Source: Albimonas pacifica (GTDB taxonomy: Bacteria; Pseudomonadota; Alphaproteobacteria; Rhodobacterales; Rhodobacteraceae). Taken from it: a stretch of 64,000 bases of DNA. Positions 1-64,000 of this stretch are shown piece after piece (positions within the stretch are counted from its first letter, which is position 1; the number at the start of each line of letters is the position of its first letter). The stretch spans positions 558,001 through 622,000 of the forward strand of contig NZ_FOQH01000002.1 of assembly GCF_900113695.1 (NCBI RefSeq), in the 5' to 3' direction. A model generated the notes under the pieces. The model saw only the letters and a program-made list of their open reading frames with translations. It was not told where the DNA came from and made no database searches. The translations under genes and the position numbers were made by a program.

Positions 1-570
1 GGGGGCGGCGGCCGGATCGCGATAGAGGGCGACGAGATCGGCGATCATCACCTCCAGCGAGCGGTGGTCGGCGATGATGTGATGGGCGGCCAGCGCCAGC
101 ACATGGGTCTCGGGCGCCAGCCGCACCAGCAGGCAGCGCACCAGCGGGCCGGCGGCGAGGTCGAAGGGCTGGGCGGCGAAGGCGGCCAGCGCCGCCTCCA
201 GCGCCTGGGGGTCGGCGGCCAGGTCCGCGCGGGCCAGCTCCAGCGGTTGGGGCGGGTCGATCGCCTGCAGGGGGGCGCCGCCCTCGTCCTCGAAGCGGGT
301 GCGCAGGCTGGCGTGGCGGGCGCGGATCCGGGAGAGGGCCGCGGAGAGGCGCGGCACGTCCAGCGCCCCCTCCAGCCGCAGGGCCGAGGAGATCGTGTAG
401 GCCGAGCCGCCGGGCGCCATCTGCTCGACGAACCACAGGCGCTGCTGGGCGAGGCTCAGCGGGGCGCGCCGCAGCTCCCCCCCGCCCTCGGCCGCGCGGC
501 GCAGGCGGGCGGCGAGCAGGGCGCGGCGGTCAGAGGTCTCCGGGGCGGGGATCGCGTGATCTTCGGGCAT
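1..570 (-). CDS. NRPS, N-terminal condensation domain (cut by window edge)
   Basis: This is the first 190 residues of a nonribosomal peptide synthetase that continues beyond position 1. After about 35 residues comes condensation-domain motif C1 (LSLAQQRLWFVEQ), and near residue 168 the catalytic motif reads HHIIADHRS. Both histidines and the aspartate of HHxxxDG are present; the glycine after the aspartate is His. Its ATG shares one base with the stop of the preceding C-A-T gene (TGATG), so the two are translationally coupled and the condensation domain probably accepts the chain from that protein. The rest of the module cannot be seen, so the substrate and any terminal thioesterase are unknown. 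Confidence 0.88.
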   Translation of the reverse strand, partial: MPEDHAIPAPETSDRRALLAARLRRAAEGGGELRRAPLSLAQQRLWFVEQMAPGGSAYTISSALRLEGALDVPRLSAALSRIRARHASLRTRFEDEGGAPLQAIDPPQPLELARADLAADPQALEAALAAFAAQPFDLAAGPLVRCLLVRLAPETHVLALAAHHIIADHRSLEVMIADLVALYRDPAAAP

Positions 571-3500
571 CAGGCTCGCGCCTCCGTGTCGTCGTCGTCC
601 ATGCGGGCCAGCATCGCCTCCACCTCGGCGTCGGAGAGACCGTCGAGGTCGATCTCCGCTGGCTCCGGCCGGCTCAGGGCCGCGTCCACCAGGGCGGCCT
701 GGCGGCGAGGGGTGAGCGCCTCGAAGAGGGCGCCCAGCGGCAGCTCCACGTTGAAAGTCTCGCGCAGGCGGGCCAGCAGGCGCATCGCCAGCAGCGAGTG
801 GCCGCCGCGGGCGAAGAAGTCGTCCTCGGCGCCGACGGCCTCCACCTCCAGCAGGGCCTGCCAGAGGGCGATGACCTGCGCCTCGGTCTGCGTCGCGGGC
901 GGCGCCGGCGGGGCGGCGTCGGGCAGCGGCAGGGCGGCCAGCGCCCGGCGATCGACCTTGCCGTTGGGCATCCGCGGCAGGGCCGGGTGCAGGGACCACA
1001 GGGCGGGGACCATGTGGCGGGGGAGGGCCTGGACCAGCGCCTCGCGCAGGGCGGCCGGATCGAGCGTGTCGGGCGCCACATGGGCGATCAGCCGGCGGTC
1101 GACGTCGCCGGGCGCGCCGGTGGCGAGGACGGCGGTCTCGGCGACCTGCGGGAGCGCCTCCAACGTCGCCTCGATCTCGCCGATCTCGATGCGCAGGCCG
1201 CGCAGCTTCACCTGGGCGTCGATGCGCCCCAGGATGTCGATGCGCCCGTCCGCCCGCCAGCGCCCGCGGTCGCCGGTGCGGTAGAGCCGGGCGCCGGGCG
1301 TGGGGTCGAACGGGTCGGGCACGAAGCGCTCGGCCGTCAGCCCGTGCCGCTCGAGGTAGCCGCGCGCCAGGCCCGCGCCGGCCACGCAGATCTCGCCGGC
1401 CGCGCCGCGGGGCAGAAGCCGGCCGTCGCGGTCGAGGATGTGCAGCCGGGTCCCGGGGAAGGGGCGGCCGATGGGCATCGGGCGCTCGGTCTCGTCCTGC
1501 ACCGGGCCGCCGGCGTCGTAGATGGCGTCCTCGGTAGGGCCGTAGAGGTTGTGGATGCGCCTCAGGCCGCCGCGGGCCTGCAGGCGGTCGAGCAGGGCGG
1601 GGGGGAAGAATTCGCCCGCCAGGTTGATCACCCGCAGGGTGTCGGGCAGGTCGTGGCGCTCGGTCAGCTCGCGCAGCAGGCTGGGCACGGTGTTGACCAG
1701 CGTGACCCCGGCCGAGGCCGGCAGCGTCGGCAGGTCCAGCAGCGTCTGCGCCAGCACCAGCCGCCCGCCATGGGCCAGCGTCGCGAAGATCTCGAACAGC
1801 GACAGGTCGAAGGAGACCGATGTGGCGAAGAGCACGCCCGAGAGGTCGTCCGCGTCGAAGGTCTCCCCTGCCCAGGCCACGCGCGAGAGGATCGCGCGAT
1901 GCTCCAGCGCCACCCCCTTGGGCCGACCGGTGGAGCCGGAGGTGTAGATCACCACCGCCAGCGAGCCCGCCTCGCCCCGCGGCGCCACGGGGCCGGGCGC
2001 GGGGGGGATCTCGGCGAGGTCCAGCGTCTCTCCCATCGCGACCGGCGCGGGTCCGTCGACCAGCGTCAGGGCGAGGCTCGCGTCCTGCGCCAGCAGCGCG
2101 AGGCGCGCCGGCGGCCAGGCGGGGTCGAGGGGCACGTAGGCGCAGCCCGCCTTCAGCACGCCCAGGATCGCGGGGACGAGGTCCGGGCCGCGGCGCAGGC
2201 AGAGCCCGATCCGCGTCTCGGGGGGCAGGTCGCGGGCGATCAGAGCGGCGGCCACCGCCTCGGCCCGCGTCTCGATCTGGGCGTAGGTCAGCGCGCCCCC
2301 CTCATGGGTCAGCGCCACGGCGTCCGGAGTGCGGGCGGCCTGGGCGGCGACGGCTTCGTGCAGGGTCGGCGCGTGCGGGGGCAGAGGCGGGCCCTGGGCG
2401 AGCTCCATCAGCTCGGCGCGCTCGGCCGCGTCCAGCAGGGGCAGGTCGGCGGGGGCGGTCCCGGGGGCGTCGAGCAGGGCGGCGAGCGTGCGGAGATAGC
2501 GGGCGCCCAGCGTCTCGACGGTGGCGGTGTCGTAGAGGTCGGCGCGGTATTCGATCCGCCCGGCCAGGCGCGCGCCGTCGTCCTCGAGGTTGACCCGCAG
2601 CTCGTATTTCACCGCCCGCTCGCGGGGGCTCATCCGTTCGAGGCGGAGGCCGTCGAGGGCCTCCGGCAGGGTCTCGGCCTGCTGGAGGTCGAACTTGGCG
2701 CGGAACAGCGGGATCGGCTCGCCGGGGGCGCGGTCGGGGTTCAGCGCCTCGACCACCTGGTCGAGGGGGGCGTCCTGGCGGGCCATCGTCTCCTGCAGGG
2801 CCTGTTCCGCGCGGGCCTGCGCCTCGGCCAGGGTGGCGGCGCCCGCCAGGTCCACCCGCAGCGCCAGCGTGTTGACCAGCGGCCCCACCAGCGCCCCCGT
2901 GCCCATCGGTCCGCGGCCGGAGACGTCGGTCCCCAGCACCACGTCGTCGGTGTCGGCGACGCGCGACAGCGTCAGCGCGAAGGCCCCCAGCAGCAGCGTA
3001 TAAAGCGAGACGCCGCGCCGCCGCGCCGCCTCCCGCGCGCGGGTCGCCAGCGCCTGCGGCAGGGCGAAGGGGGCGAAGCCGCCCTGCGGCTCCGCGCCCG
3101 GCCGGCGATCCCGCGGCAGCTCCAGCGTCGGCGCGTCGGCGAGGCGGTCGCGCCACCAGGCGAGCTGCGCCTCGATCTCCGCCCCCTGCGCCTCGTGCTG
3201 CCAGGCGGCGTAGTCCAGCATCCGCGGCGCCAGCGGCAGGCCCGCGTCCTCGCCCCGGCAGGCGGCGGCGTAAAGGGCCGCGAGCTCCCGCACCAGCAGG
3301 CCCAGCGACCAGCGGTCGGCGGCGATGTGGTGCAGGCCGAGGGCGAGGAGGTGGTCCCCGGCCCCCAGCCGCGACAGCCCTGCGCGCATCGCCCCGGCGG
3401 CGAGGTCATGCGGGCGCCCGGCGATCTCGTCCAGCGCGGCGCGGGCGGCGGCCTCGGGGTCCGGTTCCGCCGCAAGGTCGAGGCGCCGCAGCGGGGGCCG

Positions 3501-3836
3501 CGCGTCGGCGGTCTGCACCGGGGCGCCGTCGGCGCCCTGGGCGCAGCGCATCCGCAGCGCCTCGTGACGCTCGACCAGGGCGGCGAAGGCGGCCTCCATC
3601 GCGTCCTCATCGAGAGGGCCGCGCAGGCGCAGGGCGAGGGCGAGGTTGTAGGCCGTCTCCGCCGGCGCGAGCTGCTGCACGAACCACAGGCGGGCCTGCG
3701 CGAAGGAAAGCGGGGCGGGGCCGTCATGGGCGCGCCGCGGAATGCCGCCCTCGGGCCGGCGCGCAGCGAGGCGGCGTTCCAGCAGCGCCCGGCGCTCGGG
3801 CGACAGCTGCGCGAGCTTCTCCGACAGCGCGCTCAT
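570..3836 (-). CDS. NRPS module, C-A-T, alanine-like adenylation code
   Basis: A 1088-residue single NRPS module. C domain about 42-470 with HHIAADRWS near 169 (the Gly after the catalytic Asp is Arg). A domain about 500-960 with TSGSTGRPKG near 630, YRTGD and PNGKVDR, so it looks active. T domain with the phosphopantetheine serine in GGHSLLAM near 1012, then an acidic helical tail (SDAEVEAMLARMDDDD) that resembles a docking tail. Reading specificity positions by eye against GrsA gives D-L-F-N-N-A-L-I-Y, close to published alanine codes. The start at 3836 overlaps the PKS stop (ATGA) and begins MSALSEKLAQ; the open frame upstream of it is an antisense artefact. The protein probably elongates a chain from the upstream PKS and passes it to the partial NRPS downstream. 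Confidence 0.93.
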   Translation of the reverse strand: MSALSEKLAQLSPERRALLERRLAARRPEGGIPRRAHDGPAPLSFAQARLWFVQQLAPAETAYNLALALRLRGPLDEDAMEAAFAALVERHEALRMRCAQGADGAPVQTADARPPLRRLDLAAEPDPEAAARAALDEIAGRPHDLAAGAMRAGLSRLGAGDHLLALGLHHIAADRWSLGLLVRELAALYAAACRGEDAGLPLAPRMLDYAAWQHEAQGAEIEAQLAWWRDRLADAPTLELPRDRRPGAEPQGGFAPFALPQALATRAREAARRRGVSLYTLLLGAFALTLSRVADTDDVVLGTDVSGRGPMGTGALVGPLVNTLALRVDLAGAATLAEAQARAEQALQETMARQDAPLDQVVEALNPDRAPGEPIPLFRAKFDLQQAETLPEALDGLRLERMSPRERAVKYELRVNLEDDGARLAGRIEYRADLYDTATVETLGARYLRTLAALLDAPGTAPADLPLLDAAERAELMELAQGPPLPPHAPTLHEAVAAQAARTPDAVALTHEGGALTYAQIETRAEAVAAALIARDLPPETRIGLCLRRGPDLVPAILGVLKAGCAYVPLDPAWPPARLALLAQDASLALTLVDGPAPVAMGETLDLAEIPPAPGPVAPRGEAGSLAVVIYTSGSTGRPKGVALEHRAILSRVAWAGETFDADDLSGVLFATSVSFDLSLFEIFATLAHGGRLVLAQTLLDLPTLPASAGVTLVNTVPSLLRELTERHDLPDTLRVINLAGEFFPPALLDRLQARGGLRRIHNLYGPTEDAIYDAGGPVQDETERPMPIGRPFPGTRLHILDRDGRLLPRGAAGEICVAGAGLARGYLERHGLTAERFVPDPFDPTPGARLYRTGDRGRWRADGRIDILGRIDAQVKLRGLRIEIGEIEATLEALPQVAETAVLATGAPGDVDRRLIAHVAPDTLDPAALREALVQALPRHMVPALWSLHPALPRMPNGKVDRRALAALPLPDAAPPAPPATQTEAQVIALWQALLEVEAVGAEDDFFARGGHSLLAMRLLARLRETFNVELPLGALFEALTPRRQAALVDAALSRPEPAEIDLDGLSDAEVEAMLARMDDDDTEARA

Positions 3837-6800
3837 GCCGAGCCCTCCGCCAGCGCCTGTTCCAGGTCTTCGTCGGAGAGGTCCGAGACCTCGGAGAGCA
3901 GGGCGGCGAGGTCCTCGTCCGCGGCCAGCTTCGCCTCGATCAGCCGGGCGATGCCCGCGGCGCTGGGGTTGCCGGAGAGCAGGTCGCGCATCTCGATCTC
4001 CACCGGGAAGGCCTCGCGCAGGCGGGCGATGGCCCGAATCGCGAGAAGGGAATGGCCGCCGAGCTCGAAGAACCCGTCCTGCGCGCCCACGCGGTCCAGC
4101 TTCAGCAGGTCCTGCAGGATGCCGGCGACCGCGGTCTCCACCGGGCCCGAGGGGGCGACGAAGGGCGTGTCGATCTCGGGCCGCGGCCGGGCGCCGGGGG
4201 CGGCGGTTTCGGTTTCGAGCCGCGGCGTGGGGGCCAGCCAGCGGGCCCGGCGGGCGTCGACGTCGGCGCGCGAGACGATGGCGCAGCCGGAGACGCCATC
4301 GGCCAGCAGGCGCAGGGTCGCCTCCCAGACCTGATCCGCGGTCAGCGACAGGTCGGGGACGCCGGGGCGCTCGGGCGGCGCCTCCGGGCCGCGGACATGG
4401 TCCCAGGCGATGGAGAGCCAGCGCGTCCGCGCCTCCCGCGCCTCGCCCGCCACCACGAGGTCGGCGCGGTGATGCGCGCCTGCATAGGCCGCCAGGCCCG
4501 CCCCCCCGATCACCGAGGACAGCGATCCCTGCACGCAGCAGAAGCCGACCTTCAGTCCCCGGGTGGCCTCCGCCAGCGCCTCGACCGGCGCGGCGCAGGC
4601 CGTGTGCGCGCGGGAGAGTTGGGCGGCCCCCAGCAGCGGCAACGGCGCCGTCGTCTCGGCGTCGGAGAAGGGCGAGCACAGGAACACCCCGTCGATCCGC
4701 CCCCAGCGGGCGACCACCGCCTCCAGCGCCGCGCGCAGGGCGGAGGCGTCGGCGACGTCGGCCGCAAGACGCAGCAGGCGGTCGTTTTCCGCCATCCCGA
4801 AAGGCGCGGCGCCGGGCGACTCGATCAGGGCGAGGCGGAGGCCCGGACGGGCGGCGAGGCGTTCGGCCCAGACCCGGCCGAGGCCGGCGGAGACGTCGCC
4901 CGCCACCACGAAGACGCCGTTGCGGCGCAGGGCGCGGGCGGGGTCTTCGGGGGCGAGGGCCAGCCGCTCATGCTCCAGTCGCCACAGGCGGGCGCCGCGG
5001 CGGGCGGCGATGGGGGCGGTCTCGGCCGGCAGCGCGCGGGCGAGCCAGGCGGCGAGCTCCGCAGGGCGGGCGCGCTCGGCCGGGTCGAGGTCGAGGATCC
5101 GGCAGCCCAGCCCCGGCGTCTCCTGCGCCGCGACCTGGGCGAGGCCGTGCAGGGCGGCCTGCGCAGGGTCCAGCGTCTCGGCCCCCGTGACGTCGACGGC
5201 CCCGCGGGTGAGCAGCGCGACGGTCGTCTCCCCCTCCCGCGCCGAGAGGGCGCGGAGCAGGTCCACGAGGGGCTCGGGCCGCGCGCCCTCCTCGCCCAGC
5301 GGCCCGAGGATGGCGACATGGCTCGGCGCGGCCCCGCGCTGGGCGAGCAGGGAGAGCAGGCCGGCGGCCGGGCCTTCGGCAGGGGCGGAGACCGTGCGGT
5401 AGCCGGTCTCGGCCAGCGTCGGGCCGGGTTCGACCCGCCAGACCTCGTCGCCGGCCCGCTCCAGCGCCTCGGCGAGCGGGCGGCCCAGGGCGCCGTCGTC
5501 CAGTATCAGCCAGCCGCGGCGACCGGGAACGGCGGGGGCGGGCTGGGCGCGCCGCCAGGCGGGGACGTAGGCCTGCGGCGCCCCGGGGGCGTGGGCCTGC
5601 GGCGCCCCGGGGGCGTCGTCGGGCTTGTCCTGCGGAGCGGCGGCCGCGGAGGCGTCCGGCTCCACCCAGCAGCGCTCGCGCTCGAACGGGTAGAGGGGCA
5701 GCGCCACGCGGCGGGCGCCGGGCGGCGACAGGGCCGCGAGATCGGGCGAGAGACCGGCCCGCCAGGCGCAGCCGACCGCCTCCAGCAGCGCCTCGGGCGT
5801 GAGGGCCGCGAGGCCCGGGACCGTGCGCTCGGCCCCCTGCCGGCGCAGCAGCAGGTCGAGGCCGCCGGCGGGGCCGACCTCGACGAAGACCGGCGTCTCC
5901 AGCGCCGCGGCGGCCGCGGCGCCGTCGCCGAAGCGCACCGTCTCGCGCAGCTGGCGGGCCCAGTAGGCGGGATCCGTCGCCTGCGCCTCGGTCAGGTGCG
6001 CGCCGGTGAGGTTGGACCAGACCGGCAGCCGGGGCGCGCGCAACGCGACCTGCGCAAGGTGGCGGGCGAAGCCCTCGGCCGCCGGCGCCATGGCCTGCGA
6101 GTGGAACGCGTGCGAGGTCTTCAGCCGGCGATGCCCGACGCCGGCGGCGTCGAGCCGCGCCTCCAGTTCGGCGATCGCCTCGACGGGGCCGGAGAGCGCG
6201 GTCAGACCGGGGCCGTTGCGCGCGGCGATCTCGACCTCCGCCGGCAGCAGGTCCTCGAGCGCCCGGTCGGGGTGGATCGCCGCGACCATCGCCCCGGGCG
6301 CGCAGGCCTGCATCAGGCGGCCGCGCTCGGCGACCAGGTCCAGCCCGGTCTCGAAGTCGAAGACCCCGGCGAGGCAGGCGGCGCTCAGCTCGCCCAGCGA
6401 GTGGCCGAGCAGCCCCGCGGGCGCGACGCCCAGCGCCGTCCAGACCTGCGCCAGCGCCACCTCCATGGCGAAGAGCGCAGGCTGGGCCTGGGCGGTGTCT
6501 TGCACCGACGCGTCGTCCTCGAACAGGATGCGGCGCAGCTCGGGGCCGGCATGGGCGACGGCGCGGTCGATCCAGGCGGCGAAGGTGGGGTCCGCGGCGT
6601 GCAGCGCGCGGGCCATGGCCGGGCGCTGGGCGCCCTGGCCGGGGAACAAAAACACCGCCTGCGGAGGGGCGCCGGGGGTGCGGGCGGCCTCCGGGTCCGC
6701 GGCGCGCAGGCGGGCGGCGGCCTCGGCCGGGGTCCGGGCGACCACCGTGCGCCGCCAGCGGAAGGCCGTGCGGCCGGCGGCGAGCGTGTGGGCCGCGTCC

Positions 6801-8251
6801 GCCAGCGGCGGGGGATCGCGCTCCAGCCGCTCGGCGAGCGCCCGGGCGCTTGCCTCCAGCGCGGCCCGGGTCTTCGTGGAGAGGGTCAGCAGGCGGGGGG
6901 CGTCGGCGGGCTCGGCCCGGGGCGGGAGAGCCGGCGCCTCCTCCAGCACCACATGGGCGTTGGAGCCGCCGATCCCGAAGGAGCTGACGCCCGCCCGCCG
7001 CGGCCCGGCGCAGGTCCAGTCGCGCCGCGCCGCGACGACCTCGAACAGCCCGGCCGGGGCGTCGATGCGCGGGTTCAGCCGCTGGAAATGCAGGGTGGGG
7101 ACCAGGGTGCGGTGGCGCAGCATCAGCGCGGCCTTGATCAGCCCCGCCACCCCGGCCGCCACGTCGAGATGGCCGATCCCGGTCTTGACCGAGCCCAGCG
7201 CGCAGGGCGCCTCGCGCGCGTCGCTCCCGAAGGCGCGGGCCAGGGCCGCGATCTCCACCGGGTCGCCCAGCGCGGTGCCGGTGCCATGGGCCTCGATGCA
7301 GGAGATCGAGGTCGAGGCGACGCCGGCCGCGGCCTGGGCGGCGGCGATCACCGCGGCCTGGGCGGCGACGTCGGGGGCGGTGAAGCTGGCCTTGCCGGCG
7401 CCGTCGTTGTTGACCGCCGACCCCAGGATCACCGCCGCGATGTCGTCCCCGTCGGCCAGCGCATCCTCGAGCCGCTTCAGCACCACCACGCCGACGCCGT
7501 TCCCCGCCACGGTCCCGTCGGCGTCCGCGTCGAAGGCCCGGCAGCGGCCGGTGGGGGACAGGATCCCCCCCGCCAGCGCCCGGTAGCCGTCCTGGCGCGA
7601 CAGCGCGGCGCCGCCCGCCAGCGCCCGGTCGCACTCCCCCGCCAGCAGCGCCTGCACCGCCATGTGCACCGCCACCAGCGAGGACGAGCACGCCGTCTGC
7701 ACGCTCATCGCCGGCCCCCGCAGGTCCAGCTTGAAGGCCGCGCGGGTGGCGAGGAAGTCCTTGTCGTTGGCCGTGAACACCTCGTAGGGCGTGACCGAGC
7801 GGCGGACCTCGGCGTTCCCGTGCAGGTTCGCCAGATAGCCGTTCATCCCGGCCGAGCCGTAGACGCCCGTCGCCTGCCCGGGCCCGTCGCCGGGGGCGTG
7901 GCCGGCGTTCTCCAGCGCGTGCCAGGCGCATTCCAGGAACAGGCGCTGCTGGGGGTCGAGGATCTCGGCCTCGGCCGGCGAATAGCCGAAGAAGCTCGCG
8001 TCGAAGCGGTCGTGGCCCTCGACCTGGGCGGCGACGGGCACGAAGTCGGGGGCGGCGAGGGTCGCCTCGTCCACCCCGCGGGCGCGCAGTTCGGCGGGGT
8101 CGAGGGCCTGGAGGCCGTCGACCCCCTCCACCAGGTTGCGCCAGAAGGTGTCGAGGTCCGGGGCGCCGGGAAAGCGGCAGGCCATGCCGACGACGGCGAT
8201 CTCGAAACCGGTGCGCTCGGCTTGGGTGAGCTCGGGGGGGAGGTCAGGCAT
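3833..8251 (-). CDS. Type I PKS module, KS-AT-(degenerate KR)-ACP
   Basis: A 1472-residue modular polyketide synthase. KS has the nucleophile in TACSSSL near 188, EAHGTGT and KTGIGH. AT has GHSLGE near 618 and HAFH near 715, the usual malonyl-CoA signature. A KR-like fold at about 1120-1290 is probably inactive: the cofactor loop reads AGDVSAGLG in place of TGGxGGLG, the catalytic-Lys region is not recognisable, and the YAAAN segment reads YAGAH. ACP has LGGHSLL near 1400 and an acidic tail (SDLSDEDLEQALAEG). The expected product is therefore an unreduced beta-keto unit. The gene overlaps the upstream C-T gene by 8 bp and the downstream NRPS by 4 bp. The AT-KR linker carries a 24-bp tandem duplication. 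Confidence 0.94.
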   Translation of the reverse strand: MPDLPPELTQAERTGFEIAVVGMACRFPGAPDLDTFWRNLVEGVDGLQALDPAELRARGVDEATLAAPDFVPVAAQVEGHDRFDASFFGYSPAEAEILDPQQRLFLECAWHALENAGHAPGDGPGQATGVYGSAGMNGYLANLHGNAEVRRSVTPYEVFTANDKDFLATRAAFKLDLRGPAMSVQTACSSSLVAVHMAVQALLAGECDRALAGGAALSRQDGYRALAGGILSPTGRCRAFDADADGTVAGNGVGVVVLKRLEDALADGDDIAAVILGSAVNNDGAGKASFTAPDVAAQAAVIAAAQAAAGVASTSISCIEAHGTGTALGDPVEIAALARAFGSDAREAPCALGSVKTGIGHLDVAAGVAGLIKAALMLRHRTLVPTLHFQRLNPRIDAPAGLFEVVAARRDWTCAGPRRAGVSSFGIGGSNAHVVLEEAPALPPRAEPADAPRLLTLSTKTRAALEASARALAERLERDPPPLADAAHTLAAGRTAFRWRRTVVARTPAEAAARLRAADPEAARTPGAPPQAVFLFPGQGAQRPAMARALHAADPTFAAWIDRAVAHAGPELRRILFEDDASVQDTAQAQPALFAMEVALAQVWTALGVAPAGLLGHSLGELSAACLAGVFDFETGLDLVAERGRLMQACAPGAMVAAIHPDRALEDLLPAEVEIAARNGPGLTALSGPVEAIAELEARLDAAGVGHRRLKTSHAFHSQAMAPAAEGFARHLAQVALRAPRLPVWSNLTGAHLTEAQATDPAYWARQLRETVRFGDGAAAAAALETPVFVEVGPAGGLDLLLRRQGAERTVPGLAALTPEALLEAVGCAWRAGLSPDLAALSPPGARRVALPLYPFERERCWVEPDASAAAAPQDKPDDAPGAPQAHAPGAPQAYVPAWRRAQPAPAVPGRRGWLILDDGALGRPLAEALERAGDEVWRVEPGPTLAETGYRTVSAPAEGPAAGLLSLLAQRGAAPSHVAILGPLGEEGARPEPLVDLLRALSAREGETTVALLTRGAVDVTGAETLDPAQAALHGLAQVAAQETPGLGCRILDLDPAERARPAELAAWLARALPAETAPIAARRGARLWRLEHERLALAPEDPARALRRNGVFVVAGDVSAGLGRVWAERLAARPGLRLALIESPGAAPFGMAENDRLLRLAADVADASALRAALEAVVARWGRIDGVFLCSPFSDAETTAPLPLLGAAQLSRAHTACAAPVEALAEATRGLKVGFCCVQGSLSSVIGGAGLAAYAGAHHRADLVVAGEAREARTRWLSIAWDHVRGPEAPPERPGVPDLSLTADQVWEATLRLLADGVSGCAIVSRADVDARRARWLAPTPRLETETAAPGARPRPEIDTPFVAPSGPVETAVAGILQDLLKLDRVGAQDGFFELGGHSLLAIRAIARLREAFPVEIEMRDLLSGNPSAAGIARLIEAKLAADEDLAALLSEVSDLSDEDLEQALAEGSA
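5571..5618. repeat. 24-bp tandem duplication in the PKS linker
   Basis: Two adjacent 24-bp copies, nearly identical (5571-5594 and 5595-5618), encode two eight-residue units, APGAPQAY and APGAPQAH, in the unstructured linker between AT and the KR-like domain. The duplication keeps frame and looks like a slippage event in a flexible region. Confidence 0.8.
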
Positions 8252-9977
8252 GTCGGGCTCCGTTCGGGGCGGTCTGCGCGCGGCGGCGGCGGAGGCGCGC
8301 GGCCCCCTGCAGGCGGGCCTGTGCGCGGCCGTCGGGGCGGTCGGGCGTCTCGGCGGCGACCCGCAGGGCGGCGAGATGGCGGCTCTGCGCGGCGAGGGTG
8401 GCGAAGCGGAACAGGTCGGGGACCGCGACCTCGATCCCGAGGTCCGCGCGGATCCGCTCCTGCAGCCGCAGGGTCAGCAGGGAGTGGCCGCCGAGCGCGA
8501 AGAAATTGTCCTCGGCCTCCGGCGTCTCCCCCTCCAGCAGCTCGGCCCAGAGGGCGGCGAGCCGGGGGAGAAGGCGCGCGACGGCGGCCTGCGGCGCCTC
8601 GCCCAAGGGCTTGGAAAGCGGCGGCGCGGGGGCCCGCGGGGCGGCGAGGGGGGCGGCCTCGAGCGCGATCTCGCCCAGCCGCGTGCGCGGCGCCTCGGCC
8701 AGGGTCGCCAGCACGCGGGCGGCGTCGGAGAGGGCGAGGCGCGCGACGGCCTCGTCCACAAGGGCGGCGTCGAAGAGGAGCCGCAGGCGCAGCCGCTGGC
8801 CGTCGGCGGAGGCGTGGGGGGCGGCGAAGAGGGTCAGGGGCAGGCTGGTCTGCTCGCGCACCTCCGCCGCCTCGATGGCGAAACCCTCGACCTCGCCCAG
8901 CAGGGCGGGGTCGGTGGGGTAGTTCTCGAACACCACCGCCGAGGTCAGCAGCGGCCCGCCGTCGGGGCGCCCGACCGCGGCCTGGACCTCGCCCAGCGGC
9001 AGATGCTCGTGCGGGCCCTGGGCGGAGAGGCGGGCCTGGATCTCGCCCAGCCAGTCGGCCAGCGGGCGGTCCGGATCGGCCTGCGCACGCATCGGCAGGG
9101 TGGTGAGGAACATGCCCGCCCGGCTCTCGACCCCCGCCAGCGCGGCGCTGCGGCCGGAGCGGGCGAGCCCCCAGACCACGTCGCGCGACCCCGAGAGCCG
9201 CGAGAGCGTCAGCGCCCAGGCCCCCTGCGCCGCGACCGCGAGCGTCACGCCGGCCCGCCGCGCCGCCGCCCTCAGCGCCTGCGTCTGGGCGGCGTCGAGA
9301 TCGAGCGACAGGTCCCCGCGGCGCGCTGCGGGCGGTGCGGCAGGCGGCGGCGGGGTCCAGACGGCGGCGGGCGCGCGGTCGGCGAGCTCCGCCCGCCAGA
9401 AGGCCAGCGCCGCCGCGCGGTCCTGCGACAGGGCCCAGGCGACGTGCTCGCGGAACGGTCGCGCGGGAGGGAGGGGGCGGCCGGCGTAGAGGGCCAGCCA
9501 CTCGCGCAGCAGCACCGGCGCCGACCAGCCGTCGAGGACCGCATGGTGGAAGCTCGCCACCAGCCGCCCCTCGCCCCCGCCGAGGCGGAACCGCGCGAGG
9601 CGCAGCAGCGGCGCGCGGCTGAGGTCGAAGCCGCGGGCGCGGTCCTCGGCGAGGAAGGCGGCGACGCGGGGGGCGCGCTCGGCCTGCGGCAGGTCGGTCA
9701 GGTCGTGAAGGGCGAAGGGCGCCCGGGCGCGGCGGCCGACCACCTGCAGGGGCCGAGCGCGGCCGCGCCAGACCAGCGCGGTGCGCAGGGCGTCGTGGCG
9801 GGCGACCAGCGCGTCCCAGGCGGCGCGCTCGCGCACGCGGTCGGGCTCGCCGCGCAGGTGCAGGACCACCTGCACCACATAGGCGCCGGAGCCCTCTGCG
9901 CCCTCGCCGAGGCTCTGGAACAGGATCCCGCCCTGGCCGGGGGCCAGCGGATAGACGTCCTGGATCGCGTCGCTCAT
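8244..9977 (-). CDS. Stand-alone NRPS C-T didomain without an adenylation domain
   Basis: A 577-residue protein with one condensation domain (about 1-430, catalytic HHAVLDGWS) joined directly to a carrier domain (LGGHSLLTL, about residue 500). No adenylation motif is present, so the carrier must be loaded in trans or must take an already activated unit. The N-terminus (IQDVYPLAPGQGGILFQSL) is the type found on condensation domains that receive a chain from a separate upstream protein, and it closely resembles the start of the NRPS at 30239. The start overlaps the upstream small gene by 4 bases and the end overlaps the PKS by 8 bp, so transfer from this carrier to the PKS ketosynthase is likely. 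Confidence 0.92.
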   Translation of the reverse strand: MSDAIQDVYPLAPGQGGILFQSLGEGAEGSGAYVVQVVLHLRGEPDRVRERAAWDALVARHDALRTALVWRGRARPLQVVGRRARAPFALHDLTDLPQAERAPRVAAFLAEDRARGFDLSRAPLLRLARFRLGGGEGRLVASFHHAVLDGWSAPVLLREWLALYAGRPLPPARPFREHVAWALSQDRAAALAFWRAELADRAPAAVWTPPPPAAPPAARRGDLSLDLDAAQTQALRAAARRAGVTLAVAAQGAWALTLSRLSGSRDVVWGLARSGRSAALAGVESRAGMFLTTLPMRAQADPDRPLADWLGEIQARLSAQGPHEHLPLGEVQAAVGRPDGGPLLTSAVVFENYPTDPALLGEVEGFAIEAAEVREQTSLPLTLFAAPHASADGQRLRLRLLFDAALVDEAVARLALSDAARVLATLAEAPRTRLGEIALEAAPLAAPRAPAPPLSKPLGEAPQAAVARLLPRLAALWAELLEGETPEAEDNFFALGGHSLLTLRLQERIRADLGIEVAVPDLFRFATLAAQSRHLAALRVAAETPDRPDGRAQARLQGAARLRRRRAQTAPNGARHA

Positions 9978-10576
9978 CGCGCGGGCTCCCCGGTGGAGGC
10001 GTCCGCGGAGGCGTCGTCAGCGGCGGGGCGGGCGGTCCCTGCGGGGTCGATCAGGGACAGGCGGCCGGCGGCGAAACGGCGCAGGGTGGGGATGGCGGCG
10101 CGGTCGTCGTAGCGCAGGCTCTGCGCCTCCTCGCCCACGAAACGGGCGCAGACCTGGACATGGCCCTCGGCCATGCGGCCGTAGGCGGCGACGAAGCGGG
10201 CGTGGGCGGGGGCCAGCGCCTCGGGCAGGGCGGCGAAGCGGGGGCGCAGGCCGCGCCACAGGTTGATCAGCGCCCCATGCTCCCACGACATCAGCCCGCT
10301 GAACCCGTCCGAGCGCACGTGGGGCGGCGCCATCGAGGGGCGGACCTCGGCCTCGTAATCCGCGCGCGGGAAGGCCCCGGCGAGGCGCATGGCGGCGGCG
10401 GAGGCGTCCATCAGCTCGGCGGCGGCGTCCAGTTCGACCTCGGCCGCGGCGATCTCGCCCCGATCGAGCGTCAGGGCGAAGCGGCGCAACGCCAGGATCA
10501 GGCCCTGAACGTCGATGAAGAAGGCCCAGTGGAACTCGCGCCAGATCTCGCGCGGGGCGGGGGGCGTGCGGGTCAT
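9974..10576 (-). CDS. Unrecognised 200-residue protein in the siderophore operon
   Basis: I do not recognise this family. The sequence looks soluble and largely helical, without a signal peptide or membrane segment. Conserved-looking features are aromatic and histidine clusters: EFHWAFF near residue 14, SWEHGAL and LWRGLRP in the middle, and GHVQVCARF towards the end. Histidine-rich all-helical enzymes of the heme dioxygenase type have somewhat similar spacing, but that is only a guess. It overlaps genes on both sides by 4 bases and lies between another unknown gene and the C-T NRPS, so a role as a tailoring or accessory enzyme of the siderophore is likely by context. Codon use and GC match the neighbours. 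Confidence 0.75.
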   Translation of the reverse strand: MTRTPPAPREIWREFHWAFFIDVQGLILALRRFALTLDRGEIAAAEVELDAAAELMDASAAAMRLAGAFPRADYEAEVRPSMAPPHVRSDGFSGLMSWEHGALINLWRGLRPRFAALPEALAPAHARFVAAYGRMAEGHVQVCARFVGEEAQSLRYDDRAAIPTLRRFAAGRLSLIDPAGTARPAADDASADASTGEPAR

Positions 10577-11067
10577 GGCAGGGTCTCCAGCCCGCAGACC
10601 CGGCCCAGCGCGCGGGCATGGGCGGCGAAGCCCGCGACCTGCGCCGCCAGCGCCTCGGGGGGCAGGTCGGGGCCGCGCAGGGCCAGCGACGAGACGGCGG
10701 CGGCGACGTGGACGAGGCCGCGCAGCATCTCCTCGGCCGGGGCCTCGCTCTCGATCCGGCGGACGCGGAAGTAGCGGTCGAAGTCCTCGACGTCCTCGGG
10801 GCCGGCGGGGATCGCGGTGCGGCGGGCGGGGGCGGTGGGGGCGCCGCCCTCGCCCAGCTCGGCGCGCAAGGCCGTCAGGCGGTCGAGGCGCGCCGCGGGG
10901 TCGGGATCGGCCAAGGCCGCGAGCGCCTCGCCCAGCCGCGCGCGCATCCGCGCGGCGGCGTCGGGGGGCAGCGCGATCTCCGCCGGCAGGTCGAGCGGCG
11001 AGGGCAGCTCCAGCGGCGCCGGGAGGGCGGCGGCCTCGGCCGTGGCGGGGGTCCAGGGGCGGGTCAT
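10573..11067 (-). CDS. Unrecognised 164-residue protein after MbtH
   Basis: A small acidic protein of unknown family. The first 70 residues are proline- and alanine-rich; the second half (EDVEDFDRYFRVRRIESEA, then a helical region with ALRGPDLPPEALAAQVAGF) looks folded and helical. There is no signal peptide, membrane segment or recognised catalytic motif. It is coupled by 4-base overlaps to the MbtH gene upstream and the 200-residue unknown downstream. The two unknowns may act together, for instance as two parts of one enzyme, but that is inference from adjacency only. Confidence 0.7.
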   Translation of the reverse strand: MTRPWTPATAEAAALPAPLELPSPLDLPAEIALPPDAAARMRARLGEALAALADPDPAARLDRLTALRAELGEGGAPTAPARRTAIPAGPEDVEDFDRYFRVRRIESEAPAEEMLRGLVHVAAAVSSLALRGPDLPPEALAAQVAGFAAHARALGRVCGLETLP

Positions 11068-11255
11068 GCGTCGGGCGCGCGCGATACGGGGCGCATGTCG
11101 GTCCAGACCCGGTCGATATGGGCGAGGCACGCCTCGCGCCCGCCGCGGAACCCCTCGGGCGCCCAGCCCCAGGGCAGGGGGCGCCAGGCGGGCCAGATCG
11201 AGTGGCGGCCGTCCTCGCTGATCGCCACGGCGTAGTCGTCCTCGTCGTCGGTCAT
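11064..11255 (-). CDS. MbtH-like NRPS accessory protein
   Basis: A 63-residue protein with the MbtH pattern: an acidic start, SIWPAWRPLPWGW, then a central GW..EGF.GGREACL segment and VWTDMRP at the C-terminus, including the conserved tryptophans. MbtH proteins bind adenylation domains and improve their folding or activity. The adenylation domains of this locus (570-3836, 13611-18083, 26019-30233, 30239-36226) are the likely partners. It starts 15 bp after the aminotransferase stop and overlaps the next gene by 4 bases. No other MbtH gene was seen in the window. Confidence 0.95.
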   Translation of the reverse strand: MTDDEDDYAVAISEDGRHSIWPAWRPLPWGWAPEGFRGGREACLAHIDRVWTDMRPVSRAPDA

Positions 11256-11269
11256 CGGGGATCCTTCGG

Positions 11270-12745
11270 TCAGGCGCGGGGGAGGAGGCCGGCCTCGGCC
11301 ATCGTCTCGAGGGCTTCGAGGAAGCGCTCGGCGACGACGGCGCGCTCGGCCTCGCCATGGGCGGTGGAGAGGAACCCGCCGCGGTCCCCCGGGCGCAGGT
11401 GCACGCCGCGGGCCAGCAGCAGCAGCGACAGCACCGGCGAGGCCGCCGCCGGCATCCGGCTGCGCGCGCCGTCGACGGCGAAGAACGAGCCGAAGCGGGC
11501 GAAGCGCACCGGGATCCCGCGCGCCTCCAGCCCCGTATCCAGTTGCGAGACCAGCTCGGCGGTGGCGGCGTTCAGCCCCTCCTGCAGGGCGGGGCCCCGG
11601 TCGAGCAGGATCTTCGCGGTCGCGTGGGCGGCGGTCAGGGACAGCGGGTGGCGGGCGAAGGTGCCGGCGAAGAAGCTCTGCGGAACCTGCGGGGCGGAGG
11701 CGTCGCCGAAGCGCCAGGCGCCGCCGTCGACCCGGTCCATGAACCGCCGCTCGCCCGCGATCAGCGCCAGCGGCAGGCCGCCGCCGGCGATCTTGCCGTA
11801 GGTGGCGAGGTCGGCGCGGATCCCGAAATGCGCCTGCGCCCCGCCCTGCGCCACGCGGAAGCCGGAGATCATCTCGTCGAAGATCAGCGCCGCGCCGGTC
11901 GCGGCGGTCGCCTCGCGCAGGCCATGGAGGAAATCTCGCGGCTGCAGCTCGGGGACCCGGCTCTGCACCGGCTCGACCAGCACCGCGGCGAGGGACCCGC
12001 CCAGCCTGCGCACCACCTCCAGCGACCGGGGATCGCCGTAATCCAGCACCACCAGGTCGCGCCCCAGCCGCCGCTGCACGCCCGGGAAACCGGGGGCGGC
12101 GGAGGTCAGCATGATCCGCTCCAGCAGCGGCTTCAGCGCGCGCAGCGGCCCCGAGCCGGCCCGCGCCAGCGCCCCGCGGCGCAGGTATTCCAGCCGGTGC
12201 GCCTTGAACAGCGCGAGGTCGGCGTGGCCGTGGTAGGCGTTGGTGAACACCGCCACCCTGCGCCGGCCGGTGGCGGCGCGGGCGAGGCGGAGGGCGGTCA
12301 TCACCGCCTCGGTGCCGGTGTTGGTGAAGGTGACCCGCTCGTGGCCGGTGAGGCGGGCGAACATCTCCGCCGTCTCGCCGGCCAGCGGGGATTGCGGGCC
12401 GATGGGAAACCCCTGCGCCAGCCGCGCCTCCAGCGCCTGCCGGATCGGTTCGGGGTTGTGGCCCAGCAGGTTGCAGCCCAGCCCCATCAGGATGTCGACG
12501 TAGCGGTTGCCGTCGACGTCCCACAGATGTGCGCCCTCGGCCCGCTCGGCGACGACGGGGTAGAAGGCTTCCTTCAGCGCAGGCGTGAAGGGCATGGCGA
12601 GCGGGGTCTTGTCGGCGAGCCGGTCCCGGCTCGCCTCCGCCATCGCCTTCGAGCCCGGGGTGCGCGCGGCGAAGGCCGCGGCGGCGGCGGCGGGGAGGTC
12701 CTCGGCGGTCGAGGCTTTCGGGATCACGGGGGCGTGGCGGTTCAT
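11270..12745 (-). CDS. Class III PLP-dependent aminotransferase (assembly-line AMT type)
   Basis: A 491-residue fold-type I aminotransferase of the glutamate-1-semialdehyde aminomutase superfamily. The PLP-ring aspartate is in FDEMISGF (about 292) and the Schiff-base lysine in TYGKIAGGG (about 318). The segment RFMDRVDGGAW..FGD, followed by FFAGTFARHPL, resembles the aminotransferase domains built into lipopeptide and cyanotoxin PKSs (mycosubtilin, microcystin McyE), which turn a beta-keto thioester into a beta-amine. Here it is a separate protein. Alternatively it could aminate the aldehyde released by the reductase domain at 13611-18083, as MxcL does in myxochelin synthesis. The start at 12745 overlaps the methyltransferase stop (ATGA). 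Confidence 0.9.
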   Translation of the reverse strand: MNRHAPVIPKASTAEDLPAAAAAAFAARTPGSKAMAEASRDRLADKTPLAMPFTPALKEAFYPVVAERAEGAHLWDVDGNRYVDILMGLGCNLLGHNPEPIRQALEARLAQGFPIGPQSPLAGETAEMFARLTGHERVTFTNTGTEAVMTALRLARAATGRRRVAVFTNAYHGHADLALFKAHRLEYLRRGALARAGSGPLRALKPLLERIMLTSAAPGFPGVQRRLGRDLVVLDYGDPRSLEVVRRLGGSLAAVLVEPVQSRVPELQPRDFLHGLREATAATGAALIFDEMISGFRVAQGGAQAHFGIRADLATYGKIAGGGLPLALIAGERRFMDRVDGGAWRFGDASAPQVPQSFFAGTFARHPLSLTAAHATAKILLDRGPALQEGLNAATAELVSQLDTGLEARGIPVRFARFGSFFAVDGARSRMPAAASPVLSLLLLARGVHLRPGDRGGFLSTAHGEAERAVVAERFLEALETMAEAGLLPRA

Positions 12746-13614
12746 TCGGCGGCCATCCGGCGCGGGAGGGCGGGGCGAGCGCGGCACACGAAGCAAGCGG
12801 CGTCGTCGGCGCCGACCTCGCCGCGGCCTGCGAGCGTCTCGAGCGACACGTCGAAGCCCACCGCCTCGAGCCGGGCTGCGACGCCGTCGAGCGGGTGGCC
12901 GTGCACCGGGAAATCCATCGCGCGGTGCGCCCAGTCGGGATGGCGGGCGGCGAACGCCTCCAGCCGGCGCAGGCGGAGGCGGCGGGCGAGGGGGCGGCGC
13001 AGCAGGGCGCGGGTCAGCCCCCCGGCTGGGGCGGGCGCGCCCTGGGGCCGGCGGAACAGGTCGACGCGGAAGGCGCCCTCGGCCCGCTCGGGGGCGTAGC
13101 GGGGCGTGATGCTCCAGGCATGGTCGGCGGCGATCTCGCCGGCGGCCGTGCGGCCTTGCCAGTGCTTCGCCATCTGCGCGGGGTGGTTGATGTCGAAGAC
13201 GAAGAGCCCGCCGTCCTCCAGCGCGGCATGGACCGCGCGGAACACCCGCTCCAGTTCGTCGAGATCGCGGATGTGGTTGAGGGAGGCGCTGGCGCAGACG
13301 GCCCCGGCGAAGGGGCTTTCATAATGAAAGTCGCGGGCGTCTCCGTGGCGCAGCTCCGCCCCCGGCGCGTTGCGGGCCGCCAGCCGCAGCATGTCGGCCG
13401 AGAGGTCCAGGCCCGAGACCGCGAACCCCCGCGCCAGCATCGGCGCCATCATCCGCCCGCTGCCGCAGCACAGGTCCAGCACCCGCGCCCCCGCCGGCAG
13501 GCGGTCGAGCAGCCGACGCTCCAGGAACCCCATCTTGAGGGCGCTGTAGGCGGGCCCCAGCGTGCGGTCGTAGAGCTCCGCCCAGGCGTCGTAGTCGCTA
13601 AGCGCTCGGGTCAT
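12742..13614 (-). CDS. Class I SAM-dependent methyltransferase
   Basis: A 290-residue methyltransferase. Motif I is VLDLCCGSGRMM near residue 45, followed by SGLDLSADML (motif II acidic residue) and LNHIRDLDELERVF. The fold is like small-molecule N-, O- or C-methyltransferases; which atom is methylated cannot be told. It lies between the reductase-terminated NRPS and the aminotransferase, joined to both by 4-base ATGA overlaps, so it most likely tailors the siderophore or one of its building blocks. The ATG at 13614 is chosen from the overlap and the start of the conserved region (YDAWAELYD). Confidence 0.88.
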   Translation of the reverse strand: MTRALSDYDAWAELYDRTLGPAYSALKMGFLERRLLDRLPAGARVLDLCCGSGRMMAPMLARGFAVSGLDLSADMLRLAARNAPGAELRHGDARDFHYESPFAGAVCASASLNHIRDLDELERVFRAVHAALEDGGLFVFDINHPAQMAKHWQGRTAAGEIAADHAWSITPRYAPERAEGAFRVDLFRRPQGAPAPAGGLTRALLRRPLARRLRLRRLEAFAARHPDWAHRAMDFPVHGHPLDGVAARLEAVGFDVSLETLAGRGEVGADDAACFVCRARPALPRRMAAE

Positions 13615-16600
13615 CGCGCGGCCTCCTGAAGGTCGGGGACGCCGTTCGCCGCGAGGCAGGCGCGCACGTAGCGGCGCAGCAGGGCCTGGTCCAGGGGCGG
13701 CTCGGGCAGGTGGGGATCGAGGGCGGCGCGGGTCCGCGCGCAGGCCGGCGAGGGGCCGTTCCCGAAGCCCTCGCCGGGGCCCAGGGCCGCCAGCCGGTGC
13801 AGCGGGTGGTCCGGCTCGGCCCGCGCGATGCGGGCCATGTGGGCGCGCCACTCGGCCGGCGCGAGGCGGCGGATCGGGCGGCCCTCGGCGGCGCAGGCCT
13901 CGAACAGGCGCTCGGTGGAGACGGGGGTGGAATGGGCCAGGTGGAAGACCCGGCCCCGGTTCTCCGGATCGGCCGCCAGATGCAGGATGGCGCGGGCCGC
14001 GTGGTCCACCGGCAGCAGGCTCATCCGCGCCTCCCCCGCAGGGGCCAGGCCCGAGGCGAGGTAGCCCCGCAGCCGCAGCCCCAGGATGTCGGCCGGGTTG
14101 AAGGCGCCGGTGCGCGAGTGGCCCGAGATCGCCCCCAGCCGGTAAATGGCGACCGCGAGCCCCCGCGCGCCCGCCTCCGCCGCCAGCCGCTCGGCGACCC
14201 ATTTCGTCAGGTTGTAGCCGCCGCCCGGCGGGGGCCGGCCGGCGGCCGCCTCGATCTCCGCCGCCGCGCCGACGGCGCTGAGCGTGGAGACGTGGTGGAA
14301 GGCGGCCCCCGTCTCCGCCGCCAGGCGCAGGAGGGCGCGGGTGCCCTCGACATTGGGGCCCCGCAGGGCGCGGTAGGGGCGGATGTGGTGGACCTCCGCC
14401 CCGCAATGCAGGATCGCGGCGCAGGCGGCGGCGCGGGCGAGATCCGGGGTCGAAAGGCCCAGGCTCGGCGCCCCGAGATCGCCCGTGACCGTGGCGACCC
14501 GCGCCTCCATCCCGGGGCGCAGCAGCCCGTGAGCCTGAAGCGCTGCGAGGATCGGCCCGGCCCCGCCGCGGCGCGTGAGGCACAGGACCTCGCGCACAGG
14601 GTCCTCCAGCAGCTCCGCCAGCAGGTGCACGCCCACGAAGCCGGTGGCGCCGGTCAGCAGCACCGGGCCCGGCAGGCCGGCGCGCAGCGGCGCCCCGGCG
14701 GCAGGGCGGATAGCAGGGTCGAGGGCGAGATCCTCGCGCCAGGGCTCGGCGCCGGGGCCTGGGGCGGTCTCGCCTTCGATGCGGCGGGCGATGGCGGCGA
14801 CGGTGGAACTCTCGAACAGGTCGCGCAGCCGGGGGGCGGCGCCGCCGGAGGCCTCGATCGCCGCGACCAGGCGGGTGGCGAGCAGCGAGTCGCCGCCCAG
14901 GTCGAAGAAGTCGTCCTCCGCCCCCGGGTCCGCCACGCCGAGCAGGTCGGAGAAGAGCGCGGCCACCGTCCGTTCCGCCTCGCCCCGGGGCGGGCGGCCG
15001 CGGCGGGCGCGGGGCTCGGGCGCGGGCAGGGCGCGCAGGTCCAGCTTGCCGGTCGGCGACAGCGGCAGGCGGTCGAGGCGCACCAGCGCGTCGGGGATCA
15101 TGTGGCGCGGCAGGCGGGCGAGGAGGTGGGCGCGCAGCGACTCCTCCGGCCTGCCCTCTGCGACCAGGTAGGCGACCAGCCGGGTGCGCCCGTCGACCTC
15201 GCGCGGGACCACGGCGGCGGCCTCGACGGCGGGGTGGCTTTCGCAGGCGCGGGCGATCTCCGCGGGCTCGATGCGGTGGCCGCGCAGCTTGATCTGGTCG
15301 TCGAGCCGCCCCAGCAGCCGGATCGAGCCGTCGCGCAGCCGCACCGCCCGGTCGCCGGTGCGATAGAGCCGCGCCCCCGGGGCCCCCCAGGGATCGGGCA
15401 CGAACACCGCCGCCGTGGCCCCCGGCCGCCCGCGGTAGCCGCGCGCGAGGCCCAGCCCCGCCACGCACAGCTCCCCCGGCGCGCCCGGCGGCAGCAGCCC
15501 CTGCTGCGCGTCCAGCACATGCAGCCGCTTGTTCGCCGGCGCCTGCAGCACCGGGTCAGGCGCCTCGGCCGTCAGCGGGACCATCGAGGCGTTCACCGTG
15601 CACTCGGTCGGGCCGTAGGCGTTGATGAAGCGCCGCCCGGCGCTCCAGCGTTCGACCAGCTCGCGCGAGGGCGCCTCGCCGCCGACCAGCACCAGGCGAA
15701 GGTCGGGCAGGTCCGTCTCCGGCAGGCTGGCCAGCGCCGAGGGGGTGATGGTCAGATGCGTCGCCCGCCGCTCGCGCAGGGTGCGGGCGAAGGCGGGGCC
15801 CGCGGGCAGGTCGCGCGCCGGCGCCAGCAGCAACGTGGCGCCCGCGCCGAGGCTCATCACCAGGTCGGGGATCGAGGCGTCGAAGGAGAAGCTGAAGAAG
15901 CTCATCACCCGGTCGCCCGGCCCCGTCCCGCACATCGCGATCTTGTCGCGCGCGAGGTTCACCAGCCCCGCATGCGGAACCTCGACCCCCTTCGGCCGCC
16001 CGGTCGAGCCGGAGGTGTAGATCAGGTAGGCGAGGTCCTGCGGGTCGGCCCCCGCGGCGGGCGGCGTCTCCGCCCCCTCCGGCCAGCCGAGATCGAGGTC
16101 GATGCGCTCGGCCGCCCCCGGCAGGGCGATGTCGGAGGCGGTCAGCACCAGGCGCGCGCCGGAATCCGACAGCATCCACGCCAGCCGCTCCGCCGGATAG
16201 GCGGGGTCGAGCGGCAGGTAGGCCGCCCCCGCCTTCAGCACCGCGAGCCACGCCGCGACCATGTCCGCGCCGCGATCCAGCGCGATGCCCACCACCGCGT
16301 CCGGCCCGATCCCCAGCGCCCGCAGCCGATGCGCCAGGCGGTTGGCGCGGGCGTCGAGGGCGGCGTAGCTCTCGGCGCGCGTCTCGCCCCCGGCCTGCAC
16401 CTCCACGGCGGGGGCGTCGGGGGTCTTCGCGGCCCAGGCCTCGAACAGGGCGGGGAAGCGCTCGGCGGGGTCGATCTCGCGCGCGGCGTCGTTCCACTCC
16501 ACCAGCTCGCGGTGGATCTCCTCTGGCGAGAGCATGTCGAGCAGCGCCACAGGGCGGTCGGGCGCCTCGGCGGCGGAGGTCAGCAGGCGCTGGAGGTGGT

Positions 16601-18083
16601 CGGCGAAGGCGGCCACGGTCTCGGGCCGGAACAGGTCGCGGCAATAGTCGATATGGCCGGTCACGCCCCCGGGCCCGTCCACGAGGTCGAGCGAGAGGTC
16701 GTGGCGCGCGGGCCCCGGCGGCAGGGGCCGGCGGCGCAGGGTCAGACCGGGCAGGGTCCAGGCCTCGCGCGGGGCGCGGTCGAGCTGGAATTTCAGCTGG
16801 AACAGGGGGCTGGCGCCGGGATCGCGGGGGCGCTGGAAGGCCTCGGCCAGGCGCTCGAAGGGGACGTGGCGATGCTCGGTCGCGTCGAGCAGGTCGTCGC
16901 GCACCCGGGCGAGATTGGCGGCGAAGCCCTGCGCCGGAGAGACCTGGCTGCGCAGCGGCAGCGGGTTGACGAAGAGGCCGATCAGCCGCTCCAGCTCCGG
17001 CCGGCCGCGGGTCGAGGCGGGGGCGCCCACGATCAGGTCCCGCTCCCCGGTCCAGCGATGGGTCAGCGCCAGCACCCCCGTCAGCAGCACGGCGAACAGC
17101 GAGGCGCCCTGCGCCGCCCCCAGCGCGCGCAGCCGCTCGACCAGCGGCGCGGGCAGGGCCAGCGGCAGGCGCGCGGCCGCGAGGCTCTGCACCGGCGGGC
17201 GCGGCAAGTCGGCGGGCAGGCGGGTGACGGGGAGATCGGCGAGCCGCTCTTGCCAGAACGCCATGTCCGCGGCCTCGGCGGCCCGGCGCGCCTGCGACAG
17301 GGACCAGGCGGCGTGATCGCCGTATTGCACCGGCAGGGGGGGCAGGTCCGGGGCCTCGGCCGCCCCGATCTCGGCGGCGTAGAAGCGCGAGACCTCGTCC
17401 ATCAGGATCTCGATCGAGCCGCCGTCGGCGGCGATGTGGTGCAGCGTGACCAGGATCAGCGTGCGACCCTCGCCCAGGGGGGCGAGGCAGAGGCGGATCG
17501 GGGGATCGGCTGCCAGGTCGAAGGGGCGCGCGGCCTCCTCGCGGATCAGCGCCTCGGGGTCGGCGGGCGTGGCTCGGCGCAGGGGGATGCGCGGCTCGGG
17601 GTCGATGCGCTGGCGGGGGACGCCGCCGGCGTCCTCGATGCGCAGGCGCAGGGTCTCGTGGCGGGCGGCGACGCGGGACAGGGCGGCCAGCAGCGCGGCC
17701 TCGTCCAGCGCGCCCTCGGCCTCGATGGCGAAGGGGATGTGGTGGGCGGCCTCGGGCTGCATCCGCTCCAGCGCCCACAGCCTCGCCTGCGCCGCGGTCA
17801 GGGGCGGGGCGGCGGCGCCGAGCGCGGGGATCGGCGAATCGGGCCGCGGCGCGGAGGCGGCGCGGTCGAGAAAGGCCAGGATCTCGGGCTTGCGGGCCCG
17901 GATCTCGGCGCCCAGGGGGCCGGCCAGCAGCTCCGACGGGCCGGTGCAGCGCAGGCGGCCGTCGACGACCGCAACGCGGATGCCGTGCTGGAAAAGGCGG
18001 GCGAGGAAGCCCTCCGCATCGGGCGCTCCGCGGAAGGCGGATTCGGCCTGCGAAGGGGCGAATGACGTCCAGGGGCTCGGCAT
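13611..18083 (-). CDS. NRPS, TubC-like docking-C-A-T-thioester reductase
   Basis: A 1490-residue protein. Residues about 20-75 resemble a TubC N-terminal docking domain (FLARLFQHGIRVAVVDGRL, then ARKPEILAFLDRA). C domain with HHIAADGGS near 217; A domain with TSGSTGRPKG near 694, INAYGPTE, YRTGD and PTGKLD; T domain with LGGDSLLA near 1061; reductase domain from about 1140 with the NADPH loop TGATGFVGVHLL and the YxxxK pair in GGYNLTKW near 1291. The specificity code reads D-A-P-T-L-G-A-V-N, for which I know no assignment. A terminal R domain releases the chain as an aldehyde, or an alcohol after a second reduction. It is the first gene of the leftward operon although its domains suggest the last step. 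Confidence 0.93.
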   Translation of the reverse strand: MPSPWTSFAPSQAESAFRGAPDAEGFLARLFQHGIRVAVVDGRLRCTGPSELLAGPLGAEIRARKPEILAFLDRAASAPRPDSPIPALGAAAPPLTAAQARLWALERMQPEAAHHIPFAIEAEGALDEAALLAALSRVAARHETLRLRIEDAGGVPRQRIDPEPRIPLRRATPADPEALIREEAARPFDLAADPPIRLCLAPLGEGRTLILVTLHHIAADGGSIEILMDEVSRFYAAEIGAAEAPDLPPLPVQYGDHAAWSLSQARRAAEAADMAFWQERLADLPVTRLPADLPRPPVQSLAAARLPLALPAPLVERLRALGAAQGASLFAVLLTGVLALTHRWTGERDLIVGAPASTRGRPELERLIGLFVNPLPLRSQVSPAQGFAANLARVRDDLLDATEHRHVPFERLAEAFQRPRDPGASPLFQLKFQLDRAPREAWTLPGLTLRRRPLPPGPARHDLSLDLVDGPGGVTGHIDYCRDLFRPETVAAFADHLQRLLTSAAEAPDRPVALLDMLSPEEIHRELVEWNDAAREIDPAERFPALFEAWAAKTPDAPAVEVQAGGETRAESYAALDARANRLAHRLRALGIGPDAVVGIALDRGADMVAAWLAVLKAGAAYLPLDPAYPAERLAWMLSDSGARLVLTASDIALPGAAERIDLDLGWPEGAETPPAAGADPQDLAYLIYTSGSTGRPKGVEVPHAGLVNLARDKIAMCGTGPGDRVMSFFSFSFDASIPDLVMSLGAGATLLLAPARDLPAGPAFARTLRERRATHLTITPSALASLPETDLPDLRLVLVGGEAPSRELVERWSAGRRFINAYGPTECTVNASMVPLTAEAPDPVLQAPANKRLHVLDAQQGLLPPGAPGELCVAGLGLARGYRGRPGATAAVFVPDPWGAPGARLYRTGDRAVRLRDGSIRLLGRLDDQIKLRGHRIEPAEIARACESHPAVEAAAVVPREVDGRTRLVAYLVAEGRPEESLRAHLLARLPRHMIPDALVRLDRLPLSPTGKLDLRALPAPEPRARRGRPPRGEAERTVAALFSDLLGVADPGAEDDFFDLGGDSLLATRLVAAIEASGGAAPRLRDLFESSTVAAIARRIEGETAPGPGAEPWREDLALDPAIRPAAGAPLRAGLPGPVLLTGATGFVGVHLLAELLEDPVREVLCLTRRGGAGPILAALQAHGLLRPGMEARVATVTGDLGAPSLGLSTPDLARAAACAAILHCGAEVHHIRPYRALRGPNVEGTRALLRLAAETGAAFHHVSTLSAVGAAAEIEAAAGRPPPGGGYNLTKWVAERLAAEAGARGLAVAIYRLGAISGHSRTGAFNPADILGLRLRGYLASGLAPAGEARMSLLPVDHAARAILHLAADPENRGRVFHLAHSTPVSTERLFEACAAEGRPIRRLAPAEWRAHMARIARAEPDHPLHRLAALGPGEGFGNGPSPACARTRAALDPHLPEPPLDQALLRRYVRACLAANGVPDLQEAAR

Positions 18084-18273
18084 GGATCTCGACGCGACGA
18101 AGGGGGGACGAGAGCGCCTGGGAAGCCGGGGCCTGGGTCAAGCTCGAATACCCGACTAAAACAGTTTGGATCTGCGGGCAAGCCGTGTAGAGGTGAAACC
18201 ATCGAGGAGCGAGCCTCGCCGCCGCCCGCCAGCCCCTCCGCGAAATCCACCGATCCGAGGAGTGCCGCGCGCG
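18084..18273. promoter_or_regulatory. Divergent promoter region between the two assembly-line operons
   Basis: These 190 bp separate the two outward-facing biosynthetic operons and must hold both promoters. The only AT-rich part is about 18147-18190 and contains the small dyad AAACAGTTT (18159-18167). I could not assign convincing -35/-10 hexamers or a clear Fur or RirA-type operator. At the right end GAGGAG (18257-18262) is the ribosome binding site of the acyl-AMP ligase gene. Confidence 0.55.
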
Positions 18274-20511
18274 ATGCCTGCGTCCGCCGTCCCCGCTGTT
18301 GCGTCCAACCCAAGTCCCTGCGCCGCCGACCCTTTCCGGAGCATCCTGGCGCATCTCGACGACCGCGCCGCGGGCATGGGCGCGGTGGAGGCCTTCCGCT
18401 TCCACGGCGACGAATCGCGCGACGAGCCCGAGGCGTTCACGAGCTGGACCTGGGCCGGGCTGCACGCCCGCGTCGCCGGCGTGGCGGCGGAGCTGCGCGC
18501 CTGCGGCGCCATCGCGCGGGGCGACCGGGTGCTGGTGGCCTTCCCGGCGGGGCTCGCCTTCATCGCGGCCTTCCTGGGCTGCCTCGCCGCCGGCGCCGTG
18601 CCCACCCCCGTGCCCCCGCCGCGCCGGCGCGAGCGCCTCAGCCGCTGGGCCCATATCGCCCGCGATTCGGGCGCCGCGGCCCTGCTCTGCGCGCCGGAGC
18701 TGCGCGACCGTCTCGGCGAGGCGGTGGCCGAGGCGGGCGTCGCGCACATCCTGCTGTCGGAAGCGGCCGATCCCGCCCGGCCGGCCCCTGAGCCGGGCGC
18801 GGCCTGGGACCAGCCGGGGCCCGGGGACCTCGCCTTCCTGCAATACACCTCCGGCTCCACCGGGGCGCCGAAGGGGGTGATGATCACCCACGGGATGCTC
18901 TCGGCGAACCTCGAGCAGATCCGCCACGCCTTCCGCTTCCGTCCCTCGGACCGGATCGCGGGCTGGCTGCCGCATTACCACGACATGGGCCTGATCGGCG
19001 GCATCCTCACGCCGGTGCGCCTGGGCGTGCCCAACGCGATGATGAGCCCGGCGGCCTTCCTGCGCGACCCGATCCGCTACCTGGAGCTCGCCTCCCGCTC
19101 CGGCGCCACCCTGATCGGCGGCCCGAACTTCGGCTACGAGCACTGCCTGCGCCATGCCTCGCCCGAGGCGCTGGCGCGGGTGGACCTATCGGGCCTGCGC
19201 CTCGCCTTCTCCGGCGCCGAGGCGATCCGCGCCGAGACCCTGCGCCGGTTCGCGCAGACCTTCGCCCCGCGGGGCTTCAGGCCCGAGCTGTGGGTCGGCT
19301 GCTACGGGCTGGCCGAGGCGACGCTCTGCGTCTCCGTCACCCCGCCCGACGGCGCGGGCGCGCGGGCGCTGGCGCTGGACGCCGAGGCGCTCGCCGCCCA
19401 CCGCATCGCCCCCGGCCACGGCGCCGAACTGGTCGAGAGCGGGGCGGTCGCGCCGGGCATCGAGCTCGCCATCGTCGACCCTGCGTCGCGGACCCGCCTC
19501 CCCCCCGATGCGGTCGGCGAAATCTGGCTGCGGGGCGCTTCGGTGGCGCGGGGCTGCTGGGGGCGCGAGGATGCCGAGGGGACCTTCGACCAGCGCCTCG
19601 ACGGACAGGGCGGCTGGCTGCGCACCGGGGACCTGGGCGCGCGGGTCGACGGCCGGCTCTATGTCGCCGGGCGGCTGAAGGAGCTGATCGTGGTCCGCGG
19701 CCGCAACCTCCACCCCCAGGACCTGGAGGCGACGGCGACCGCCGCCCACCCCGACCTGCTGCCCGGCCGCGCCGCCGCCTTCGCGCTGGACGCCGGCGGC
19801 GACGGCGACTTCGCGCTGGCCTGCGAGCTGCACCGCAGCGCCTGCCGCGCGCCCCGCTCGGCCGAGATCTTCGCCGCCCTGCGCCGGGCGCTGGCCGATC
19901 GCCACGGGGTGCTGCCCGCGCGGCTCGTGCTGCTGCGCCCAGGCGCGCTGCCGGCGACCCCCAGCGGCAAGATCCAGCGCTTCGCGGTGCGCGACGGCCT
20001 CGCCCCCGGCGGCTGGCTGACCCCGCTCGCCGAGCACGCCCGCGCGGCGCCGCAGGACCCGCAGGCGGCCCCTCCGGGCGCCCTCGCCCAGGCCCTGCGC
20101 GCGGCCCCGCCCGCGGTGCGCCGGGCCCGCCTGCTGGCGCATCTGCGCGCCGCGCTGGCCCGGGCGACGGGCGACGACGCGGCGATCGCCGAGGACGTGG
20201 GCCTGTTCGATCTCGGCCTCGATTCCGCCGGCGGCGTGGCGCTGGTGGCGGGGCTGGAGCGGGACCTCGACCTTGCGCTCGACGCGACCCTGATCTACGA
20301 GCACGCCACGCTCGCCACGCTGGGCGACCACCTGTTGGGCCGCCTGTTTCCGCCCGACGCGCCCCCCTCCGGCGCCGGTCCCGGCCAGTCAGCCCACGCC
20401 CCCCTTGCCAGCGAAAACCGGGCCCCCCAGGGCGCCCGAGACGTTCCCGCCAGCGATGACGACGACGAGGCCATGCGCGCGCTCGAGGCGCTGCTGGCTT
20501 CCGATCCCTGA
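18274..20511 (+). CDS. Fatty acyl-AMP ligase (FAAL) fused to ACP
   Basis: A 745-residue loading protein. Residues about 20-580 are a fatty acyl-AMP ligase: YTSGSTGAPKGVM near 190, the FAAL-typical GWLPHYHDMGLIGG, and CYGLAEATL. FAALs activate a free fatty acid as acyl-AMP and load it on a carrier; here the carrier is in cis (GLDSAGG, serine near 650). A 50-residue Pro/Ala linker and acidic tail (ASDDDDEAMRALEALLAS) follow, probably docking to the next PKS. The ATG at 18274 is chosen because GAGGAG lies 11 bp upstream and homology begins just after it; an in-frame GTG at 18262 is too close to that site. This is the first rightward gene and implies an acylated, possibly amphiphilic, siderophore. 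Confidence 0.94.
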   Translation: MPASAVPAVASNPSPCAADPFRSILAHLDDRAAGMGAVEAFRFHGDESRDEPEAFTSWTWAGLHARVAGVAAELRACGAIARGDRVLVAFPAGLAFIAAFLGCLAAGAVPTPVPPPRRRERLSRWAHIARDSGAAALLCAPELRDRLGEAVAEAGVAHILLSEAADPARPAPEPGAAWDQPGPGDLAFLQYTSGSTGAPKGVMITHGMLSANLEQIRHAFRFRPSDRIAGWLPHYHDMGLIGGILTPVRLGVPNAMMSPAAFLRDPIRYLELASRSGATLIGGPNFGYEHCLRHASPEALARVDLSGLRLAFSGAEAIRAETLRRFAQTFAPRGFRPELWVGCYGLAEATLCVSVTPPDGAGARALALDAEALAAHRIAPGHGAELVESGAVAPGIELAIVDPASRTRLPPDAVGEIWLRGASVARGCWGREDAEGTFDQRLDGQGGWLRTGDLGARVDGRLYVAGRLKELIVVRGRNLHPQDLEATATAAHPDLLPGRAAAFALDAGGDGDFALACELHRSACRAPRSAEIFAALRRALADRHGVLPARLVLLRPGALPATPSGKIQRFAVRDGLAPGGWLTPLAEHARAAPQDPQAAPPGALAQALRAAPPAVRRARLLAHLRAALARATGDDAAIAEDVGLFDLGLDSAGGVALVAGLERDLDLALDATLIYEHATLATLGDHLLGRLFPPDAPPSGAGPGQSAHAPLASENRAPQGARDVPASDDDDEAMRALEALLASDP

Positions 20512-20527
20512 CCGGGAGAGGGTTCCG

Positions 20528-23500
20528 ATGACCTCCACCAGCCAGCCCCACGGGGAGGGCGAGGCGCGGATGCGCGATCTGCTCGATCGCGCCGCCGCCC
20601 GCCTCGCCCGCCACCAGGCCGACCGCCACGAGGGGATCGCCGTCGTCGGCCTCGCCGCCCGCTTCCCCGGCGCCCCGGACCTCGACGCGTTCTGGGACCT
20701 GCTGGACCGCGGCGAGAGCGGGCTGCAGCGCGTGGACGCCGCCGATCTCGCCGCCGCGGGGCTTCCGGCCGCGCTGCTCGACGATCCCGACTACGTGCCC
20801 GTCTGGGGCGGCCCGCCCGAGGCGGACGGCTTCGACGCCGATCTCTTCGGCTACGCCCCGCGCGAGGCGGAGCTGCTGGACCCCCAGCAGCGGATGGTCC
20901 TGGAATGCGCCTGGCACGCGCTGGAGGACGCCGGCCGCGATCCGGCCCGCGAGCCCGGCCGCGTCGGCGTCTGGGCCGGCGCGTCGCTGTCGAGCCACCT
21001 GCTGCGCGCCGCCGGCCGGGCCGGCCGGATGGAGGCGGGGCTCGCCAACATCGCCGGCATGGTCGCGGCCCGCGTCTCCTGGCGCTTCGGCCTGACGGGG
21101 CCGAGCGTGGGGGTGCAGACCACCTGCTCGACCGCGCTCACCGCGATCCACATGGCCGTGCAGGCCCTTCGCCGGCGCGAGTGCGACCTGGCGCTGGCCG
21201 CCGCCGCCGCCGTCGACGCCCCCCGCCCCGAGGGCTACGCCCACCAGGCCGGGGGCGTCGCCGCCCCCGACGGCGTCTGCCGGCCCTTCGACGCCGCCGC
21301 CGCCGGCACGGTCTTCGCCAACGGCTGCGGCGTGGTGGTGCTGCGCCGGCTGAGCGACGCGCTCGCTGACGGGGACCCGATCCGCGGCGTGATCCTGGGC
21401 TCGGCCATCGGCAGCGACGGGGCCGACAAGGTGGGGCTGACGGCGCCCAGCGTCTCGGGCCAGGCGGCGGTGCTGTCGGCGGCGCTGGCCGACGCGCGGC
21501 TGGGGGCCGAGGCCCTCGACTGCATCGAGGCCCACGGCGCCGGCACCGCCCTGGGCGACCCGATCGAGGTCGCCGCCCTCACCCGCGCCCATGGCGAGGC
21601 GCTGGAGACGGCCGGGCGCCGCTGCACCCTGGGCTCGGTGAAGGGCAACGTCGGCCATCTCGACGCCGCCGCCGGCATGGCGGGGCTCGCGAAACTGCTG
21701 CTGGCTTTCAGCCACGACCGCTTCCCCAGCACGGCGAACTACGCGCAGCCCAACCCGAAATGCGCCTTCGGCCCCTTCGAGGTCTCGGCCGAGGCCCGCC
21801 CCTGGCCCCGCGACCCCCACCGCCCGCGGCGCGCCGGCCTGTCGTCGTTCGGCATGGGCGGCGCCAACGCCCACCTGGTGATCGAGGAGCCGCCGCGCCT
21901 CCCCGCCGCCCCGCAGACGGAGGGCGCCCAGCTCCTCCCCCTCTCCGCCCGCACGCCCGAGGCGCTGGCGCGGCTGGGCGAGGATCTGGCCGCGGCGCTG
22001 GAGGCGGGCGAGGCCCCGCTCGCCGACGTGGCCTTCACCCTCCAGGTCGGCCGCCGCCCGCTGCCCGAGCGGCGCGCCGTCGTCGCCGCCACCCGCGAGG
22101 CCGCCATCGCCGCCCTGCGCGCGCCGGCCGAGCCGCTGCGCCCCCTCTCCGGCGCCCCCGAGCCAGTCTTCGTCTTCGCCGGCCAGGGCGCCCAGCGCGC
22201 CGGCATGGCCCGCGACCTGCGCGCCGCCGAGCCGGCGTTCCGCGAGACGCTGGACGCCTGCCTCGACCTCGCCCCCGCCGAGCTGGTCCTCCCGGCCCTC
22301 ATGCTGGACCCCGCCGAGCCCCGGCGGATCCACGAGACCCGGGCCGCCCAGCCCGCGCTCTTCGCCCTCGAGCTGGCGCTGGCGCGGATGTGGATCGCCC
22401 GCGGCGTCGTCCCCACGGCGCTGATCGGGCACAGCGTGGGCGAGCTCGCCGCCGCCTGCCTTGCGGGCGTGATGGACCTGGAAGGCGGGATGCGCCTCGC
22501 CGTCGCCCGGGGCGCGCTGATGCAGGCCTGCCCGCGGGGCGCGATGCTGTCGGCGATGATCTCGGAGGCGGAGGCGGAGGGCGCCTTGCCCGAGGGCGTG
22601 GAGCTCGCCGCCGTCAACGGCCCGCGCAGCGTGACCCTCGCCGGGCCCGAGGCGGCCATCGCCGAGCTCGCCGCGCGGCTCGAGCGCAGCGGAGTCGGTT
22701 GTCGGCCCCTGCAGACCTCCCACGCCTTCCACAGCGCCGCGATGGAGCCAGCCATGGCGCCCTTCCGCGAGGCGGTGGCGGGCGTGGCGCTGCGCCCTCC
22801 CGAAATCCCCATCGTCTCGACCCTCACCGGCGACTGGCTGACGGCGGCCGAGGCGACGGACCCCGACCGCTGGTCCCGCCAGCTCCGCCGCCCGGTGCGC
22901 TACGGCGAGGCCGTGGCCCGCCTGCGCGAATATTCGCGCCCTCTGCTGCTGGAGATCGGGCCGGGCGCGGGGCTGATCCGCCTCGCCCGCCAGGCGCTGG
23001 CCGGCGACGACGGGCCCGAGAGCCGCGGCGTCGCCTCGCTGCCCGAGGCCGGCGCCCGCGACGGCGCGGCCGAGGTCCTGCGCGCGACCGGCGAGCTCTG
23101 GGCCGCAGGGGCGCCCATCGACTGGCCCGCCCTGCACCCCGCCCCCCGCCGCCGCGTGCCGCTGCCCGGCTACCCGTTCCAGCGGCGCCCCTTCTGGCTG
23201 CCCCCCGCCTCCGCCGCGCCCGAGGATCCGCGGGCCGCGACCGACCCCGCCCGCTGGACCCACCAGCCCAGCTGGCGGCGCCTGCCCGCCGCCGCCCCCG
23301 CCGCCCCGCCCCGCCGTCTGCTGCTGGGCGCCGCGGCGCTGGACCCGCGCCTCGACCGACCGCTGGCGGCCGAGCGGCTGGACCTCCCCCCCGAGGCCGA
23401 CTCCACAACCCTGCGCGAGGCGCTGGAGGCGGCCGCCCCCGAAGAAATCCTCTGCGCCTGGGGCCTGGACGAGACCGCGGGCGAGGCGCCGGGCGCGCTG

Positions 23501-24931
23501 CTCCGCGGGGCCGTGGCGCTGGGCCGGGCGCTGGCGGGCTCGACCCTGCGCCCGCGCCTGACCCTGGTCGGCGCCGGCATGCAGGACGTCGCCGGGCGCG
23601 AGCCGCTGGACCCCGGCGCGGCCATGGCCGCGGGCCTGGTGCCGGCGCTGGCGCAGGAGCTGCCGGGCCTCGTCTGCCGCAGCCTCGACCTGGACCTCTC
23701 CGAGCCGGCGGGCCCGATCCGCGGCCTCGCCGACGCGCTGAACGCCCCCTTCGCGCCCGCCGACGCGCTGGCCCTGCGCGGCGGCCGGCTGTGGCGGCGG
23801 GAGTGGGAGGCCGCGCCCTCGCCCGAGCCCGAGACGCTGCCCGCCCTTCATGGCCGCGCCGCGGTGATCGTGGGCGACCTCGCCTCCGGCCTGACCCTGG
23901 CCTTCGCCCGCGCGGCCCGCGAGGCCGGGGCCTGCGGCGTCGCGCTGCTGGGCGCGGGCGCGCAGACCGGGCAGGGGGAGGGCCGCCTCGCCGACGGTCT
24001 GCGCGCCCTGGCCGCGCCCGGCTTCACGCTCCATGCCGAGGCGGGCGACCCGACCGACGCCGCCTGGCTGGGCCGGGCGCTGGATGCGGCCGAGGCGCGG
24101 CTGGGCCCGCTCGCCGGCGTCTTCCACACCGGCGCCATGGGCGACGCCAGCCTCATGGCGCTGGCCGAGGCCGAGCCCGCGGCGCTGACCCGCCTGGTCG
24201 AGCCGCGCCTGCGCGGCGTGGCGGCCCTGCGCCGGGCTCTGGCGGGCCGCGACCTCGCCTTCTGCCTGGTGCAGTCGTCGCTGTCGGTGCTGGCGGGGGG
24301 CGCCGGCCTCGGCCCCTACGCCGCCGCCAACGCGGGGATCGAGGCGATCGCCGCGCTGGCGGGGCGCGAGGGCCCGACCGCCTGGCAGGCCGTGCAATGG
24401 GACGCGGCCGAGACCGGCTCGCTGGCCGGCCACGCCGGCCTCTCGACCCTGCGGATCCTCTCCGAGGCCGAGGTCGCACGGCTGACCCGCGCCATCCTCG
24501 CCCGGCCGGGCGCGAGCCTGGTCGCGGTCACCCCCGGCCCCCTCGCGCGCCGGCTCTCCGAAGCCGACCGCCCGCCGGCCGAGCCCCCGGCGCCCCGCCG
24601 CCGGACCCGCCCCCTCGTCCCCCCGCGCGACGATACGGAGCGGGCGGTGGTGGCGGTGATGTCGCAGATGCTCGGCGTGCCGGAGATCGGGGTCGAGGAC
24701 GATTTCTTCGAGCTCGGCGGCCACTCGCTCCTCGCCATCCAGATCGTCGACCGTCTGCGCCGCGACTTCGGCGTCGAGCTGCCGGTGCGCGCCCTGCTGC
24801 AGGAGCAGCCCTCCGCCGCCGGCATCGCCGCCGCCCTGCGCGAGGCTCGCGCCAAGGCCGACGAGGACGGCCGCGCGCTGGCGCGGATGCTCGACGAGAT
24901 CGAGACCAGCCCCGCCGACGGCGCGGCCTGA
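20528..24931 (+). CDS. Type I PKS module, KS-AT-(degenerate KR)-ACP
   Basis: A 1467-residue module that should extend the fatty acyl starter by one malonyl unit. KS: TTCSTAL near 199, EAHGAGT near 334, KGNVGH near 375. AT: GHSVGE near 635 and HAFHS near 732, the malonyl type. KR-like region about 1108-1290: the dinucleotide loop reads VGDLASGL and the catalytic Lys segment reads EPRLRG (Lys to Arg), although the Tyr and Asn of PYAAAN remain; I infer that it does not reduce. ACP: LGGHSLLA near 1400. The N-terminus (MRDLLDRAAARLARH) is a short docking helix. GGGAG precedes the ATG 16 bp after the FAAL stop. The next gene is an LLM monooxygenase, which fits oxidation of a retained beta-keto intermediate. 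Confidence 0.94.
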   Translation: MTSTSQPHGEGEARMRDLLDRAAARLARHQADRHEGIAVVGLAARFPGAPDLDAFWDLLDRGESGLQRVDAADLAAAGLPAALLDDPDYVPVWGGPPEADGFDADLFGYAPREAELLDPQQRMVLECAWHALEDAGRDPAREPGRVGVWAGASLSSHLLRAAGRAGRMEAGLANIAGMVAARVSWRFGLTGPSVGVQTTCSTALTAIHMAVQALRRRECDLALAAAAAVDAPRPEGYAHQAGGVAAPDGVCRPFDAAAAGTVFANGCGVVVLRRLSDALADGDPIRGVILGSAIGSDGADKVGLTAPSVSGQAAVLSAALADARLGAEALDCIEAHGAGTALGDPIEVAALTRAHGEALETAGRRCTLGSVKGNVGHLDAAAGMAGLAKLLLAFSHDRFPSTANYAQPNPKCAFGPFEVSAEARPWPRDPHRPRRAGLSSFGMGGANAHLVIEEPPRLPAAPQTEGAQLLPLSARTPEALARLGEDLAAALEAGEAPLADVAFTLQVGRRPLPERRAVVAATREAAIAALRAPAEPLRPLSGAPEPVFVFAGQGAQRAGMARDLRAAEPAFRETLDACLDLAPAELVLPALMLDPAEPRRIHETRAAQPALFALELALARMWIARGVVPTALIGHSVGELAAACLAGVMDLEGGMRLAVARGALMQACPRGAMLSAMISEAEAEGALPEGVELAAVNGPRSVTLAGPEAAIAELAARLERSGVGCRPLQTSHAFHSAAMEPAMAPFREAVAGVALRPPEIPIVSTLTGDWLTAAEATDPDRWSRQLRRPVRYGEAVARLREYSRPLLLEIGPGAGLIRLARQALAGDDGPESRGVASLPEAGARDGAAEVLRATGELWAAGAPIDWPALHPAPRRRVPLPGYPFQRRPFWLPPASAAPEDPRAATDPARWTHQPSWRRLPAAAPAAPPRRLLLGAAALDPRLDRPLAAERLDLPPEADSTTLREALEAAAPEEILCAWGLDETAGEAPGALLRGAVALGRALAGSTLRPRLTLVGAGMQDVAGREPLDPGAAMAAGLVPALAQELPGLVCRSLDLDLSEPAGPIRGLADALNAPFAPADALALRGGRLWRREWEAAPSPEPETLPALHGRAAVIVGDLASGLTLAFARAAREAGACGVALLGAGAQTGQGEGRLADGLRALAAPGFTLHAEAGDPTDAAWLGRALDAAEARLGPLAGVFHTGAMGDASLMALAEAEPAALTRLVEPRLRGVAALRRALAGRDLAFCLVQSSLSVLAGGAGLGPYAAANAGIEAIAALAGREGPTAWQAVQWDAAETGSLAGHAGLSTLRILSEAEVARLTRAILARPGASLVAVTPGPLARRLSEADRPPAEPPAPRRRTRPLVPPRDDTERAVVAVMSQMLGVPEIGVEDDFFELGGHSLLAIQIVDRLRRDFGVELPVRALLQEQPSAAGIAAALREARAKADEDGRALARMLDEIETSPADGAA

Positions 24932-24951
24932 CCAACCCCCCGGGAGGATCC

Positions 24952-26016
24952 ATGCAGTTCAGCCTGTTCTACTTCGACGGCGACGGCTCTCGCCGGAACC
25001 CCGACGCCTATCGCCTGCTGCTCGACAGCGCCCGCTTCGCCGACGAGAACGGCTTCCAGGCGCTGTGGGTGCCCGAGCGGCATTTCCACGCCTTCGGCGG
25101 CCTCTACCCCAACCCTGCGGTGATCCACGCCGCCCTGGCGATGGCGACGAAGAACGTCCAGCTCCGCTCCGGCAGCGTGGTCGCGCCGCTGCATCACCCG
25201 GTCAGGGTGGCCGAGGACTGGGCGGTGGTCGACAACCTCTCCGGCGGGCGCGCCGGCGTCGCCATCGCCTCGGGCTGGACGATGGAGGAGTTCGTCCTCT
25301 CGCGCGAGCCGCACGGCTTCCGCCGCACCCTGATGTGGCGCAGCTACGACGAGATCACCCGCCTGCTCGCCGGCGAGGCGGTGGTCTTCGAGGACGCCGA
25401 CGGCAACGAGGTCGAGGCGAAGACCCTGCCGCGCCCCCTGCAGCCGCGCATCCCCTTCTGGGTCGCCGGCCAGTCCACCGAGACCTTCGTCGAGGCCGGC
25501 CGGCGCGGGATCAACGTGCTGTGCTCGCTGCTGGGCGAGACGCTCGACGACGTGGCCCCCAAGATCCGCGCCTACCGCGAGGCGCTGGACCGCGCCGGCC
25601 ACGATCCCGACGCCGGGCGCGTGGCGATGATGGTGCACACGTTCCTCGCCGAGGACCCCGAGACCGCGCGGGCCAGGGTGATCGGGCCGTTCTCCGACTA
25701 CCTGCGCACCCACTACCACCTGCTCGAGAGCCTGGCGAAGAGCATGAAGCTGGACGTGCGGCTGTCGGATTTCTCGCAGGACGACCTCGACAGCCTGCTC
25801 CGCTTCGGGGTCGAGGGCTTCATGAACGGCCGCGCCCTGATCGGCTCCCCCGAGAGCTGCCGCCCGATGGTCGAGGCGCTGGCCGAGGCGGGCGTGGACG
25901 AGATCGCCAGCCTGATCGACTTCGTGCAGGACCGCGAGCTGGTGATGGGGGGCCTGCCGCATCTCGCGGAACTGGCGAAGGCCACCGCCGGCGTGCGGCG
26001 GCTGGAGGCGGTCTGA
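24952..26016 (+). CDS. Luciferase-like FMN monooxygenase of assembly-line type
   Basis: A 354-residue protein of the bacterial luciferase superfamily, opening FSLFYFDGDG with the conserved LWVPERHFHAFGG near residue 40, SGSVVAPLHHPVRVAEDWA and GIASGW-like AIASGWTMEEF. It fits the group named MupA/Atu3671 in databases, which occurs inside or beside PKS/NRPS proteins; from memory Atu3671 lies in an Agrobacterium siderophore locus. Such enzymes use FMNH2 and oxygen and are proposed to hydroxylate the carbon alpha to a carrier-bound acyl group; monooxygenase domains of this type are also paired with an aminotransferase domain in microginin synthetase. GGGAGG precedes the ATG. It lies directly between the PKS and an NRPS, so the substrate is probably the PKS-bound beta-keto thioester. 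Confidence 0.9.
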   Translation: MQFSLFYFDGDGSRRNPDAYRLLLDSARFADENGFQALWVPERHFHAFGGLYPNPAVIHAALAMATKNVQLRSGSVVAPLHHPVRVAEDWAVVDNLSGGRAGVAIASGWTMEEFVLSREPHGFRRTLMWRSYDEITRLLAGEAVVFEDADGNEVEAKTLPRPLQPRIPFWVAGQSTETFVEAGRRGINVLCSLLGETLDDVAPKIRAYREALDRAGHDPDAGRVAMMVHTFLAEDPETARARVIGPFSDYLRTHYHLLESLAKSMKLDVRLSDFSQDDLDSLLRFGVEGFMNGRALIGSPESCRPMVEALAEAGVDEIASLIDFVQDRELVMGGLPHLAELAKATAGVRRLEAV

Positions 26017-26018
26017 GC

Positions 26019-30233
<4,215 letters not shown>

Positions 30234-30238
30234 GGCCC

Positions 30239-33200
30239 ATGGACCCGATCCTGGACGTCTACGAGATGACCCCGATGCAGGCGGGGATGCTGTTCCAGTC
30301 GCTGCTCGACCCGCAGACGGGCGCCTATGTGCAGCAATACTGGGGCCGGCTCTCGGGCCCGCTGGACGAGGCCGCCTTCCGCGACGCCTGGGCCGCGGTG
30401 ATCGCCCGCCACGACCTGCTGCGCGCCGCCTGCCACTGGGAGGATCTCGACCGCCCCGCCTTCGCCATCCACGCCGAGGCGGAACCGGAGTGGACCTCGA
30501 TCGACCAACTCGACATGCCGCTCGAGGACTGGCTGGCGCAGGACCGGGCGCGGGGCTTCGACCTCTCGGCCGCGCCGCTGATGCGCTTCGCCCTGATCCG
30601 CACGGGCGAGGCCGAGCGGACCTTCGTGTGGACCTTCCACCACCTGCTGCTCGACGGCTGGTCGGGGGCGCTGCTGGTGCGCGAGATGCTGGCGATCCTC
30701 GCCGGAGAGGACCCCGGCCCCGCCCCCACCCCGTTCCGCGCCTTCGCCGACTGGCGCGCGGCCCAGGACCCGAACGCCGCCCGCGAGACCTGGACCGAGG
30801 CCCTGGCGGGGGCCGAACTGCCCACGCCGCTCGGCCTCGACCGATCCGGCGGCGCGCCGGGGCTTGCCGAGCATCGTTTCCGCCTGGGCCGCGAAACCAC
30901 CGCCGCGCTGGCTCGGACGGCGCGGGCGCAGCGACTGACGCTCGCCACGCTGATGCAGGGGGCCTGGGCGCTGCTGCTCTCGCGCCAGGCGGGGCAGGGG
31001 GACGTGACCTTCGGCTGCGTGCTCGGCGGCCGCCCGCCGGAGCTGCCGGGGGCCGAGCGCATGGTGGGCCTGTTCCTCGAGACCCTGCCGCTGCGTGTGC
31101 AGGTGGAGGACGAGCGCCCGCTCGCCGACTGGCTACGCGCCCTGCAGGAGACCCAGCGCGCGCAGGAGGTCGCCCCCCGCGCGGCCCCGGGCGAGATCCA
31201 GGGCTGGCTCGGCCTCGGCGCCACGCCGCTGTTCGAAAGCCTGCTGATCGTCGAGACCTATCCCGAGAGCATCGAGGCCGTCGCCCGCCGCGACGGCGCC
31301 GAGATCCGCCTCTCCGACACCGGCCTGCATGAGCGCACGGGCCTGCCCCTGACCCTCAAGGTCCTGCCGGGAGAGGACCTGGAGATCGTGCTCTGCGCCG
31401 AGACCTCGCGGATCCCCGCCGCCGTCCTGCCGGCGCTGGAGGCGCGCCTGCGCCGCACGCTGGAGGCTTTCGCCGAAGCTCCCTCCCGCCCCCTGGGCGA
31501 GATCGACGTGATCCCCCCCGCGGAGCACGCCCGCCTGGCCGCGCTGGGCCGGGGCCCGACGCCCCCCGCCCCGCCGCTGGCGCCCGAGGCCATCGCCGCC
31601 TCCGCCCGCGCCCGCGGCGCCGCGCCGGCGGTGGAGACGGCGGAGGGCGAGGTCCTGAGCCACGAAGCCCTCGACTCCCGCGCCGCCGTCCTCGCCGGCG
31701 GCCTTCGCGCCCGCGGCGTCGGGCCGGGCGACGTGGTGGCGGTCTGCATGGACCGAACCCCGGACCTGGTCGCCACGCTGCTCGCCGTCTGGCGTTGCGG
31801 GGCGGCCTACCTGCCGCTGGACCCGGTCTACCCGGCCGAGCGCATCGCCTGGGCGCTGGAGGACGCCGGCGCCCGCCTCGTGGTGGTCGACGCGACCGGC
31901 GAGGCGGCGCTGGGCCCGGCGACCGCCGCGCGTGCCGCGCGGATCGAGACGCTGGACGGCCCCGCCGCCCCTCCGGTCCCGGTCGGACCCGGGGACCTCG
32001 CCTACATCCTCTTCACCTCCGGAAGCACCGGGCGGCCCAAGGGCGTGCCGATCCCGCACGGGGCGCTGGCGAACTTCCTGGCCTCGATGCAGGTCGCGCC
32101 GGGTCTCGCGGCCTCCGACCGGCTGCTGGCGCTGACCACGGTCGCCTTCGACATCGCGGCGCTGGAGATCTTCGGCCCGCTCTGCGCCGGGGGGACGGCG
32201 GTGCTGGCGCCGGCGGGCGCGGGCATGGACGGGCGCCTGGTCGCCCGGCTGATCGAGGAGCGCGCCATAACCGCCGTTCAGGCCACCCCCGCCGGCTGGC
32301 GGGTGTTGCGCGACTCCGGCTGGCGGGGCTGCGCGGGGCTCAGGATCTTCTCGGGCGGCGAGGCGCTGGACGCGGGCCTCGCCCGCGACCTGCTGGGTCT
32401 GGGGGCGGAGCTCTGGAATCTCTACGGCCCCACCGAGACCACGATCTGGTCCGCCGCCCTGCGGCTGACCCCCGCCTTCCTCGCCGGCCCCAGGGCGCCC
32501 ATCGGCGGCCCGCTGGCGCACACCACGCTCAGCGTGCGCGACAACGCCGGCCGGCCGGTTCCCGAGGGCGCGACCGGAGAGCTGTGGATCGGCGGCGCCG
32601 GCCTCAGCCCCGGCTACCTCGGCCGGCCCGAGCTGACCGCCGAGCGCTTCGTGACGATCGACGGCGCCCGCCTCTACCGCACCGGCGACCGCGCCCGGAC
32701 CACCCCCGAGGGGACGATCGAGCTCTCCGGCCGGCTCGACGACCAGGTGAAGCTGCGCGGCTTCCGCATCGAGCTCGGCGAGATCGAGGCGGCGCTGGAG
32801 GCGCGCCCGGAGATTCTTCAGGCGGTGGCGATGGTCCAGGGCGAGGGCGCCGCGGCCCGCCTCGTCGCCTGGATCAGGACCGAGGGTCCTGCGCCCGCCC
32901 CCCGCACCCTGCGCGCGGCGCTCGCCGAACGCCTGCCGGCCTACATGATCCCCGCCGCCTTCGTGACGGTGGAGCGCTTCCCCCTGACCCCCAACGGCAA
33001 GGTCGACCGCAAGGCCCTGCCGGCGCCCGGGACGCAGCCGAAGGCGCCCGGGGCGACCGAGCCCCGCTCCCCCCGCGACGAGATCGTCGCCGGCATCTGG
33101 GCCGAGGCGCTGGAGGTCGCCCACGTCGCCCCCGAGGACGACTTCTTCGCGCTGGGCGGCCATTCGCTGCCGGCCCTGCGGGTGATCGGGGAGGTGCGGG

Positions 33201-36200
33201 CGCGCCTCGGCCTAGAGGTCTCGCTGCGCGACCTGTTCGAGGCGCCCGGCCTCGCCCGCTTCTGCGCCCGGCTCGACGCGCTCGACGGCGCGCAGGCCCT
33301 GCCGCCGATCCGCTCCGGGGCCGCGCCGGTCCTCTCGGCCGCGCAGCATCGCCTGTGGCTTCTGGCGCAGCTCGATCCCGGCCGGGCGGACTATCACCTG
33401 CCGCTCGCCGCGCGCCTGTCGGGGCCGCTGGACCCGGAGGCCGTCCGCAACGCCCTGGCGGCGCTCGCCGCCCGCCACGAGGTCCTGCGCGCCCGCTTCC
33501 CCGCGCGGCGCGGCGAGGCGACGGTCGAGATCCTGCCCACGGCCGAGCCGGTCTTCGCCTTCGACGACCTCTCCCCCCTCCCGACCCCGGAGCGGGAGGC
33601 GGCGCTGGACCGCCTTCGCGCCGCGGACGCGACCGCCCCCTTCGACCTGCAGGCCGCGCCCCCGTGGCGGACGCGCCTGGTGCGGATGGGGGCGCAGGAT
33701 CACGTGCTGCTGCTTTGCCTGCACCACATCCTCGCCGACGAAGCCTCCTTCGCGGTGATCCTCGCCGACCTGCGCGCGGCGCTGTCGGGGCCGCAATCGG
33801 GGCCGCAGTCGGGGCCGCTCCCGGACCTGCCGCTGCGCTACGCCGACTTCGCCGCCTGGCAGCGGGGACTGGAGCTGGAGGGGCAGCGGGACTTCTGGCG
33901 CCGCCGGCTCGACGGCGCGCCGGCCGAGACCCCGCTCCCCGCCGACCTCCCCCGGCCCGCGCGGCGCAGCGGCGAGGCGGGGCGCGTGGACCTGCGCCTC
34001 GACCCGCCGACCGCGCAGGCGCTGGAGGCCCGCGCACGCGCCGCGGGAGCCACGCCCTTCATGCTGCTGCTGACCGCCTGGGCCGTGCTGCTCCACCGCC
34101 ACGGCGGCGCCCGCGACCTGCTGATCGCAACCCCCGTCAGCCACCGTCGCCAGCCGGAGCTGCAGGGGCTGGTCGGCCTTTTCGTCAACACCCTGGCGAT
34201 CCGGGCCGAGCCGTCGCCGGACGAGCCCTTCGACGCGACGCTGGAGCGGATCCGCGACGCCGTGCTCGCCGCCCACGCCCACCAGGACCTGCCGTTCGAG
34301 GAGGTGATCGACCTCCTCTCCCCACCGCGGCGCGACGACCTCGCGGCCCTGGTGCAGACCCTGTTCTCGATGCGCGCCCTGCCGGCGGAGGGGGAGCTGG
34401 CGCCGGGCCTGAGCTGGCGGGCGCTGCCCTCCGCCCGCCCGCGCGCGCGCTTCGACCTGTCGCTGGAGTTCGCCCGCACCGGGCAGGGGCTGGAGGGCTG
34501 GATCGACTACGCCGCCGACCTCTTCTCCCCCGAGATCGCCGAGCGGCTGGCCCGGCGGCTGGAGACGCTGCTCCGGGCGCTCGCCGAGGGCGCGGCCGCC
34601 CCGCTGCGCGACCTGCCGATGCTGACGGCGGAGGACCTGGCGTTCCCTCCCCCGCCCCCGGCGGCGGAGGGAACGCCCACGGCCTGGCTCGCAGAGGCGC
34701 CCGGGCTCCCGGACCTCCTGGCCCGGGTCCACGCCGGCGCCGCCGCGCTGCGCGCGGCCGGTCTGCGGCGCGGCGAGGTCGTGGCGACGCCTGCGCACGG
34801 AGACGCGGCGGCGGCGGCCCTGCTGGCCGTGCTCGGCGCCGGCGGCGCCCCCGCTCCGATCCCTGACGCGGGCCCGGCCCGCCGCCGGCTGGCGACGCAG
34901 GCCGGCGCCCGCCTCTGCCTTGGCCTTCCCGGCGGCGAGGGCCTGGCCGAGGCGCCGGCCGCGACCGGACCCCACGCCCCGCTGGAAACCGGCGGCGGCC
35001 TGGTCCTGCCCGATGCCGAGGGGGCGCCGGTGCTGCACGACGTCGCCCTCCTCGCCCATCTCGCTTGCTGCCTCGGCCCGATCGCGCCCGGCGCCCGGAT
35101 CGCGAGCGGCGCGGGGCTCGACGCGCCCGCCGGTCTGGCGGCGCTGGCCGCGGCCCTGCGCGGCGGCGGGCTGCCGGAGACCGACGGCCCGCCCGACGCG
35201 GTGCGGATCGCGGAGGGCGCAGCCCCCCGCCTGATCCGCTTCGCCGGCCTGCAGGACGCGGCCGAGGCCCGCGGCCCGGCCGAGCTTCCCGGCGCCCTGC
35301 TGGCCGAGGGCGGCGCGCTGCGCCCCGCCCCTGGCGTCCGGGTCCGCCTGCTGGACGCGGACGGCGGGCTGGCGCCGCCGGGCACGGTCGGAGAGCTTGC
35401 GCTCTCCGGCGCCGCCCTGGCGCGCGGGCGGCTGGGCGATCCTGCGGGGACGGCGGCGCGCTTCCTGCCCGACCCGCACGCTCCGCCCGGCGCGCCGGTC
35501 GCCGAGACCTGCCTGCTGCGCACCGGCCTTCATGCCCGCCTCGACCTCGCCGGCCGACTGCGCCCGGCCGAGCCGCCGGCAGAGCCGCAGCGCCTCGGCG
35601 GCCCGCCCTTCGATCCGCAGGCCATCGAGGCCGCCTTCGCCGCCCAGCCCGGCGTCGCCGCGGCGACCCTGGCGCTGCCCGCCGGCCGAGGGGCGCCCGA
35701 ACGGCTGGAGCTGTTCCTGGAGCCCGACCCCGCAGCGACGCGCCCGGCGGAGGCCGCGCTCCTCGACGCCGCCCGCGCGCTGCTGCCGCCCGGCCGCCTG
35801 CCGGACCGGCTGCGCTGGATCGAGACCACTCCCCGCCGCCCCGACGGCGCCCCCGACCGCGCCGCGCTCGCCGCCCGCCTGCGGGACCCCGACGCGGCGC
35901 CGCAGGGCGCGCGGGAACGCCTCCTCGCCGCGATCTGGGCCGAGGTGCTGGAGATCCCCACCCCCGGCCGCCACGACGACTTCTTCGAACTGGGCGGCGA
36001 CTCGGTGCGCGCCCTGCAGGTGGCGGCGCGGGCGGCGGAGGCGGGGCTGGCGCTGGATCCGCGGGAGGCGTTCCGCGCCCGCAGCCTCGCCGCCCTCGCG
36101 GCGCTGGCGACCGAGGCCGCCCCGAGCGCGACGGCGTCCGCGCCCCCCGCCCGGATCGAGGCGCTGAGCGCCGACGAGTTCGACCCCGGCGCGCTGGCCG

Positions 36201-36226
36201 ACCTCGTCTCCTTCGAGCAGGACTGA
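30239..36226 (+). CDS. NRPS, C-A-T-C-(degenerate A)-T
   Basis: A 1995-residue bimodular NRPS. C1 begins ILDVYEMTPMQAGMLFQSL and has HHLLLDGWS near 134. A1 has TSGSTGRPKG near 592 and PNGKVDRK, code D-I-L-Q-F-G-L-I-W (glycine-like). T1 has LGGHSLPAL near 974. C2 has HHILADEAS near 1161 (Gly after Asp is Glu). Residues about 1480-1880 align with an A domain only in outline: there is no TSGSTGxPKG or YGPTE, YRTGD reads LLRTGL, and the C-terminal catalytic NGK lysine is absent. T2 (LGGDSVRAL, serine near 1918) is intact and must be loaded in trans or skipped. No thioesterase or reductase follows; the chain must pass to another protein. GGAGGA lies 8 bp before the ATG. Confidence 0.93.
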   Translation: MDPILDVYEMTPMQAGMLFQSLLDPQTGAYVQQYWGRLSGPLDEAAFRDAWAAVIARHDLLRAACHWEDLDRPAFAIHAEAEPEWTSIDQLDMPLEDWLAQDRARGFDLSAAPLMRFALIRTGEAERTFVWTFHHLLLDGWSGALLVREMLAILAGEDPGPAPTPFRAFADWRAAQDPNAARETWTEALAGAELPTPLGLDRSGGAPGLAEHRFRLGRETTAALARTARAQRLTLATLMQGAWALLLSRQAGQGDVTFGCVLGGRPPELPGAERMVGLFLETLPLRVQVEDERPLADWLRALQETQRAQEVAPRAAPGEIQGWLGLGATPLFESLLIVETYPESIEAVARRDGAEIRLSDTGLHERTGLPLTLKVLPGEDLEIVLCAETSRIPAAVLPALEARLRRTLEAFAEAPSRPLGEIDVIPPAEHARLAALGRGPTPPAPPLAPEAIAASARARGAAPAVETAEGEVLSHEALDSRAAVLAGGLRARGVGPGDVVAVCMDRTPDLVATLLAVWRCGAAYLPLDPVYPAERIAWALEDAGARLVVVDATGEAALGPATAARAARIETLDGPAAPPVPVGPGDLAYILFTSGSTGRPKGVPIPHGALANFLASMQVAPGLAASDRLLALTTVAFDIAALEIFGPLCAGGTAVLAPAGAGMDGRLVARLIEERAITAVQATPAGWRVLRDSGWRGCAGLRIFSGGEALDAGLARDLLGLGAELWNLYGPTETTIWSAALRLTPAFLAGPRAPIGGPLAHTTLSVRDNAGRPVPEGATGELWIGGAGLSPGYLGRPELTAERFVTIDGARLYRTGDRARTTPEGTIELSGRLDDQVKLRGFRIELGEIEAALEARPEILQAVAMVQGEGAAARLVAWIRTEGPAPAPRTLRAALAERLPAYMIPAAFVTVERFPLTPNGKVDRKALPAPGTQPKAPGATEPRSPRDEIVAGIWAEALEVAHVAPEDDFFALGGHSLPALRVIGEVRARLGLEVSLRDLFEAPGLARFCARLDALDGAQALPPIRSGAAPVLSAAQHRLWLLAQLDPGRADYHLPLAARLSGPLDPEAVRNALAALAARHEVLRARFPARRGEATVEILPTAEPVFAFDDLSPLPTPEREAALDRLRAADATAPFDLQAAPPWRTRLVRMGAQDHVLLLCLHHILADEASFAVILADLRAALSGPQSGPQSGPLPDLPLRYADFAAWQRGLELEGQRDFWRRRLDGAPAETPLPADLPRPARRSGEAGRVDLRLDPPTAQALEARARAAGATPFMLLLTAWAVLLHRHGGARDLLIATPVSHRRQPELQGLVGLFVNTLAIRAEPSPDEPFDATLERIRDAVLAAHAHQDLPFEEVIDLLSPPRRDDLAALVQTLFSMRALPAEGELAPGLSWRALPSARPRARFDLSLEFARTGQGLEGWIDYAADLFSPEIAERLARRLETLLRALAEGAAAPLRDLPMLTAEDLAFPPPPPAAEGTPTAWLAEAPGLPDLLARVHAGAAALRAAGLRRGEVVATPAHGDAAAAALLAVLGAGGAPAPIPDAGPARRRLATQAGARLCLGLPGGEGLAEAPAATGPHAPLETGGGLVLPDAEGAPVLHDVALLAHLACCLGPIAPGARIASGAGLDAPAGLAALAAALRGGGLPETDGPPDAVRIAEGAAPRLIRFAGLQDAAEARGPAELPGALLAEGGALRPAPGVRVRLLDADGGLAPPGTVGELALSGAALARGRLGDPAGTAARFLPDPHAPPGAPVAETCLLRTGLHARLDLAGRLRPAEPPAEPQRLGGPPFDPQAIEAAFAAQPGVAAATLALPAGRGAPERLELFLEPDPAATRPAEAALLDAARALLPPGRLPDRLRWIETTPRRPDGAPDRAALAARLRDPDAAPQGARERLLAAIWAEVLEIPTPGRHDDFFELGGDSVRALQVAARAAEAGLALDPREAFRARSLAALAALATEAAPSATASAPPARIEALSADEFDPGALADLVSFEQD
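33785..33820. repeat. 12-bp triplicated repeat in an NRPS condensation domain
   Basis: Three in-frame copies of a 12-bp unit (consensus TCGGGGCCGCAR; the third copy ends CTC) encode SGPQ-SGPQ-SGPL in the second condensation domain, in a loop of variable length in the family. Probably replication slippage with little effect on function. Confidence 0.75.
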
Positions 36227-36228
36227 GC

Positions 36229-37557
36229 TTGCGCCCCTTGCCCGAGCCGCGCGAGCGCACGCTGTTCCAGCTCAGCTATCCGCTGTTCCTGCAGTCGCTG
36301 GTGATGTTCGCGGTGATGGCGCTGGACATGATGATCTGGAGCCGCCACGGCCCCGGAACCGCGGCGGCGCTGAGCGTGGCGGGGCAGGTGATGCGCATCG
36401 CGGTCGAGGTCTCGGCGCTGATGGGGATCGGGGCGGTGATCCTGATCTCCCAGCAGCTCGGAGCCGGCGCCCGCCGGGCGGCGGAGCGCACGGCCGAGGT
36501 CGCCTGCCTGGCCAACGGCGCCCTGGGCCTGGCGCTCGGCGCCGCGCTGGCGCTGGTCGGACCGCTGGTGCTGCGGCTGATGACGCTGGAGGCGGGGATC
36601 GAGGCCGACGCCGGGCTGTTCCTGCGCTGGGCGGGCGGGGCGATCGTGTTCCTGTGCTTCGGCAACGCCGCGGTGGCGGTGCTGCGCGCCTTCGGGCGCA
36701 GCCGGCTGGTGATGGCGCTGGGGGTGATCGGGGCGGCGGCCTATCTCGGTCTCGAAGTCCTGCTGGTGCTGGGCGCGGGGCCGGTTCCCGCGCTGGGGTC
36801 CGAGGGCGCGGGCATCGCCAATCTCGTCCTGCGGGCCGGAGTGGCCATGGCGCTGGCGGCGATCCTCGTGCGCGGCATGGGGCTGCGCCTGCGCCCGCGC
36901 GTCCTGCTGCGCCGGGCGGCGCTGGCGCGGCGGATGGCGGGGCTGGCGGCGCCCAGCGTCTCGGACTTCATCGCCTACGGGGTCTACCAGATGGTCCTGC
37001 TGGCGGTGATCGCGACCCAGGGCGAGGTCGCGGTGCTGGCGCGCGCCTACGTGATGATCGCGATGTCCTTCCTGACGCTGGTCATCATGGCCATCGTCCA
37101 GGGCTGCGAGGTGCTGATCGGCTATCGCCTCGGCGCGGGGGACCGCGAGGCCGCGCAGCGCCAGGCGCTTCGCGCGGCCGGCATCGCCGCGGGCCTGTCG
37201 ATGGGCTGCGCCATCGCGATCCGGCTCGCGGCCGAGCCGTTCCTGGGCCTGTTCTCCGACGACCCGCAGGTGCACGCGCTGGGCCGCAGCCTGCTGACGC
37301 TGACGATCCTCCTGCAGCCCTGCTTTGCGGTGAACATGGTGCTGTTCCACGCCCTGCGCGCGGTCGAGGACGTGCGCTGGCCGGTGATCGTCAGCCAGTC
37401 GCTGAGCTGGGGCTTCGGCCTGCCGCTAGCCTGGGCCTTGTGCATCCCGGCGGGCTGGGGCGTCGAGGGCGTCTGGCTCGCCTTCCTCGCCGAGGAGCTC
37501 GCCAAGGCGCTGGCCATGCTGCGCCGCTGGACCGTCCGGACGCGGGGGCCGGCATGA
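36229..37557 (+). CDS. MATE-family efflux protein, likely siderophore exporter
   Basis: A 442-residue polytopic inner-membrane protein with about twelve hydrophobic segments in two halves, beginning with LFLQSLVMFAVMALDMMIWS and including GIGAVILISQQLGAG, both typical of the MATE/NorM family. MATE proteins export small molecules against a proton or sodium gradient. Its place between the NRPS and the phosphopantetheinyl transferase suggests export of the apo-siderophore. I chose TTG at 36229, 2 bp after the NRPS stop, because AGGA lies 7 bp upstream and there is no ATG before the first membrane helix. It overlaps the next gene by 4 bases (ATGA). Confidence 0.9.
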   Translation: MRPLPEPRERTLFQLSYPLFLQSLVMFAVMALDMMIWSRHGPGTAAALSVAGQVMRIAVEVSALMGIGAVILISQQLGAGARRAAERTAEVACLANGALGLALGAALALVGPLVLRLMTLEAGIEADAGLFLRWAGGAIVFLCFGNAAVAVLRAFGRSRLVMALGVIGAAAYLGLEVLLVLGAGPVPALGSEGAGIANLVLRAGVAMALAAILVRGMGLRLRPRVLLRRAALARRMAGLAAPSVSDFIAYGVYQMVLLAVIATQGEVAVLARAYVMIAMSFLTLVIMAIVQGCEVLIGYRLGAGDREAAQRQALRAAGIAAGLSMGCAIAIRLAAEPFLGLFSDDPQVHALGRSLLTLTILLQPCFAVNMVLFHALRAVEDVRWPVIVSQSLSWGFGLPLAWALCIPAGWGVEGVWLAFLAEELAKALAMLRRWTVRTRGPA

Positions 37558-38219
37558 CGGCGATCTCGATCGCCGACGTCGGCGACCGCCCCCTGATCCC
37601 CGCCCCCGGCGTGGTCTGGCGGGCCTGCCGCTTCCGCGCCGCCCCCGCCACGGGGCTCGTCCACGACGGGCCGCAGGGCGCCGTCTCCCTGACGCTCCCC
37701 CCGGACCTCTTGCGCGCGGTCGACCGGCGGCGGAGCGAGTTCCTCGCCGGCCGCCTCTGCGCCGCGCTGGCCCTGCGGGCGCTGGGCGCGCCGGAGGCGG
37801 TGGGCCGCGACGGCCGCGCCCCGGTCTGGCCCGAGGGCGTCCGCGGCTCGATCAGCCATGCCGGCGACCTCGCCCTCGCCGTCGCGGCGCGGGGCGCGGC
37901 GGGGCTCGGCGTGGATTGCGAGGCGCGCTTCTCCCCCGATCTCGCGGCCGAGGTGGGGCCCGGCGTCCTGACCGCCGCCGACCGCGCCGCCCGCCCGCCC
38001 GACTGGGACGAGGCGTGGCTCTGCACGCTGGCCTTCTCGGCGAAGGAGGCGCTCTACAAGGCGCTGTCGCCGCGGCTCGACGACGTGCCCGACTTCGCCG
38101 AGGCGCGGATCGAGCGCATCGACGCCGCCGCCCTGACGCTGGTCTTCCGGGGCGCCCGCACGCGGGTCGCCTACCGGCTGGACGCGGCGCATTGCGTGAC
38201 GCTGGCGCATCTCCCCTGA
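37554..38219 (+). CDS. EntD/Sfp-type 4'-phosphopantetheinyl transferase
   Basis: A 221-residue transferase that converts apo carrier domains to the holo form using coenzyme A. It shows the EntD-like RRSEFLAGRLCAA, GSISHAGDLAL, the metal-binding LGVDCEA and the signature FSAKEALYK. It is the last gene of the rightward operon and can serve all PCP/ACP domains of the locus: the FAAL-ACP, both PKSs, the C-T protein and the NRPSs. The ATG is embedded in the MATE stop (ATGA). Confidence 0.95.
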   Translation: MTAISIADVGDRPLIPAPGVVWRACRFRAAPATGLVHDGPQGAVSLTLPPDLLRAVDRRRSEFLAGRLCAALALRALGAPEAVGRDGRAPVWPEGVRGSISHAGDLALAVAARGAAGLGVDCEARFSPDLAAEVGPGVLTAADRAARPPDWDEAWLCTLAFSAKEALYKALSPRLDDVPDFAEARIERIDAAALTLVFRGARTRVAYRLDAAHCVTLAHLP

Positions 38220-38500
38220 CCCTGCGAGGGGCCGCGCGGGGCCGGCGGGCATTCCCCCCTCCGTGCGGTCATGGACCGTCCCGCCGGCGATCGGACGCCC
38301 CGTTGGGCCAGACATCCGTCGCGCCTGCAATCCCTTGCGAGGGGGGGACGAACGGCGAAAGCGTACGGTCGTCCCGTAGAGCACGCCGTCGCCCTTGCGG
38401 AGGACAGGGAGCGCCTGGGCGACGGCATCCTCGACGGCGTGGCGGAGCCCGTCGGTTCGACCCGTCCGCTCTCGGCAGGCGGGCGGCGGCGCCCCGTCGG
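38220..38500. other. Convergent intergenic region between biosynthesis and uptake operons
   Basis: This 281-bp stretch lies between the ends of two converging operons. I see no gene in it. It contains one possible hairpin, GGGACGA (38345-38351) with TCGTCCC (38369-38375) around a 17-nt loop, which could help termination but lacks a U-run. Nothing else stands out. Confidence 0.5.
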
Positions 38501-39316
38501 CTAGGCCCCCGCGCCGGTGGGGATCGCCATCGGGGCGCCGTCGACCGGGCTGGGCGCGACGATCACCGGCAGGTCGAACACCTCGGCGATGCGCGCGGGC
38601 GTGACCACCTCCTGCGCGGAGCCCTCGGCGACCACGGCGCCGGCCTTCATCATCACCATGCGGTCGGCGAAGCGCGCGGCCTGGTTGAGGTCGTGGAGCA
38701 CCGCGACCACCGTCGCGCCCCGCTCGTCGACGAGCCGGCGCAGCAGGGCCATCACCTCCTCCTGGTGGGCGATGTCGAGATAGGTCGTCGGCTCGTCCAG
38801 CAGCAGCGCCTCTCCGCCCTGGGCGAGCGTCATCGCGATCCAGGCGCGCTGCCGCTGCCCGCCGGAAAGGGCGTCGAGCGGACGCTCGGCCAGGTCCTCG
38901 AGCTTCGTCAGCCGCAGCGCCTCGGCCACGGCGTCCGCGTCCTGCGTCGACCAGCCGCCCAGCAGCGGGCGGTGCGGATAGCGGCCCTGGCGGACGAGGT
39001 CGCGCACGCTCAGGCCCTCGGGCGCGATGGGGCCCTGGGGCAGCATCGCCACCCGGCGGGCGAGGCGTTTGGGCGCGATCCGGGCGATGTCGGCTCCGTC
39101 CAGCAGCACCTGCCCGGCGCGCGGCGCGGCCAGCCCCGCCAGCGCGCGCAGCAGGGTGGACTTGCCGCAGCCGTTCGGCCCGACCAGCGCGGTCAGCGAG
39201 CGGGCGGGCAGGGCGAGGTCCAGCCCCTCGATCACCGCGCGGCCGGGATAGGCGACATGCAGGCCGCGGGCCTCGATCAAGGGCTTGGGCATGGGCTTGG
39301 GCATCGGCTCAGGCAT
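38501..39316 (-). CDS. Ferric-siderophore ABC transporter ATP-binding protein (FecE/FepC type)
   Basis: A 271-residue ABC ATPase: Walker A GPNGCGKST, Q-loop MLPQGP, signature LSGGQRQRA, Walker B ALLLDEPTT and switch histidine VLHDLNQAA. The GRYPH motif after the Q-loop is typical of the siderophore/heme/B12 subfamily. It drives the two FecCD permeases encoded just upstream, with which it overlaps by 8 bp. The N-terminus is a short repeat (MPEPMPKPMPKP) from a 12-bp DNA repeat, so an in-frame start a few codons later is also possible. It is the last gene of the iron-uptake operon. Confidence 0.95.
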   Translation of the reverse strand: MPEPMPKPMPKPLIEARGLHVAYPGRAVIEGLDLALPARSLTALVGPNGCGKSTLLRALAGLAAPRAGQVLLDGADIARIAPKRLARRVAMLPQGPIAPEGLSVRDLVRQGRYPHRPLLGGWSTQDADAVAEALRLTKLEDLAERPLDALSGGQRQRAWIAMTLAQGGEALLLDEPTTYLDIAHQEEVMALLRRLVDERGATVVAVLHDLNQAARFADRMVMMKAGAVVAEGSAQEVVTPARIAEVFDLPVIVAPSPVDGAPMAIPTGAGA

Positions 39317-40295
39317 GGCGCCCCCTCCACAGCAGCCAGGCGAAGAAGGGCGCGCCGATCAGCGTGGTCAGCAGGCCCGCGGGGATCTGGGTGGGGGCGA
39401 TGGCGGTGCGCCCCACCAGGTCCGCGGCCATCAGCAGCAGCGCCCCCGACGCCGCCGCCGCCGGCAGCCGCGCGAGATGCGAGGGCCCCGCCAGCCGCCG
39501 CGCCAGATGCGGCGCGATCAGCCCCACGAAGGCGACCGGCCCCACCGCCGCCACCGCCGCCGCCGCCAGCAGCGCGCAGAGCGCCACCGCCAGCCCCGCC
39601 GCCAGCTGCGCCCGCTGCCCCAGCGCCCGCGCGGTCTGCGCGCCGAAGGCCAGCAGGTCGAGCTCCCGGCTCGCCGCCAGCGCCAGCGCCAGCCCCGGCA
39701 GGGTCCAGGCGGCCAGCGGCCAGACCGTCTCCCACCGCGCCTGCGCGACGGAGCCGGCGAGCCAGGCCTGCATCCGCTGCAGCGCGGTGATCTCGGCGAA
39801 GAGCGAGATGAAGGCCGCCGCCGCCCCGGCCATGGCGTTCAGCCCGATCCCCACCAGGATGATCCGGATCGAGGAGGTCCCGCCCCGCCACGACAGCCCC
39901 CAGATCGCCGCCGCCATGCCCAGCGCGCCGGCGAAGGCGAACCAGGGCGTCAGGGTCGCGGGCAGACCGTGCAGCCACAGGCCCCCGGCGAGCGCCGCGA
40001 CGGCGGCGCCGGCGTTGATGCCCAGCAGCCCCGGCTCGGCCAGCGGATTGCGCATCACCGTCTGCGCCACCGCCCCCGCCGCCCCCAGCGCCGCGCCCGC
40101 CAGCGCCGCCAGCGCCACCCGCGGCAGCCGCAGGTCCAGCACGATCATCGCCGAGGCGGGGGCCGAGGCGCGGTCGCCGGCCAGCGCCCCCAGCAGCTCC
40201 GCCGCCGGGATCGCCCGGTCGCCGATCGCCAGGGACGCCAGCGCGAGCCCGACCAGCGCCAGCGCCAGAGCGGGGCCGAGGGCCGCGCGGCTCAT
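39309..40295 (-). CDS. FecCD-family ferric-siderophore permease (second subunit)
   Basis: A 328-residue polytopic membrane protein of the FecCD/BtuC family. Typical segments are LPRVALAALAGAALGAAG, TVMRNPLAEPGLLGINAGA and VGPVAFVGLIAPHLARRL, the last being the loop that contacts the ATPase. It forms the membrane channel with the product of 40292-41317 and the ATPase at 38501-39316, taking up Fe(III)-siderophore from the periplasmic binding protein. The ATG at 40295 overlaps the upstream permease stop (ATGA). Confidence 0.94.
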   Translation of the reverse strand: MSRAALGPALALALVGLALASLAIGDRAIPAAELLGALAGDRASAPASAMIVLDLRLPRVALAALAGAALGAAGAVAQTVMRNPLAEPGLLGINAGAAVAALAGGLWLHGLPATLTPWFAFAGALGMAAAIWGLSWRGGTSSIRIILVGIGLNAMAGAAAAFISLFAEITALQRMQAWLAGSVAQARWETVWPLAAWTLPGLALALAASRELDLLAFGAQTARALGQRAQLAAGLAVALCALLAAAAVAAVGPVAFVGLIAPHLARRLAGPSHLARLPAAAASGALLLMAADLVGRTAIAPTQIPAGLLTTLIGAPFFAWLLWRGRHA

Positions 40296-41317
40296 GCCCG
40301 CGCCTCGGCCCGCCCGACCGCGCGGCCGCGGGCGAGCGCGATGAAGACGGGCGCGCCGAGCATCGCCAGCCCCACGCCCACCGGCACGTCCCGCCCCGGC
40401 AGGCCCGCGCGCAGGGCCGCGTCGGCCGCGACCACCAGAGCCGCGCCGCCGAGCGCCGAGACCGGCAGGATCCGCCCATAGTCGACCCCCACGCTCAGCC
40501 GGGCGGCATGCGGGACCATCAGCCCCACGAAGGCCACCGGCCCCGCCAGCGCCACCGCCGAGCCCGCCAGCGCCACCACGCAGACCGCGCAGAGCGCCCG
40601 CCACAGCCCGACCCGCTGACCGACCTGGCGGGCGACCTCCGGCCCGAGGCTCAGCGTGGTGACCTGGCGCGAGAACGCCAGCGCCGCCGCCAGTCCCAGC
40701 CCCGCGTAAGGCGCGACCGCCGCGACCGAGGCCATCGTCCGCCCCTCGACCGAGCCCACCGTCCAGGCGCGCACCGCGTCCAGCGAGCCGGTGTCGAAGA
40801 TCAGCGCCGCGGCGGTCAAGGAGCCGATGAAGGCCGACAGGATCGCGCCGGCCAGCGCCAGCTTCACCGGCGTCGCCCCGCCGCGCCCGGCCGAGGCCGC
40901 GCCGTAGACCGCGACCGCCGCAATCCCCGCGCCCGCGAAGGCCCACCAGACCAGCGTCCCCATCGCCGCCCCCGGCGCGACCAGCGTCGCCGTCACCACC
41001 GCGAAGGCCGCGCCCGCGTTCACGCCCAGGATGCCGGGAGACGCCAGCGGGTTGTTCGTCGCCGCCTGCATGATCGCCCCGGCCGCGGCCAGCGCCGCCC
41101 CGGCGATCAGCCCGGTCAGCAGCCGTGGCAGACGCACCGAGCGGACCACCACGTCGGCATGGCTCCCCTCGGGCGCGAAGATCGCGCCGACGAGCTCCCC
41201 CGGCGGGATCGGCATCGCGCCCGTGCGCAGCGACCAGAGGCAGGCGAGCGCCAGCCCCAGGCCCAGCGCGGCCAGCAGGGCCGCGAACCGCGCCGCGGAG
41301 GCGGAGGGTCCGATCAT
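40292..41317 (-). CDS. FecCD-family ferric-siderophore permease (first subunit)
   Basis: A 341-residue FecCD-family permease with LPRLLTGLIAGAALAAAG, ATNNPLASPGILGVNAGAA and AGPVAFVGLMVPHAARL. Two different FecCD proteins in tandem are normal for heterodimeric ferric-siderophore importers. The start region lies in a triplicated 17-bp repeat that places two extra ATG codons upstream in other frames; the ATG at 41317 is the only one that opens the long frame. Confidence 0.94.
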   Translation of the reverse strand: MIGPSASAARFAALLAALGLGLALACLWSLRTGAMPIPPGELVGAIFAPEGSHADVVVRSVRLPRLLTGLIAGAALAAAGAIMQAATNNPLASPGILGVNAGAAFAVVTATLVAPGAAMGTLVWWAFAGAGIAAVAVYGAASAGRGGATPVKLALAGAILSAFIGSLTAAALIFDTGSLDAVRAWTVGSVEGRTMASVAAVAPYAGLGLAAALAFSRQVTTLSLGPEVARQVGQRVGLWRALCAVCVVALAGSAVALAGPVAFVGLMVPHAARLSVGVDYGRILPVSALGGAALVVAADAALRAGLPGRDVPVGVGLAMLGAPVFIALARGRAVGRAEARA

Positions 41318-41361
41318 GCGGCGGGGCCGATCATGCGCAGGGTCCGGTCATGCGCGGGCTC
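41311..41361. repeat. Three tandem 17-bp repeats carrying chained start codons
   Basis: Imperfect 17-bp copies at 41311-41327, 41328-41344 and 41345-41361 fill the gap between the binding-protein stop and the permease start. On the minus strand each has an ATG, at 41351, 41334 and 41317. Since 17 is not a multiple of three these fall in different frames: the first two give six-codon reading frames (MTGPCA, MIGPAA) whose stop overlaps the next ATG as ATGA, and the third starts the permease. Confidence 0.8.
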
Positions 41362-42289
41362 ACGGGGCCTCGAGCAGGTATCGCTCGACGTCGTCCAGCA
41401 CCCGGTGGGCGGAGGCGGCGCCCGAGAACTCCATCCAGGTGGCGGCGTCCACCCGGTGCACCCGGCCGGCCTGCACCGCGGGCAGGGCCTGCCAGAGGGG
41501 GTGGGCCAGCACTTCCTCATGGCGGCCGTTCTGGTCGGACTCGTTGGCGCCGCCGACGATGTAGAGCAGGACCTCGCCGCTCAGTCCCGCCAGCTCCTCC
41601 CAGTCGGGGCGGCGCATCGTCTCCTCGCCCTGCGCCGTCTCGAAGGCCGGCCGGCGCACGCCGAGGTCGCGCAGCACCAGGAACGGGCCGTAGGCGCGCG
41701 GCGAATCCAGATAGACCTGGAAGTCCCAGGAGGTGATCCGCAGGATTGACACCGGATCCTCCGTCACCCGCGGGCGCAGCTCGGCCACGCGGGTCTCGTA
41801 GTCGGCCAGGATCGCCTCGGCCCGCGCCTCCCGTCCCGTGGCGGCGGCGAGGACGCGAAAGTAGTCCTTCCAGTTCTCGGCCCCGATCAGCACCGTCGGC
41901 GCGATCTGCGAGGCCATGGCCAGCACGCTCTCGCCCAGCATCCCGGCGCCGAGGATCAGGTCGGGCTGCAGCGCCACGACGGTCTCGAGGCTCGGCTCGA
42001 CGAAATTCCCGATGCTCTCGACTCCGGCGGCATCGGCCTTCGCCTTCAGGCTCGCGTCGGACATGCCGAAGAGAGGCGCGCCGACCACCGGCAGCCCCAG
42101 CTCCAGCGCCATGCCGAGCGAGAAGGTCGGGTCCAGCGCCAGGATCCGCTGCGGATCGGCCGGCGCGCAGACCGGACCGCCGAGGATCGTCGGCCCCTCG
42201 ACCAGCCTCCCCTCGCAGGACTGCGCGAGGGCGGGCGCTGCGGCGAGGGACAGCGTCAGGGCGAGGGCGGTGCGGAGGGGGCGGCGCAT
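41360..42289 (-). CDS. Periplasmic ferric-siderophore binding protein
   Basis: A 309-residue class III (TroA/FecB-like) solute-binding protein. A Sec signal peptide (RTALALTLSLAAAPALA, cleavage before QS) is followed by RILALDPTFSLGMALELG, ALQPDLILGAGM and a C-terminal lobe with VHRVDAATWMEFSG, as in siderophore-binding proteins. It hands ferric siderophore from the outer-membrane receptor to the two permeases. I chose the ATG at 42289 because AGGAG lies 7 bp upstream and the signal peptide then has a normal short n-region. An alternative ATG at 42319, coupled to the reductase stop by ATGA, would add ten residues. Confidence 0.92.
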   Translation of the reverse strand: MRRPLRTALALTLSLAAAPALAQSCEGRLVEGPTILGGPVCAPADPQRILALDPTFSLGMALELGLPVVGAPLFGMSDASLKAKADAAGVESIGNFVEPSLETVVALQPDLILGAGMLGESVLAMASQIAPTVLIGAENWKDYFRVLAAATGREARAEAILADYETRVAELRPRVTEDPVSILRITSWDFQVYLDSPRAYGPFLVLRDLGVRRPAFETAQGEETMRRPDWEELAGLSGEVLLYIVGGANESDQNGRHEEVLAHPLWQALPAVQAGRVHRVDAATWMEFSGAASAHRVLDDVERYLLEAP

Positions 42290-42315
42290 GGCGGCGCTCC
42301 TGTGCGTGATGGGGA

Positions 42316-43320
42316 TCATGGGGCGGGGTCCGGGGCGGGCAGGCCCAGGCGGCGGCGCAGGCCGGCCTCGACCCGGGCGCGCATCTCGGCCTCGGGGCGC
42401 AGCACGCAGGTGGTGCAGAGCGAGGCGCCGGGCAGGTCCTTCCACAGGCAGCAGCCGCCGCGGGCGCGGAAGCTGCGGCGCAGGAGGGGGCGATCGGGGC
42501 GCTGCGGGTCGGGGATCTCGACCTCCAGATAGCGCAGCTGCGGGTTGGTCATCGGGGCGCCGGGCACCTTGAGGATCGCCAGAGCGTCGTCCCGGGCCAG
42601 GTCCTCGCGCCCCAGGAAGCGGCCGACGTCGAGGAACTCCCCCGCCACCGCGTCCCCGGCGAGCCGCCACAGGGCCGCGCGCGACAGCCGCGTCTCCCGG
42701 TGGAGGGCGGCGACCAGGGGGGCGAGGAAGCCCTCCAGCTCCTCGCGCATCCGCGTGCGCAGGGCGTCGCGGTCCGGCAGGGGGCGGGCCTGGGGATGGG
42801 CCGCGAAGGGGCCGGGCGCGGCGTCGAAGCCGGGGTCGAGCAGGTCGAGGTGGATCGGGTCCCGCTCCTGCGCCGACGCCGCCGTCCCCACGGCGAAGGC
42901 CACCCGCTCCGCCCCCAGGCGGGGGACGATGCCGGCGCCCAGCAGGCAGGCCGCCGCCAGCGTCGAGACCGGGCCCGAGGCCAGGATGATCAGCGAGGCG
43001 GCGAGGATCTTGTCGGTCAGCCGCGGATCGTGGCGACGCGGCCGCTCGAGCAGCGCGCGCAGGGCCGGGGCGTCGGCGCAGAGCGCGGCCAGCGCCGGGC
43101 GGCCTTCGGGCGCCGCCCCGCCGGGCGCGTCGGCGCGCCCAGGGCGCAGATGGGGGCGCGGCCGGGCGAGGGCCGCGAAGACCGCGTCCAGCGGATGGCC
43201 GGAGGCCCCGCCGCCCCCGCCGTCCGGCCCGCCCGCGGCGGGGCCCGCCGCCGCGGCGGCGGCGGCGGCTTCGCTTTCGGTGGGGGGCGCCGTCGCGCCG
43301 TTCCTGCCCTGGCCGCTCAT
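42316..43320 (-). CDS. FhuF-like siderophore-iron reductase
   Basis: A 334-residue protein with the diagnostic C-terminal iron-sulfur motif of FhuF: CC, ten residues, C, two residues, C (CCLWKDLPGASLCTTC, from about 289). FhuF-family proteins carry a 2Fe-2S cluster and reduce Fe(III) in imported siderophores so that iron is released in the cytoplasm. The first 45 residues are a low-complexity Ala/Gly stretch that is unlikely to be folded. The gene starts 11 bp after the receptor stop and is followed by the binding-protein gene. It suggests that iron is released by reduction rather than by hydrolysing the ligand; no esterase is encoded nearby. Confidence 0.9.
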   Translation of the reverse strand: MSGQGRNGATAPPTESEAAAAAAAAGPAAGGPDGGGGGASGHPLDAVFAALARPRPHLRPGRADAPGGAAPEGRPALAALCADAPALRALLERPRRHDPRLTDKILAASLIILASGPVSTLAAACLLGAGIVPRLGAERVAFAVGTAASAQERDPIHLDLLDPGFDAAPGPFAAHPQARPLPDRDALRTRMREELEGFLAPLVAALHRETRLSRAALWRLAGDAVAGEFLDVGRFLGREDLARDDALAILKVPGAPMTNPQLRYLEVEIPDPQRPDRPLLRRSFRARGGCCLWKDLPGASLCTTCVLRPEAEMRARVEAGLRRRLGLPAPDPAP

Positions 43321-43330
43321 GCCCCTGCCT

Positions 43331-45823
43331 TCAGAAGGTCGCGCGCAGGCGCAGGCCGACGCTGCGGCCCTCGCCGACGGTGGCGTTGGCGCCGGTGGAG
43401 TCGATCGAGGTCACGTACTGCTGGTCGAAGAGGTTGCGCACATAGAGCGCCACCGTCGCCGGCCCCAGGTCGTAGCCGACCTGGGCGTTGACCACCGTGT
43501 AGGCCCCGACCTCGCGGGCGCGGGAGTTGGCGACGTCGCCGAAGCTGTAGTAGCTGCCGGTGTAGGTCGCGTCCGCCGCCGCGAAGGCGCCGCTGGCATG
43601 CCGCCAGGCGCCGCCGATGCTGATCGTGGCCGCCGGGCTCTCGGGGAAGGACTTGCCCCTGAGGTCGCCTGCGGTGGTCTGGCCCTCGTCGAACTCGGTC
43701 TTCAGCAGGCCCACGGCGCCGAAGATCTCCAGCCCCTCCTGCACCTGCCAGCGGGCGTCGACCTCGAGGCCGTAGGCATGGGACTCGGCGCTGTTCTGGG
43801 TGACGGTCTGGCCGGGGAAGGCGGGGTTGAAGGTCAGGATCTGCTGGTTCTCGTAGTCGTACCAGAAGGTGTTGGCGTTGACCTCCAGCCGGTCCCCCAT
43901 CCAGCGCGAGCGCCAGGCGAGCTCGTAGGACCACAGGAACTCCGGCTCCACCTCGTTGATCGCCGTGGACCCCGCCACCGCCTCCGAGAAGCCGGCCCGG
44001 TAGCCGCGCGCCGCGGTCAGCGCCAGGGTGTGGTCCGGGGTCACGTCATAGGCCACGCCCACCTTGGGCAGGAACACGGTGTTGGTGGTGGAGCTCTTCT
44101 CGTCCAGCGAGCCGTAGACCGCCTGCGGGACGCAGCCGGCGACGGCGCATTCCGCGATCGCGGCCTGGGTCGCCCCAACGTCCAGCGCCCGGCCGCGGAA
44201 GTCCGACGACACCTCCTCCTGCAGCAGACGCCCGCCGGCCATCAGCGTCCACCTGCTGGTCAGCGCATAGCGCGCGTCGGCGTAGATCGCGAAGGTCTCG
44301 GTCTCGTTGGTGGCGTCGAGCTGCTGGAAGAAGGCCGTCGGGATGCCGAAGGGGGCGAGCTGGTTCGTGGCGATGGTCGAATCCAGATCCGTCTGGAAAT
44401 GCCCGTAGAACAGGCCCACCAGGCCCGACAGCGCCGAGTCGTCGGACTCGAAGGTCAGCTGCAGGTCCTGGGAGATGTCGCGCGCATCCCGCGTGTCGGC
44501 GCGGTCGAAGGCCGAGCCCGCCGGCGACCAGATCTCCACGTCCGTGTCCGACATCGCGGTGATCGACTTCAGCGCGAACCCGCCCGAGAGGTCGTAGTCC
44601 AGATCCGCCACGTAGCGGTTCACGTAGGTGTCGCGGAACTCGGCCGCCGTGCCGGTGGGGTCGTCGAACACCCGGTCGAAGAAGTCGGGCCCCGAGACCA
44701 CGTTCCACCCCGGCTTGTCGTGGGTGTGGCTGACGGTGAACAGCGCCCGCAGGTCGGGGATCGCGTTCGGCTCGATCAGCAGCTTGCCGCGGATCTCCTC
44801 GAACTCGTCCTCCTTCAGCGAGGCGGCGGCGGGGTTGGTGTAGCGGATGTCCTTCTCCTCGCGCGCCACCTGGCCGGCGATGCGGAAGGCGACCTGGTCC
44901 TCGATCAGGGGGGCCGAGAGCGCGAGCGCGCCGGACTTGCGCTCCTCGGTTCCCAGCTCGCCCTCGACGATCATCTCGGGCTCCCAGGTGGGGTCCTTGG
45001 TCTCGACGATCACCGCGCCGCCCAGCGCGTTGCGGCCCTGCAGGGTGGACTGGGGGCCGCGCAGCACCTCCACCTGCTCGACGTCGAACAGGCCGCGGCT
45101 GCCGCGGCGGGTGGCCTCGACCCCCTGCTGGGCGCCGTCGACGATCACCGAGATGATCGGCGCCGCCCGGCTGGGCTGGGTCACGCCCTCGGCGTTCAGG
45201 CCGCGGATCACGATGTTGGCGTCGCCGCTGCCGTCGGGCTTGGAGGTGACGTTGGGCATCCGCTGCAACGCCTGGTCGAGCGACTCGAGGGCGTAGGTCT
45301 CGATGTCGTCCGCGGTCGCGACCCCGACGCTCGTGTAAGTGCGGAACCGCTCGCGCGAGAGCTTCTCGCCCTCCACCACCACCGGCGCCAGCATCACCGG
45401 CTCGGCCGGGTCGGCGACCGTGGCCTGGGCGAGCTGCGCCGCCGTCGCCTGCGCCGGCATCAGCACCGCCGTGCCGTCCGCGGCGATGCGCGAGGTCAGC
45501 CCCGAGCCCGCCAGCAGCGCCTCCAGCGCCGCCGCCGGCGTCCAGGGTCCGCTGAGCGCCGGGGAGACCCGCCCCTCGGCCAGGCCGCCCCGGTCGCGGA
45601 TGGTCAGCCCGGTCTGGCGGGCGAGCCGGGCCAGCGCGAGGTCCAGCGCCCCGGCCGGCAGGTCGACCTGCACGGCCGCCTGCGCGCCCCCCGGGCCCGC
45701 CGCGTCGGCGGTCGCGGCGAGGGGGAGGGCGGCGAACATCACGGCGGCGGTGGCGACGGGCAGGGCGCGGCGCCGCTCGGCGGTCGCCGCGCCGCGCGCG
45801 GTCTTGCAGTCGGTGGGGGCCAT
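43331..45823 (-). CDS. TonB-dependent outer-membrane siderophore receptor with STN domain
   Basis: An 830-residue receptor. After the signal peptide (ATAAVMFAALPLAATADA) residues about 48-110 form a secretin/TonB N-terminal (STN) domain (VDLPAGALDLALARLARQTG). A plug follows (TADDIETYALESLDQALQRMPNV, VIRGLNAEG, VEVLRGPQSTLQGRNALGG), then a 22-strand-type barrel ending in an aromatic residue (LRLRATF). Receptors with STN, such as FecA and FpvA, often signal to a FecR-type anti-sigma factor, but no fecI/fecR pair occurs in the window. The ATG at 45823 is chosen because GAAGGA lies upstream and the signal peptide starts there. It heads the iron-uptake operon and should import the siderophore made by the flanking genes. 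Confidence 0.95.
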   Translation of the reverse strand: MAPTDCKTARGAATAERRRALPVATAAVMFAALPLAATADAAGPGGAQAAVQVDLPAGALDLALARLARQTGLTIRDRGGLAEGRVSPALSGPWTPAAALEALLAGSGLTSRIAADGTAVLMPAQATAAQLAQATVADPAEPVMLAPVVVEGEKLSRERFRTYTSVGVATADDIETYALESLDQALQRMPNVTSKPDGSGDANIVIRGLNAEGVTQPSRAAPIISVIVDGAQQGVEATRRGSRGLFDVEQVEVLRGPQSTLQGRNALGGAVIVETKDPTWEPEMIVEGELGTEERKSGALALSAPLIEDQVAFRIAGQVAREEKDIRYTNPAAASLKEDEFEEIRGKLLIEPNAIPDLRALFTVSHTHDKPGWNVVSGPDFFDRVFDDPTGTAAEFRDTYVNRYVADLDYDLSGGFALKSITAMSDTDVEIWSPAGSAFDRADTRDARDISQDLQLTFESDDSALSGLVGLFYGHFQTDLDSTIATNQLAPFGIPTAFFQQLDATNETETFAIYADARYALTSRWTLMAGGRLLQEEVSSDFRGRALDVGATQAAIAECAVAGCVPQAVYGSLDEKSSTTNTVFLPKVGVAYDVTPDHTLALTAARGYRAGFSEAVAGSTAINEVEPEFLWSYELAWRSRWMGDRLEVNANTFWYDYENQQILTFNPAFPGQTVTQNSAESHAYGLEVDARWQVQEGLEIFGAVGLLKTEFDEGQTTAGDLRGKSFPESPAATISIGGAWRHASGAFAAADATYTGSYYSFGDVANSRAREVGAYTVVNAQVGYDLGPATVALYVRNLFDQQYVTSIDSTGANATVGEGRSVGLRLRATF

Positions 45824-46136
45824 ATCAAGGCGTCCTTCTCGCAACAATCGATTGGGAGCGTCTTGCGTGCGATGGAGCTGGCCCCGGCGGACGGGATGGC
45901 GAGCGGCTGGACGCGGCCCGCCCTGTATCTGAGCAAAATGATCGGAAATCAATGGCGCCTGTCGTCCGATCGGACGCGCCGTCGCCCGAAGCGGCCGCGC
46001 CGGGCGATAAACCCCCCGCGAAACGCCTCTCGGGAAGCGGGGCGGCGCCGCCCGGACCGGACGGCGTCCGGAACCGCCGGGACGACCCGGCCCGTCGATG
46101 GGCCGCCGCGTCGCGAAGCCGGCGCGCGCGGCGGGC
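45824..46136. promoter_or_regulatory. Promoter region of the iron-uptake operon
   Basis: A gene-free stretch of 313 bp upstream of the receptor. On the minus strand TTGATT (45952-45947) and GATACA (45929-45924), 17 bp apart, form a plausible sigma-70 promoter. The dyad TGATCGGAAATCA (45939-45951) overlaps its -35 box and spacer, and could bind an iron-responsive repressor. A perfect 14-bp palindrome, CGTCCGATCGGACG, lies at 45963-45976. The rest is GC-rich without a recognisable signal. Confidence 0.5.
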
Positions 46137-46166
46137 GACGGGGCGCGCCGCTTGGCCCGCCCCGTC
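46137..46166 (-). terminator. Hairpin downstream of the arylsulfotransferase gene
   Basis: A perfect 9-bp stem, GACGGGGCG (46137-46145) with CGCCCCGTC (46158-46166), around a 12-nt loop, 20 bp beyond the stop at 46187. It lacks a U-run, so it may act as an RNA-stabilising hairpin or weak terminator. Confidence 0.45.
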
Positions 46167-46186
46167 CCGGTCGCGACGGCGGAGGA

Positions 46187-47458
46187 TCAGTCCCTCGCGG
46201 CGCAGCTCGGCTGGCCGGCGGCGAAGAACTCGTGCGGGATCTTGCGCGCCTCGGTCACGATCACGTTGCGCTCGGCGTCCCACATCGCCTCCTGCTCCCA
46301 GATCAGCGAGGCGTCGGCGGCCGTCTCGAAGATGCGGCCGTGCTCGGCCTCCGCCACCAGCACGCCGCCGCCGGGCAGCATCTGATGCTTGCCGCGCTGG
46401 AAGCTGTAGAAGGGCGCGCCCTCGTCGCCCTGGTAGACGGTGGAGACCGCGTCGGTCGCCGGATCCACCCGCAGGATGCGCGAGGCGCCCGAGCCGGTGG
46501 CGTTGTCGAAGAGCGTGATGGTCCCGTCCGGCTGGAAGTCCGGGTCGTGCTGCTTGTGCCAGGGGCCGTGCTTCGCCCAGCGCAGGGCGCCGTCGTCGGG
46601 GTCGATCACCGCCACCAGGTTGATCTCGCGCAGCGAGATCAGCAGGTCCCCCGCCTCGAACATCGGGAAGGCCGAGGCCATCGCCGAGGACAGCGGCTCC
46701 ACGTCGTTGGGGTGGAGCGGATCGTTGTCGTAGGCCCGGCCCTCCCGCAGCGCATGGGCGCGGATCGAGAAGACGCCGTGCTGGCCGTGCACCGGGTCGC
46801 CGGCCGCGGCCACCTGGGTCATCAGGTCGAGGCTGTGCAGGGTCTCGCCCGTCTCCGGGTCGATCTTCTCGATGGCGAGCTCGCGCCAGGTCCACAGCGC
46901 GCCGTCCTCGCCCTTCGCGATCGAATGATGGTAGGCCCCGCGGCGCACCCACATCGGATCGCCGCAGGCGTCGATCCGCGCGAGCGCGTCGCCCCCGTCG
47001 AAGGCGACGACGAGGGAGCCGTCGGCGAACGCCTCCATCCCGTGCAGCATGGTGTTCTGCGGGCGCGTCCCGTCGGGAACCAGACGCTCGTAGCGCACCG
47101 GCCAGACATGGCGGGGGACGCCCTCCTCGTCCTGCAGGGTCACCGCGTGGTGGGCGCGGTCCTGGTCGACGTCGAGGCCCGCCACCAGCACCATGCCCGG
47201 CGCGCCGCCGCCCGGCTGGTGGTCGACCCGCGCCTCGTCGGGGCCGGCGCGCCCGGTGCGGCGCGCCTCGACCAGATGGCGCGTGGGCTCGATCCCGAAG
47301 TCGTTGCGCCAGTTGGCCGACAGCTCATGTGCCGTCTCGATGGCGCCCACGATCTGCGGGGCGGGGAACAGCCCGTATCGCTCGGCGACCACGCCGTAGC
47401 CGGTCGCCAGCAGGGCCGCCGAGGCGATGAAGGCGGCGAAGGGGAGAGGCTCCTTCAT
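46187..47458 (-). CDS. Arylsulfotransferase (ASST)-like beta-propeller protein
   Basis: A 423-residue protein with an N-terminal membrane anchor or uncleaved signal (AAFIASAALLATGYG), then propeller repeats. The motifs QNTMLHGMEAFADGS, HHSIAKGEDGALWTW, KHGPWHKQHDPDF and GTITLFDNATGSG match the ASST family, which transfers sulfate between phenolic donors and acceptors in the periplasm; the histidines in the HHS and HDPDF segments are candidates for the active site. Many members of this family have never been assayed, so the acceptor is unknown. It overlaps the sulfotransferase gene upstream by 4 bases, which ties the two to one pathway. The ATG at 47458 is set by this overlap. Confidence 0.82.
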   Translation of the reverse strand: MKEPLPFAAFIASAALLATGYGVVAERYGLFPAPQIVGAIETAHELSANWRNDFGIEPTRHLVEARRTGRAGPDEARVDHQPGGGAPGMVLVAGLDVDQDRAHHAVTLQDEEGVPRHVWPVRYERLVPDGTRPQNTMLHGMEAFADGSLVVAFDGGDALARIDACGDPMWVRRGAYHHSIAKGEDGALWTWRELAIEKIDPETGETLHSLDLMTQVAAAGDPVHGQHGVFSIRAHALREGRAYDNDPLHPNDVEPLSSAMASAFPMFEAGDLLISLREINLVAVIDPDDGALRWAKHGPWHKQHDPDFQPDGTITLFDNATGSGASRILRVDPATDAVSTVYQGDEGAPFYSFQRGKHQMLPGGGVLVAEAEHGRIFETAADASLIWEQEAMWDAERNVIVTEARKIPHEFFAAGQPSCAARD

Positions 47459-49008
47459 GACGCGCTCCTGATCGAGGTGGGCGCCTCGCCGGCGAAGGCC
47501 GGCTCGGGCTGGGGGGTGGGATGCGGACGCAATGCGCGCGCGACGAGGGCGCGGTGCAGCGCCTCGGCGCGGGCAAGAAGCTCCGCCGGCGCGTCGGGGG
47601 CCGGGACGGTCCGCCCGGGACGCAGCCGACCCGCCTGGGCGACCAGGGCGGCGGGATCGTCGAGCGCCAGCGCCTCCGCCAGCGCCGCGAGATGCGGCGC
47701 GGGATCGGCCGAGAGCGCCTCGTGATCGACGAGGATCGTGCGCGGCCCCGCCTGGGCGAGCAGCGTCTCGAAGGCCGCGCACCAGATCTCCAGCCAGAAG
47801 GCCGGCTCGTGGGCGCGGGCGCGGTCGGGCCGCGCGGTCCCGAAGGCGAGCGGGCGCAGCGCCTGACCGAACTCGAAATGCCCCAGCCCCTCCATGTAGC
47901 GCCGGCCGAACGGGTCCTTGCGGTGCAGCCGCTCGAACCGCGCGTGCTGGCGCATGAGGGAGGCGACCTGCGCCCAGGGATGGCGCACCGGCACGACGAC
48001 CGAGGCGTCCGGGAAGGTCGCGTGCAGCAGGCCGATCCGCGCGATGCCGGCGTTGTTCTTGGCGACGTAGCGGCGGGCCTCCGGCCGGGTCCCGTGCCGG
48101 CGTTCCGCCGCCACCACCCGCGCCATGTGGGAGCGCATGAACCGCTCGAACCCCTCCCGCCGCTCGTCGGGGGCCCAGGCGCGGACCACGCCGCCGCGGT
48201 AGTGCTCGGGCCACCAGGCCATCCACGCCGGCTCCTCGAAGGCCTCGGGGCTGTCGAAGCCGACCGAGAGCCCGTCGCCATGCGCCCGCTCCGCCTCGCT
48301 CGCCTCCCGGCGGAAGCGGCGGGAGGTCTCGCCCCAGGTCAGGGGGAACAGCGGGAAGGGCATGTGCCGGTAGGTGGCGGAGGCGAGCTCCGGCAGGGAG
48401 GCCAGCGCCTGCAGCGTCACCGTGGTCCCGGCGCGGGGCAGCGAGGCGATGAAGATCGGCCGGCGGGCGTGGGCGAGGTCGATGGCCGCGGCATGGCGCT
48501 CGGCCTCGGTCTGCGCCATGCGGCGCTGAACGCCCAGCGTCGCGAAGCCGATCCGGTGCAGGGCCCGGTCGGCGGCGCCGTAGGGAACCTCGGGGTCCGC
48601 GTCCGCGGCGTCGTCGGCCGCCGCGTCGCGACGCGGGAGGCGGGAGACGGCGATCCAGGCGAGGATCGCGAAGACGGTGGAGCCGGCGAGGAACGGCCAG
48701 CCCGTCGCCACGGCCTCGGCCCCCGCCAGAGTGTAGAGCCCCGCCTGCGCCCCCGCCCAGACCACCGCGCCGGCCGCGGCCAGCGCCGCCGCGCCCGCCA
48801 GCGCCAGATGGGCGAAAGCCCCGAGCATCCGGCCCGCCGCGCGGCGGGCCAGGGCCTCCTTGGCGTCGTCGTCGAGCGTCGGGTCGCGCATCGCGGCCGA
48901 CGCCTCCCGCGCGGTCGCCAGCGTCCGCCTCGCGGCGGGCTCGACCCGCGTCAGCCGCAGCGCCGCGACGAAGACGAGGACCGAGAGAAGCAGCGCGGCG
49001 AGGATCAC
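47455..49008 (-). CDS. Membrane-anchored PAPS-type sulfotransferase
   Basis: A 517-residue protein. The N-terminal 170 residues contain several hydrophobic helices (ILAALLLSVLVFVAALRL, then two near 100-150), after which a cytoplasmic sulfotransferase domain starts. FIASLPRAGTT near 190 is the phosphosulfate-binding loop and VVPVRHPWAQVAS near 340 the 3'-phosphate-binding segment, so the donor should be PAPS. The acceptor is unknown. GTG at 49008 is chosen as start because it overlaps the upstream stop as GTGA and the first hydrophobic helix begins at once. It lies between the YVGPGAG protein and the ASST-like gene. Confidence 0.83.
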   Translation of the reverse strand: MILAALLLSVLVFVAALRLTRVEPAARRTLATAREASAAMRDPTLDDDAKEALARRAAGRMLGAFAHLALAGAAALAAAGAVVWAGAQAGLYTLAGAEAVATGWPFLAGSTVFAILAWIAVSRLPRRDAAADDAADADPEVPYGAADRALHRIGFATLGVQRRMAQTEAERHAAAIDLAHARRPIFIASLPRAGTTVTLQALASLPELASATYRHMPFPLFPLTWGETSRRFRREASEAERAHGDGLSVGFDSPEAFEEPAWMAWWPEHYRGGVVRAWAPDERREGFERFMRSHMARVVAAERRHGTRPEARRYVAKNNAGIARIGLLHATFPDASVVVPVRHPWAQVASLMRQHARFERLHRKDPFGRRYMEGLGHFEFGQALRPLAFGTARPDRARAHEPAFWLEIWCAAFETLLAQAGPRTILVDHEALSADPAPHLAALAEALALDDPAALVAQAGRLRPGRTVPAPDAPAELLARAEALHRALVARALRPHPTPQPEPAFAGEAPTSIRSAS

Positions 49009-49409
49009 CGGTCGCGGGCCCCGGCGGTCTCCGGCGCGCCGGGCTCGGGCCGCTCGCGGGAGACGGGGGCCGCCGGCGAGGGCGGCGCGGCGGGCTCGAT
49101 CGACGCGGCGGGCGGCGTCTCGGCGACGGTCGTCCCGGCGCGACGGCCGCGCAGCAGGCGCTTGAGCGGGTACCACACGAAGCCCGCGATCGCGAGCAGC
49201 ACCGCGGCGACGAGGGCGAGCATGCCGCCGATGGCGGTCAGCCCCGCGCCCGGCCCCACGTAGGCCGAAGCCGCCTGCGGCGCGAGCAGGGCGGGCGCGA
49301 GCAGCGCGGCGGAGAGCAGGGCCGCGCGCAGCCGCGCGGCGGAGAGCAGGGCCGCGCGCAGCCGCGCGCGGGCCCGCGGCGCGGGGCGGAGGGAAAGGGG
49401 GCTGGCCAT
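49005..49409 (-). CDS. Small YVGPGAG membrane protein of unknown function
   Basis: A 134-residue protein with a signal peptide ending in QAASA, directly followed by YVGPGAGLTAIGG, one membrane helix (LALVAAVLLAIAGFVWYPL), a basic stop-transfer segment (KRLLRGRR) and a Pro/Ala-rich tail. Proteins with AYVGPGAG after the signal and a WYPLKR-type end of the helix recur next to sulfotransferase or sulfatase-like genes as I recall, but no function is assigned to them that I know. The signal peptide is lengthened by a 30-bp tandem duplication. The stop overlaps the sulfotransferase start. The ATG at 49409 is chosen to give a proper signal peptide. Confidence 0.72.
   Translation of the reverse strand: MASPLSLRPAPRARARLRAALLSAARLRAALLSAALLAPALLAPQAASAYVGPGAGLTAIGGMLALVAAVLLAIAGFVWYPLKRLLRGRRAGTTVAETPPAASIEPAAPPSPAAPVSRERPEPGAPETAGARDR
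49304..49363. repeat. 30-bp tandem duplication in a signal-peptide sequence
   Basis: Two identical 30-bp copies (49304-49333 and 49334-49363) encode RLRAALLSAA twice within the signal peptide of the small YVGPGAG protein. The identity at base level suggests a recent slippage event. Confidence 0.85.
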
Positions 49410-50119
49410 GGCGGAACGCCTTTCGACAGAGCGACGCGAAGGTCGCGGGGAACGGGACGGCGCGCCTCCCCTCCCGGTTCGCCGTGGGCCGCAGACCGGA
49501 ACCGCTGCGGGTTCCGGTCTGCGGGAGGATCGAGACATCGGTATCGAGAATGACCCTCGAAGGGCTTCAAGCGGTTGTTCCCGCGGCGATTTCGGGGCGT
49601 GCGCGCCGCAAAGATGAGCGGCCGGTCACCCCGCTCTGCCGCCTGTGGCCGGCGCCTCGGCCGGCGGGCCGACTTCCGGCGCCAGCCAACCGCCGAGGGT
49701 CAGGCGGCCGACGGCGCCGGCGGCGGTCGGCGCGCGGAGGAGGACTCCGGTCGACGGCCTGCAGACGAAGACCGGGCGGAGCGCCGGCCGCCTCGCCCCC
49801 GCAGGCTCGCGGCCCCGCCTCGGCCTCGCGCATCTCCGGGCCGGGGCCCCCGTTTCCCGGAGCAGCGGCCGGACCCGCCCGGCCCCCGGGGCGGTGGACC
49901 CGGCCTCGAGCGAAGGGCGGCGACGGCGGGCGTGCGCTCGCCTCCGGCGCGGCGGTGCGGTCGTGCGCGCGCCTCCGGCGCGACGGCGGGTCGTGCGTGC
50001 GCCTAGGGCGCGACGCCGTCGCGGAGGCGCACGCGACGGCGACGGCACGAAGCCTTGCGCGACCACCGCGGCGGACACGGGGCGGCTTCATCGCCGTGGC
50101 TCGAATCGAAAAGGCCGAA
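49410..50119. other. Gene-free stretch rich in repeats
   Basis: About 700 bp between the YVGPGAG gene and the lipoprotein terminator. Open frames here are short, unlike any family I know, and read arginine/proline-rich on all strands, so I see no gene. It holds a strong inverted repeat (49489-49524) and three imperfect repeats of about 30 bp (49921-50010). The promoter of the sulfotransferase operon should lie at its left end, perhaps near the slightly AT-richer 49530-49575, but no clear hexamers were found. Confidence 0.6.
49489..49524. repeat. Perfect 15-bp inverted repeat upstream of the sulfotransferase operon
   Basis: The arms CCGCAGACCGGAACC (49489-49503) and GGTTCCGGTCTGCGG (49510-49524) match perfectly around a 6-nt loop, 80 bp upstream of the start at 49409. 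It could form a very stable hairpin in the 5' leader or be a protein-binding site. No U-run follows on either strand. Confidence 0.85.
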
Positions 50120-50138
50120 GGGCGGCGTCGCGCCGCCC
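50120..50138 (-). terminator. Intrinsic terminator of the EF-hand/lipoprotein operon
   Basis: On the minus strand an 8-bp GC stem (GGGCGGCG with CGCCGCCC) around a 3-nt loop is followed by TTCGGCCTTTTCG, a moderately T-rich run, 15 bp after the lipoprotein stop. A reasonable rho-independent terminator. Confidence 0.6.
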
Positions 50139-50153
50139 GAAGGTCCGGCGCGC

Positions 50154-50384
50154 CTACATGCCCTTGGCGATCTCGCCGCCGGCGATCGTGCCGATGACCG
50201 CGCCGGCGCCGGTGGCGACGATCTTGCCGCTGCCGCCTCCGAACAGCGACCCGACGGCGGCGCCGGTGACGCCGCCGATGACCTGGCCCTGCGTCTCCTT
50301 GCTGACCGGCACGCCGGAACAGCCCGCCAGGGCGACAAGGGCCGCGGCCGCGACGGCCGCGCGACGAAGAGACGATCCCGTCAT
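50154..50384 (-). CDS. Small glycine-zipper lipoprotein
   Basis: A 76-residue outer-membrane-type lipoprotein. The signal peptide (RRAAVAAAALVALAGC) ends in a good lipobox, LAGC, and the mature part has a glycine-zipper region (GGVTGAAVGSLFGGGSG, then GAGAVIGTIAGG), as in OsmB/SlyB-like proteins. The role is unknown; such proteins are often envelope-stress products. ATG at 50384 is used; a GTG one codon earlier overlaps the EF-hand stop and is equally possible. Confidence 0.85.
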   Translation of the reverse strand: MTGSSLRRAAVAAAALVALAGCSGVPVSKETQGQVIGGVTGAAVGSLFGGGSGKIVATGAGAVIGTIAGGEIAKGM

Positions 50385-50764
50385 CACTTCAGCTCCTCGA
50401 TGAACATGCGCACTTCGCCCAGGGTCAGCACCCCGTCGTGATCGGCGTCGGAGGCGAAGAACCGGATCACCCGGTCGCCCACCGCCTCGCCCAGCGACAG
50501 CATCCCGTCGTCGTCGCGGTCGGCCATGGCGAATGCCGCGGGCGTTTCCTTCGGCGTCTCGTCCGCCGACAGCAGCCGGTCCGCGTCGACGTCGAGCTCG
50601 CCGAACCGGTGCACCACCGCGGCGATGTACTCGTCCACGTTCACGGCGCCGTCGCGATTGACGTCGACGCGGGCGAACGCCTCCTCGACCGTTTCCGCTG
50701 CGGCCAGGCCCTGCGGGCCGGCGATGCCGACGACCGCGACGGCCACCGTCCAGATGGAGCGCAT
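50384..50764 (-). CDS. Secreted EF-hand calcium-binding protein
   Basis: A 126-residue protein with a signal peptide (WTVAVAVVGIAGPQGLAAA) and four EF-hand-type loops: DVNRDGAVNVDE (34-45), DVDADRLLSADE (58-69), DRDDDGMLSLGE (82-93) and DADHDGVLTLGE (106-117). Three are canonical; the second has Arg where the conserved Gly belongs and may bind calcium weakly. It is probably periplasmic, acting as a calcium sensor or buffer. It shares an operon with the lipoprotein gene, which overlaps its stop codon. Confidence 0.88.
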   Translation of the reverse strand: MRSIWTVAVAVVGIAGPQGLAAAETVEEAFARVDVNRDGAVNVDEYIAAVVHRFGELDVDADRLLSADETPKETPAAFAMADRDDDGMLSLGEAVGDRVIRFFASDADHDGVLTLGEVRMFIEELK

Positions 50765-51019
50765 TGACCTTCTCCCAAGATCACGTCGTCGCCGCCCCGA
50801 CCGTCGGACGGCGCGAGACGCGGTTCCGGGTTCGCTTCAACGCCCGAGAACCGCTCCGGAAATCGAGCCTAGGCTCGCTTCGGCGATTGCGCAAAGGTTT
50901 CCGGAAACAACCTGGGGTCATCCTCGCGCCACGCCGCGCCACGTGGCTCTCCGGTCCTGCGCCCGGCTTGTTTCCAGGCCAGGGCGACGGCTGCGGCCGG
51001 ACGCGCTGACGCGCGCCGT
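50765..51019. promoter_or_regulatory. Upstream region of the EF-hand operon, with palindromes
   Basis: No gene is seen here. It holds a perfect 14-bp palindrome, CGAGCCTAGGCTCG (50864-50877), and a 12-bp palindrome, GTTTCCGGAAAC (50897-50908); the half-site TCCGGAAA recurs at 50855-50862. Their position 90-145 bp upstream of the EF-hand start suggests operator sites, but no promoter hexamers could be fixed. Confidence 0.5.
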
Positions 51020-51049
51020 CCCGCCCCGCGCGCCTGCGCGCGGGGCGGG
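51020..51049 (-). terminator. Strong hairpin after the amidohydrolase gene
   Basis: A perfect 13-bp stem, CCCGCCCCGCGCG (51020-51032) with CGCGCGGGGCGGG (51037-51049), around a CCTG loop, 17 bp downstream of the stop at 51067. There is no U-run after it on the minus strand, so it could be a terminator or an mRNA-end stabiliser for the transporter/deaminase operon. Confidence 0.65.
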
Positions 51050-51066
51050 CTTCGGGCGCGCGACGC

Positions 51067-52281
51067 TCAGGCGGCCTTGCGCAGGGCGTCCAGCATGCGG
51101 CCGTCGCGGGCGATCAGACGGCCGTTCTTCCAGACCTCGCGCGCGGCGGGGGCGGAGACGACGGCCTCGGGCACGGACCCGACCGGCAGGACCGCGAAAT
51201 CCGCCGCCGCGCCGGGGCGAAGGCCGTGATCGGCCAGGCCGAGCGCCGCGGCCCCGCCGTCGGTGATCACGTCGAAGGCGAGCGCGAGCTGCGCGTCGGT
51301 GTTGAAGCCCGAGCGGTAGCCGATCATCTGCGCGCGCCCCAGCATGTCGCCGTCGCCGTAGGGCCACCAGGAATCGCGGATGTTGTCGCAGCCCGACCAG
51401 ACCGTCGCCCCCGCCGCGCGCAGGATCGCCACCGGGGGGAAGGGGTGGGCGCCGGGCGCGTTGGTCATGATCGCGACCCCCGCCGCGGCGATGACGTCGG
51501 CCGCCTTCTTCTGCTGGTCCGGGGTCACGTCCCCCAGCCCGTAGGCGTGCGAGACGCCGACCCGCCCCTGCATCCCCGCCGCGACCGTGCGCTCGCAGAT
51601 CCGCTCGATCTCGAAGACGCCCAGCGTGCCGTGGTCGTGCAGGTGGATGTCGATCGGCTTGCCGTGCTTCTGCGCCAGCGCGAAGACCACGTTCAGCTGC
51701 CCCTCGACGTCGCGGTCGAAGGCGGCGGGGTCGAGGCCGCCGACCACGTCGCAGCCCATCGCCATCGCCTCGTCCATCAGCGCGTCGACGCCGGGGCTCT
51801 TCAGCACCCCCGACTGGGGGAAGGCGCAGAGCTGCAGGTCGATCAGCCCCGCATATTCCTCGCGCACCGCGAGCAGCGTCTCGACATGGGAAAGCCCCAC
51901 GTTCAGGTCGATCATCACGTGGCTGCGCATCCGGGTGGAGCCCTGCGCCAGGCACAGCTCCAGCTGGCGGCGCGCGCGGATGTCGAGCGGGTCGGCCTCG
52001 GCCAGGTTCTCGTTCTGGAAACGCACCCGCTCATGCACGTCGAAGCCGGCGGTGCAGGGCTTGTGGGGCTTCCACGCCTCGCCCCAGAAGGAGGTGTCGA
52101 GGTGGATGTGCCCCTCGACGAAGCCCGGCGCGACCAGGCGGCCGCCGAAGTCCACGACCGAGGCGGCGCCGGGGCGCGGCTCGCCCTCGGCCAGCACGGC
52201 CTCGATGCGCCCCGCGGTCACGGCGAAGGCGGCGCGGGTTCCGTCGGGGAGAAGGGCGTTGTCGAACAGCGTGTCGGTCAC
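51067..52281 (-). CDS. Cytosine deaminase-like amidohydrolase
   Basis: A 404-residue metal-dependent amidohydrolase of the CodA type. The metal ligands are visible as GHIHLDTSF near 57, IHLHDHGT near 200, VSHAYGLGD near 230 and a late Asp in SGCDNIRDSW. CodA-family enzymes deaminate cytosine, isocytosine or related heterocycles; the exact substrate cannot be told. It is the last gene of an operon encoding a BMP-type importer, so it probably acts on the imported base or nucleoside. The start is GTG at 52281 with GGAG 9 bp upstream. A GC-rich hairpin follows. Confidence 0.88.
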   Translation of the reverse strand: MTDTLFDNALLPDGTRAAFAVTAGRIEAVLAEGEPRPGAASVVDFGGRLVAPGFVEGHIHLDTSFWGEAWKPHKPCTAGFDVHERVRFQNENLAEADPLDIRARRQLELCLAQGSTRMRSHVMIDLNVGLSHVETLLAVREEYAGLIDLQLCAFPQSGVLKSPGVDALMDEAMAMGCDVVGGLDPAAFDRDVEGQLNVVFALAQKHGKPIDIHLHDHGTLGVFEIERICERTVAAGMQGRVGVSHAYGLGDVTPDQQKKAADVIAAAGVAIMTNAPGAHPFPPVAILRAAGATVWSGCDNIRDSWWPYGDGDMLGRAQMIGYRSGFNTDAQLALAFDVITDGGAAALGLADHGLRPGAAADFAVLPVGSVPEAVVSAPAAREVWKNGRLIARDGRMLDALRKAA

Positions 52282-52350
52282 GGGGGCAGGCTCCGGCAGG
52301 GGGAAGGGGGCGGGGACCGGCGCGCCGGTCCCCGCGGGAGTGGGCTCGGC

Positions 52351-53460
52351 TCAGCCCTTGGGCAGGGAGCCCTCGACCCCCTCGACCAGCCAGGTCATGC
52401 CCTTGACGTCCTCGGGGGCCATCGTCTCGCCCTCGGCCACGCGCATCTCGCCGGCGTTGTCCCTGATCGGGCCCGAGAAGATCTGGAACGAGCCGTCGAC
52501 GATGGCGGCCTCGGCCTTGGCCATCTCGTCGGCGACCGAGGCGGGCAGCTCCGGCGAGGCGGTGGTCATCTTCACGAAGCCGTCCGGCCCGAGGCCGCGC
52601 CAGCGCGCCGTCGGCTCCCAGGTCCCGGCCATCACGCCCTTCGCGGCCTCGATATGGGCCGCCGACCAGTCGAGCTCGAAGCTCACCAGCTGCTTCTGCT
52701 TCACGTAGGCCGAGAAGTCGCCGGTGGAACCGATGGACCACACGCCCTTCTCCTCCGCCGCCAGCCCCTGCACGGGGGTGTTGGGGGAGCCGGAGATCAC
52801 GTCGGCGCCCTGCGCGACCAGGGTCGCCACCGCGTCCTTCTCCTTGCCCGGGTTCACCCAGTCGTTGACCCAGACGATCTTCAGCGTGGCCTCGGGGTTC
52901 ACCGAGCGCGCGCCCAGCAGGAAGGCGTTGAGCGAATAGATCACCTGCGGCACCGGGAAGGCGCCGACCCAGCCGAGCACGTTCGACTTGGTCATCCGGC
53001 CGGCGGCGATGCCGGTCAGGTAGGTGCCTTCGTAGTGCCTGGCCTCGAAGACGCCGAGGTTGGGGCCCGCGTCGATGCCCGCGCAGCACTCGAAATGCGA
53101 CTTGGGCAGGGTGGGCGCCAGCTTCCGCAGCGAGGCGTACTGGGAGAAGGTGGTGCCGAACAGCAGCTGGTGGCCCTGGATCGAGAGCTGGCGGAACAGC
53201 CGCTCGCAGTCCTGGATCTGGGTGATGTTCTCCAGCACCGTGACCTCGACCTGGTCGGGGAACTCTTCCTGCAGGGCGCGCCAGGCCTCGGCCTGGAAAT
53301 ACTCCCAGCCGGTGTCGGAGATGGCGCCCATGTGGATCACGCCCACCTTGAGTTTCTCGCCGGCGGCGAGGACCGGCCGGGCGGCCAACGGCGAGAGCCC
53401 GGCGGCGAGGCCGGCGGCGGCGGCGCCCTGAAGCAGGCGGCGGCGGGTGAGGTCGGTCAT
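52351..53460 (-). CDS. BMP-family (PnrA-like) substrate-binding protein of ABC importer
   Basis: A 369-residue periplasmic binding protein. The leader MTDLTRRRLLQGAAAAG is a Tat-type twin-arginine signal. The mature protein begins KLKVGVIHMGAISDTGWEY and has the BMP/Med family segments FGTTFSQYASLRKLA and ARHYEGTYLTGIAAG. BMP-family proteins bind nucleosides or related compounds for ABC import. It lies between the two permease genes and the amidohydrolase gene in one leftward operon. The other components (ATPase, two permeases) are all present, so the system is complete. Confidence 0.92.
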   Translation of the reverse strand: MTDLTRRRLLQGAAAAGLAAGLSPLAARPVLAAGEKLKVGVIHMGAISDTGWEYFQAEAWRALQEEFPDQVEVTVLENITQIQDCERLFRQLSIQGHQLLFGTTFSQYASLRKLAPTLPKSHFECCAGIDAGPNLGVFEARHYEGTYLTGIAAGRMTKSNVLGWVGAFPVPQVIYSLNAFLLGARSVNPEATLKIVWVNDWVNPGKEKDAVATLVAQGADVISGSPNTPVQGLAAEEKGVWSIGSTGDFSAYVKQKQLVSFELDWSAAHIEAAKGVMAGTWEPTARWRGLGPDGFVKMTTASPELPASVADEMAKAEAAIVDGSFQIFSGPIRDNAGEMRVAEGETMAPEDVKGMTWLVEGVEGSLPKG

Positions 53461-53497
53461 CTCAGGCGTCCTTTCAGGAGAGGAGAGGGTCGGGGGC

Positions 53498-54412
53498 TCA
53501 GGCCGAGAACGGCTTGCCCAGCGAGGCGGGGACGTGCAGGCGCAGGCGCGCCTCGTCGCGGGAGATCACGACCAGCACGACGACGGTGGCGAGGTAGGGC
53601 AGGGCCGACATCAGCTCGGACGGCACGGCGGCGAGCGCGGTCTGCCCGAAGAGCTGGGCGATGGTGGCCCCGCCGAAGAGATAGGCGCCCGCGAAGCAGC
53701 GCCCCGGCCGCCAGGTGGCGAAGACCACCAGCGCCACCGCGATCCAGCCGCGCCCGGCGATCAGCCCCTCGGTCCAGAGCGCGGTGTAGACGACCGAGAC
53801 GAAGGCTCCGGCGAGGCCCGCCATGGCCCCTCCGAACAGCACCGCCGCGTAGCGGATGCGCCCCACCGGGTGGCCGATGGCCCAGGCCGAGGCGGGGGAC
53901 TCGCCCACCGCGCGCAGCACCAGCCCGGCGCGGGCGCGGTAGAGAAACCACCACACGCCCCCGAAGACCGCCCAGGAGAGCCACACCAGCGGATGCAGCT
54001 GGCCCAGCACGACGCCGAGGCCGGGGATCTGGCCGGCCGCCTGCTGGAGCGCGCTCGGCGCCGGCGCCAGCGCCATGCCGACGTAGGGCTTGCCGATGTA
54101 GGAGCCGAGGCTGGTCCCGAAGATGGTCAGCGCGAGGCCCGCGGCGATCTGGTTGGCGCCGAGGCTGACGGCCAGAGCCGCGAAGGGCAGGGCCAGCGCC
54201 GCCCCCGCCGCCGCGGCCGCCAGCGCCGCCGCCGGCCAGCCCGCGCCGCCCATCATCGCGGCGAAGCCCACCACCGCGCCCACCACCATCATTCCCTCGA
54301 CCCCGAGGTTGATGACGCCCGCGCGCTCGGCCACCAGCTCGCCCAGGGCCGCGTAGACCAGCGGCGTGCCGGCCACGAGGGCGGCGACCAGGATGGGGAG
54401 AAGATCGGGCAT
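53498..54412 (-). CDS. ABC importer permease, BMP-type nucleoside system (second)
   Basis: A 304-residue polytopic protein of the branched-chain/ribose-type permease family (YufQ/NupC-like). Typical segments are AERAGVINLGVEGMMVVGA near the N-terminus and GRGWIAVALVVFATWRP later. It pairs with the permease at 54412-55497. The ATG shares one base with the preceding stop (TGATG), and the binding-protein gene follows after 37 bp. Confidence 0.9.
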   Translation of the reverse strand: MPDLLPILVAALVAGTPLVYAALGELVAERAGVINLGVEGMMVVGAVVGFAAMMGGAGWPAAALAAAAAGAALALPFAALAVSLGANQIAAGLALTIFGTSLGSYIGKPYVGMALAPAPSALQQAAGQIPGLGVVLGQLHPLVWLSWAVFGGVWWFLYRARAGLVLRAVGESPASAWAIGHPVGRIRYAAVLFGGAMAGLAGAFVSVVYTALWTEGLIAGRGWIAVALVVFATWRPGRCFAGAYLFGGATIAQLFGQTALAAVPSELMSALPYLATVVVLVVISRDEARLRLHVPASLGKPFSA

Positions 54413-55497
54413 CACGCGGCCTCCGTCGCGGGCAGGGGGGCGTCCTCCACCCGGCGGATGCGCCAGGTGGTCAGCACGTCGGCGGCGAGCAGGAAGAACA
54501 GCAGCGTCCCCTGGAACAGCCCGCCGATGGAGGAGGGCATCCCCAGCATCATCTGCGCGTAGTCCCCCGCGATCGCGAGCAGCGCCAGCAGCAGCCCCGC
54601 CGGCACGATCCCCGCCGGGTGCAGCCGCCCGAGGAAGGCCACGATGATCGCCGCATAGCCGTAGCCGGCGGACGCGGTGGGGAAGATCTGGCCCAGCGGC
54701 CCCGCGATCTCGCCCACCCCCGCGACCCCCGCGGCGAAGCCCCCGGTCAGCATCCCGATCCACACCGCCCGCCGGACGGGGAACCCCGCGTAGCGCGCAG
54801 CCCCCGGCGCCGCCCCGGTGACGCGAAGCTGAAAGCCCAGGTGCGTGCGCTCGATGAAGATCCAGGCGACGAGGGCGGCGGCGACGGCGATCACGATCTC
54901 GATGTTCGCGCGCGTATTCTCGATCACGATGGGCAGCAGCGCGTCGGGGTGCAGGGGCGCCGACTGGGGGAAGTTGAACCCCGCCGGATCCCGCCACGGC
55001 CCGAACACCAGGTAGGCGAGCCACAGCTGCGCGCAGTAGTTCAGCATCAGCGAGGTCAGGATCTCGGAGGCGTTGAACCGCGTGCGCAGCAGCGCGGGAA
55101 CCGCCGCCCACAGCGCCCCTCCGATCCCGCCCGCCAGCAGCATGGCGGGCATCACCCAGGGACCCGCGCCCCCGAACTCCAGCGCCAGCCAGCCGCCGAA
55201 GATCACGCCCAGCACCAGCTGCCCCTCGGCCCCGATGTTCCACACGCCCGCCCGGAAGCCGATGGCGAGCCCCACCCCGATCAGGATCAGCGGCGCCGCC
55301 TTCAGCAGCAGCTCGCCGAAGCCGTAGAGGTCCGCGAGCGGGGTCGTCAGGAAGATCCACAGCGTCGAGACCGGCTCCCGCCCGTCCAGCGCGAAGAGGA
55401 TCATCGCCACCGCCGCGGTCAGCGCCGCCGCGATCAGCGGCGAGGCCCAGCTCATCGCCCGCGAGGGGCGGGGGCGGCGTTCAATGCGCAGCGGCAT
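54412..55497 (-). CDS. ABC importer permease, BMP-type nucleoside system (first)
   Basis: A 361-residue permease of the YufP/NupB type. It contains GFRAGVWNIGAEGQLVLG, the family hallmark, and YGYAAIIVAFLGRLHPAG. It forms the heterodimeric channel with the product of 53498-54412. The start overlaps the ATPase gene by 17 bp, showing tight coupling. Confidence 0.91.
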   Translation of the reverse strand: MPLRIERRPRPSRAMSWASPLIAAALTAAVAMILFALDGREPVSTLWIFLTTPLADLYGFGELLLKAAPLILIGVGLAIGFRAGVWNIGAEGQLVLGVIFGGWLALEFGGAGPWVMPAMLLAGGIGGALWAAVPALLRTRFNASEILTSLMLNYCAQLWLAYLVFGPWRDPAGFNFPQSAPLHPDALLPIVIENTRANIEIVIAVAAALVAWIFIERTHLGFQLRVTGAAPGAARYAGFPVRRAVWIGMLTGGFAAGVAGVGEIAGPLGQIFPTASAGYGYAAIIVAFLGRLHPAGIVPAGLLLALLAIAGDYAQMMLGMPSSIGGLFQGTLLFFLLAADVLTTWRIRRVEDAPLPATEAA

Positions 55498-57076
55498 CGG
55501 CGGTCTCCTGCTCGGCGGCGGGGGTGTCGAGGCGGCCGCTCATCGCCAGCCCGATGGCGTCCCGGTCGCACTGGGCGCGGGGGATGGCGGGGGTCAGCCG
55601 GCCGCCGGCGATCACCGCGATGCGGTCCGAGATCTCCATCAGCTCGTCGAGCTCCTCAGAGATCACCACCACCGCCGCGCCCCGGTCGCGCAGCTCCGCC
55701 AGCGCCTGGCGGATGGTCAGCGCCGCGCCCACGTCCACGCCCCAGGTGGGCTGGGTCACGACCAGCGCGCGCGGCGCGTTGAGGATCTCGCGCCCGATGA
55801 CGAACTTCTGCAGGTTCCCGCCCGAGAGGCTGCCCGCCGGCGCGTCCAGCCCGCCCGCGCGCACGCCGAACTCCTCGACGATGCGGCGCGCCGCGGCGCG
55901 GATCTTCGCCCGGCGCAGGAAGCCCCAGGCGGTGGTCTGCGCGGCCCGCGCGGTCAGCAGCGCATTCTCGTGCAGCGGCAGATCCGGAGCGGCGGAGCGG
56001 CCGAGCCGGTCCTCGGGGGCCGAGCTCAGCCCCAGCCGCCGGCGCGCCCGCGGCCCCATCCGCGCGAGGTCCCGCCCGTCGAGGCGGATCGTCCCCGGCG
56101 GGCTCGTCCGCTCGCCCGAGAGCGCGTCCATCAGCTCGGCCTGGCCGTTGCCCGAGACGCCGGCGACGCCCACGATCTCGCCCGCGCGCACCGTCAGCGA
56201 GACCTCGTGCAGCGCGGTCCCGAACGGGTCGGGCGAGGGCGCCGAGAGCCGGTCGATCACCAGCAGCGGCGCGCCCGGCGCCTGGCGCGCCGCGGGCCGC
56301 AGGGCCTTCAGGTCCGCCCCGATCATCATCCGCGCCATCGAGGCCGCGGTCTCGGCCCGCGGATCGCAGACCCCGGTCACCCGGCCCGCCCGCAGGATCG
56401 TCGCCTTCGAGCAGAGAGCGCGCACCTCCTCGAGCTTGTGGGAGATGTAGAGGATCGAGCAGCCGTCCGCCGCCAGCCGCCGCAGGGTGACGAACAGGCT
56501 CTCCACCGCCTGCGGGGTCAGCACCGAGGTCGGCTCGTCCATGATCAAGAGGCCCGGGTCCTGGAGGAGCGCGCGGATGATCTCGACCCGCTGGCGCTCG
56601 CCCACCGACATGGACCCGATGCGGCGGCGCGGGTCGACGGGCAGGCCGTAGCGCCCCGCGACCTCGGCGATGCGGCGCGACAGCGGCTCCAGCTTCGGGC
56701 GGCCGGGCAGGGCGAGGGCGATGTTCTCGGCGACCGTCAGCGTGTCGAAGAGGGCGAAGTGCTGGAACACCATGCCCACGCCCATGCGCTGCGCCTCGGC
56801 GGGGGTGCGGGGGCGGACCTCGCGCCCGTTCCACAGCATCTCGCCCGCGTCGGGGCGCGCCATGCCGTAGATCACCTTCATCAGGGTCGACTTGCCGGCG
56901 CCGTTCTCGCCGACGATGGCGTGGATCTCGCCCGGCGCCACGGCCAGGTCGACGCCGTCGTTGGCCACCACCGCCGGGTAGACCTTGCGGATCCCGCGCA
57001 GCTCCAGCCGCAGGGGCGGCGGCAGGATCGGGCCATCGTCGCGGGTCGTGCGCGCGCCTGCCTCCGGTCCGGCCAT
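55481..57076 (-). CDS. ABC importer ATP-binding protein with two NBDs, BMP-type nucleoside system
   Basis: A 531-residue tandem ATPase of the sugar/nucleoside class. The first half has Walker A GENGAGKST, signature MSVGERQRVEI and Walker B LLIMDEPTS; the second half has an altered Walker A (GVSGNGQAEL), an intact signature LSGGNLQKFVIGRE and VVTQPTWGVD, the usual asymmetry of this class. It is the first gene of the operon: ATPase, two permeases, binding protein, amidohydrolase. It diverges from a GntR-type regulator across a 382-bp gap that contains likely operator dyads. Confidence 0.93.
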   Translation of the reverse strand: MAGPEAGARTTRDDGPILPPPLRLELRGIRKVYPAVVANDGVDLAVAPGEIHAIVGENGAGKSTLMKVIYGMARPDAGEMLWNGREVRPRTPAEAQRMGVGMVFQHFALFDTLTVAENIALALPGRPKLEPLSRRIAEVAGRYGLPVDPRRRIGSMSVGERQRVEIIRALLQDPGLLIMDEPTSVLTPQAVESLFVTLRRLAADGCSILYISHKLEEVRALCSKATILRAGRVTGVCDPRAETAASMARMMIGADLKALRPAARQAPGAPLLVIDRLSAPSPDPFGTALHEVSLTVRAGEIVGVAGVSGNGQAELMDALSGERTSPPGTIRLDGRDLARMGPRARRRLGLSSAPEDRLGRSAAPDLPLHENALLTARAAQTTAWGFLRRAKIRAAARRIVEEFGVRAGGLDAPAGSLSGGNLQKFVIGREILNAPRALVVTQPTWGVDVGAALTIRQALAELRDRGAAVVVISEELDELMEISDRIAVIAGGRLTPAIPRAQCDRDAIGLAMSGRLDTPAAEQETADAAAH

Positions 57077-57458
57077 GGGGGTCTCCCTCGCTCGCGGCGC
57101 CGATCCGGCGCTCGCTTCGTCGCTATTATGGACGGTATATTGAATACAATTTCAAGCCGGATTTGTCCTCCCTGCGACAGGCTCATCTTGTTCCAACGAT
57201 TCCAGCGCCTTGCAGCGGAGGCGGCGCGGGAAACGCGGCGGAGGGGACGGGAAGGCAGGCGGGACGGGCCCGATTCGAGCGGGTTCAGGGCGGCATCCGG
57301 CCCCGGATCGGCTGCCTGGAGGGCTCCGGAAGGGGGCTTCCGCAACTGGAGATGGACAAATCCGCCGACGGATCGTATCCATCACTCCCCGACGGCCCGC
57401 CGCCGGACGCACAGACGAACGAGGCCGCCCCGGACCGCGGCCGGGAAGGAGCCCTCCG
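57077..57458. promoter_or_regulatory. Divergent control region, importer operon / GntR regulator
   Basis: No gene is seen. An AT-rich island at 57121-57160 is the only one nearby. It carries overlapping dyads GTATATTGAATAC (57135-57147) and ATTGAATACAAT (57139-57150), similar to operators of FCD-type GntR repressors. On the minus strand TTGAAA (57155-57150) and CATAAT (57130-57125) with a 19-bp spacer could be the importer promoter, so the dyads would lie in its spacer. CGGATTTGTCC near 57157 recurs inverted (GGACAAATCCG) near 57353. Confidence 0.55.
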
Positions 57459-58148
57459 ATGTCCACCCATCAGAGCCGCAGCGACGCGATCTACGCGACC
57501 CTGCGCCGGGCGATCCTGGAGCAGGCGCTGGCCCCCGGCGCCAAGCTGCCCGAGGATTCGATCGGCGAGACCTTCGGCGTCTCGCGCACCTCGGTGCGCA
57601 ACGCCCTGGTGCGGCTGAACGTCGAGGGGCTGGTGGACATGGTGCCCAACAAGGGCGCCTCGGTGGCCATGCCGACGCTGGCCCAGGCCCACGACGTCTT
57701 CGACATGCGCCGGGTGCTGGAGCGCGAGGTGGTCCGCCGCCTGTGCGAGCGGATGTCCAAGGACGCCATCGACGCGCTGGAGGCCCATATCGCCGAGGAG
57801 GAGCGCGCCCTGCGTTCCGCCGGCCCGCTCTCGATCCGGCTGGCCGGCGAGTTCCACATCCTGCTGGCGGAGCTCACCGGCTCGCAGACGCTGAGCGACT
57901 ACGTCAGCCAGATCGTATCCCGTTGCTCGCTGATCCTGGCGCGGTTCGGCCGGCCGCATTCCGCCGAATGCGGGGTCGAGGAGCATGTCCGCCTGGTCGC
58001 CGCCCTGCGCGAGCAGGACGCGAAGACCGCCTGCGCGGTGATGGACGCCCATCTCGACGCGGTCGAGACCCGCGCGCGCATCGACGAGCCCGAGACCGAG
58101 CCCGACGTCGCCTCGATCCTCGCCCGCTACGCGATGGTCGCGGACTGA
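57459..58148 (+). CDS. GntR-family regulator with FCD domain
   Basis: A 229-residue transcription factor. Residues about 8-75 are a winged helix-turn-helix (IYATLRRAILEQALAPGAKL, GVSRTSVRNALVRLNVEGL). The C-terminal helical domain has the FCD pattern with likely metal ligands (the Asp in VFDMRRVLE, FHILLAELTG, and the later EEHVRLVAAL and MDAHLDAV). It most likely controls the divergent nucleoside-importer/deaminase operon, responding to a nucleobase or breakdown product. GGAAGGAG precedes the ATG. It converges on tctC across a strong hairpin. Confidence 0.92.
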   Translation: MSTHQSRSDAIYATLRRAILEQALAPGAKLPEDSIGETFGVSRTSVRNALVRLNVEGLVDMVPNKGASVAMPTLAQAHDVFDMRRVLEREVVRRLCERMSKDAIDALEAHIAEEERALRSAGPLSIRLAGEFHILLAELTGSQTLSDYVSQIVSRCSLILARFGRPHSAECGVEEHVRLVAALREQDAKTACAVMDAHLDAVETRARIDEPETEPDVASILARYAMVAD

Positions 58149-58187
58149 GGCGGGAACCGGCGCAGGTCCGGGGGGGTCGAACGGCGA

Positions 58188-58211
58188 GGGGCGGGCGTCG
58201 CCGCCCGCCCC
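58188..58211. terminator. Bidirectional hairpin between gntR-type gene and tctC
   Basis: A 10-bp stem, GGGGCGGGCG (58188-58197) with CGCCCGCCCC (58202-58211), around a 4-nt loop between two converging genes. It probably limits read-through in both directions; neither side has a long U-run. Confidence 0.6.
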
Positions 58212-58227
58212 GCCCCGATCCCCCGGC

Positions 58228-59208
58228 TCACTTGCCCTGCACGCCCGCCGCGACGATCAGGGGCTTCCAGACGCCGATCTGGGTCTCGACGAAGGCGGCG
58301 TAATCGTCCGAGGACATCTCGCGCGGGGTCACGCCCAGGCCGGTCAGCTGCGCCTGGACCTCGGGCAGGGCGATGACGGCGGCCACCGTCTCGTGGATCT
58401 TCGCGGCCGTCTCGGGGGGGATGCCGGCGGGGCCGGTCAGGCCCACCCAGTTCTCGATCACGATGTCGAAGCCCTGCTCCTTGAAGGTCGGCACGTCCGG
58501 CACGCCGGGGAAGCGGGTCTCGGCGGCGATGGCGATTGCGACCGCCTCCTTGTCCTCGATCATCGGGCGGTTCTGGGCGACCATGTCGTAGAACGTGTCC
58601 AGCACGCCTGCGCGGAAGTCCTGGATGGCGGGCGCCGAGCCCTGGTAGGGCACGTGCAGCGTCTCGACCCCCAGCGCCCCGTCCACCGCCTTGCCCAGGA
58701 TGTGGGAGATCGAGCCGACCCCCGAGGAGCCGTAGGAGATCGAGCCCTCCTTCGCCGCCGCCTGGAACTCGGCGACGGTCGCGATGCCGCTGTCGGGCTT
58801 CACGAACAGGCCGGGGGCCGAGGCGCCGATGTAGGCGACATGGGCGAAATCGCCCATCGGGTCGTAGGGCAGGCTCTCGAACTGGGTCGGCGCGATGGTG
58901 AAGGGCGCGTTGTTGGCGATCATCAGCACGGTCCCGTCGGCCGGCTGCCTGGCCACGTAGTCCGCCGCCACCGTGCCCGCCGCGCCGGGCCGGTTGTCGA
59001 CCACCGCCTTCTGCCCGAAGTCGGCGTCGAGGTGCTTCGCCAGCAGCCGCGCCACCAGGTCCGAGGTCCCGCCCGGCGGGAAGGTCACCACGATGCGCAC
59101 CGGCTCGGAGGTCCAGGCGCCGGGCTCGGCGAGCGCAAGCCCGGGCGCGAGGACCAGGGCGGCGAGGCCCGCGCCCATCACGGCGCGGCGGGAGAGGATC
59201 GGGGTCAT
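58228..59208 (-). CDS. tctC: Tripartite tricarboxylate transporter substrate-binding protein TctC
   Basis: A 326-residue periplasmic binding protein of the Bug/TctC family. After a signal peptide with a twin-arginine start (SRRAVMGAGLAALVLAPG) it shows VRIVVTFPPGGTSDLVARLL, VDNRPGAAGTVAADYVA and SYGSSGVGSISHILG, all family hallmarks. TctC proteins bind carboxylates or related small acids and deliver them to TctAB. The substrate is unknown; the purine-catabolic neighbours make an ureide or other breakdown acid possible. AGGG lies 8 bp before the ATG. Confidence 0.92.
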   Translation of the reverse strand: MTPILSRRAVMGAGLAALVLAPGLALAEPGAWTSEPVRIVVTFPPGGTSDLVARLLAKHLDADFGQKAVVDNRPGAAGTVAADYVARQPADGTVLMIANNAPFTIAPTQFESLPYDPMGDFAHVAYIGASAPGLFVKPDSGIATVAEFQAAAKEGSISYGSSGVGSISHILGKAVDGALGVETLHVPYQGSAPAIQDFRAGVLDTFYDMVAQNRPMIEDKEAVAIAIAAETRFPGVPDVPTFKEQGFDIVIENWVGLTGPAGIPPETAAKIHETVAAVIALPEVQAQLTGLGVTPREMSSDDYAAFVETQIGVWKPLIVAAGVQGK

Positions 59209-59249
59209 GTCGGTCCCTTTCTGGATCGAGCGAGGCGCGGGAGGAGGGG

Positions 59250-60767
59250 TCATTCGTCGGCCGGCAGCGCCGCCAGCCGCAGCCGCCGCCGGGCGCGCAG
59301 CCCCGCCAGCAGGCCGAAGACGAGAATGCCGAGGGTGGCGGCGATCAGCGCCGCCGAGATCGGCCGGTCGAGGAACACCATCGGGTCGCCCCTCGACAGC
59401 AGCATGGCGCGGCGCAGCTGCTCCTCCATCATCGGGCCCAGCACGAAGCCGATCAGGAGGGGCGCCGGCTCGAACCGGAACAGGCGCATCAGGTAGCCCG
59501 CGATCCCGAAGACCAGCGTCAGCCAGATGTCGAAGACGTTGTTGTTCAGCGAATAGACGCCGATGCAGATCAGCACGATGATCGTGGGATACATGAACCG
59601 GTAGGGGATCTGCAGCAGCTTCACCCACATCCCGATCAGCGGCACGTTGAGGATCAGCAGGATCACGTTGCCGACCAGAAAGCTCGCCACCAGCCCCCAG
59701 AACAGGTCCGGGTGGTCGGTCAGGATCCGCGGCCCCGGCGTGATCCCGTGGATCATCAGCGCCCCGATCACCAGCGCCATCGAGGCCGAGCCCGGCACGC
59801 CCAGCGTCAGCGTCGGGATGAAGGCCGTCTGCGTGGCGGCGTTGTTGGCGCTCTCCGGGACCGTCACGCCCTCGATCGCGCCCTTCCCGAACATCCCCCG
59901 GTTGGGCGACAGCTTCTTCTCCACCGCGTAGCCCACCGCCGAGGCCACCGTCTGCCCGGTGCCGGGCAGGGCGCCGAAGAAGCTGCCGATGGCGCCGCCC
60001 CGCCAGATCGGCCCCCAGGTGCGCCGCCACTCGTCCCGCGTGGGCCAGGTGTTCGAGCGATAGTCGACCGAGGTGGCCCGCCCCCCCGCATTGGCCCGGA
60101 TCGAGGCGATCAGCTCGCCGACCCCGAACAGGCCCATCGCCACGATCACCAGGTTCACCCCGTCGCGCAGCTCCGGCACGCCCATGGTGAAGCGCAGGTC
60201 GCCGGTGGTCAGGTCGACCCCCACCGTGCCCAGCATCAGGCCCAGCGTCACCATCGCCACGCCCTTCACCGCGCCGCCGTTGGAGACCGCCGAGGCCGCC
60301 ACCAGCCCCAGCAGGATCACCGAGAAATACTCCGCCGGCCCGAAGCTCAGCGCCATCCGCGCCAGCGCCGGCGACAGCGCCGCCATGACGACCATCCCGA
60401 TCATCCCGCCCCCGAAGGACGCGATGGAGGTCACGAACAGCGCCAGCCCCGCCCGCCCCTCGCGCGCCATCGGATAGCCGTCGATGCAGGTGATCGAGGA
60501 GGACGGCGTGCCCGGGATGTTCATCAGGATCGAGGCGATCGACCCCCCGTACTCGGCCCCGTAGTAGACCCCCGCGATCATCACCAGCGCCGTCGTCGGC
60601 TCGAGGTGGAAGCTCAGCGGCAGGATCATCGCGATCGCCGCCATCGAGCCGATGCCCGGCAGCACCCCGATGAAGGTCCCCAGGAAGCAGCCGATGAAGC
60701 AGTAGAGCAGCGTCTGGGGCTGCATCACCGTGGCGAGCCCGCCGGCGAAGGCGGAAATAAGCTCCAT
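59250..60767 (-). CDS. tctA: Tripartite tricarboxylate transporter large membrane subunit TctA
   Basis: A 505-residue protein with about twelve membrane segments. The TctA signatures are present: GTFIGVLPGIGSMAAIAMIL, YYGAEYGGSIASILMNIPG and GALPGTGQTVASAVGYAVE. It is the main transport channel of the TTT system, working with TctB (60771-61268) and TctC (58228-59208), all in one leftward operon with the fused ureide-pathway enzyme upstream. Confidence 0.95.
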   Translation of the reverse strand: MELISAFAGGLATVMQPQTLLYCFIGCFLGTFIGVLPGIGSMAAIAMILPLSFHLEPTTALVMIAGVYYGAEYGGSIASILMNIPGTPSSSITCIDGYPMAREGRAGLALFVTSIASFGGGMIGMVVMAALSPALARMALSFGPAEYFSVILLGLVAASAVSNGGAVKGVAMVTLGLMLGTVGVDLTTGDLRFTMGVPELRDGVNLVIVAMGLFGVGELIASIRANAGGRATSVDYRSNTWPTRDEWRRTWGPIWRGGAIGSFFGALPGTGQTVASAVGYAVEKKLSPNRGMFGKGAIEGVTVPESANNAATQTAFIPTLTLGVPGSASMALVIGALMIHGITPGPRILTDHPDLFWGLVASFLVGNVILLILNVPLIGMWVKLLQIPYRFMYPTIIVLICIGVYSLNNNVFDIWLTLVFGIAGYLMRLFRFEPAPLLIGFVLGPMMEEQLRRAMLLSRGDPMVFLDRPISAALIAATLGILVFGLLAGLRARRRLRLAALPADE

Positions 60768-60770
60768 GGC

Positions 60771-61268
60771 TCAGGCCCCCCCGAACAGGTCGAAGGCCAG
60801 CGCCCGGAAGGGCAGGCCCAGAAGCTGGATGAACAGGACCCAGGCCCCCGCCGCCACCACCGCCCCCAGCGCCGCCTTGCCGGGGAAGGAGAGCGAGCGG
60901 TCCGGGACCGAGGCGACCACCGTGGTCAGGAACGCCGCCGGCACCAGCCCCAGCCGGTCGGCTGAGACCGCGAACACCGCCAGCGCCGCCGCGATGGCCG
61001 CGAAGGACACCCAGTCCGGCCGCTCGGCGAGGCCGGGGTCCGCCAGGTCCTGCACCACGGTCACGGCCGCCAGCGCCGCCAGGATCGCCCCGGTGAAGAA
61101 CGGGAACGCCCCGGTGCCGGGGCGGAACAGCACGCCCAGCCCCAGCTCCAGCCCCCCCGCCATGAACACGGCGGCGAGCGCGATCAGGAACACGGCCCCC
61201 GCCGCGCCCCAGCGGGCGTGGGGCCGGGCGGCCGCGTCGGTCGAGGTCTCGGTCGCGTCGCCGGGCAT
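60771..61268 (-). CDS. tctB: Tripartite tricarboxylate transporter small membrane subunit TctB
   Basis: A 165-residue protein with four to five hydrophobic segments (GAAGAVFLIALAAVFMAGG, GAFPFFTGAILAALAA and two more). Size, topology and position directly upstream of tctA identify TctB; sequence conservation in this family is low. The ATG at 61268 is used; a GTG at 61274 overlaps the upstream stop as GTGA and would add two residues. Confidence 0.88.
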   Translation of the reverse strand: MPGDATETSTDAAARPHARWGAAGAVFLIALAAVFMAGGLELGLGVLFRPGTGAFPFFTGAILAALAAVTVVQDLADPGLAERPDWVSFAAIAAALAVFAVSADRLGLVPAAFLTTVVASVPDRSLSFPGKAALGAVVAAGAWVLFIQLLGLPFRALAFDLFGGA

Positions 61269-61270
61269 GG

Positions 61271-62155
61271 TCACAGGCCTCCGCGGAACAGGGAATAGCC
61301 CCAGGCGGTGAACTTGAAGGGCAGGTGGTAGTGCTGGGCGGGCTCGGGCACGGCGAAGTCGTAGCGCACCGTCTCGAGGAACCCCGCGTCCGCCGCCTCG
61401 CCGCCGCGGGCGCGGCAATAGGCGCCGACCTCGAACTCGGCGGCGTAGCGGCCGGCCTCGATCCCCTCGCCCGTCACGGTGGGGTGGTCGAACAGCCCGC
61501 TCCGCCCGCAGGTCCCCTCGGCCAGCACCGCCGGACCGCCGGGGGCGAGGCGGATCAGGCGCACCGCCAGCCCCTCGGCCGGGCGGCCCGAGGCCACGTC
61601 CACCGCGTGGATCGAGACGCCGCCCGCCTGCGCCGGCGCGCCCGGCGCGAAGGCCGACAGCACCCGCGCCCGGCAGACCGAGGCGATCTCCTCGCGCGCC
61701 GTCGCGATCTCGTCGGCGCGGGGGGCGGCGAGGCGGCGCTCGAAATCCGCCAGCACGCCGGCAAGCTCGGCGTGGCGGTGCAGGGCGACGATGTAGGGGA
61801 AGCCGAAGCGCTCGACATAGCGCCGGTTCAGCTCCGCCAGCCGCGCGGCGGCGGGCGCCTGCGGATCGGTCAGGCCCAGCCGCCCCTGCTCGGACTGCGA
61901 GGCTTCGGTCATCGCGCCGGGCTCGGGCGGGGCGAGCTCGGGGTGGCCGCGGTAGAGCGCCAGCAGCGCGGGCTCGTCGAGCTCCATCAGCGCGGCGCGC
62001 AGGGCGGCGGCGAAGGCGGCGGCGTCGGCGAAGGGGCGGCGTCGCGCGGCGCGGGCGGCCACCTCGGGCGAGCGCTCGATGAAGGGCAGGATCCGCGCCG
62101 CGGCCTCGTCCGCGTCGCCCGCGTTGATCGCCTCCAGTGCCTCGGTCGCCGTCAT
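61271..62155 (-). CDS. Bifunctional OHCU decarboxylase / 5-hydroxyisourate hydrolase (allantoin synthase)
   Basis: A 294-residue fusion for the two steps after urate oxidase. Residues about 1-165 are UraD-like: GHPELA with the catalytic His, SEQGRLGL with a key Glu and NRRYVERFGFPYIVALH. Residues about 175-294 are UraH, the transthyretin-related hydrolase: VSIHAVDVASGRPAEG, GRSGLFD and YHLPFKFTAWGYSLFRGG. The usual UraH C-terminus is YRGS; here it reads FRGG. Together they convert hydroxyisourate to (S)-allantoin. The gene heads the operon with tctBAC and diverges from a LysR regulator. ATG at 62155 is chosen as the first one before the conserved UraD start. Confidence 0.92.
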   Translation of the reverse strand: MTATEALEAINAGDADEAAARILPFIERSPEVAARAARRRPFADAAAFAAALRAALMELDEPALLALYRGHPELAPPEPGAMTEASQSEQGRLGLTDPQAPAAARLAELNRRYVERFGFPYIVALHRHAELAGVLADFERRLAAPRADEIATAREEIASVCRARVLSAFAPGAPAQAGGVSIHAVDVASGRPAEGLAVRLIRLAPGGPAVLAEGTCGRSGLFDHPTVTGEGIEAGRYAAEFEVGAYCRARGGEAADAGFLETVRYDFAVPEPAQHYHLPFKFTAWGYSLFRGGL

Positions 62156-62265
62156 CGTCCCTCGCCCGTCGTCGGTGTCGTCGCGAAAGACGGTAGCCGC
62201 GGGCTGGATTGCCATCCATGTCAAAATGGACAAGGCTGCGTTCTCATTCTGCGAACGGAGCGGCG
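62156..62265. promoter_or_regulatory. Divergent uraD-uraH / LysR promoter with a dyad
   Basis: This 110-bp gap contains the imperfect dyad TTGCCAT (62209-62215) and ATGGACAA (62226-62233), with a 10-bp centre that is AT-rich, as expected of a LysR-type binding site with a T-N11-A core. GGAG at 62257-62260 is the ribosome binding site of the LysR gene. No clear -10/-35 pairs were assigned. Confidence 0.5.
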
Positions 62266-63210
62266 ATGTCCCTGCACCTCCTCCCCCGCCCCCTGCGCTA
62301 TGTCGAGGCGGTGGCCGAGCATGGCTCGGTCCAGGCCGCCTCCCGCGCGCTGGGGATCGCCGCCTCGGCCATCGATCGCCAGATCCACGCGCTGGAGGAG
62401 GCGAGCCAGACGCCGCTGTTCGAGCGTCTGCCCCGCGGCATGCGCCCCACCGCCGCCGGCGAGGCGGTGATCGTGATGGCGCGGCGCTGGCGCGCCGACG
62501 CCGAGCGGCTGGACGACGGCCTGCGCGAGATGCGCGGGCAGGAGCGGGGCGTGGTGCGGCTGGCCGCCATGGACAGCCTCGCCAACGGCCTGCTGCCCGA
62601 GCTCGCGGAATGGCTCCAGGCCGAGCATCCGCGCATCCAGCTCGCCTGCGACGTGCTGACCCCGCCCGACGCGGCCCGCGCGCTGGACGAGGGGACGGCC
62701 GACCTCGCGCTGGCCTTCAACCTCTCCCCCAGCCGCAACCACCATGCGGCCTGGTCGACGGACCTGCCCTTCGGCTGCGTCGTGGCGCCCGCGCACCCGC
62801 TGGCGGCGCTCGACGCGGTGACGGTCGCCGACCTCGCCCGCCACCCCACCGTCTCGCAAAGCGCGGTGCTACCCAGCCGGCGCTACCTCGAGACGCGCTA
62901 CGGCTGGCTTTTCGCCGACAACCCGCCGGCGCTGCTGTCGAACTCGCTGCAGCTTCTGAAGGGGGCGCTGGCGGGGGGGCGGATGGCGATGCTGACCTCC
63001 GAGCTCGACGTGCTCCCGGAGCTGGAGCGGGGGACGCTGGTCTGGAAACCCTTGCGCGAGCCGGGCCTGAGGCCGCAGACCATCGCCCTGGCGGTGGACG
63101 CGCGCCGGCCGCTGACGCGCGCGGGACGCATCGTGCTGGAGCGGCTGGCCGCCCGCGCGCCCGAGCGGCTGGCCGCCCTGCGCGCGGCGCGCGAGGAGGG
63201 CGGGCGATGA
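62266..63210 (+). CDS. LysR-family transcriptional regulator
   Basis: A 314-residue regulator. The N-terminal helix-turn-helix is ALRYVEAVAEHGS-like (PLRYVEAVAEHGSVQAASRA, AIDRQIHALEEASQTPLFER), and the rest is the periplasmic-binding-like effector domain (RLAAMDSLANGLLPELAEWL, then DLALAFNL). It probably controls the divergent uraD-uraH/tct operon and perhaps its own operon with the downstream deaminase, responding to a purine breakdown product. ATG at 62266 is chosen from the GGAG site and the start of homology. The stop overlaps the next ATG (ATGA). Confidence 0.92.
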   Translation: MSLHLLPRPLRYVEAVAEHGSVQAASRALGIAASAIDRQIHALEEASQTPLFERLPRGMRPTAAGEAVIVMARRWRADAERLDDGLREMRGQERGVVRLAAMDSLANGLLPELAEWLQAEHPRIQLACDVLTPPDAARALDEGTADLALAFNLSPSRNHHAAWSTDLPFGCVVAPAHPLAALDAVTVADLARHPTVSQSAVLPSRRYLETRYGWLFADNPPALLSNSLQLLKGALAGGRMAMLTSELDVLPELERGTLVWKPLREPGLRPQTIALAVDARRPLTRAGRIVLERLAARAPERLAALRAAREEGGR

Positions 63211-63701
63211 CGAGCGACGCGGACTGGATCGCGCAGGCGGTGGCCCTCTCCGCCACGGCGCTGGAGCGGCCGGGGACCGAGCCCTTCGGCGCCCTGGTGG
63301 TGCGCGACGGGCAGGTGGTGGGGCGCGGGCTGAACCATTCGCTCGCCCGTCTCGACCCGACCTCCCACGGCGAGACCGAGGCGATCCGCGACGCCTGCCG
63401 CAGGCTGGGCACGCTCGACCTCTCCGACTGCGCGATCTATTCGAGCTGCGAGCCCTGTCCCCTGTGCCTCGCCGCCATCGAGATCGCGGGCATCCGCCGG
63501 GTCGGCTGGGCGCTGGGCCTCGCGGAGGCGAACGCGGCGCTGGCCGCGGTGCCGCCCTCGGTGCGCCGCGCGGGCGAGGTGGCGGAGCTGCGCCGCGTCG
63601 CGGCCGCGCCCGCCGCCGCCCGTCCCGGCGCCGTGCAGGCCGAGGTCGAGGGCGCCCTCGCGATCCTCGCGCGCTGGGCCGCGGCGCGCGCGGGGCGCTG
63701 A
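63207..63701 (+). CDS. Nucleoside/guanine deaminase of the cytidine deaminase fold
   Basis: A 164-residue zinc deaminase. The HAE-type motif is SHGETEAI and the second zinc site SSCEPCPLC, the complete catalytic signature of the CMP/dCMP deaminase superfamily. Size and sequence around EPFGALVVRDGQVVGRGLN resemble guanine deaminases of the GuaD type, which make xanthine, but tRNA adenosine or other base deaminases share this fold. The location beside urate-pathway genes favours guanine or a related base. It is coupled to the LysR gene by a 4-base overlap. Confidence 0.88.
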   Translation: MTSDADWIAQAVALSATALERPGTEPFGALVVRDGQVVGRGLNHSLARLDPTSHGETEAIRDACRRLGTLDLSDCAIYSSCEPCPLCLAAIEIAGIRRVGWALGLAEANAALAAVPPSVRRAGEVAELRRVAAAPAAARPGAVQAEVEGALAILARWAAARAGR

Positions 63702-63813
63702 CGCCCCTCCTCCGGCGCCGCGCGATTGCGGGGCAGGGGCCGCGACGCCCCCACGCTGGCATTCGCGGGCGGGTCGTGCTCCGCTCGCTCCGCAAGCCGA
63801 AGGGAGAGGGCGC

Positions 63814-64000
63814 ATGAGCCGGGACGACGCCATCGCGACAGCGCAGGCCTATTTCGACGCGGGCGGGTTCGAGGCGGACCTCGCCCGCCTCGTCGCCATC
63901 CCCTCCGAGAGCCAGACGCCGCAGGGCCTGCCCCACTGCCGGCGCTACCTCGACGAGGCGATGGCCCCGGCCTTCGCGGCGCTGGGCTTCGAGACCCGGA
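63814..64000 (+). CDS. M20-family metallopeptidase/amidohydrolase, N-terminus (cut by window edge)
   Basis: The first 62 residues of a protein that runs past the window. VAIPSESQTP near residue 28 and the pattern LPHCRRYLDEAMAPAFAALGFETR match the N-terminus of M20 peptidases (ArgE/DapE/CPDG2 type). The metal ligands lie further on and cannot be seen. GGGAGAGGG precedes the ATG. With purine-breakdown neighbours it could be an amidohydrolase of a ureide or carbamoyl compound, but an ordinary peptidase is equally possible. Confidence 0.8.
   Translation, partial: MSRDDAIATAQAYFDAGGFEADLARLVAIPSESQTPQGLPHCRRYLDEAMAPAFAALGFETR

Follow-up and report, generated by a model that had tools for sequence, protein, structure and literature searches.

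Three consecutive genes in a stretch of Albimonas pacifica DNA (64,000 nucleotides of contig NZ_FOQH01000002.1, hereafter the window) raise the question of what head group they build, and of what is contributed to it by a ketoreductase (KR) domain whose NADPH loop is altered. An earlier note had read them as a fatty acyl-AMP ligase with a carrier domain (FAAL-ACP), a malonyl polyketide synthase (PKS) module with a dead KR, and an FMN luciferase-like monooxygenase (LLM) that together would leave an alpha-hydroxy-beta-keto chelating unit at the head of an acylated siderophore. We place these genes at the head of a fabrubactin-type siderophore cluster spanning about 570–45952 of the window; on the evidence of the genes, it is probably an acylated siderophore cluster of the fabrubactin (fbn) type with a rearranging head. 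New here are the whole cluster, in which a second PKS (PKS2, 3833–8251) carries the same altered ketoreductase (KR*) on the other strand, and the recognition of this KR as a conserved altered type. The features of the window are as follows.

570..3836, minus strand: NRPS C-A-T (Pfam)
3833..8251, minus strand: PKS2, KS-AT(malonyl)-KR*-ACP, loop AGDVSAGLG, KR match about 4391–4777 (Pfam)
8244..9977, minus strand: C-T didomain without A domain (Pfam; 32–35% identity to the C-T protein of Agrobacterium clusters)
9974..10576, minus strand: small siderophore protein, taken as FbnM-like (57–58% to an Agrobacterium "siderophore biosynthesis protein"; no match in Pfam or NCBIfam)
10573..11067, minus strand: small siderophore protein, taken as FbnL-like, a Tyr to DOPA peroxidase subunit (35–42% to Agrobacterium; no Pfam match)
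11064..11255, minus strand: MbtH-like protein (Pfam; Agrobacterium comparison)
11270..12745, minus strand: class III-type aminotransferase (56–63% to Agrobacterium; scores below cut-off against NCBIfam transaminase/aminomutase models)
12742..13614, start approximate, minus strand: SAM methyltransferase, proposed for Dmaq N-methylation (Pfam, on 12742–13524; 44–45% to Agrobacterium)
13611..18083, minus strand: NRPS C-A-T-reductase with reductive release, proposed Dmaq precursor module (Pfam; TIGR01746 thioester reductase; 46–50% to Agrobacterium)
18274..20511, plus strand: FAAL-ACP (ATG 18274, frame end 20511; Pfam, solved relatives, 44–46% identity to Agrobacterium orthologues)
20528..24931, plus strand: PKS1, KS-AT(malonyl)-KR*-ACP (Pfam, active-site motifs, 43–44% to Agrobacterium orthologues)
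23846..24424, plus strand: catalytic subdomain of the PKS1 KR*, its altered loop (VGDLASGLT) at 23870–23896
24952..26016, plus strand: FbnE-type stand-alone LLM (TIGR04020, Agrobacterium identity, tree, PuwE 6ket)
26016..30233, plus strand: NRPS C-A-T (Pfam) with a 335-aa C-terminal tail that has no Pfam match and has relatives in Paracoccus caeni and Pseudorhodobacter loci
30236..36226, plus strand: NRPS C-A-T-C-A*-T, second A domain degenerate (Pfam: one AMP-binding stretch, two C, two T)
36223..37557, plus strand: MATE exporter (Pfam; syntenic in Agrobacterium clusters)
38501..42316, minus strand: iron-siderophore ABC importer (Pfam), with ATPase 38501–39316, permeases 39309–40319 and 40292–41317, and binding protein 41360–42316
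42316..43320, minus strand: FhuF-like ferric reductase (Pfam 23.6 bits, just under the 25.2 cut-off)
43331..45952, minus strand: TonB-dependent receptor (Pfam)

Genes for siderophore uptake and export adjoin the biosynthetic genes and support the siderophore reading. The names FbnL and FbnM are our own provisional assignments, made from the place and size of the two small proteins in Agrobacterium clusters.

The three genes themselves proved to be as the earlier note had described them in domain content and coordinates. FAAL-ACP matched AMP-binding (6.8e-69) and PP-binding (1.8e-11) in Pfam, and its ligase part, predicted to activate a fatty acid and load it onto its own ACP, matched the solved fatty-acid-AMP ligases FadD32, FadD23, FadD28 and 3pbk ("Fatty Acyl-Adenylate Ligase"); its top solved matches, 7r7e-g, are labelled just "Polyketide synthase", and it scored under the cut-offs of the NCBIfam FAAL models. 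PKS1 matched KS (5e-63 N-terminal, 1.6e-32 C-terminal), AT (5.7e-50), KR (1.1e-17) and PP-binding (1e-15), and keeps its active-site motifs: Cys201 and the two His motifs in the KS, GHSVGE and HAFH in the AT, and the Ser of the ACP. HAFH we take to denote malonyl, in keeping with the malonyl AT already proposed. The third protein, which begins MQFSLFYF, matched Bac_luciferase (1.7e-53) and scored 477.4 bits against NCBIfam TIGR04020 (cut-off 244.45), placing it in the MupA/Atu3671 assembly-line family as supposed; MupA gives this model its name. Its closest solved relative is PuwE (PDB 6ket, E 6.4e-95); the 362-aa chain of that structure is a different construct from the hybrid PuwE described in 2014.

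Clustering of the LLM with unrelated monooxygenases from outside assembly lines would have refuted the earlier reading; in the tree the window LLM grouped with the Agrobacterium LLMs (SH-aLRT 100, 8 rows), to which it is 70–74% identical. The Agrobacterium enzyme is presumably FbnE, as the sole LLM gene annotated in the stretches compared. Within its own genome the window LLM is the one close LLM, with the next scoring 57 bits, and among the 149 genomes of the window's family only the window's own held an LLM at E <= 1e-120. Fourteen others among 61 relatives' genomes encode LLMs 43–53% identical, in stop-free frames of 565–1662 aa; four of them were included in the tree, and all four lay outside the FbnE clade. 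When LLM relatives were profiled across genome contigs, the best 80 of 545 matches were considered; among these, LLMs of 83% identity were found in Paracoccus caeni (L035, L120) and Pseudorhodobacter aquimaris (L036, L121), and the parts of these loci compared hold KR* in both PKSs and relatives of the degenerate NRPS.

Likeness to the Agrobacterium siderophore locus, also suggested earlier, was assessed through pAt clusters (NZ_CP118261.1, NZ_CP124965.1 and NZ_CP032919.1) that stand in for the fbn locus of C58, the fabrubactin source; their genes carry no fbn names, and we take the clusters to be of the fabrubactin kind. They share the window's gene order, with FAAL, PKS1, LLM, NRPS and MATE on one strand and C-A-T-R, methyltransferase, aminotransferase, MbtH, the two small siderophore proteins, PKS2 and NRPS on the other, at 35–74% protein identity. 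Common to both are the FAAL start, the C-A-T-R with its aminotransferase and methyltransferase, and a stand-alone LLM, presumably of FbnE type, adjoining PKS1; an acylated siderophore head, as the earlier note proposed, is supported. Furthermore, both PKSs carry KR* in the window as well as in the Agrobacterium clusters L025 and L026, giving two KR* modules in each. The C-T gene sits elsewhere: in the window it separates PKS2 from the small proteins, in the pAt clusters it follows the NRPSs. The plus-strand NRPSs of the window also differ from those of the pAt clusters in their degenerate A domain and the tail without a Pfam match; since NRPS module number and order differ, the peptide part differs. 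Of the Agrobacterium query set, the genes for Rrf2, aspartate decarboxylase and phosphopantetheinyl transferase had no match in the window. By general code tables, the A domains of the plus-strand NRPSs look Gly-like and that of the NRPS at 570–3836 looks Ala-like, a reading tentative enough that no product formula was built on it.

Absence of the NADPH loop from the PKS1 KR was confirmed: VGDLASGLT stands in place of TGGxGxxG and is one residue longer than the loop of five solved KRs. Neither PKS has the canonical loop (AGDVSAGLG in PKS2) or the canonical Lys-Ser-Tyr-Asn tetrad, which reads Arg-Ser-Tyr-Asn in PKS1 and Cys-Ser-Tyr-His in PKS2. In PKS1, with residues counted from base 20525, Gln1250, Ser1252, Tyr1265 and the Asn are kept and Lys1228 is replaced by Arg. 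An AlphaFold2 model of the PKS1 KR* subdomain is well folded (pLDDT 85.9), and its best fold matches are PKS KRs; the C2-type KR 3qp9 also occurs among the fold matches. The PKS2 KR was matched by Pfam solely from profile position 55, and a phmmer comparison with solved structures returned no solved KR, the best stretches of all 48 hits lying in the query's carrier part.

Alignment with other KRs, a check that the earlier note had proposed, bore out the missing loop and spoke against simple decay of the PKS1 KR. A nine-residue loop, mostly G-[DEN]-x3-[GS]-x-[GA], replaces the canonical eight residues in all 18 PKSs beside the FbnE-type LLM clade and in all ten second PKSs, and the catalytic Ser and Tyr and an unusual Gln are conserved in 28/28 KR* domains. 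These three (Gln1250, Ser1252, Tyr1265) are among the eight invariant columns of 192; the Gln was found in none of 19 comparison KRs. Trp1287, likewise invariant, was rejected as a specific mark because 5 of those 19 also have it. The "lost" catalytic Lys describes the window copy and not the type, as the KR* domains beside the LLM keep it in 15 of 18 cases (Arg in the other 3), and its loss was accordingly dropped as a mark of inactivity. Among the second PKSs, Lys is lost in 9/10 and Asn in 8/10, so that the PKS2 KR* may be structural only. Adjoining PKSs of the neighbouring LLM clade (e.g. Pseudanabaena) have canonical KRs (7/7), as do two actinobacterial loci, and the change to KR* maps to a single branch of the LLM tree. 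KR dN/dS was 0.10–0.22 in the four pairs tested, similar to AT and canonical KRs, which indicates purifying selection. The conserved columns and this selection disfavour simple decay for PKS1: by its sequence, its KR is a conserved altered form rather than simply a broken domain.

Briefly, these counts exclude L028, a near copy of L026; L040, L043 and L049, for which no upstream PKS was obtained; and L058, whose PKS frame gave no KR. L131, L139 and L144 had no KR within the aligned stretch. Among the second modules, L127, L128, L129 and L143 duplicate PKS1 modules already counted, and L140 duplicates a comparison module. L130, L138 and L142 are additional cyanobacterial modules whose loops have eight residues (IGGLEGMG, TGGLGNIG and TGGLGAIG); they lie outside all counted groups. 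Close pairs were retained (L026/L039, 87% over the module; L042/L052, 84%; PKS2 of L026/L124, 90%), and PKS2 membership was assigned by hand from sequence matches.

What the head becomes can be weighed against related systems. According to PMC10952193, MupA (mupirocin) and OocM alpha-hydroxylate a beta-keto-ACP, as we propose for the window LLM; MupA does not accept the beta-hydroxy-ACP, and its alpha-hydroxy-beta-keto thioester product is labile. An active KR reduces the MupA product in that pathway, and in the window the KR is altered instead. An alpha,beta-dihydroxy head formed in the MupA manner would find a precedent in the canonical KRs beside the LLMs of the neighbouring clade, but the window KR lacks the canonical NADPH loop and we regard this outcome as very improbable. 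An alpha-hydroxy-beta-keto group that persists as the final chelating unit, with no rearrangement and a simply dead KR, draws on the lost loop and on the thioesters yielded by the MupA family; against it stand the instability described for those thioesters (PMC10952193), the conservation of the KR, and the fabrubactins, which come from genes that we take as orthologous and are reported with alpha-hydroxycarboxylates (PMC12971057). The last point led us to reject it as the leading view, and we consider it improbable. The earlier note was therefore probably wrong about the end unit; its retained beta-ketone and alpha-hydroxylation fit an LLM so positioned that it meets the beta-keto thioester before any reduction, and more likely describe an intermediate. 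Puwainaphycin, the product of the PuwE pathway, is a FAAL-initiated lipopeptide with a 3-amino-2-hydroxy fatty acid (PMC4219810); a point of difference is that an aminotransferase works on the chain in that pathway.

Two accounts of KR* are compatible with a rearranging head. As a structural remnant kept just for module folding and dimerisation, which we put at slightly under an even chance, KR* would explain the Lys-to-Arg change in 3/18 PKS1 and the Lys loss in 9/10 PKS2 copies, the faster change in PKS2, the failure of the PKS2 KR to match a solved KR, and the well-folded PKS1 model; harder to reconcile with it is the same insertion with Gln, Ser and Tyr across cyanobacteria, alpha- and betaproteobacteria. 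Alternatively, though in our judgement this is unlikely, KR* could be a non-redox catalyst whose Gln-Ser-Tyr pocket binds the LLM product and promotes enolisation, a 1,2-shift or epimerisation. C2-type KRs such as DEBS and PIKS KR3 carry out no redox chemistry, yet their Tyr and Ser are put to use; epimerase activity has been described for KRs that do not reduce and for mutants of the NADPH site, and Tyr/Ser mutants lose much of it (PMC5331325). The window KR* sequence is compatible with such a non-reducing epimerising KR, whose substrate carries alpha-methyl, whereas that of KR* would carry alpha-OH. The invariant Gln, Ser and Tyr, the absence of the Gln from the comparison KRs, the nine-residue loop shared by all 28 and the low dN/dS speak for this account, but a structural or docking role would equally give purifying selection, conservation relative to KS is lower (0.70, against 0.80 for canonical KRs, and 0.55 for PKS2), Lys and Asn are gone from most PKS2 copies, and FbnE alone could perform all the chemistry. 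A structural role is the simpler one, a non-redox role in rearrangement a possible one.

For the rearranging head that we favour, a medium-chain fatty acid, loaded by the FAAL onto its own ACP, would be extended with malonate by PKS1; the PKS1 KR* would be unable to bind NADPH in the usual manner, and the beta-ketone would therefore be kept. The FbnE-type LLM would then oxygenate this beta-keto thioester at its alpha carbon while it is bound to the ACP, and the unreduced alpha-hydroxy-beta-keto species would rearrange to an alpha-hydroxycarboxylate chelator. The abstract of Vinnik et al. 2021 on fabrubactin reportedly mentions a "Favorskii-like rearrangement". PKS2, whose KR* is of the same type, is the probable source of a second alpha-hydroxycarboxylate via the same LLM, and the chain end is probably a Dmaq catechol, for which FbnL/M, the C-A-T-R protein, the aminotransferase and the methyltransferase would be needed. 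Gene content, orthology to the Agrobacterium clusters and the conserved KR* signature are read directly from sequence, whereas the structure of the product, the twofold use of the LLM, the rearrangement and the Dmaq steps are inferred. Two KR* modules fit two alpha-hydroxycarboxylate chelators: according to PMC12971057, fabrubactins carry two, both proposed products of FbnE, FbnL/M make L-DOPA, and the alpha-hydroxycarboxylate pathway is so far reported for the fabrubactins alone. The naming of atu3673 and atu3675 as siderophore synthesis genes (PMC11975290) is consistent with a siderophore locus at Atu3671.

These observations allow a broader, if rather unlikely, proposal from sequence: that KR* forms a separate, functional non-redox subtype, recognisable by a nine-residue G-D-x3-G-x-G loop, Gln-Ser-Ser and Tyr and with a single origin alongside the FbnE clade, and that it catalyses the 1,2-shift of the LLM product, an alpha-hydroxy-beta-keto-ACP, to a branched alpha-hydroxycarboxylate. 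If true, KR* would indicate at the sequence level how many alpha-hydroxycarboxylates a siderophore of the FbnE-clade family carries. An FbnE profile has been built, yet was left out of antiSMASH (PMC12971057); the KR* signature beside the FbnE clade would give a second marker and a route to predicting how many such chelators are present. The signature further renders the mode of backbone rearrangement testable, by comparing the LLM alone with the LLM plus KR*, and, should KR* be catalytic, it would represent a further non-redox use of a ketoreductase in assembly lines.

The three genes at 18274–26016 encode, as the earlier note had proposed, an ACP-fused fatty acyl-AMP ligase (FAAL), a KS-AT-KR-ACP module of malonyl type (PKS1) and a stand-alone luciferase-like monooxygenase (LLM), the last starting at 24952. 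The LLM scored 477 bits against the NCBIfam model TIGR04020 (MupA/Atu3671 family; cut-off 244), and its nearest solved relative is PuwE (6ket). In a plasmid collection, it was 70–74% identical to Agrobacterium and Allorhizobium proteins, and 15 of the 81 plasmid records with a match fell within the 60–80% band; among the 60 matches listed of these 81 records, Gloeocapsa (57%), Gloeocapsopsis (53%) and Pseudanabaena (47%) were also found, with the remainder at 40–47%. The window and the three Agrobacterium loci examined have a common divergent gene order. In the Agrobacterium loci, one strand carries NRPS, PKS, two small proteins, MbtH, aminotransferase, methyltransferase and NRPS, and the opposite strand carries AMP-ligase, PKS, LLM, NRPS and MATE. 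Proteins of two Agrobacterium loci, used as tblastn queries against the window, matched at corresponding places.

Identity of window features to Agrobacterium proteins (tblastn)
Aminotransferase: 56–63%
Two small proteins: 57–58% and 42%
PKS2, second KS-AT-KR-ACP PKS (3833–8251, minus strand): 47–48%
MATE protein: 47–49%
C-A-T-R, NRPS with reductase: 46–50%
FAAL: 44–46%
Methyltransferase: 44–45%
PKS1 (20528–24931, plus strand): 43–44%

The C domain of the minus-strand NRPS is 41–44% identical to its Agrobacterium counterpart and the C-T protein 32–35%; the C-T gene sits elsewhere in the Agrobacterium clusters. Rrf2 regulators, aspartate decarboxylase and phosphopantetheinyl transferase from the query set had no tblastn match in the window at E 1e-8. 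Genes for a siderophore importer, an FhuF-like reductase and a TonB receptor flank the cluster at 38501–45952; past the receptor lies a sulfotransferase-like protein (PF13469, 47455–49176), possibly part of the cluster. Because of the synteny and identity to the Agrobacterium clusters and these adjoining uptake genes, we file the locus as a putative fabrubactin-type cluster, compared via pAt clusters. The pAt clusters would themselves be of the fabrubactin kind, judging from the family name Atu3671, the siderophore genes atu3673 and atu3675 (PMC11975290) and PMC12971057.

The NRPSs differ from those of Agrobacterium. On the plus strand, the window encodes a C-A-T protein closed by a 335-aa tail (29226–30230) without a Pfam match, then a C-A-T-C-A*-T protein whose degenerate second A domain (A*, 34631–35890) has no second AMP-binding stretch by Pfam; both tail and A* have relatives in the Paracoccus caeni (L035) and Pseudorhodobacter (L036) loci. 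Since A* is degenerate and Pfam found no A domain in the C-T protein (8244–9977), two T domains would need another A domain for loading. The plus-strand NRPS measures 1128 aa in A. tumefaciens and 2181 aa in A. vitis, whereas the minus-strand NRPS is a single C-A-T of 1088 aa in the window, compared with 2573 aa for A. vitis and lengths of 2399 and 2567 aa for A. tumefaciens. Judged by these predicted architectures and lengths, the peptide part must differ from that of the Agrobacterium product. The A. tumefaciens minus-strand NRPS (L029:10417–17616) also holds a nitroreductase-type domain, for which the Pfam scans gave no match among the window proteins covered.

An altered NADPH loop in the PKS1 KR, which the earlier note had called lost, was confirmed by aligning KRs of PKSs directly upstream of an LLM, from 18 loci of the FbnE clade (the LLM-tree group holding the window and Agrobacterium LLMs) and nine others (seven of the neighbouring cyanobacterial clade, two actinobacterial), plus 10 PKS2 and 10 other modules. 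The loop split was noticed first and formed the two groups; the LLM tree was built afterwards. TGGxGxxG occurred in 0/18 FbnE-clade KRs, whereas 9/9 comparison KRs were canonical. All 18 have a nine-residue loop (canonically eight; this type is termed KR*), which fits G[DEN]xxx[GS]x[GA] in 17; the window loop, VGDLASGLT, departs in its final letter. Ser and Tyr are kept in 18/18, Lys in 15 (Arg in 3) and Asn in 15, and a Gln precedes Ser-Ser in 18/18 versus 0/9 comparison KRs. None of the ten PKS2 KRs is canonical: all have the nine-residue loop (8 fitting the pattern), Ser, Tyr and Gln, with Lys in 1 and Asn in 2. Eight of the ten other modules are strictly canonical, and none has the insertion or Gln. 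Seven of these ten come from four FbnE-clade clusters (L027, L031, L045, L047) and serve as internal controls. The KR* loop is absent from all seven: five keep the strictly canonical form, and L031 contributes the other two, with AGGLGGIG and PGGVESIE. In each of the five solved KRs displayed against the profile, the loop is one residue shorter and no Gln occupies the position of the KR* Gln. By phmmer, the window PKS1 KR matched solved KRs weakly (best E 4e-08), and the best stretches of 48/48 PKS2 hits among solved structures lay in the carrier part, none in the KR.

On an LLM tree of 48 rows chosen from loci in hand (18 labelled KR*, 9 canonical, 21 unlabelled; midpoint root, short search), the labels need one change. 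The KR* rows and unlabelled cyanobacterial L040 and L043 form one group (SH-aLRT 99); next to it is a group of the seven canonical rows from cyanobacteria plus the unlabelled L049 (SH-aLRT 88), and the two actinobacterial rows are placed elsewhere. As a single change is one event, KR* and the FbnE clade are associated through shared descent and not through independent repeats. The proteobacterial rows fall within cyanobacterial ones, a placement that, on this midpoint root and short search, suggests horizontal transfer. The betaproteobacterium Methyloversatilis thermotolerans (L048, L125, L143) has an FbnE-clade LLM with KR*, its PKS1 and PKS2 lying about 32 kb apart. On a Pseudanabaena plasmid (L032), a neighbouring-clade LLM and canonical-KR PKS occur near a salicylate synthase and TonB receptor; the product is perhaps a siderophore with an α,β-dihydroxy unit.

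In favour of KR* being dead weight, the KR changes faster relative to the KS than in the canonical set (KR-to-KS conservation 0.70 in PKS1 and 0.55 in PKS2, against 0.80), and PKS2 has lost most Lys and Asn. Against it stand the eight of 192 columns, and no more, that are invariant in 28 KR* domains, Gln1250, Ser1252 and Tyr1265 (window PKS1 numbering) among them, and dN/dS values, from simple counting over the catalytic part of the KR, of 0.10, 0.15, 0.20 and 0.22 in four close KR* pairs, all PKS1 (AT 0.11–0.19 and KS 0.04–0.14 in the same pairs; KR 0.11–0.16 in three canonical pairs). A confident AlphaFold2 model from 22 sequences (pLDDT 85.9, pTM 0.88), which matches PKS KRs by fold, including the C2-type KR 3qp9, likewise speaks against it. 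KR* may possibly be a non-redox catalyst, for which non-reducing KRs that epimerise with the aid of Tyr and Ser offer a precedent (PMC5331325). Retention in a structural role is the simplest view.

Favorskii-like rearrangements have reportedly been described by Vinnik et al. in 2021. Fabrubactins are listed with a C10 acyl chain and in vitro data, and FbnG is named, in PMC11837247. According to PMC12971057, they bear two α-hydroxycarboxylate chelators, for both of which FbnE is the proposed source. PMC10952193 states that MupA hydroxylation requires a β-keto-ACP, a β-hydroxy analogue being no substrate, and that the α-hydroxy product is labile. The α-hydroxy-β-keto group that the earlier note had placed in the finished chelator is thus not borne out as an end unit; it is likely an intermediate, with an α-hydroxycarboxylate the likely end chelator. 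The fabrubactin-type cluster itself is already known in kind. What is added here is the link between the KR* signature and the FbnE clade, through which the question of a rearrangement can be put to the test.
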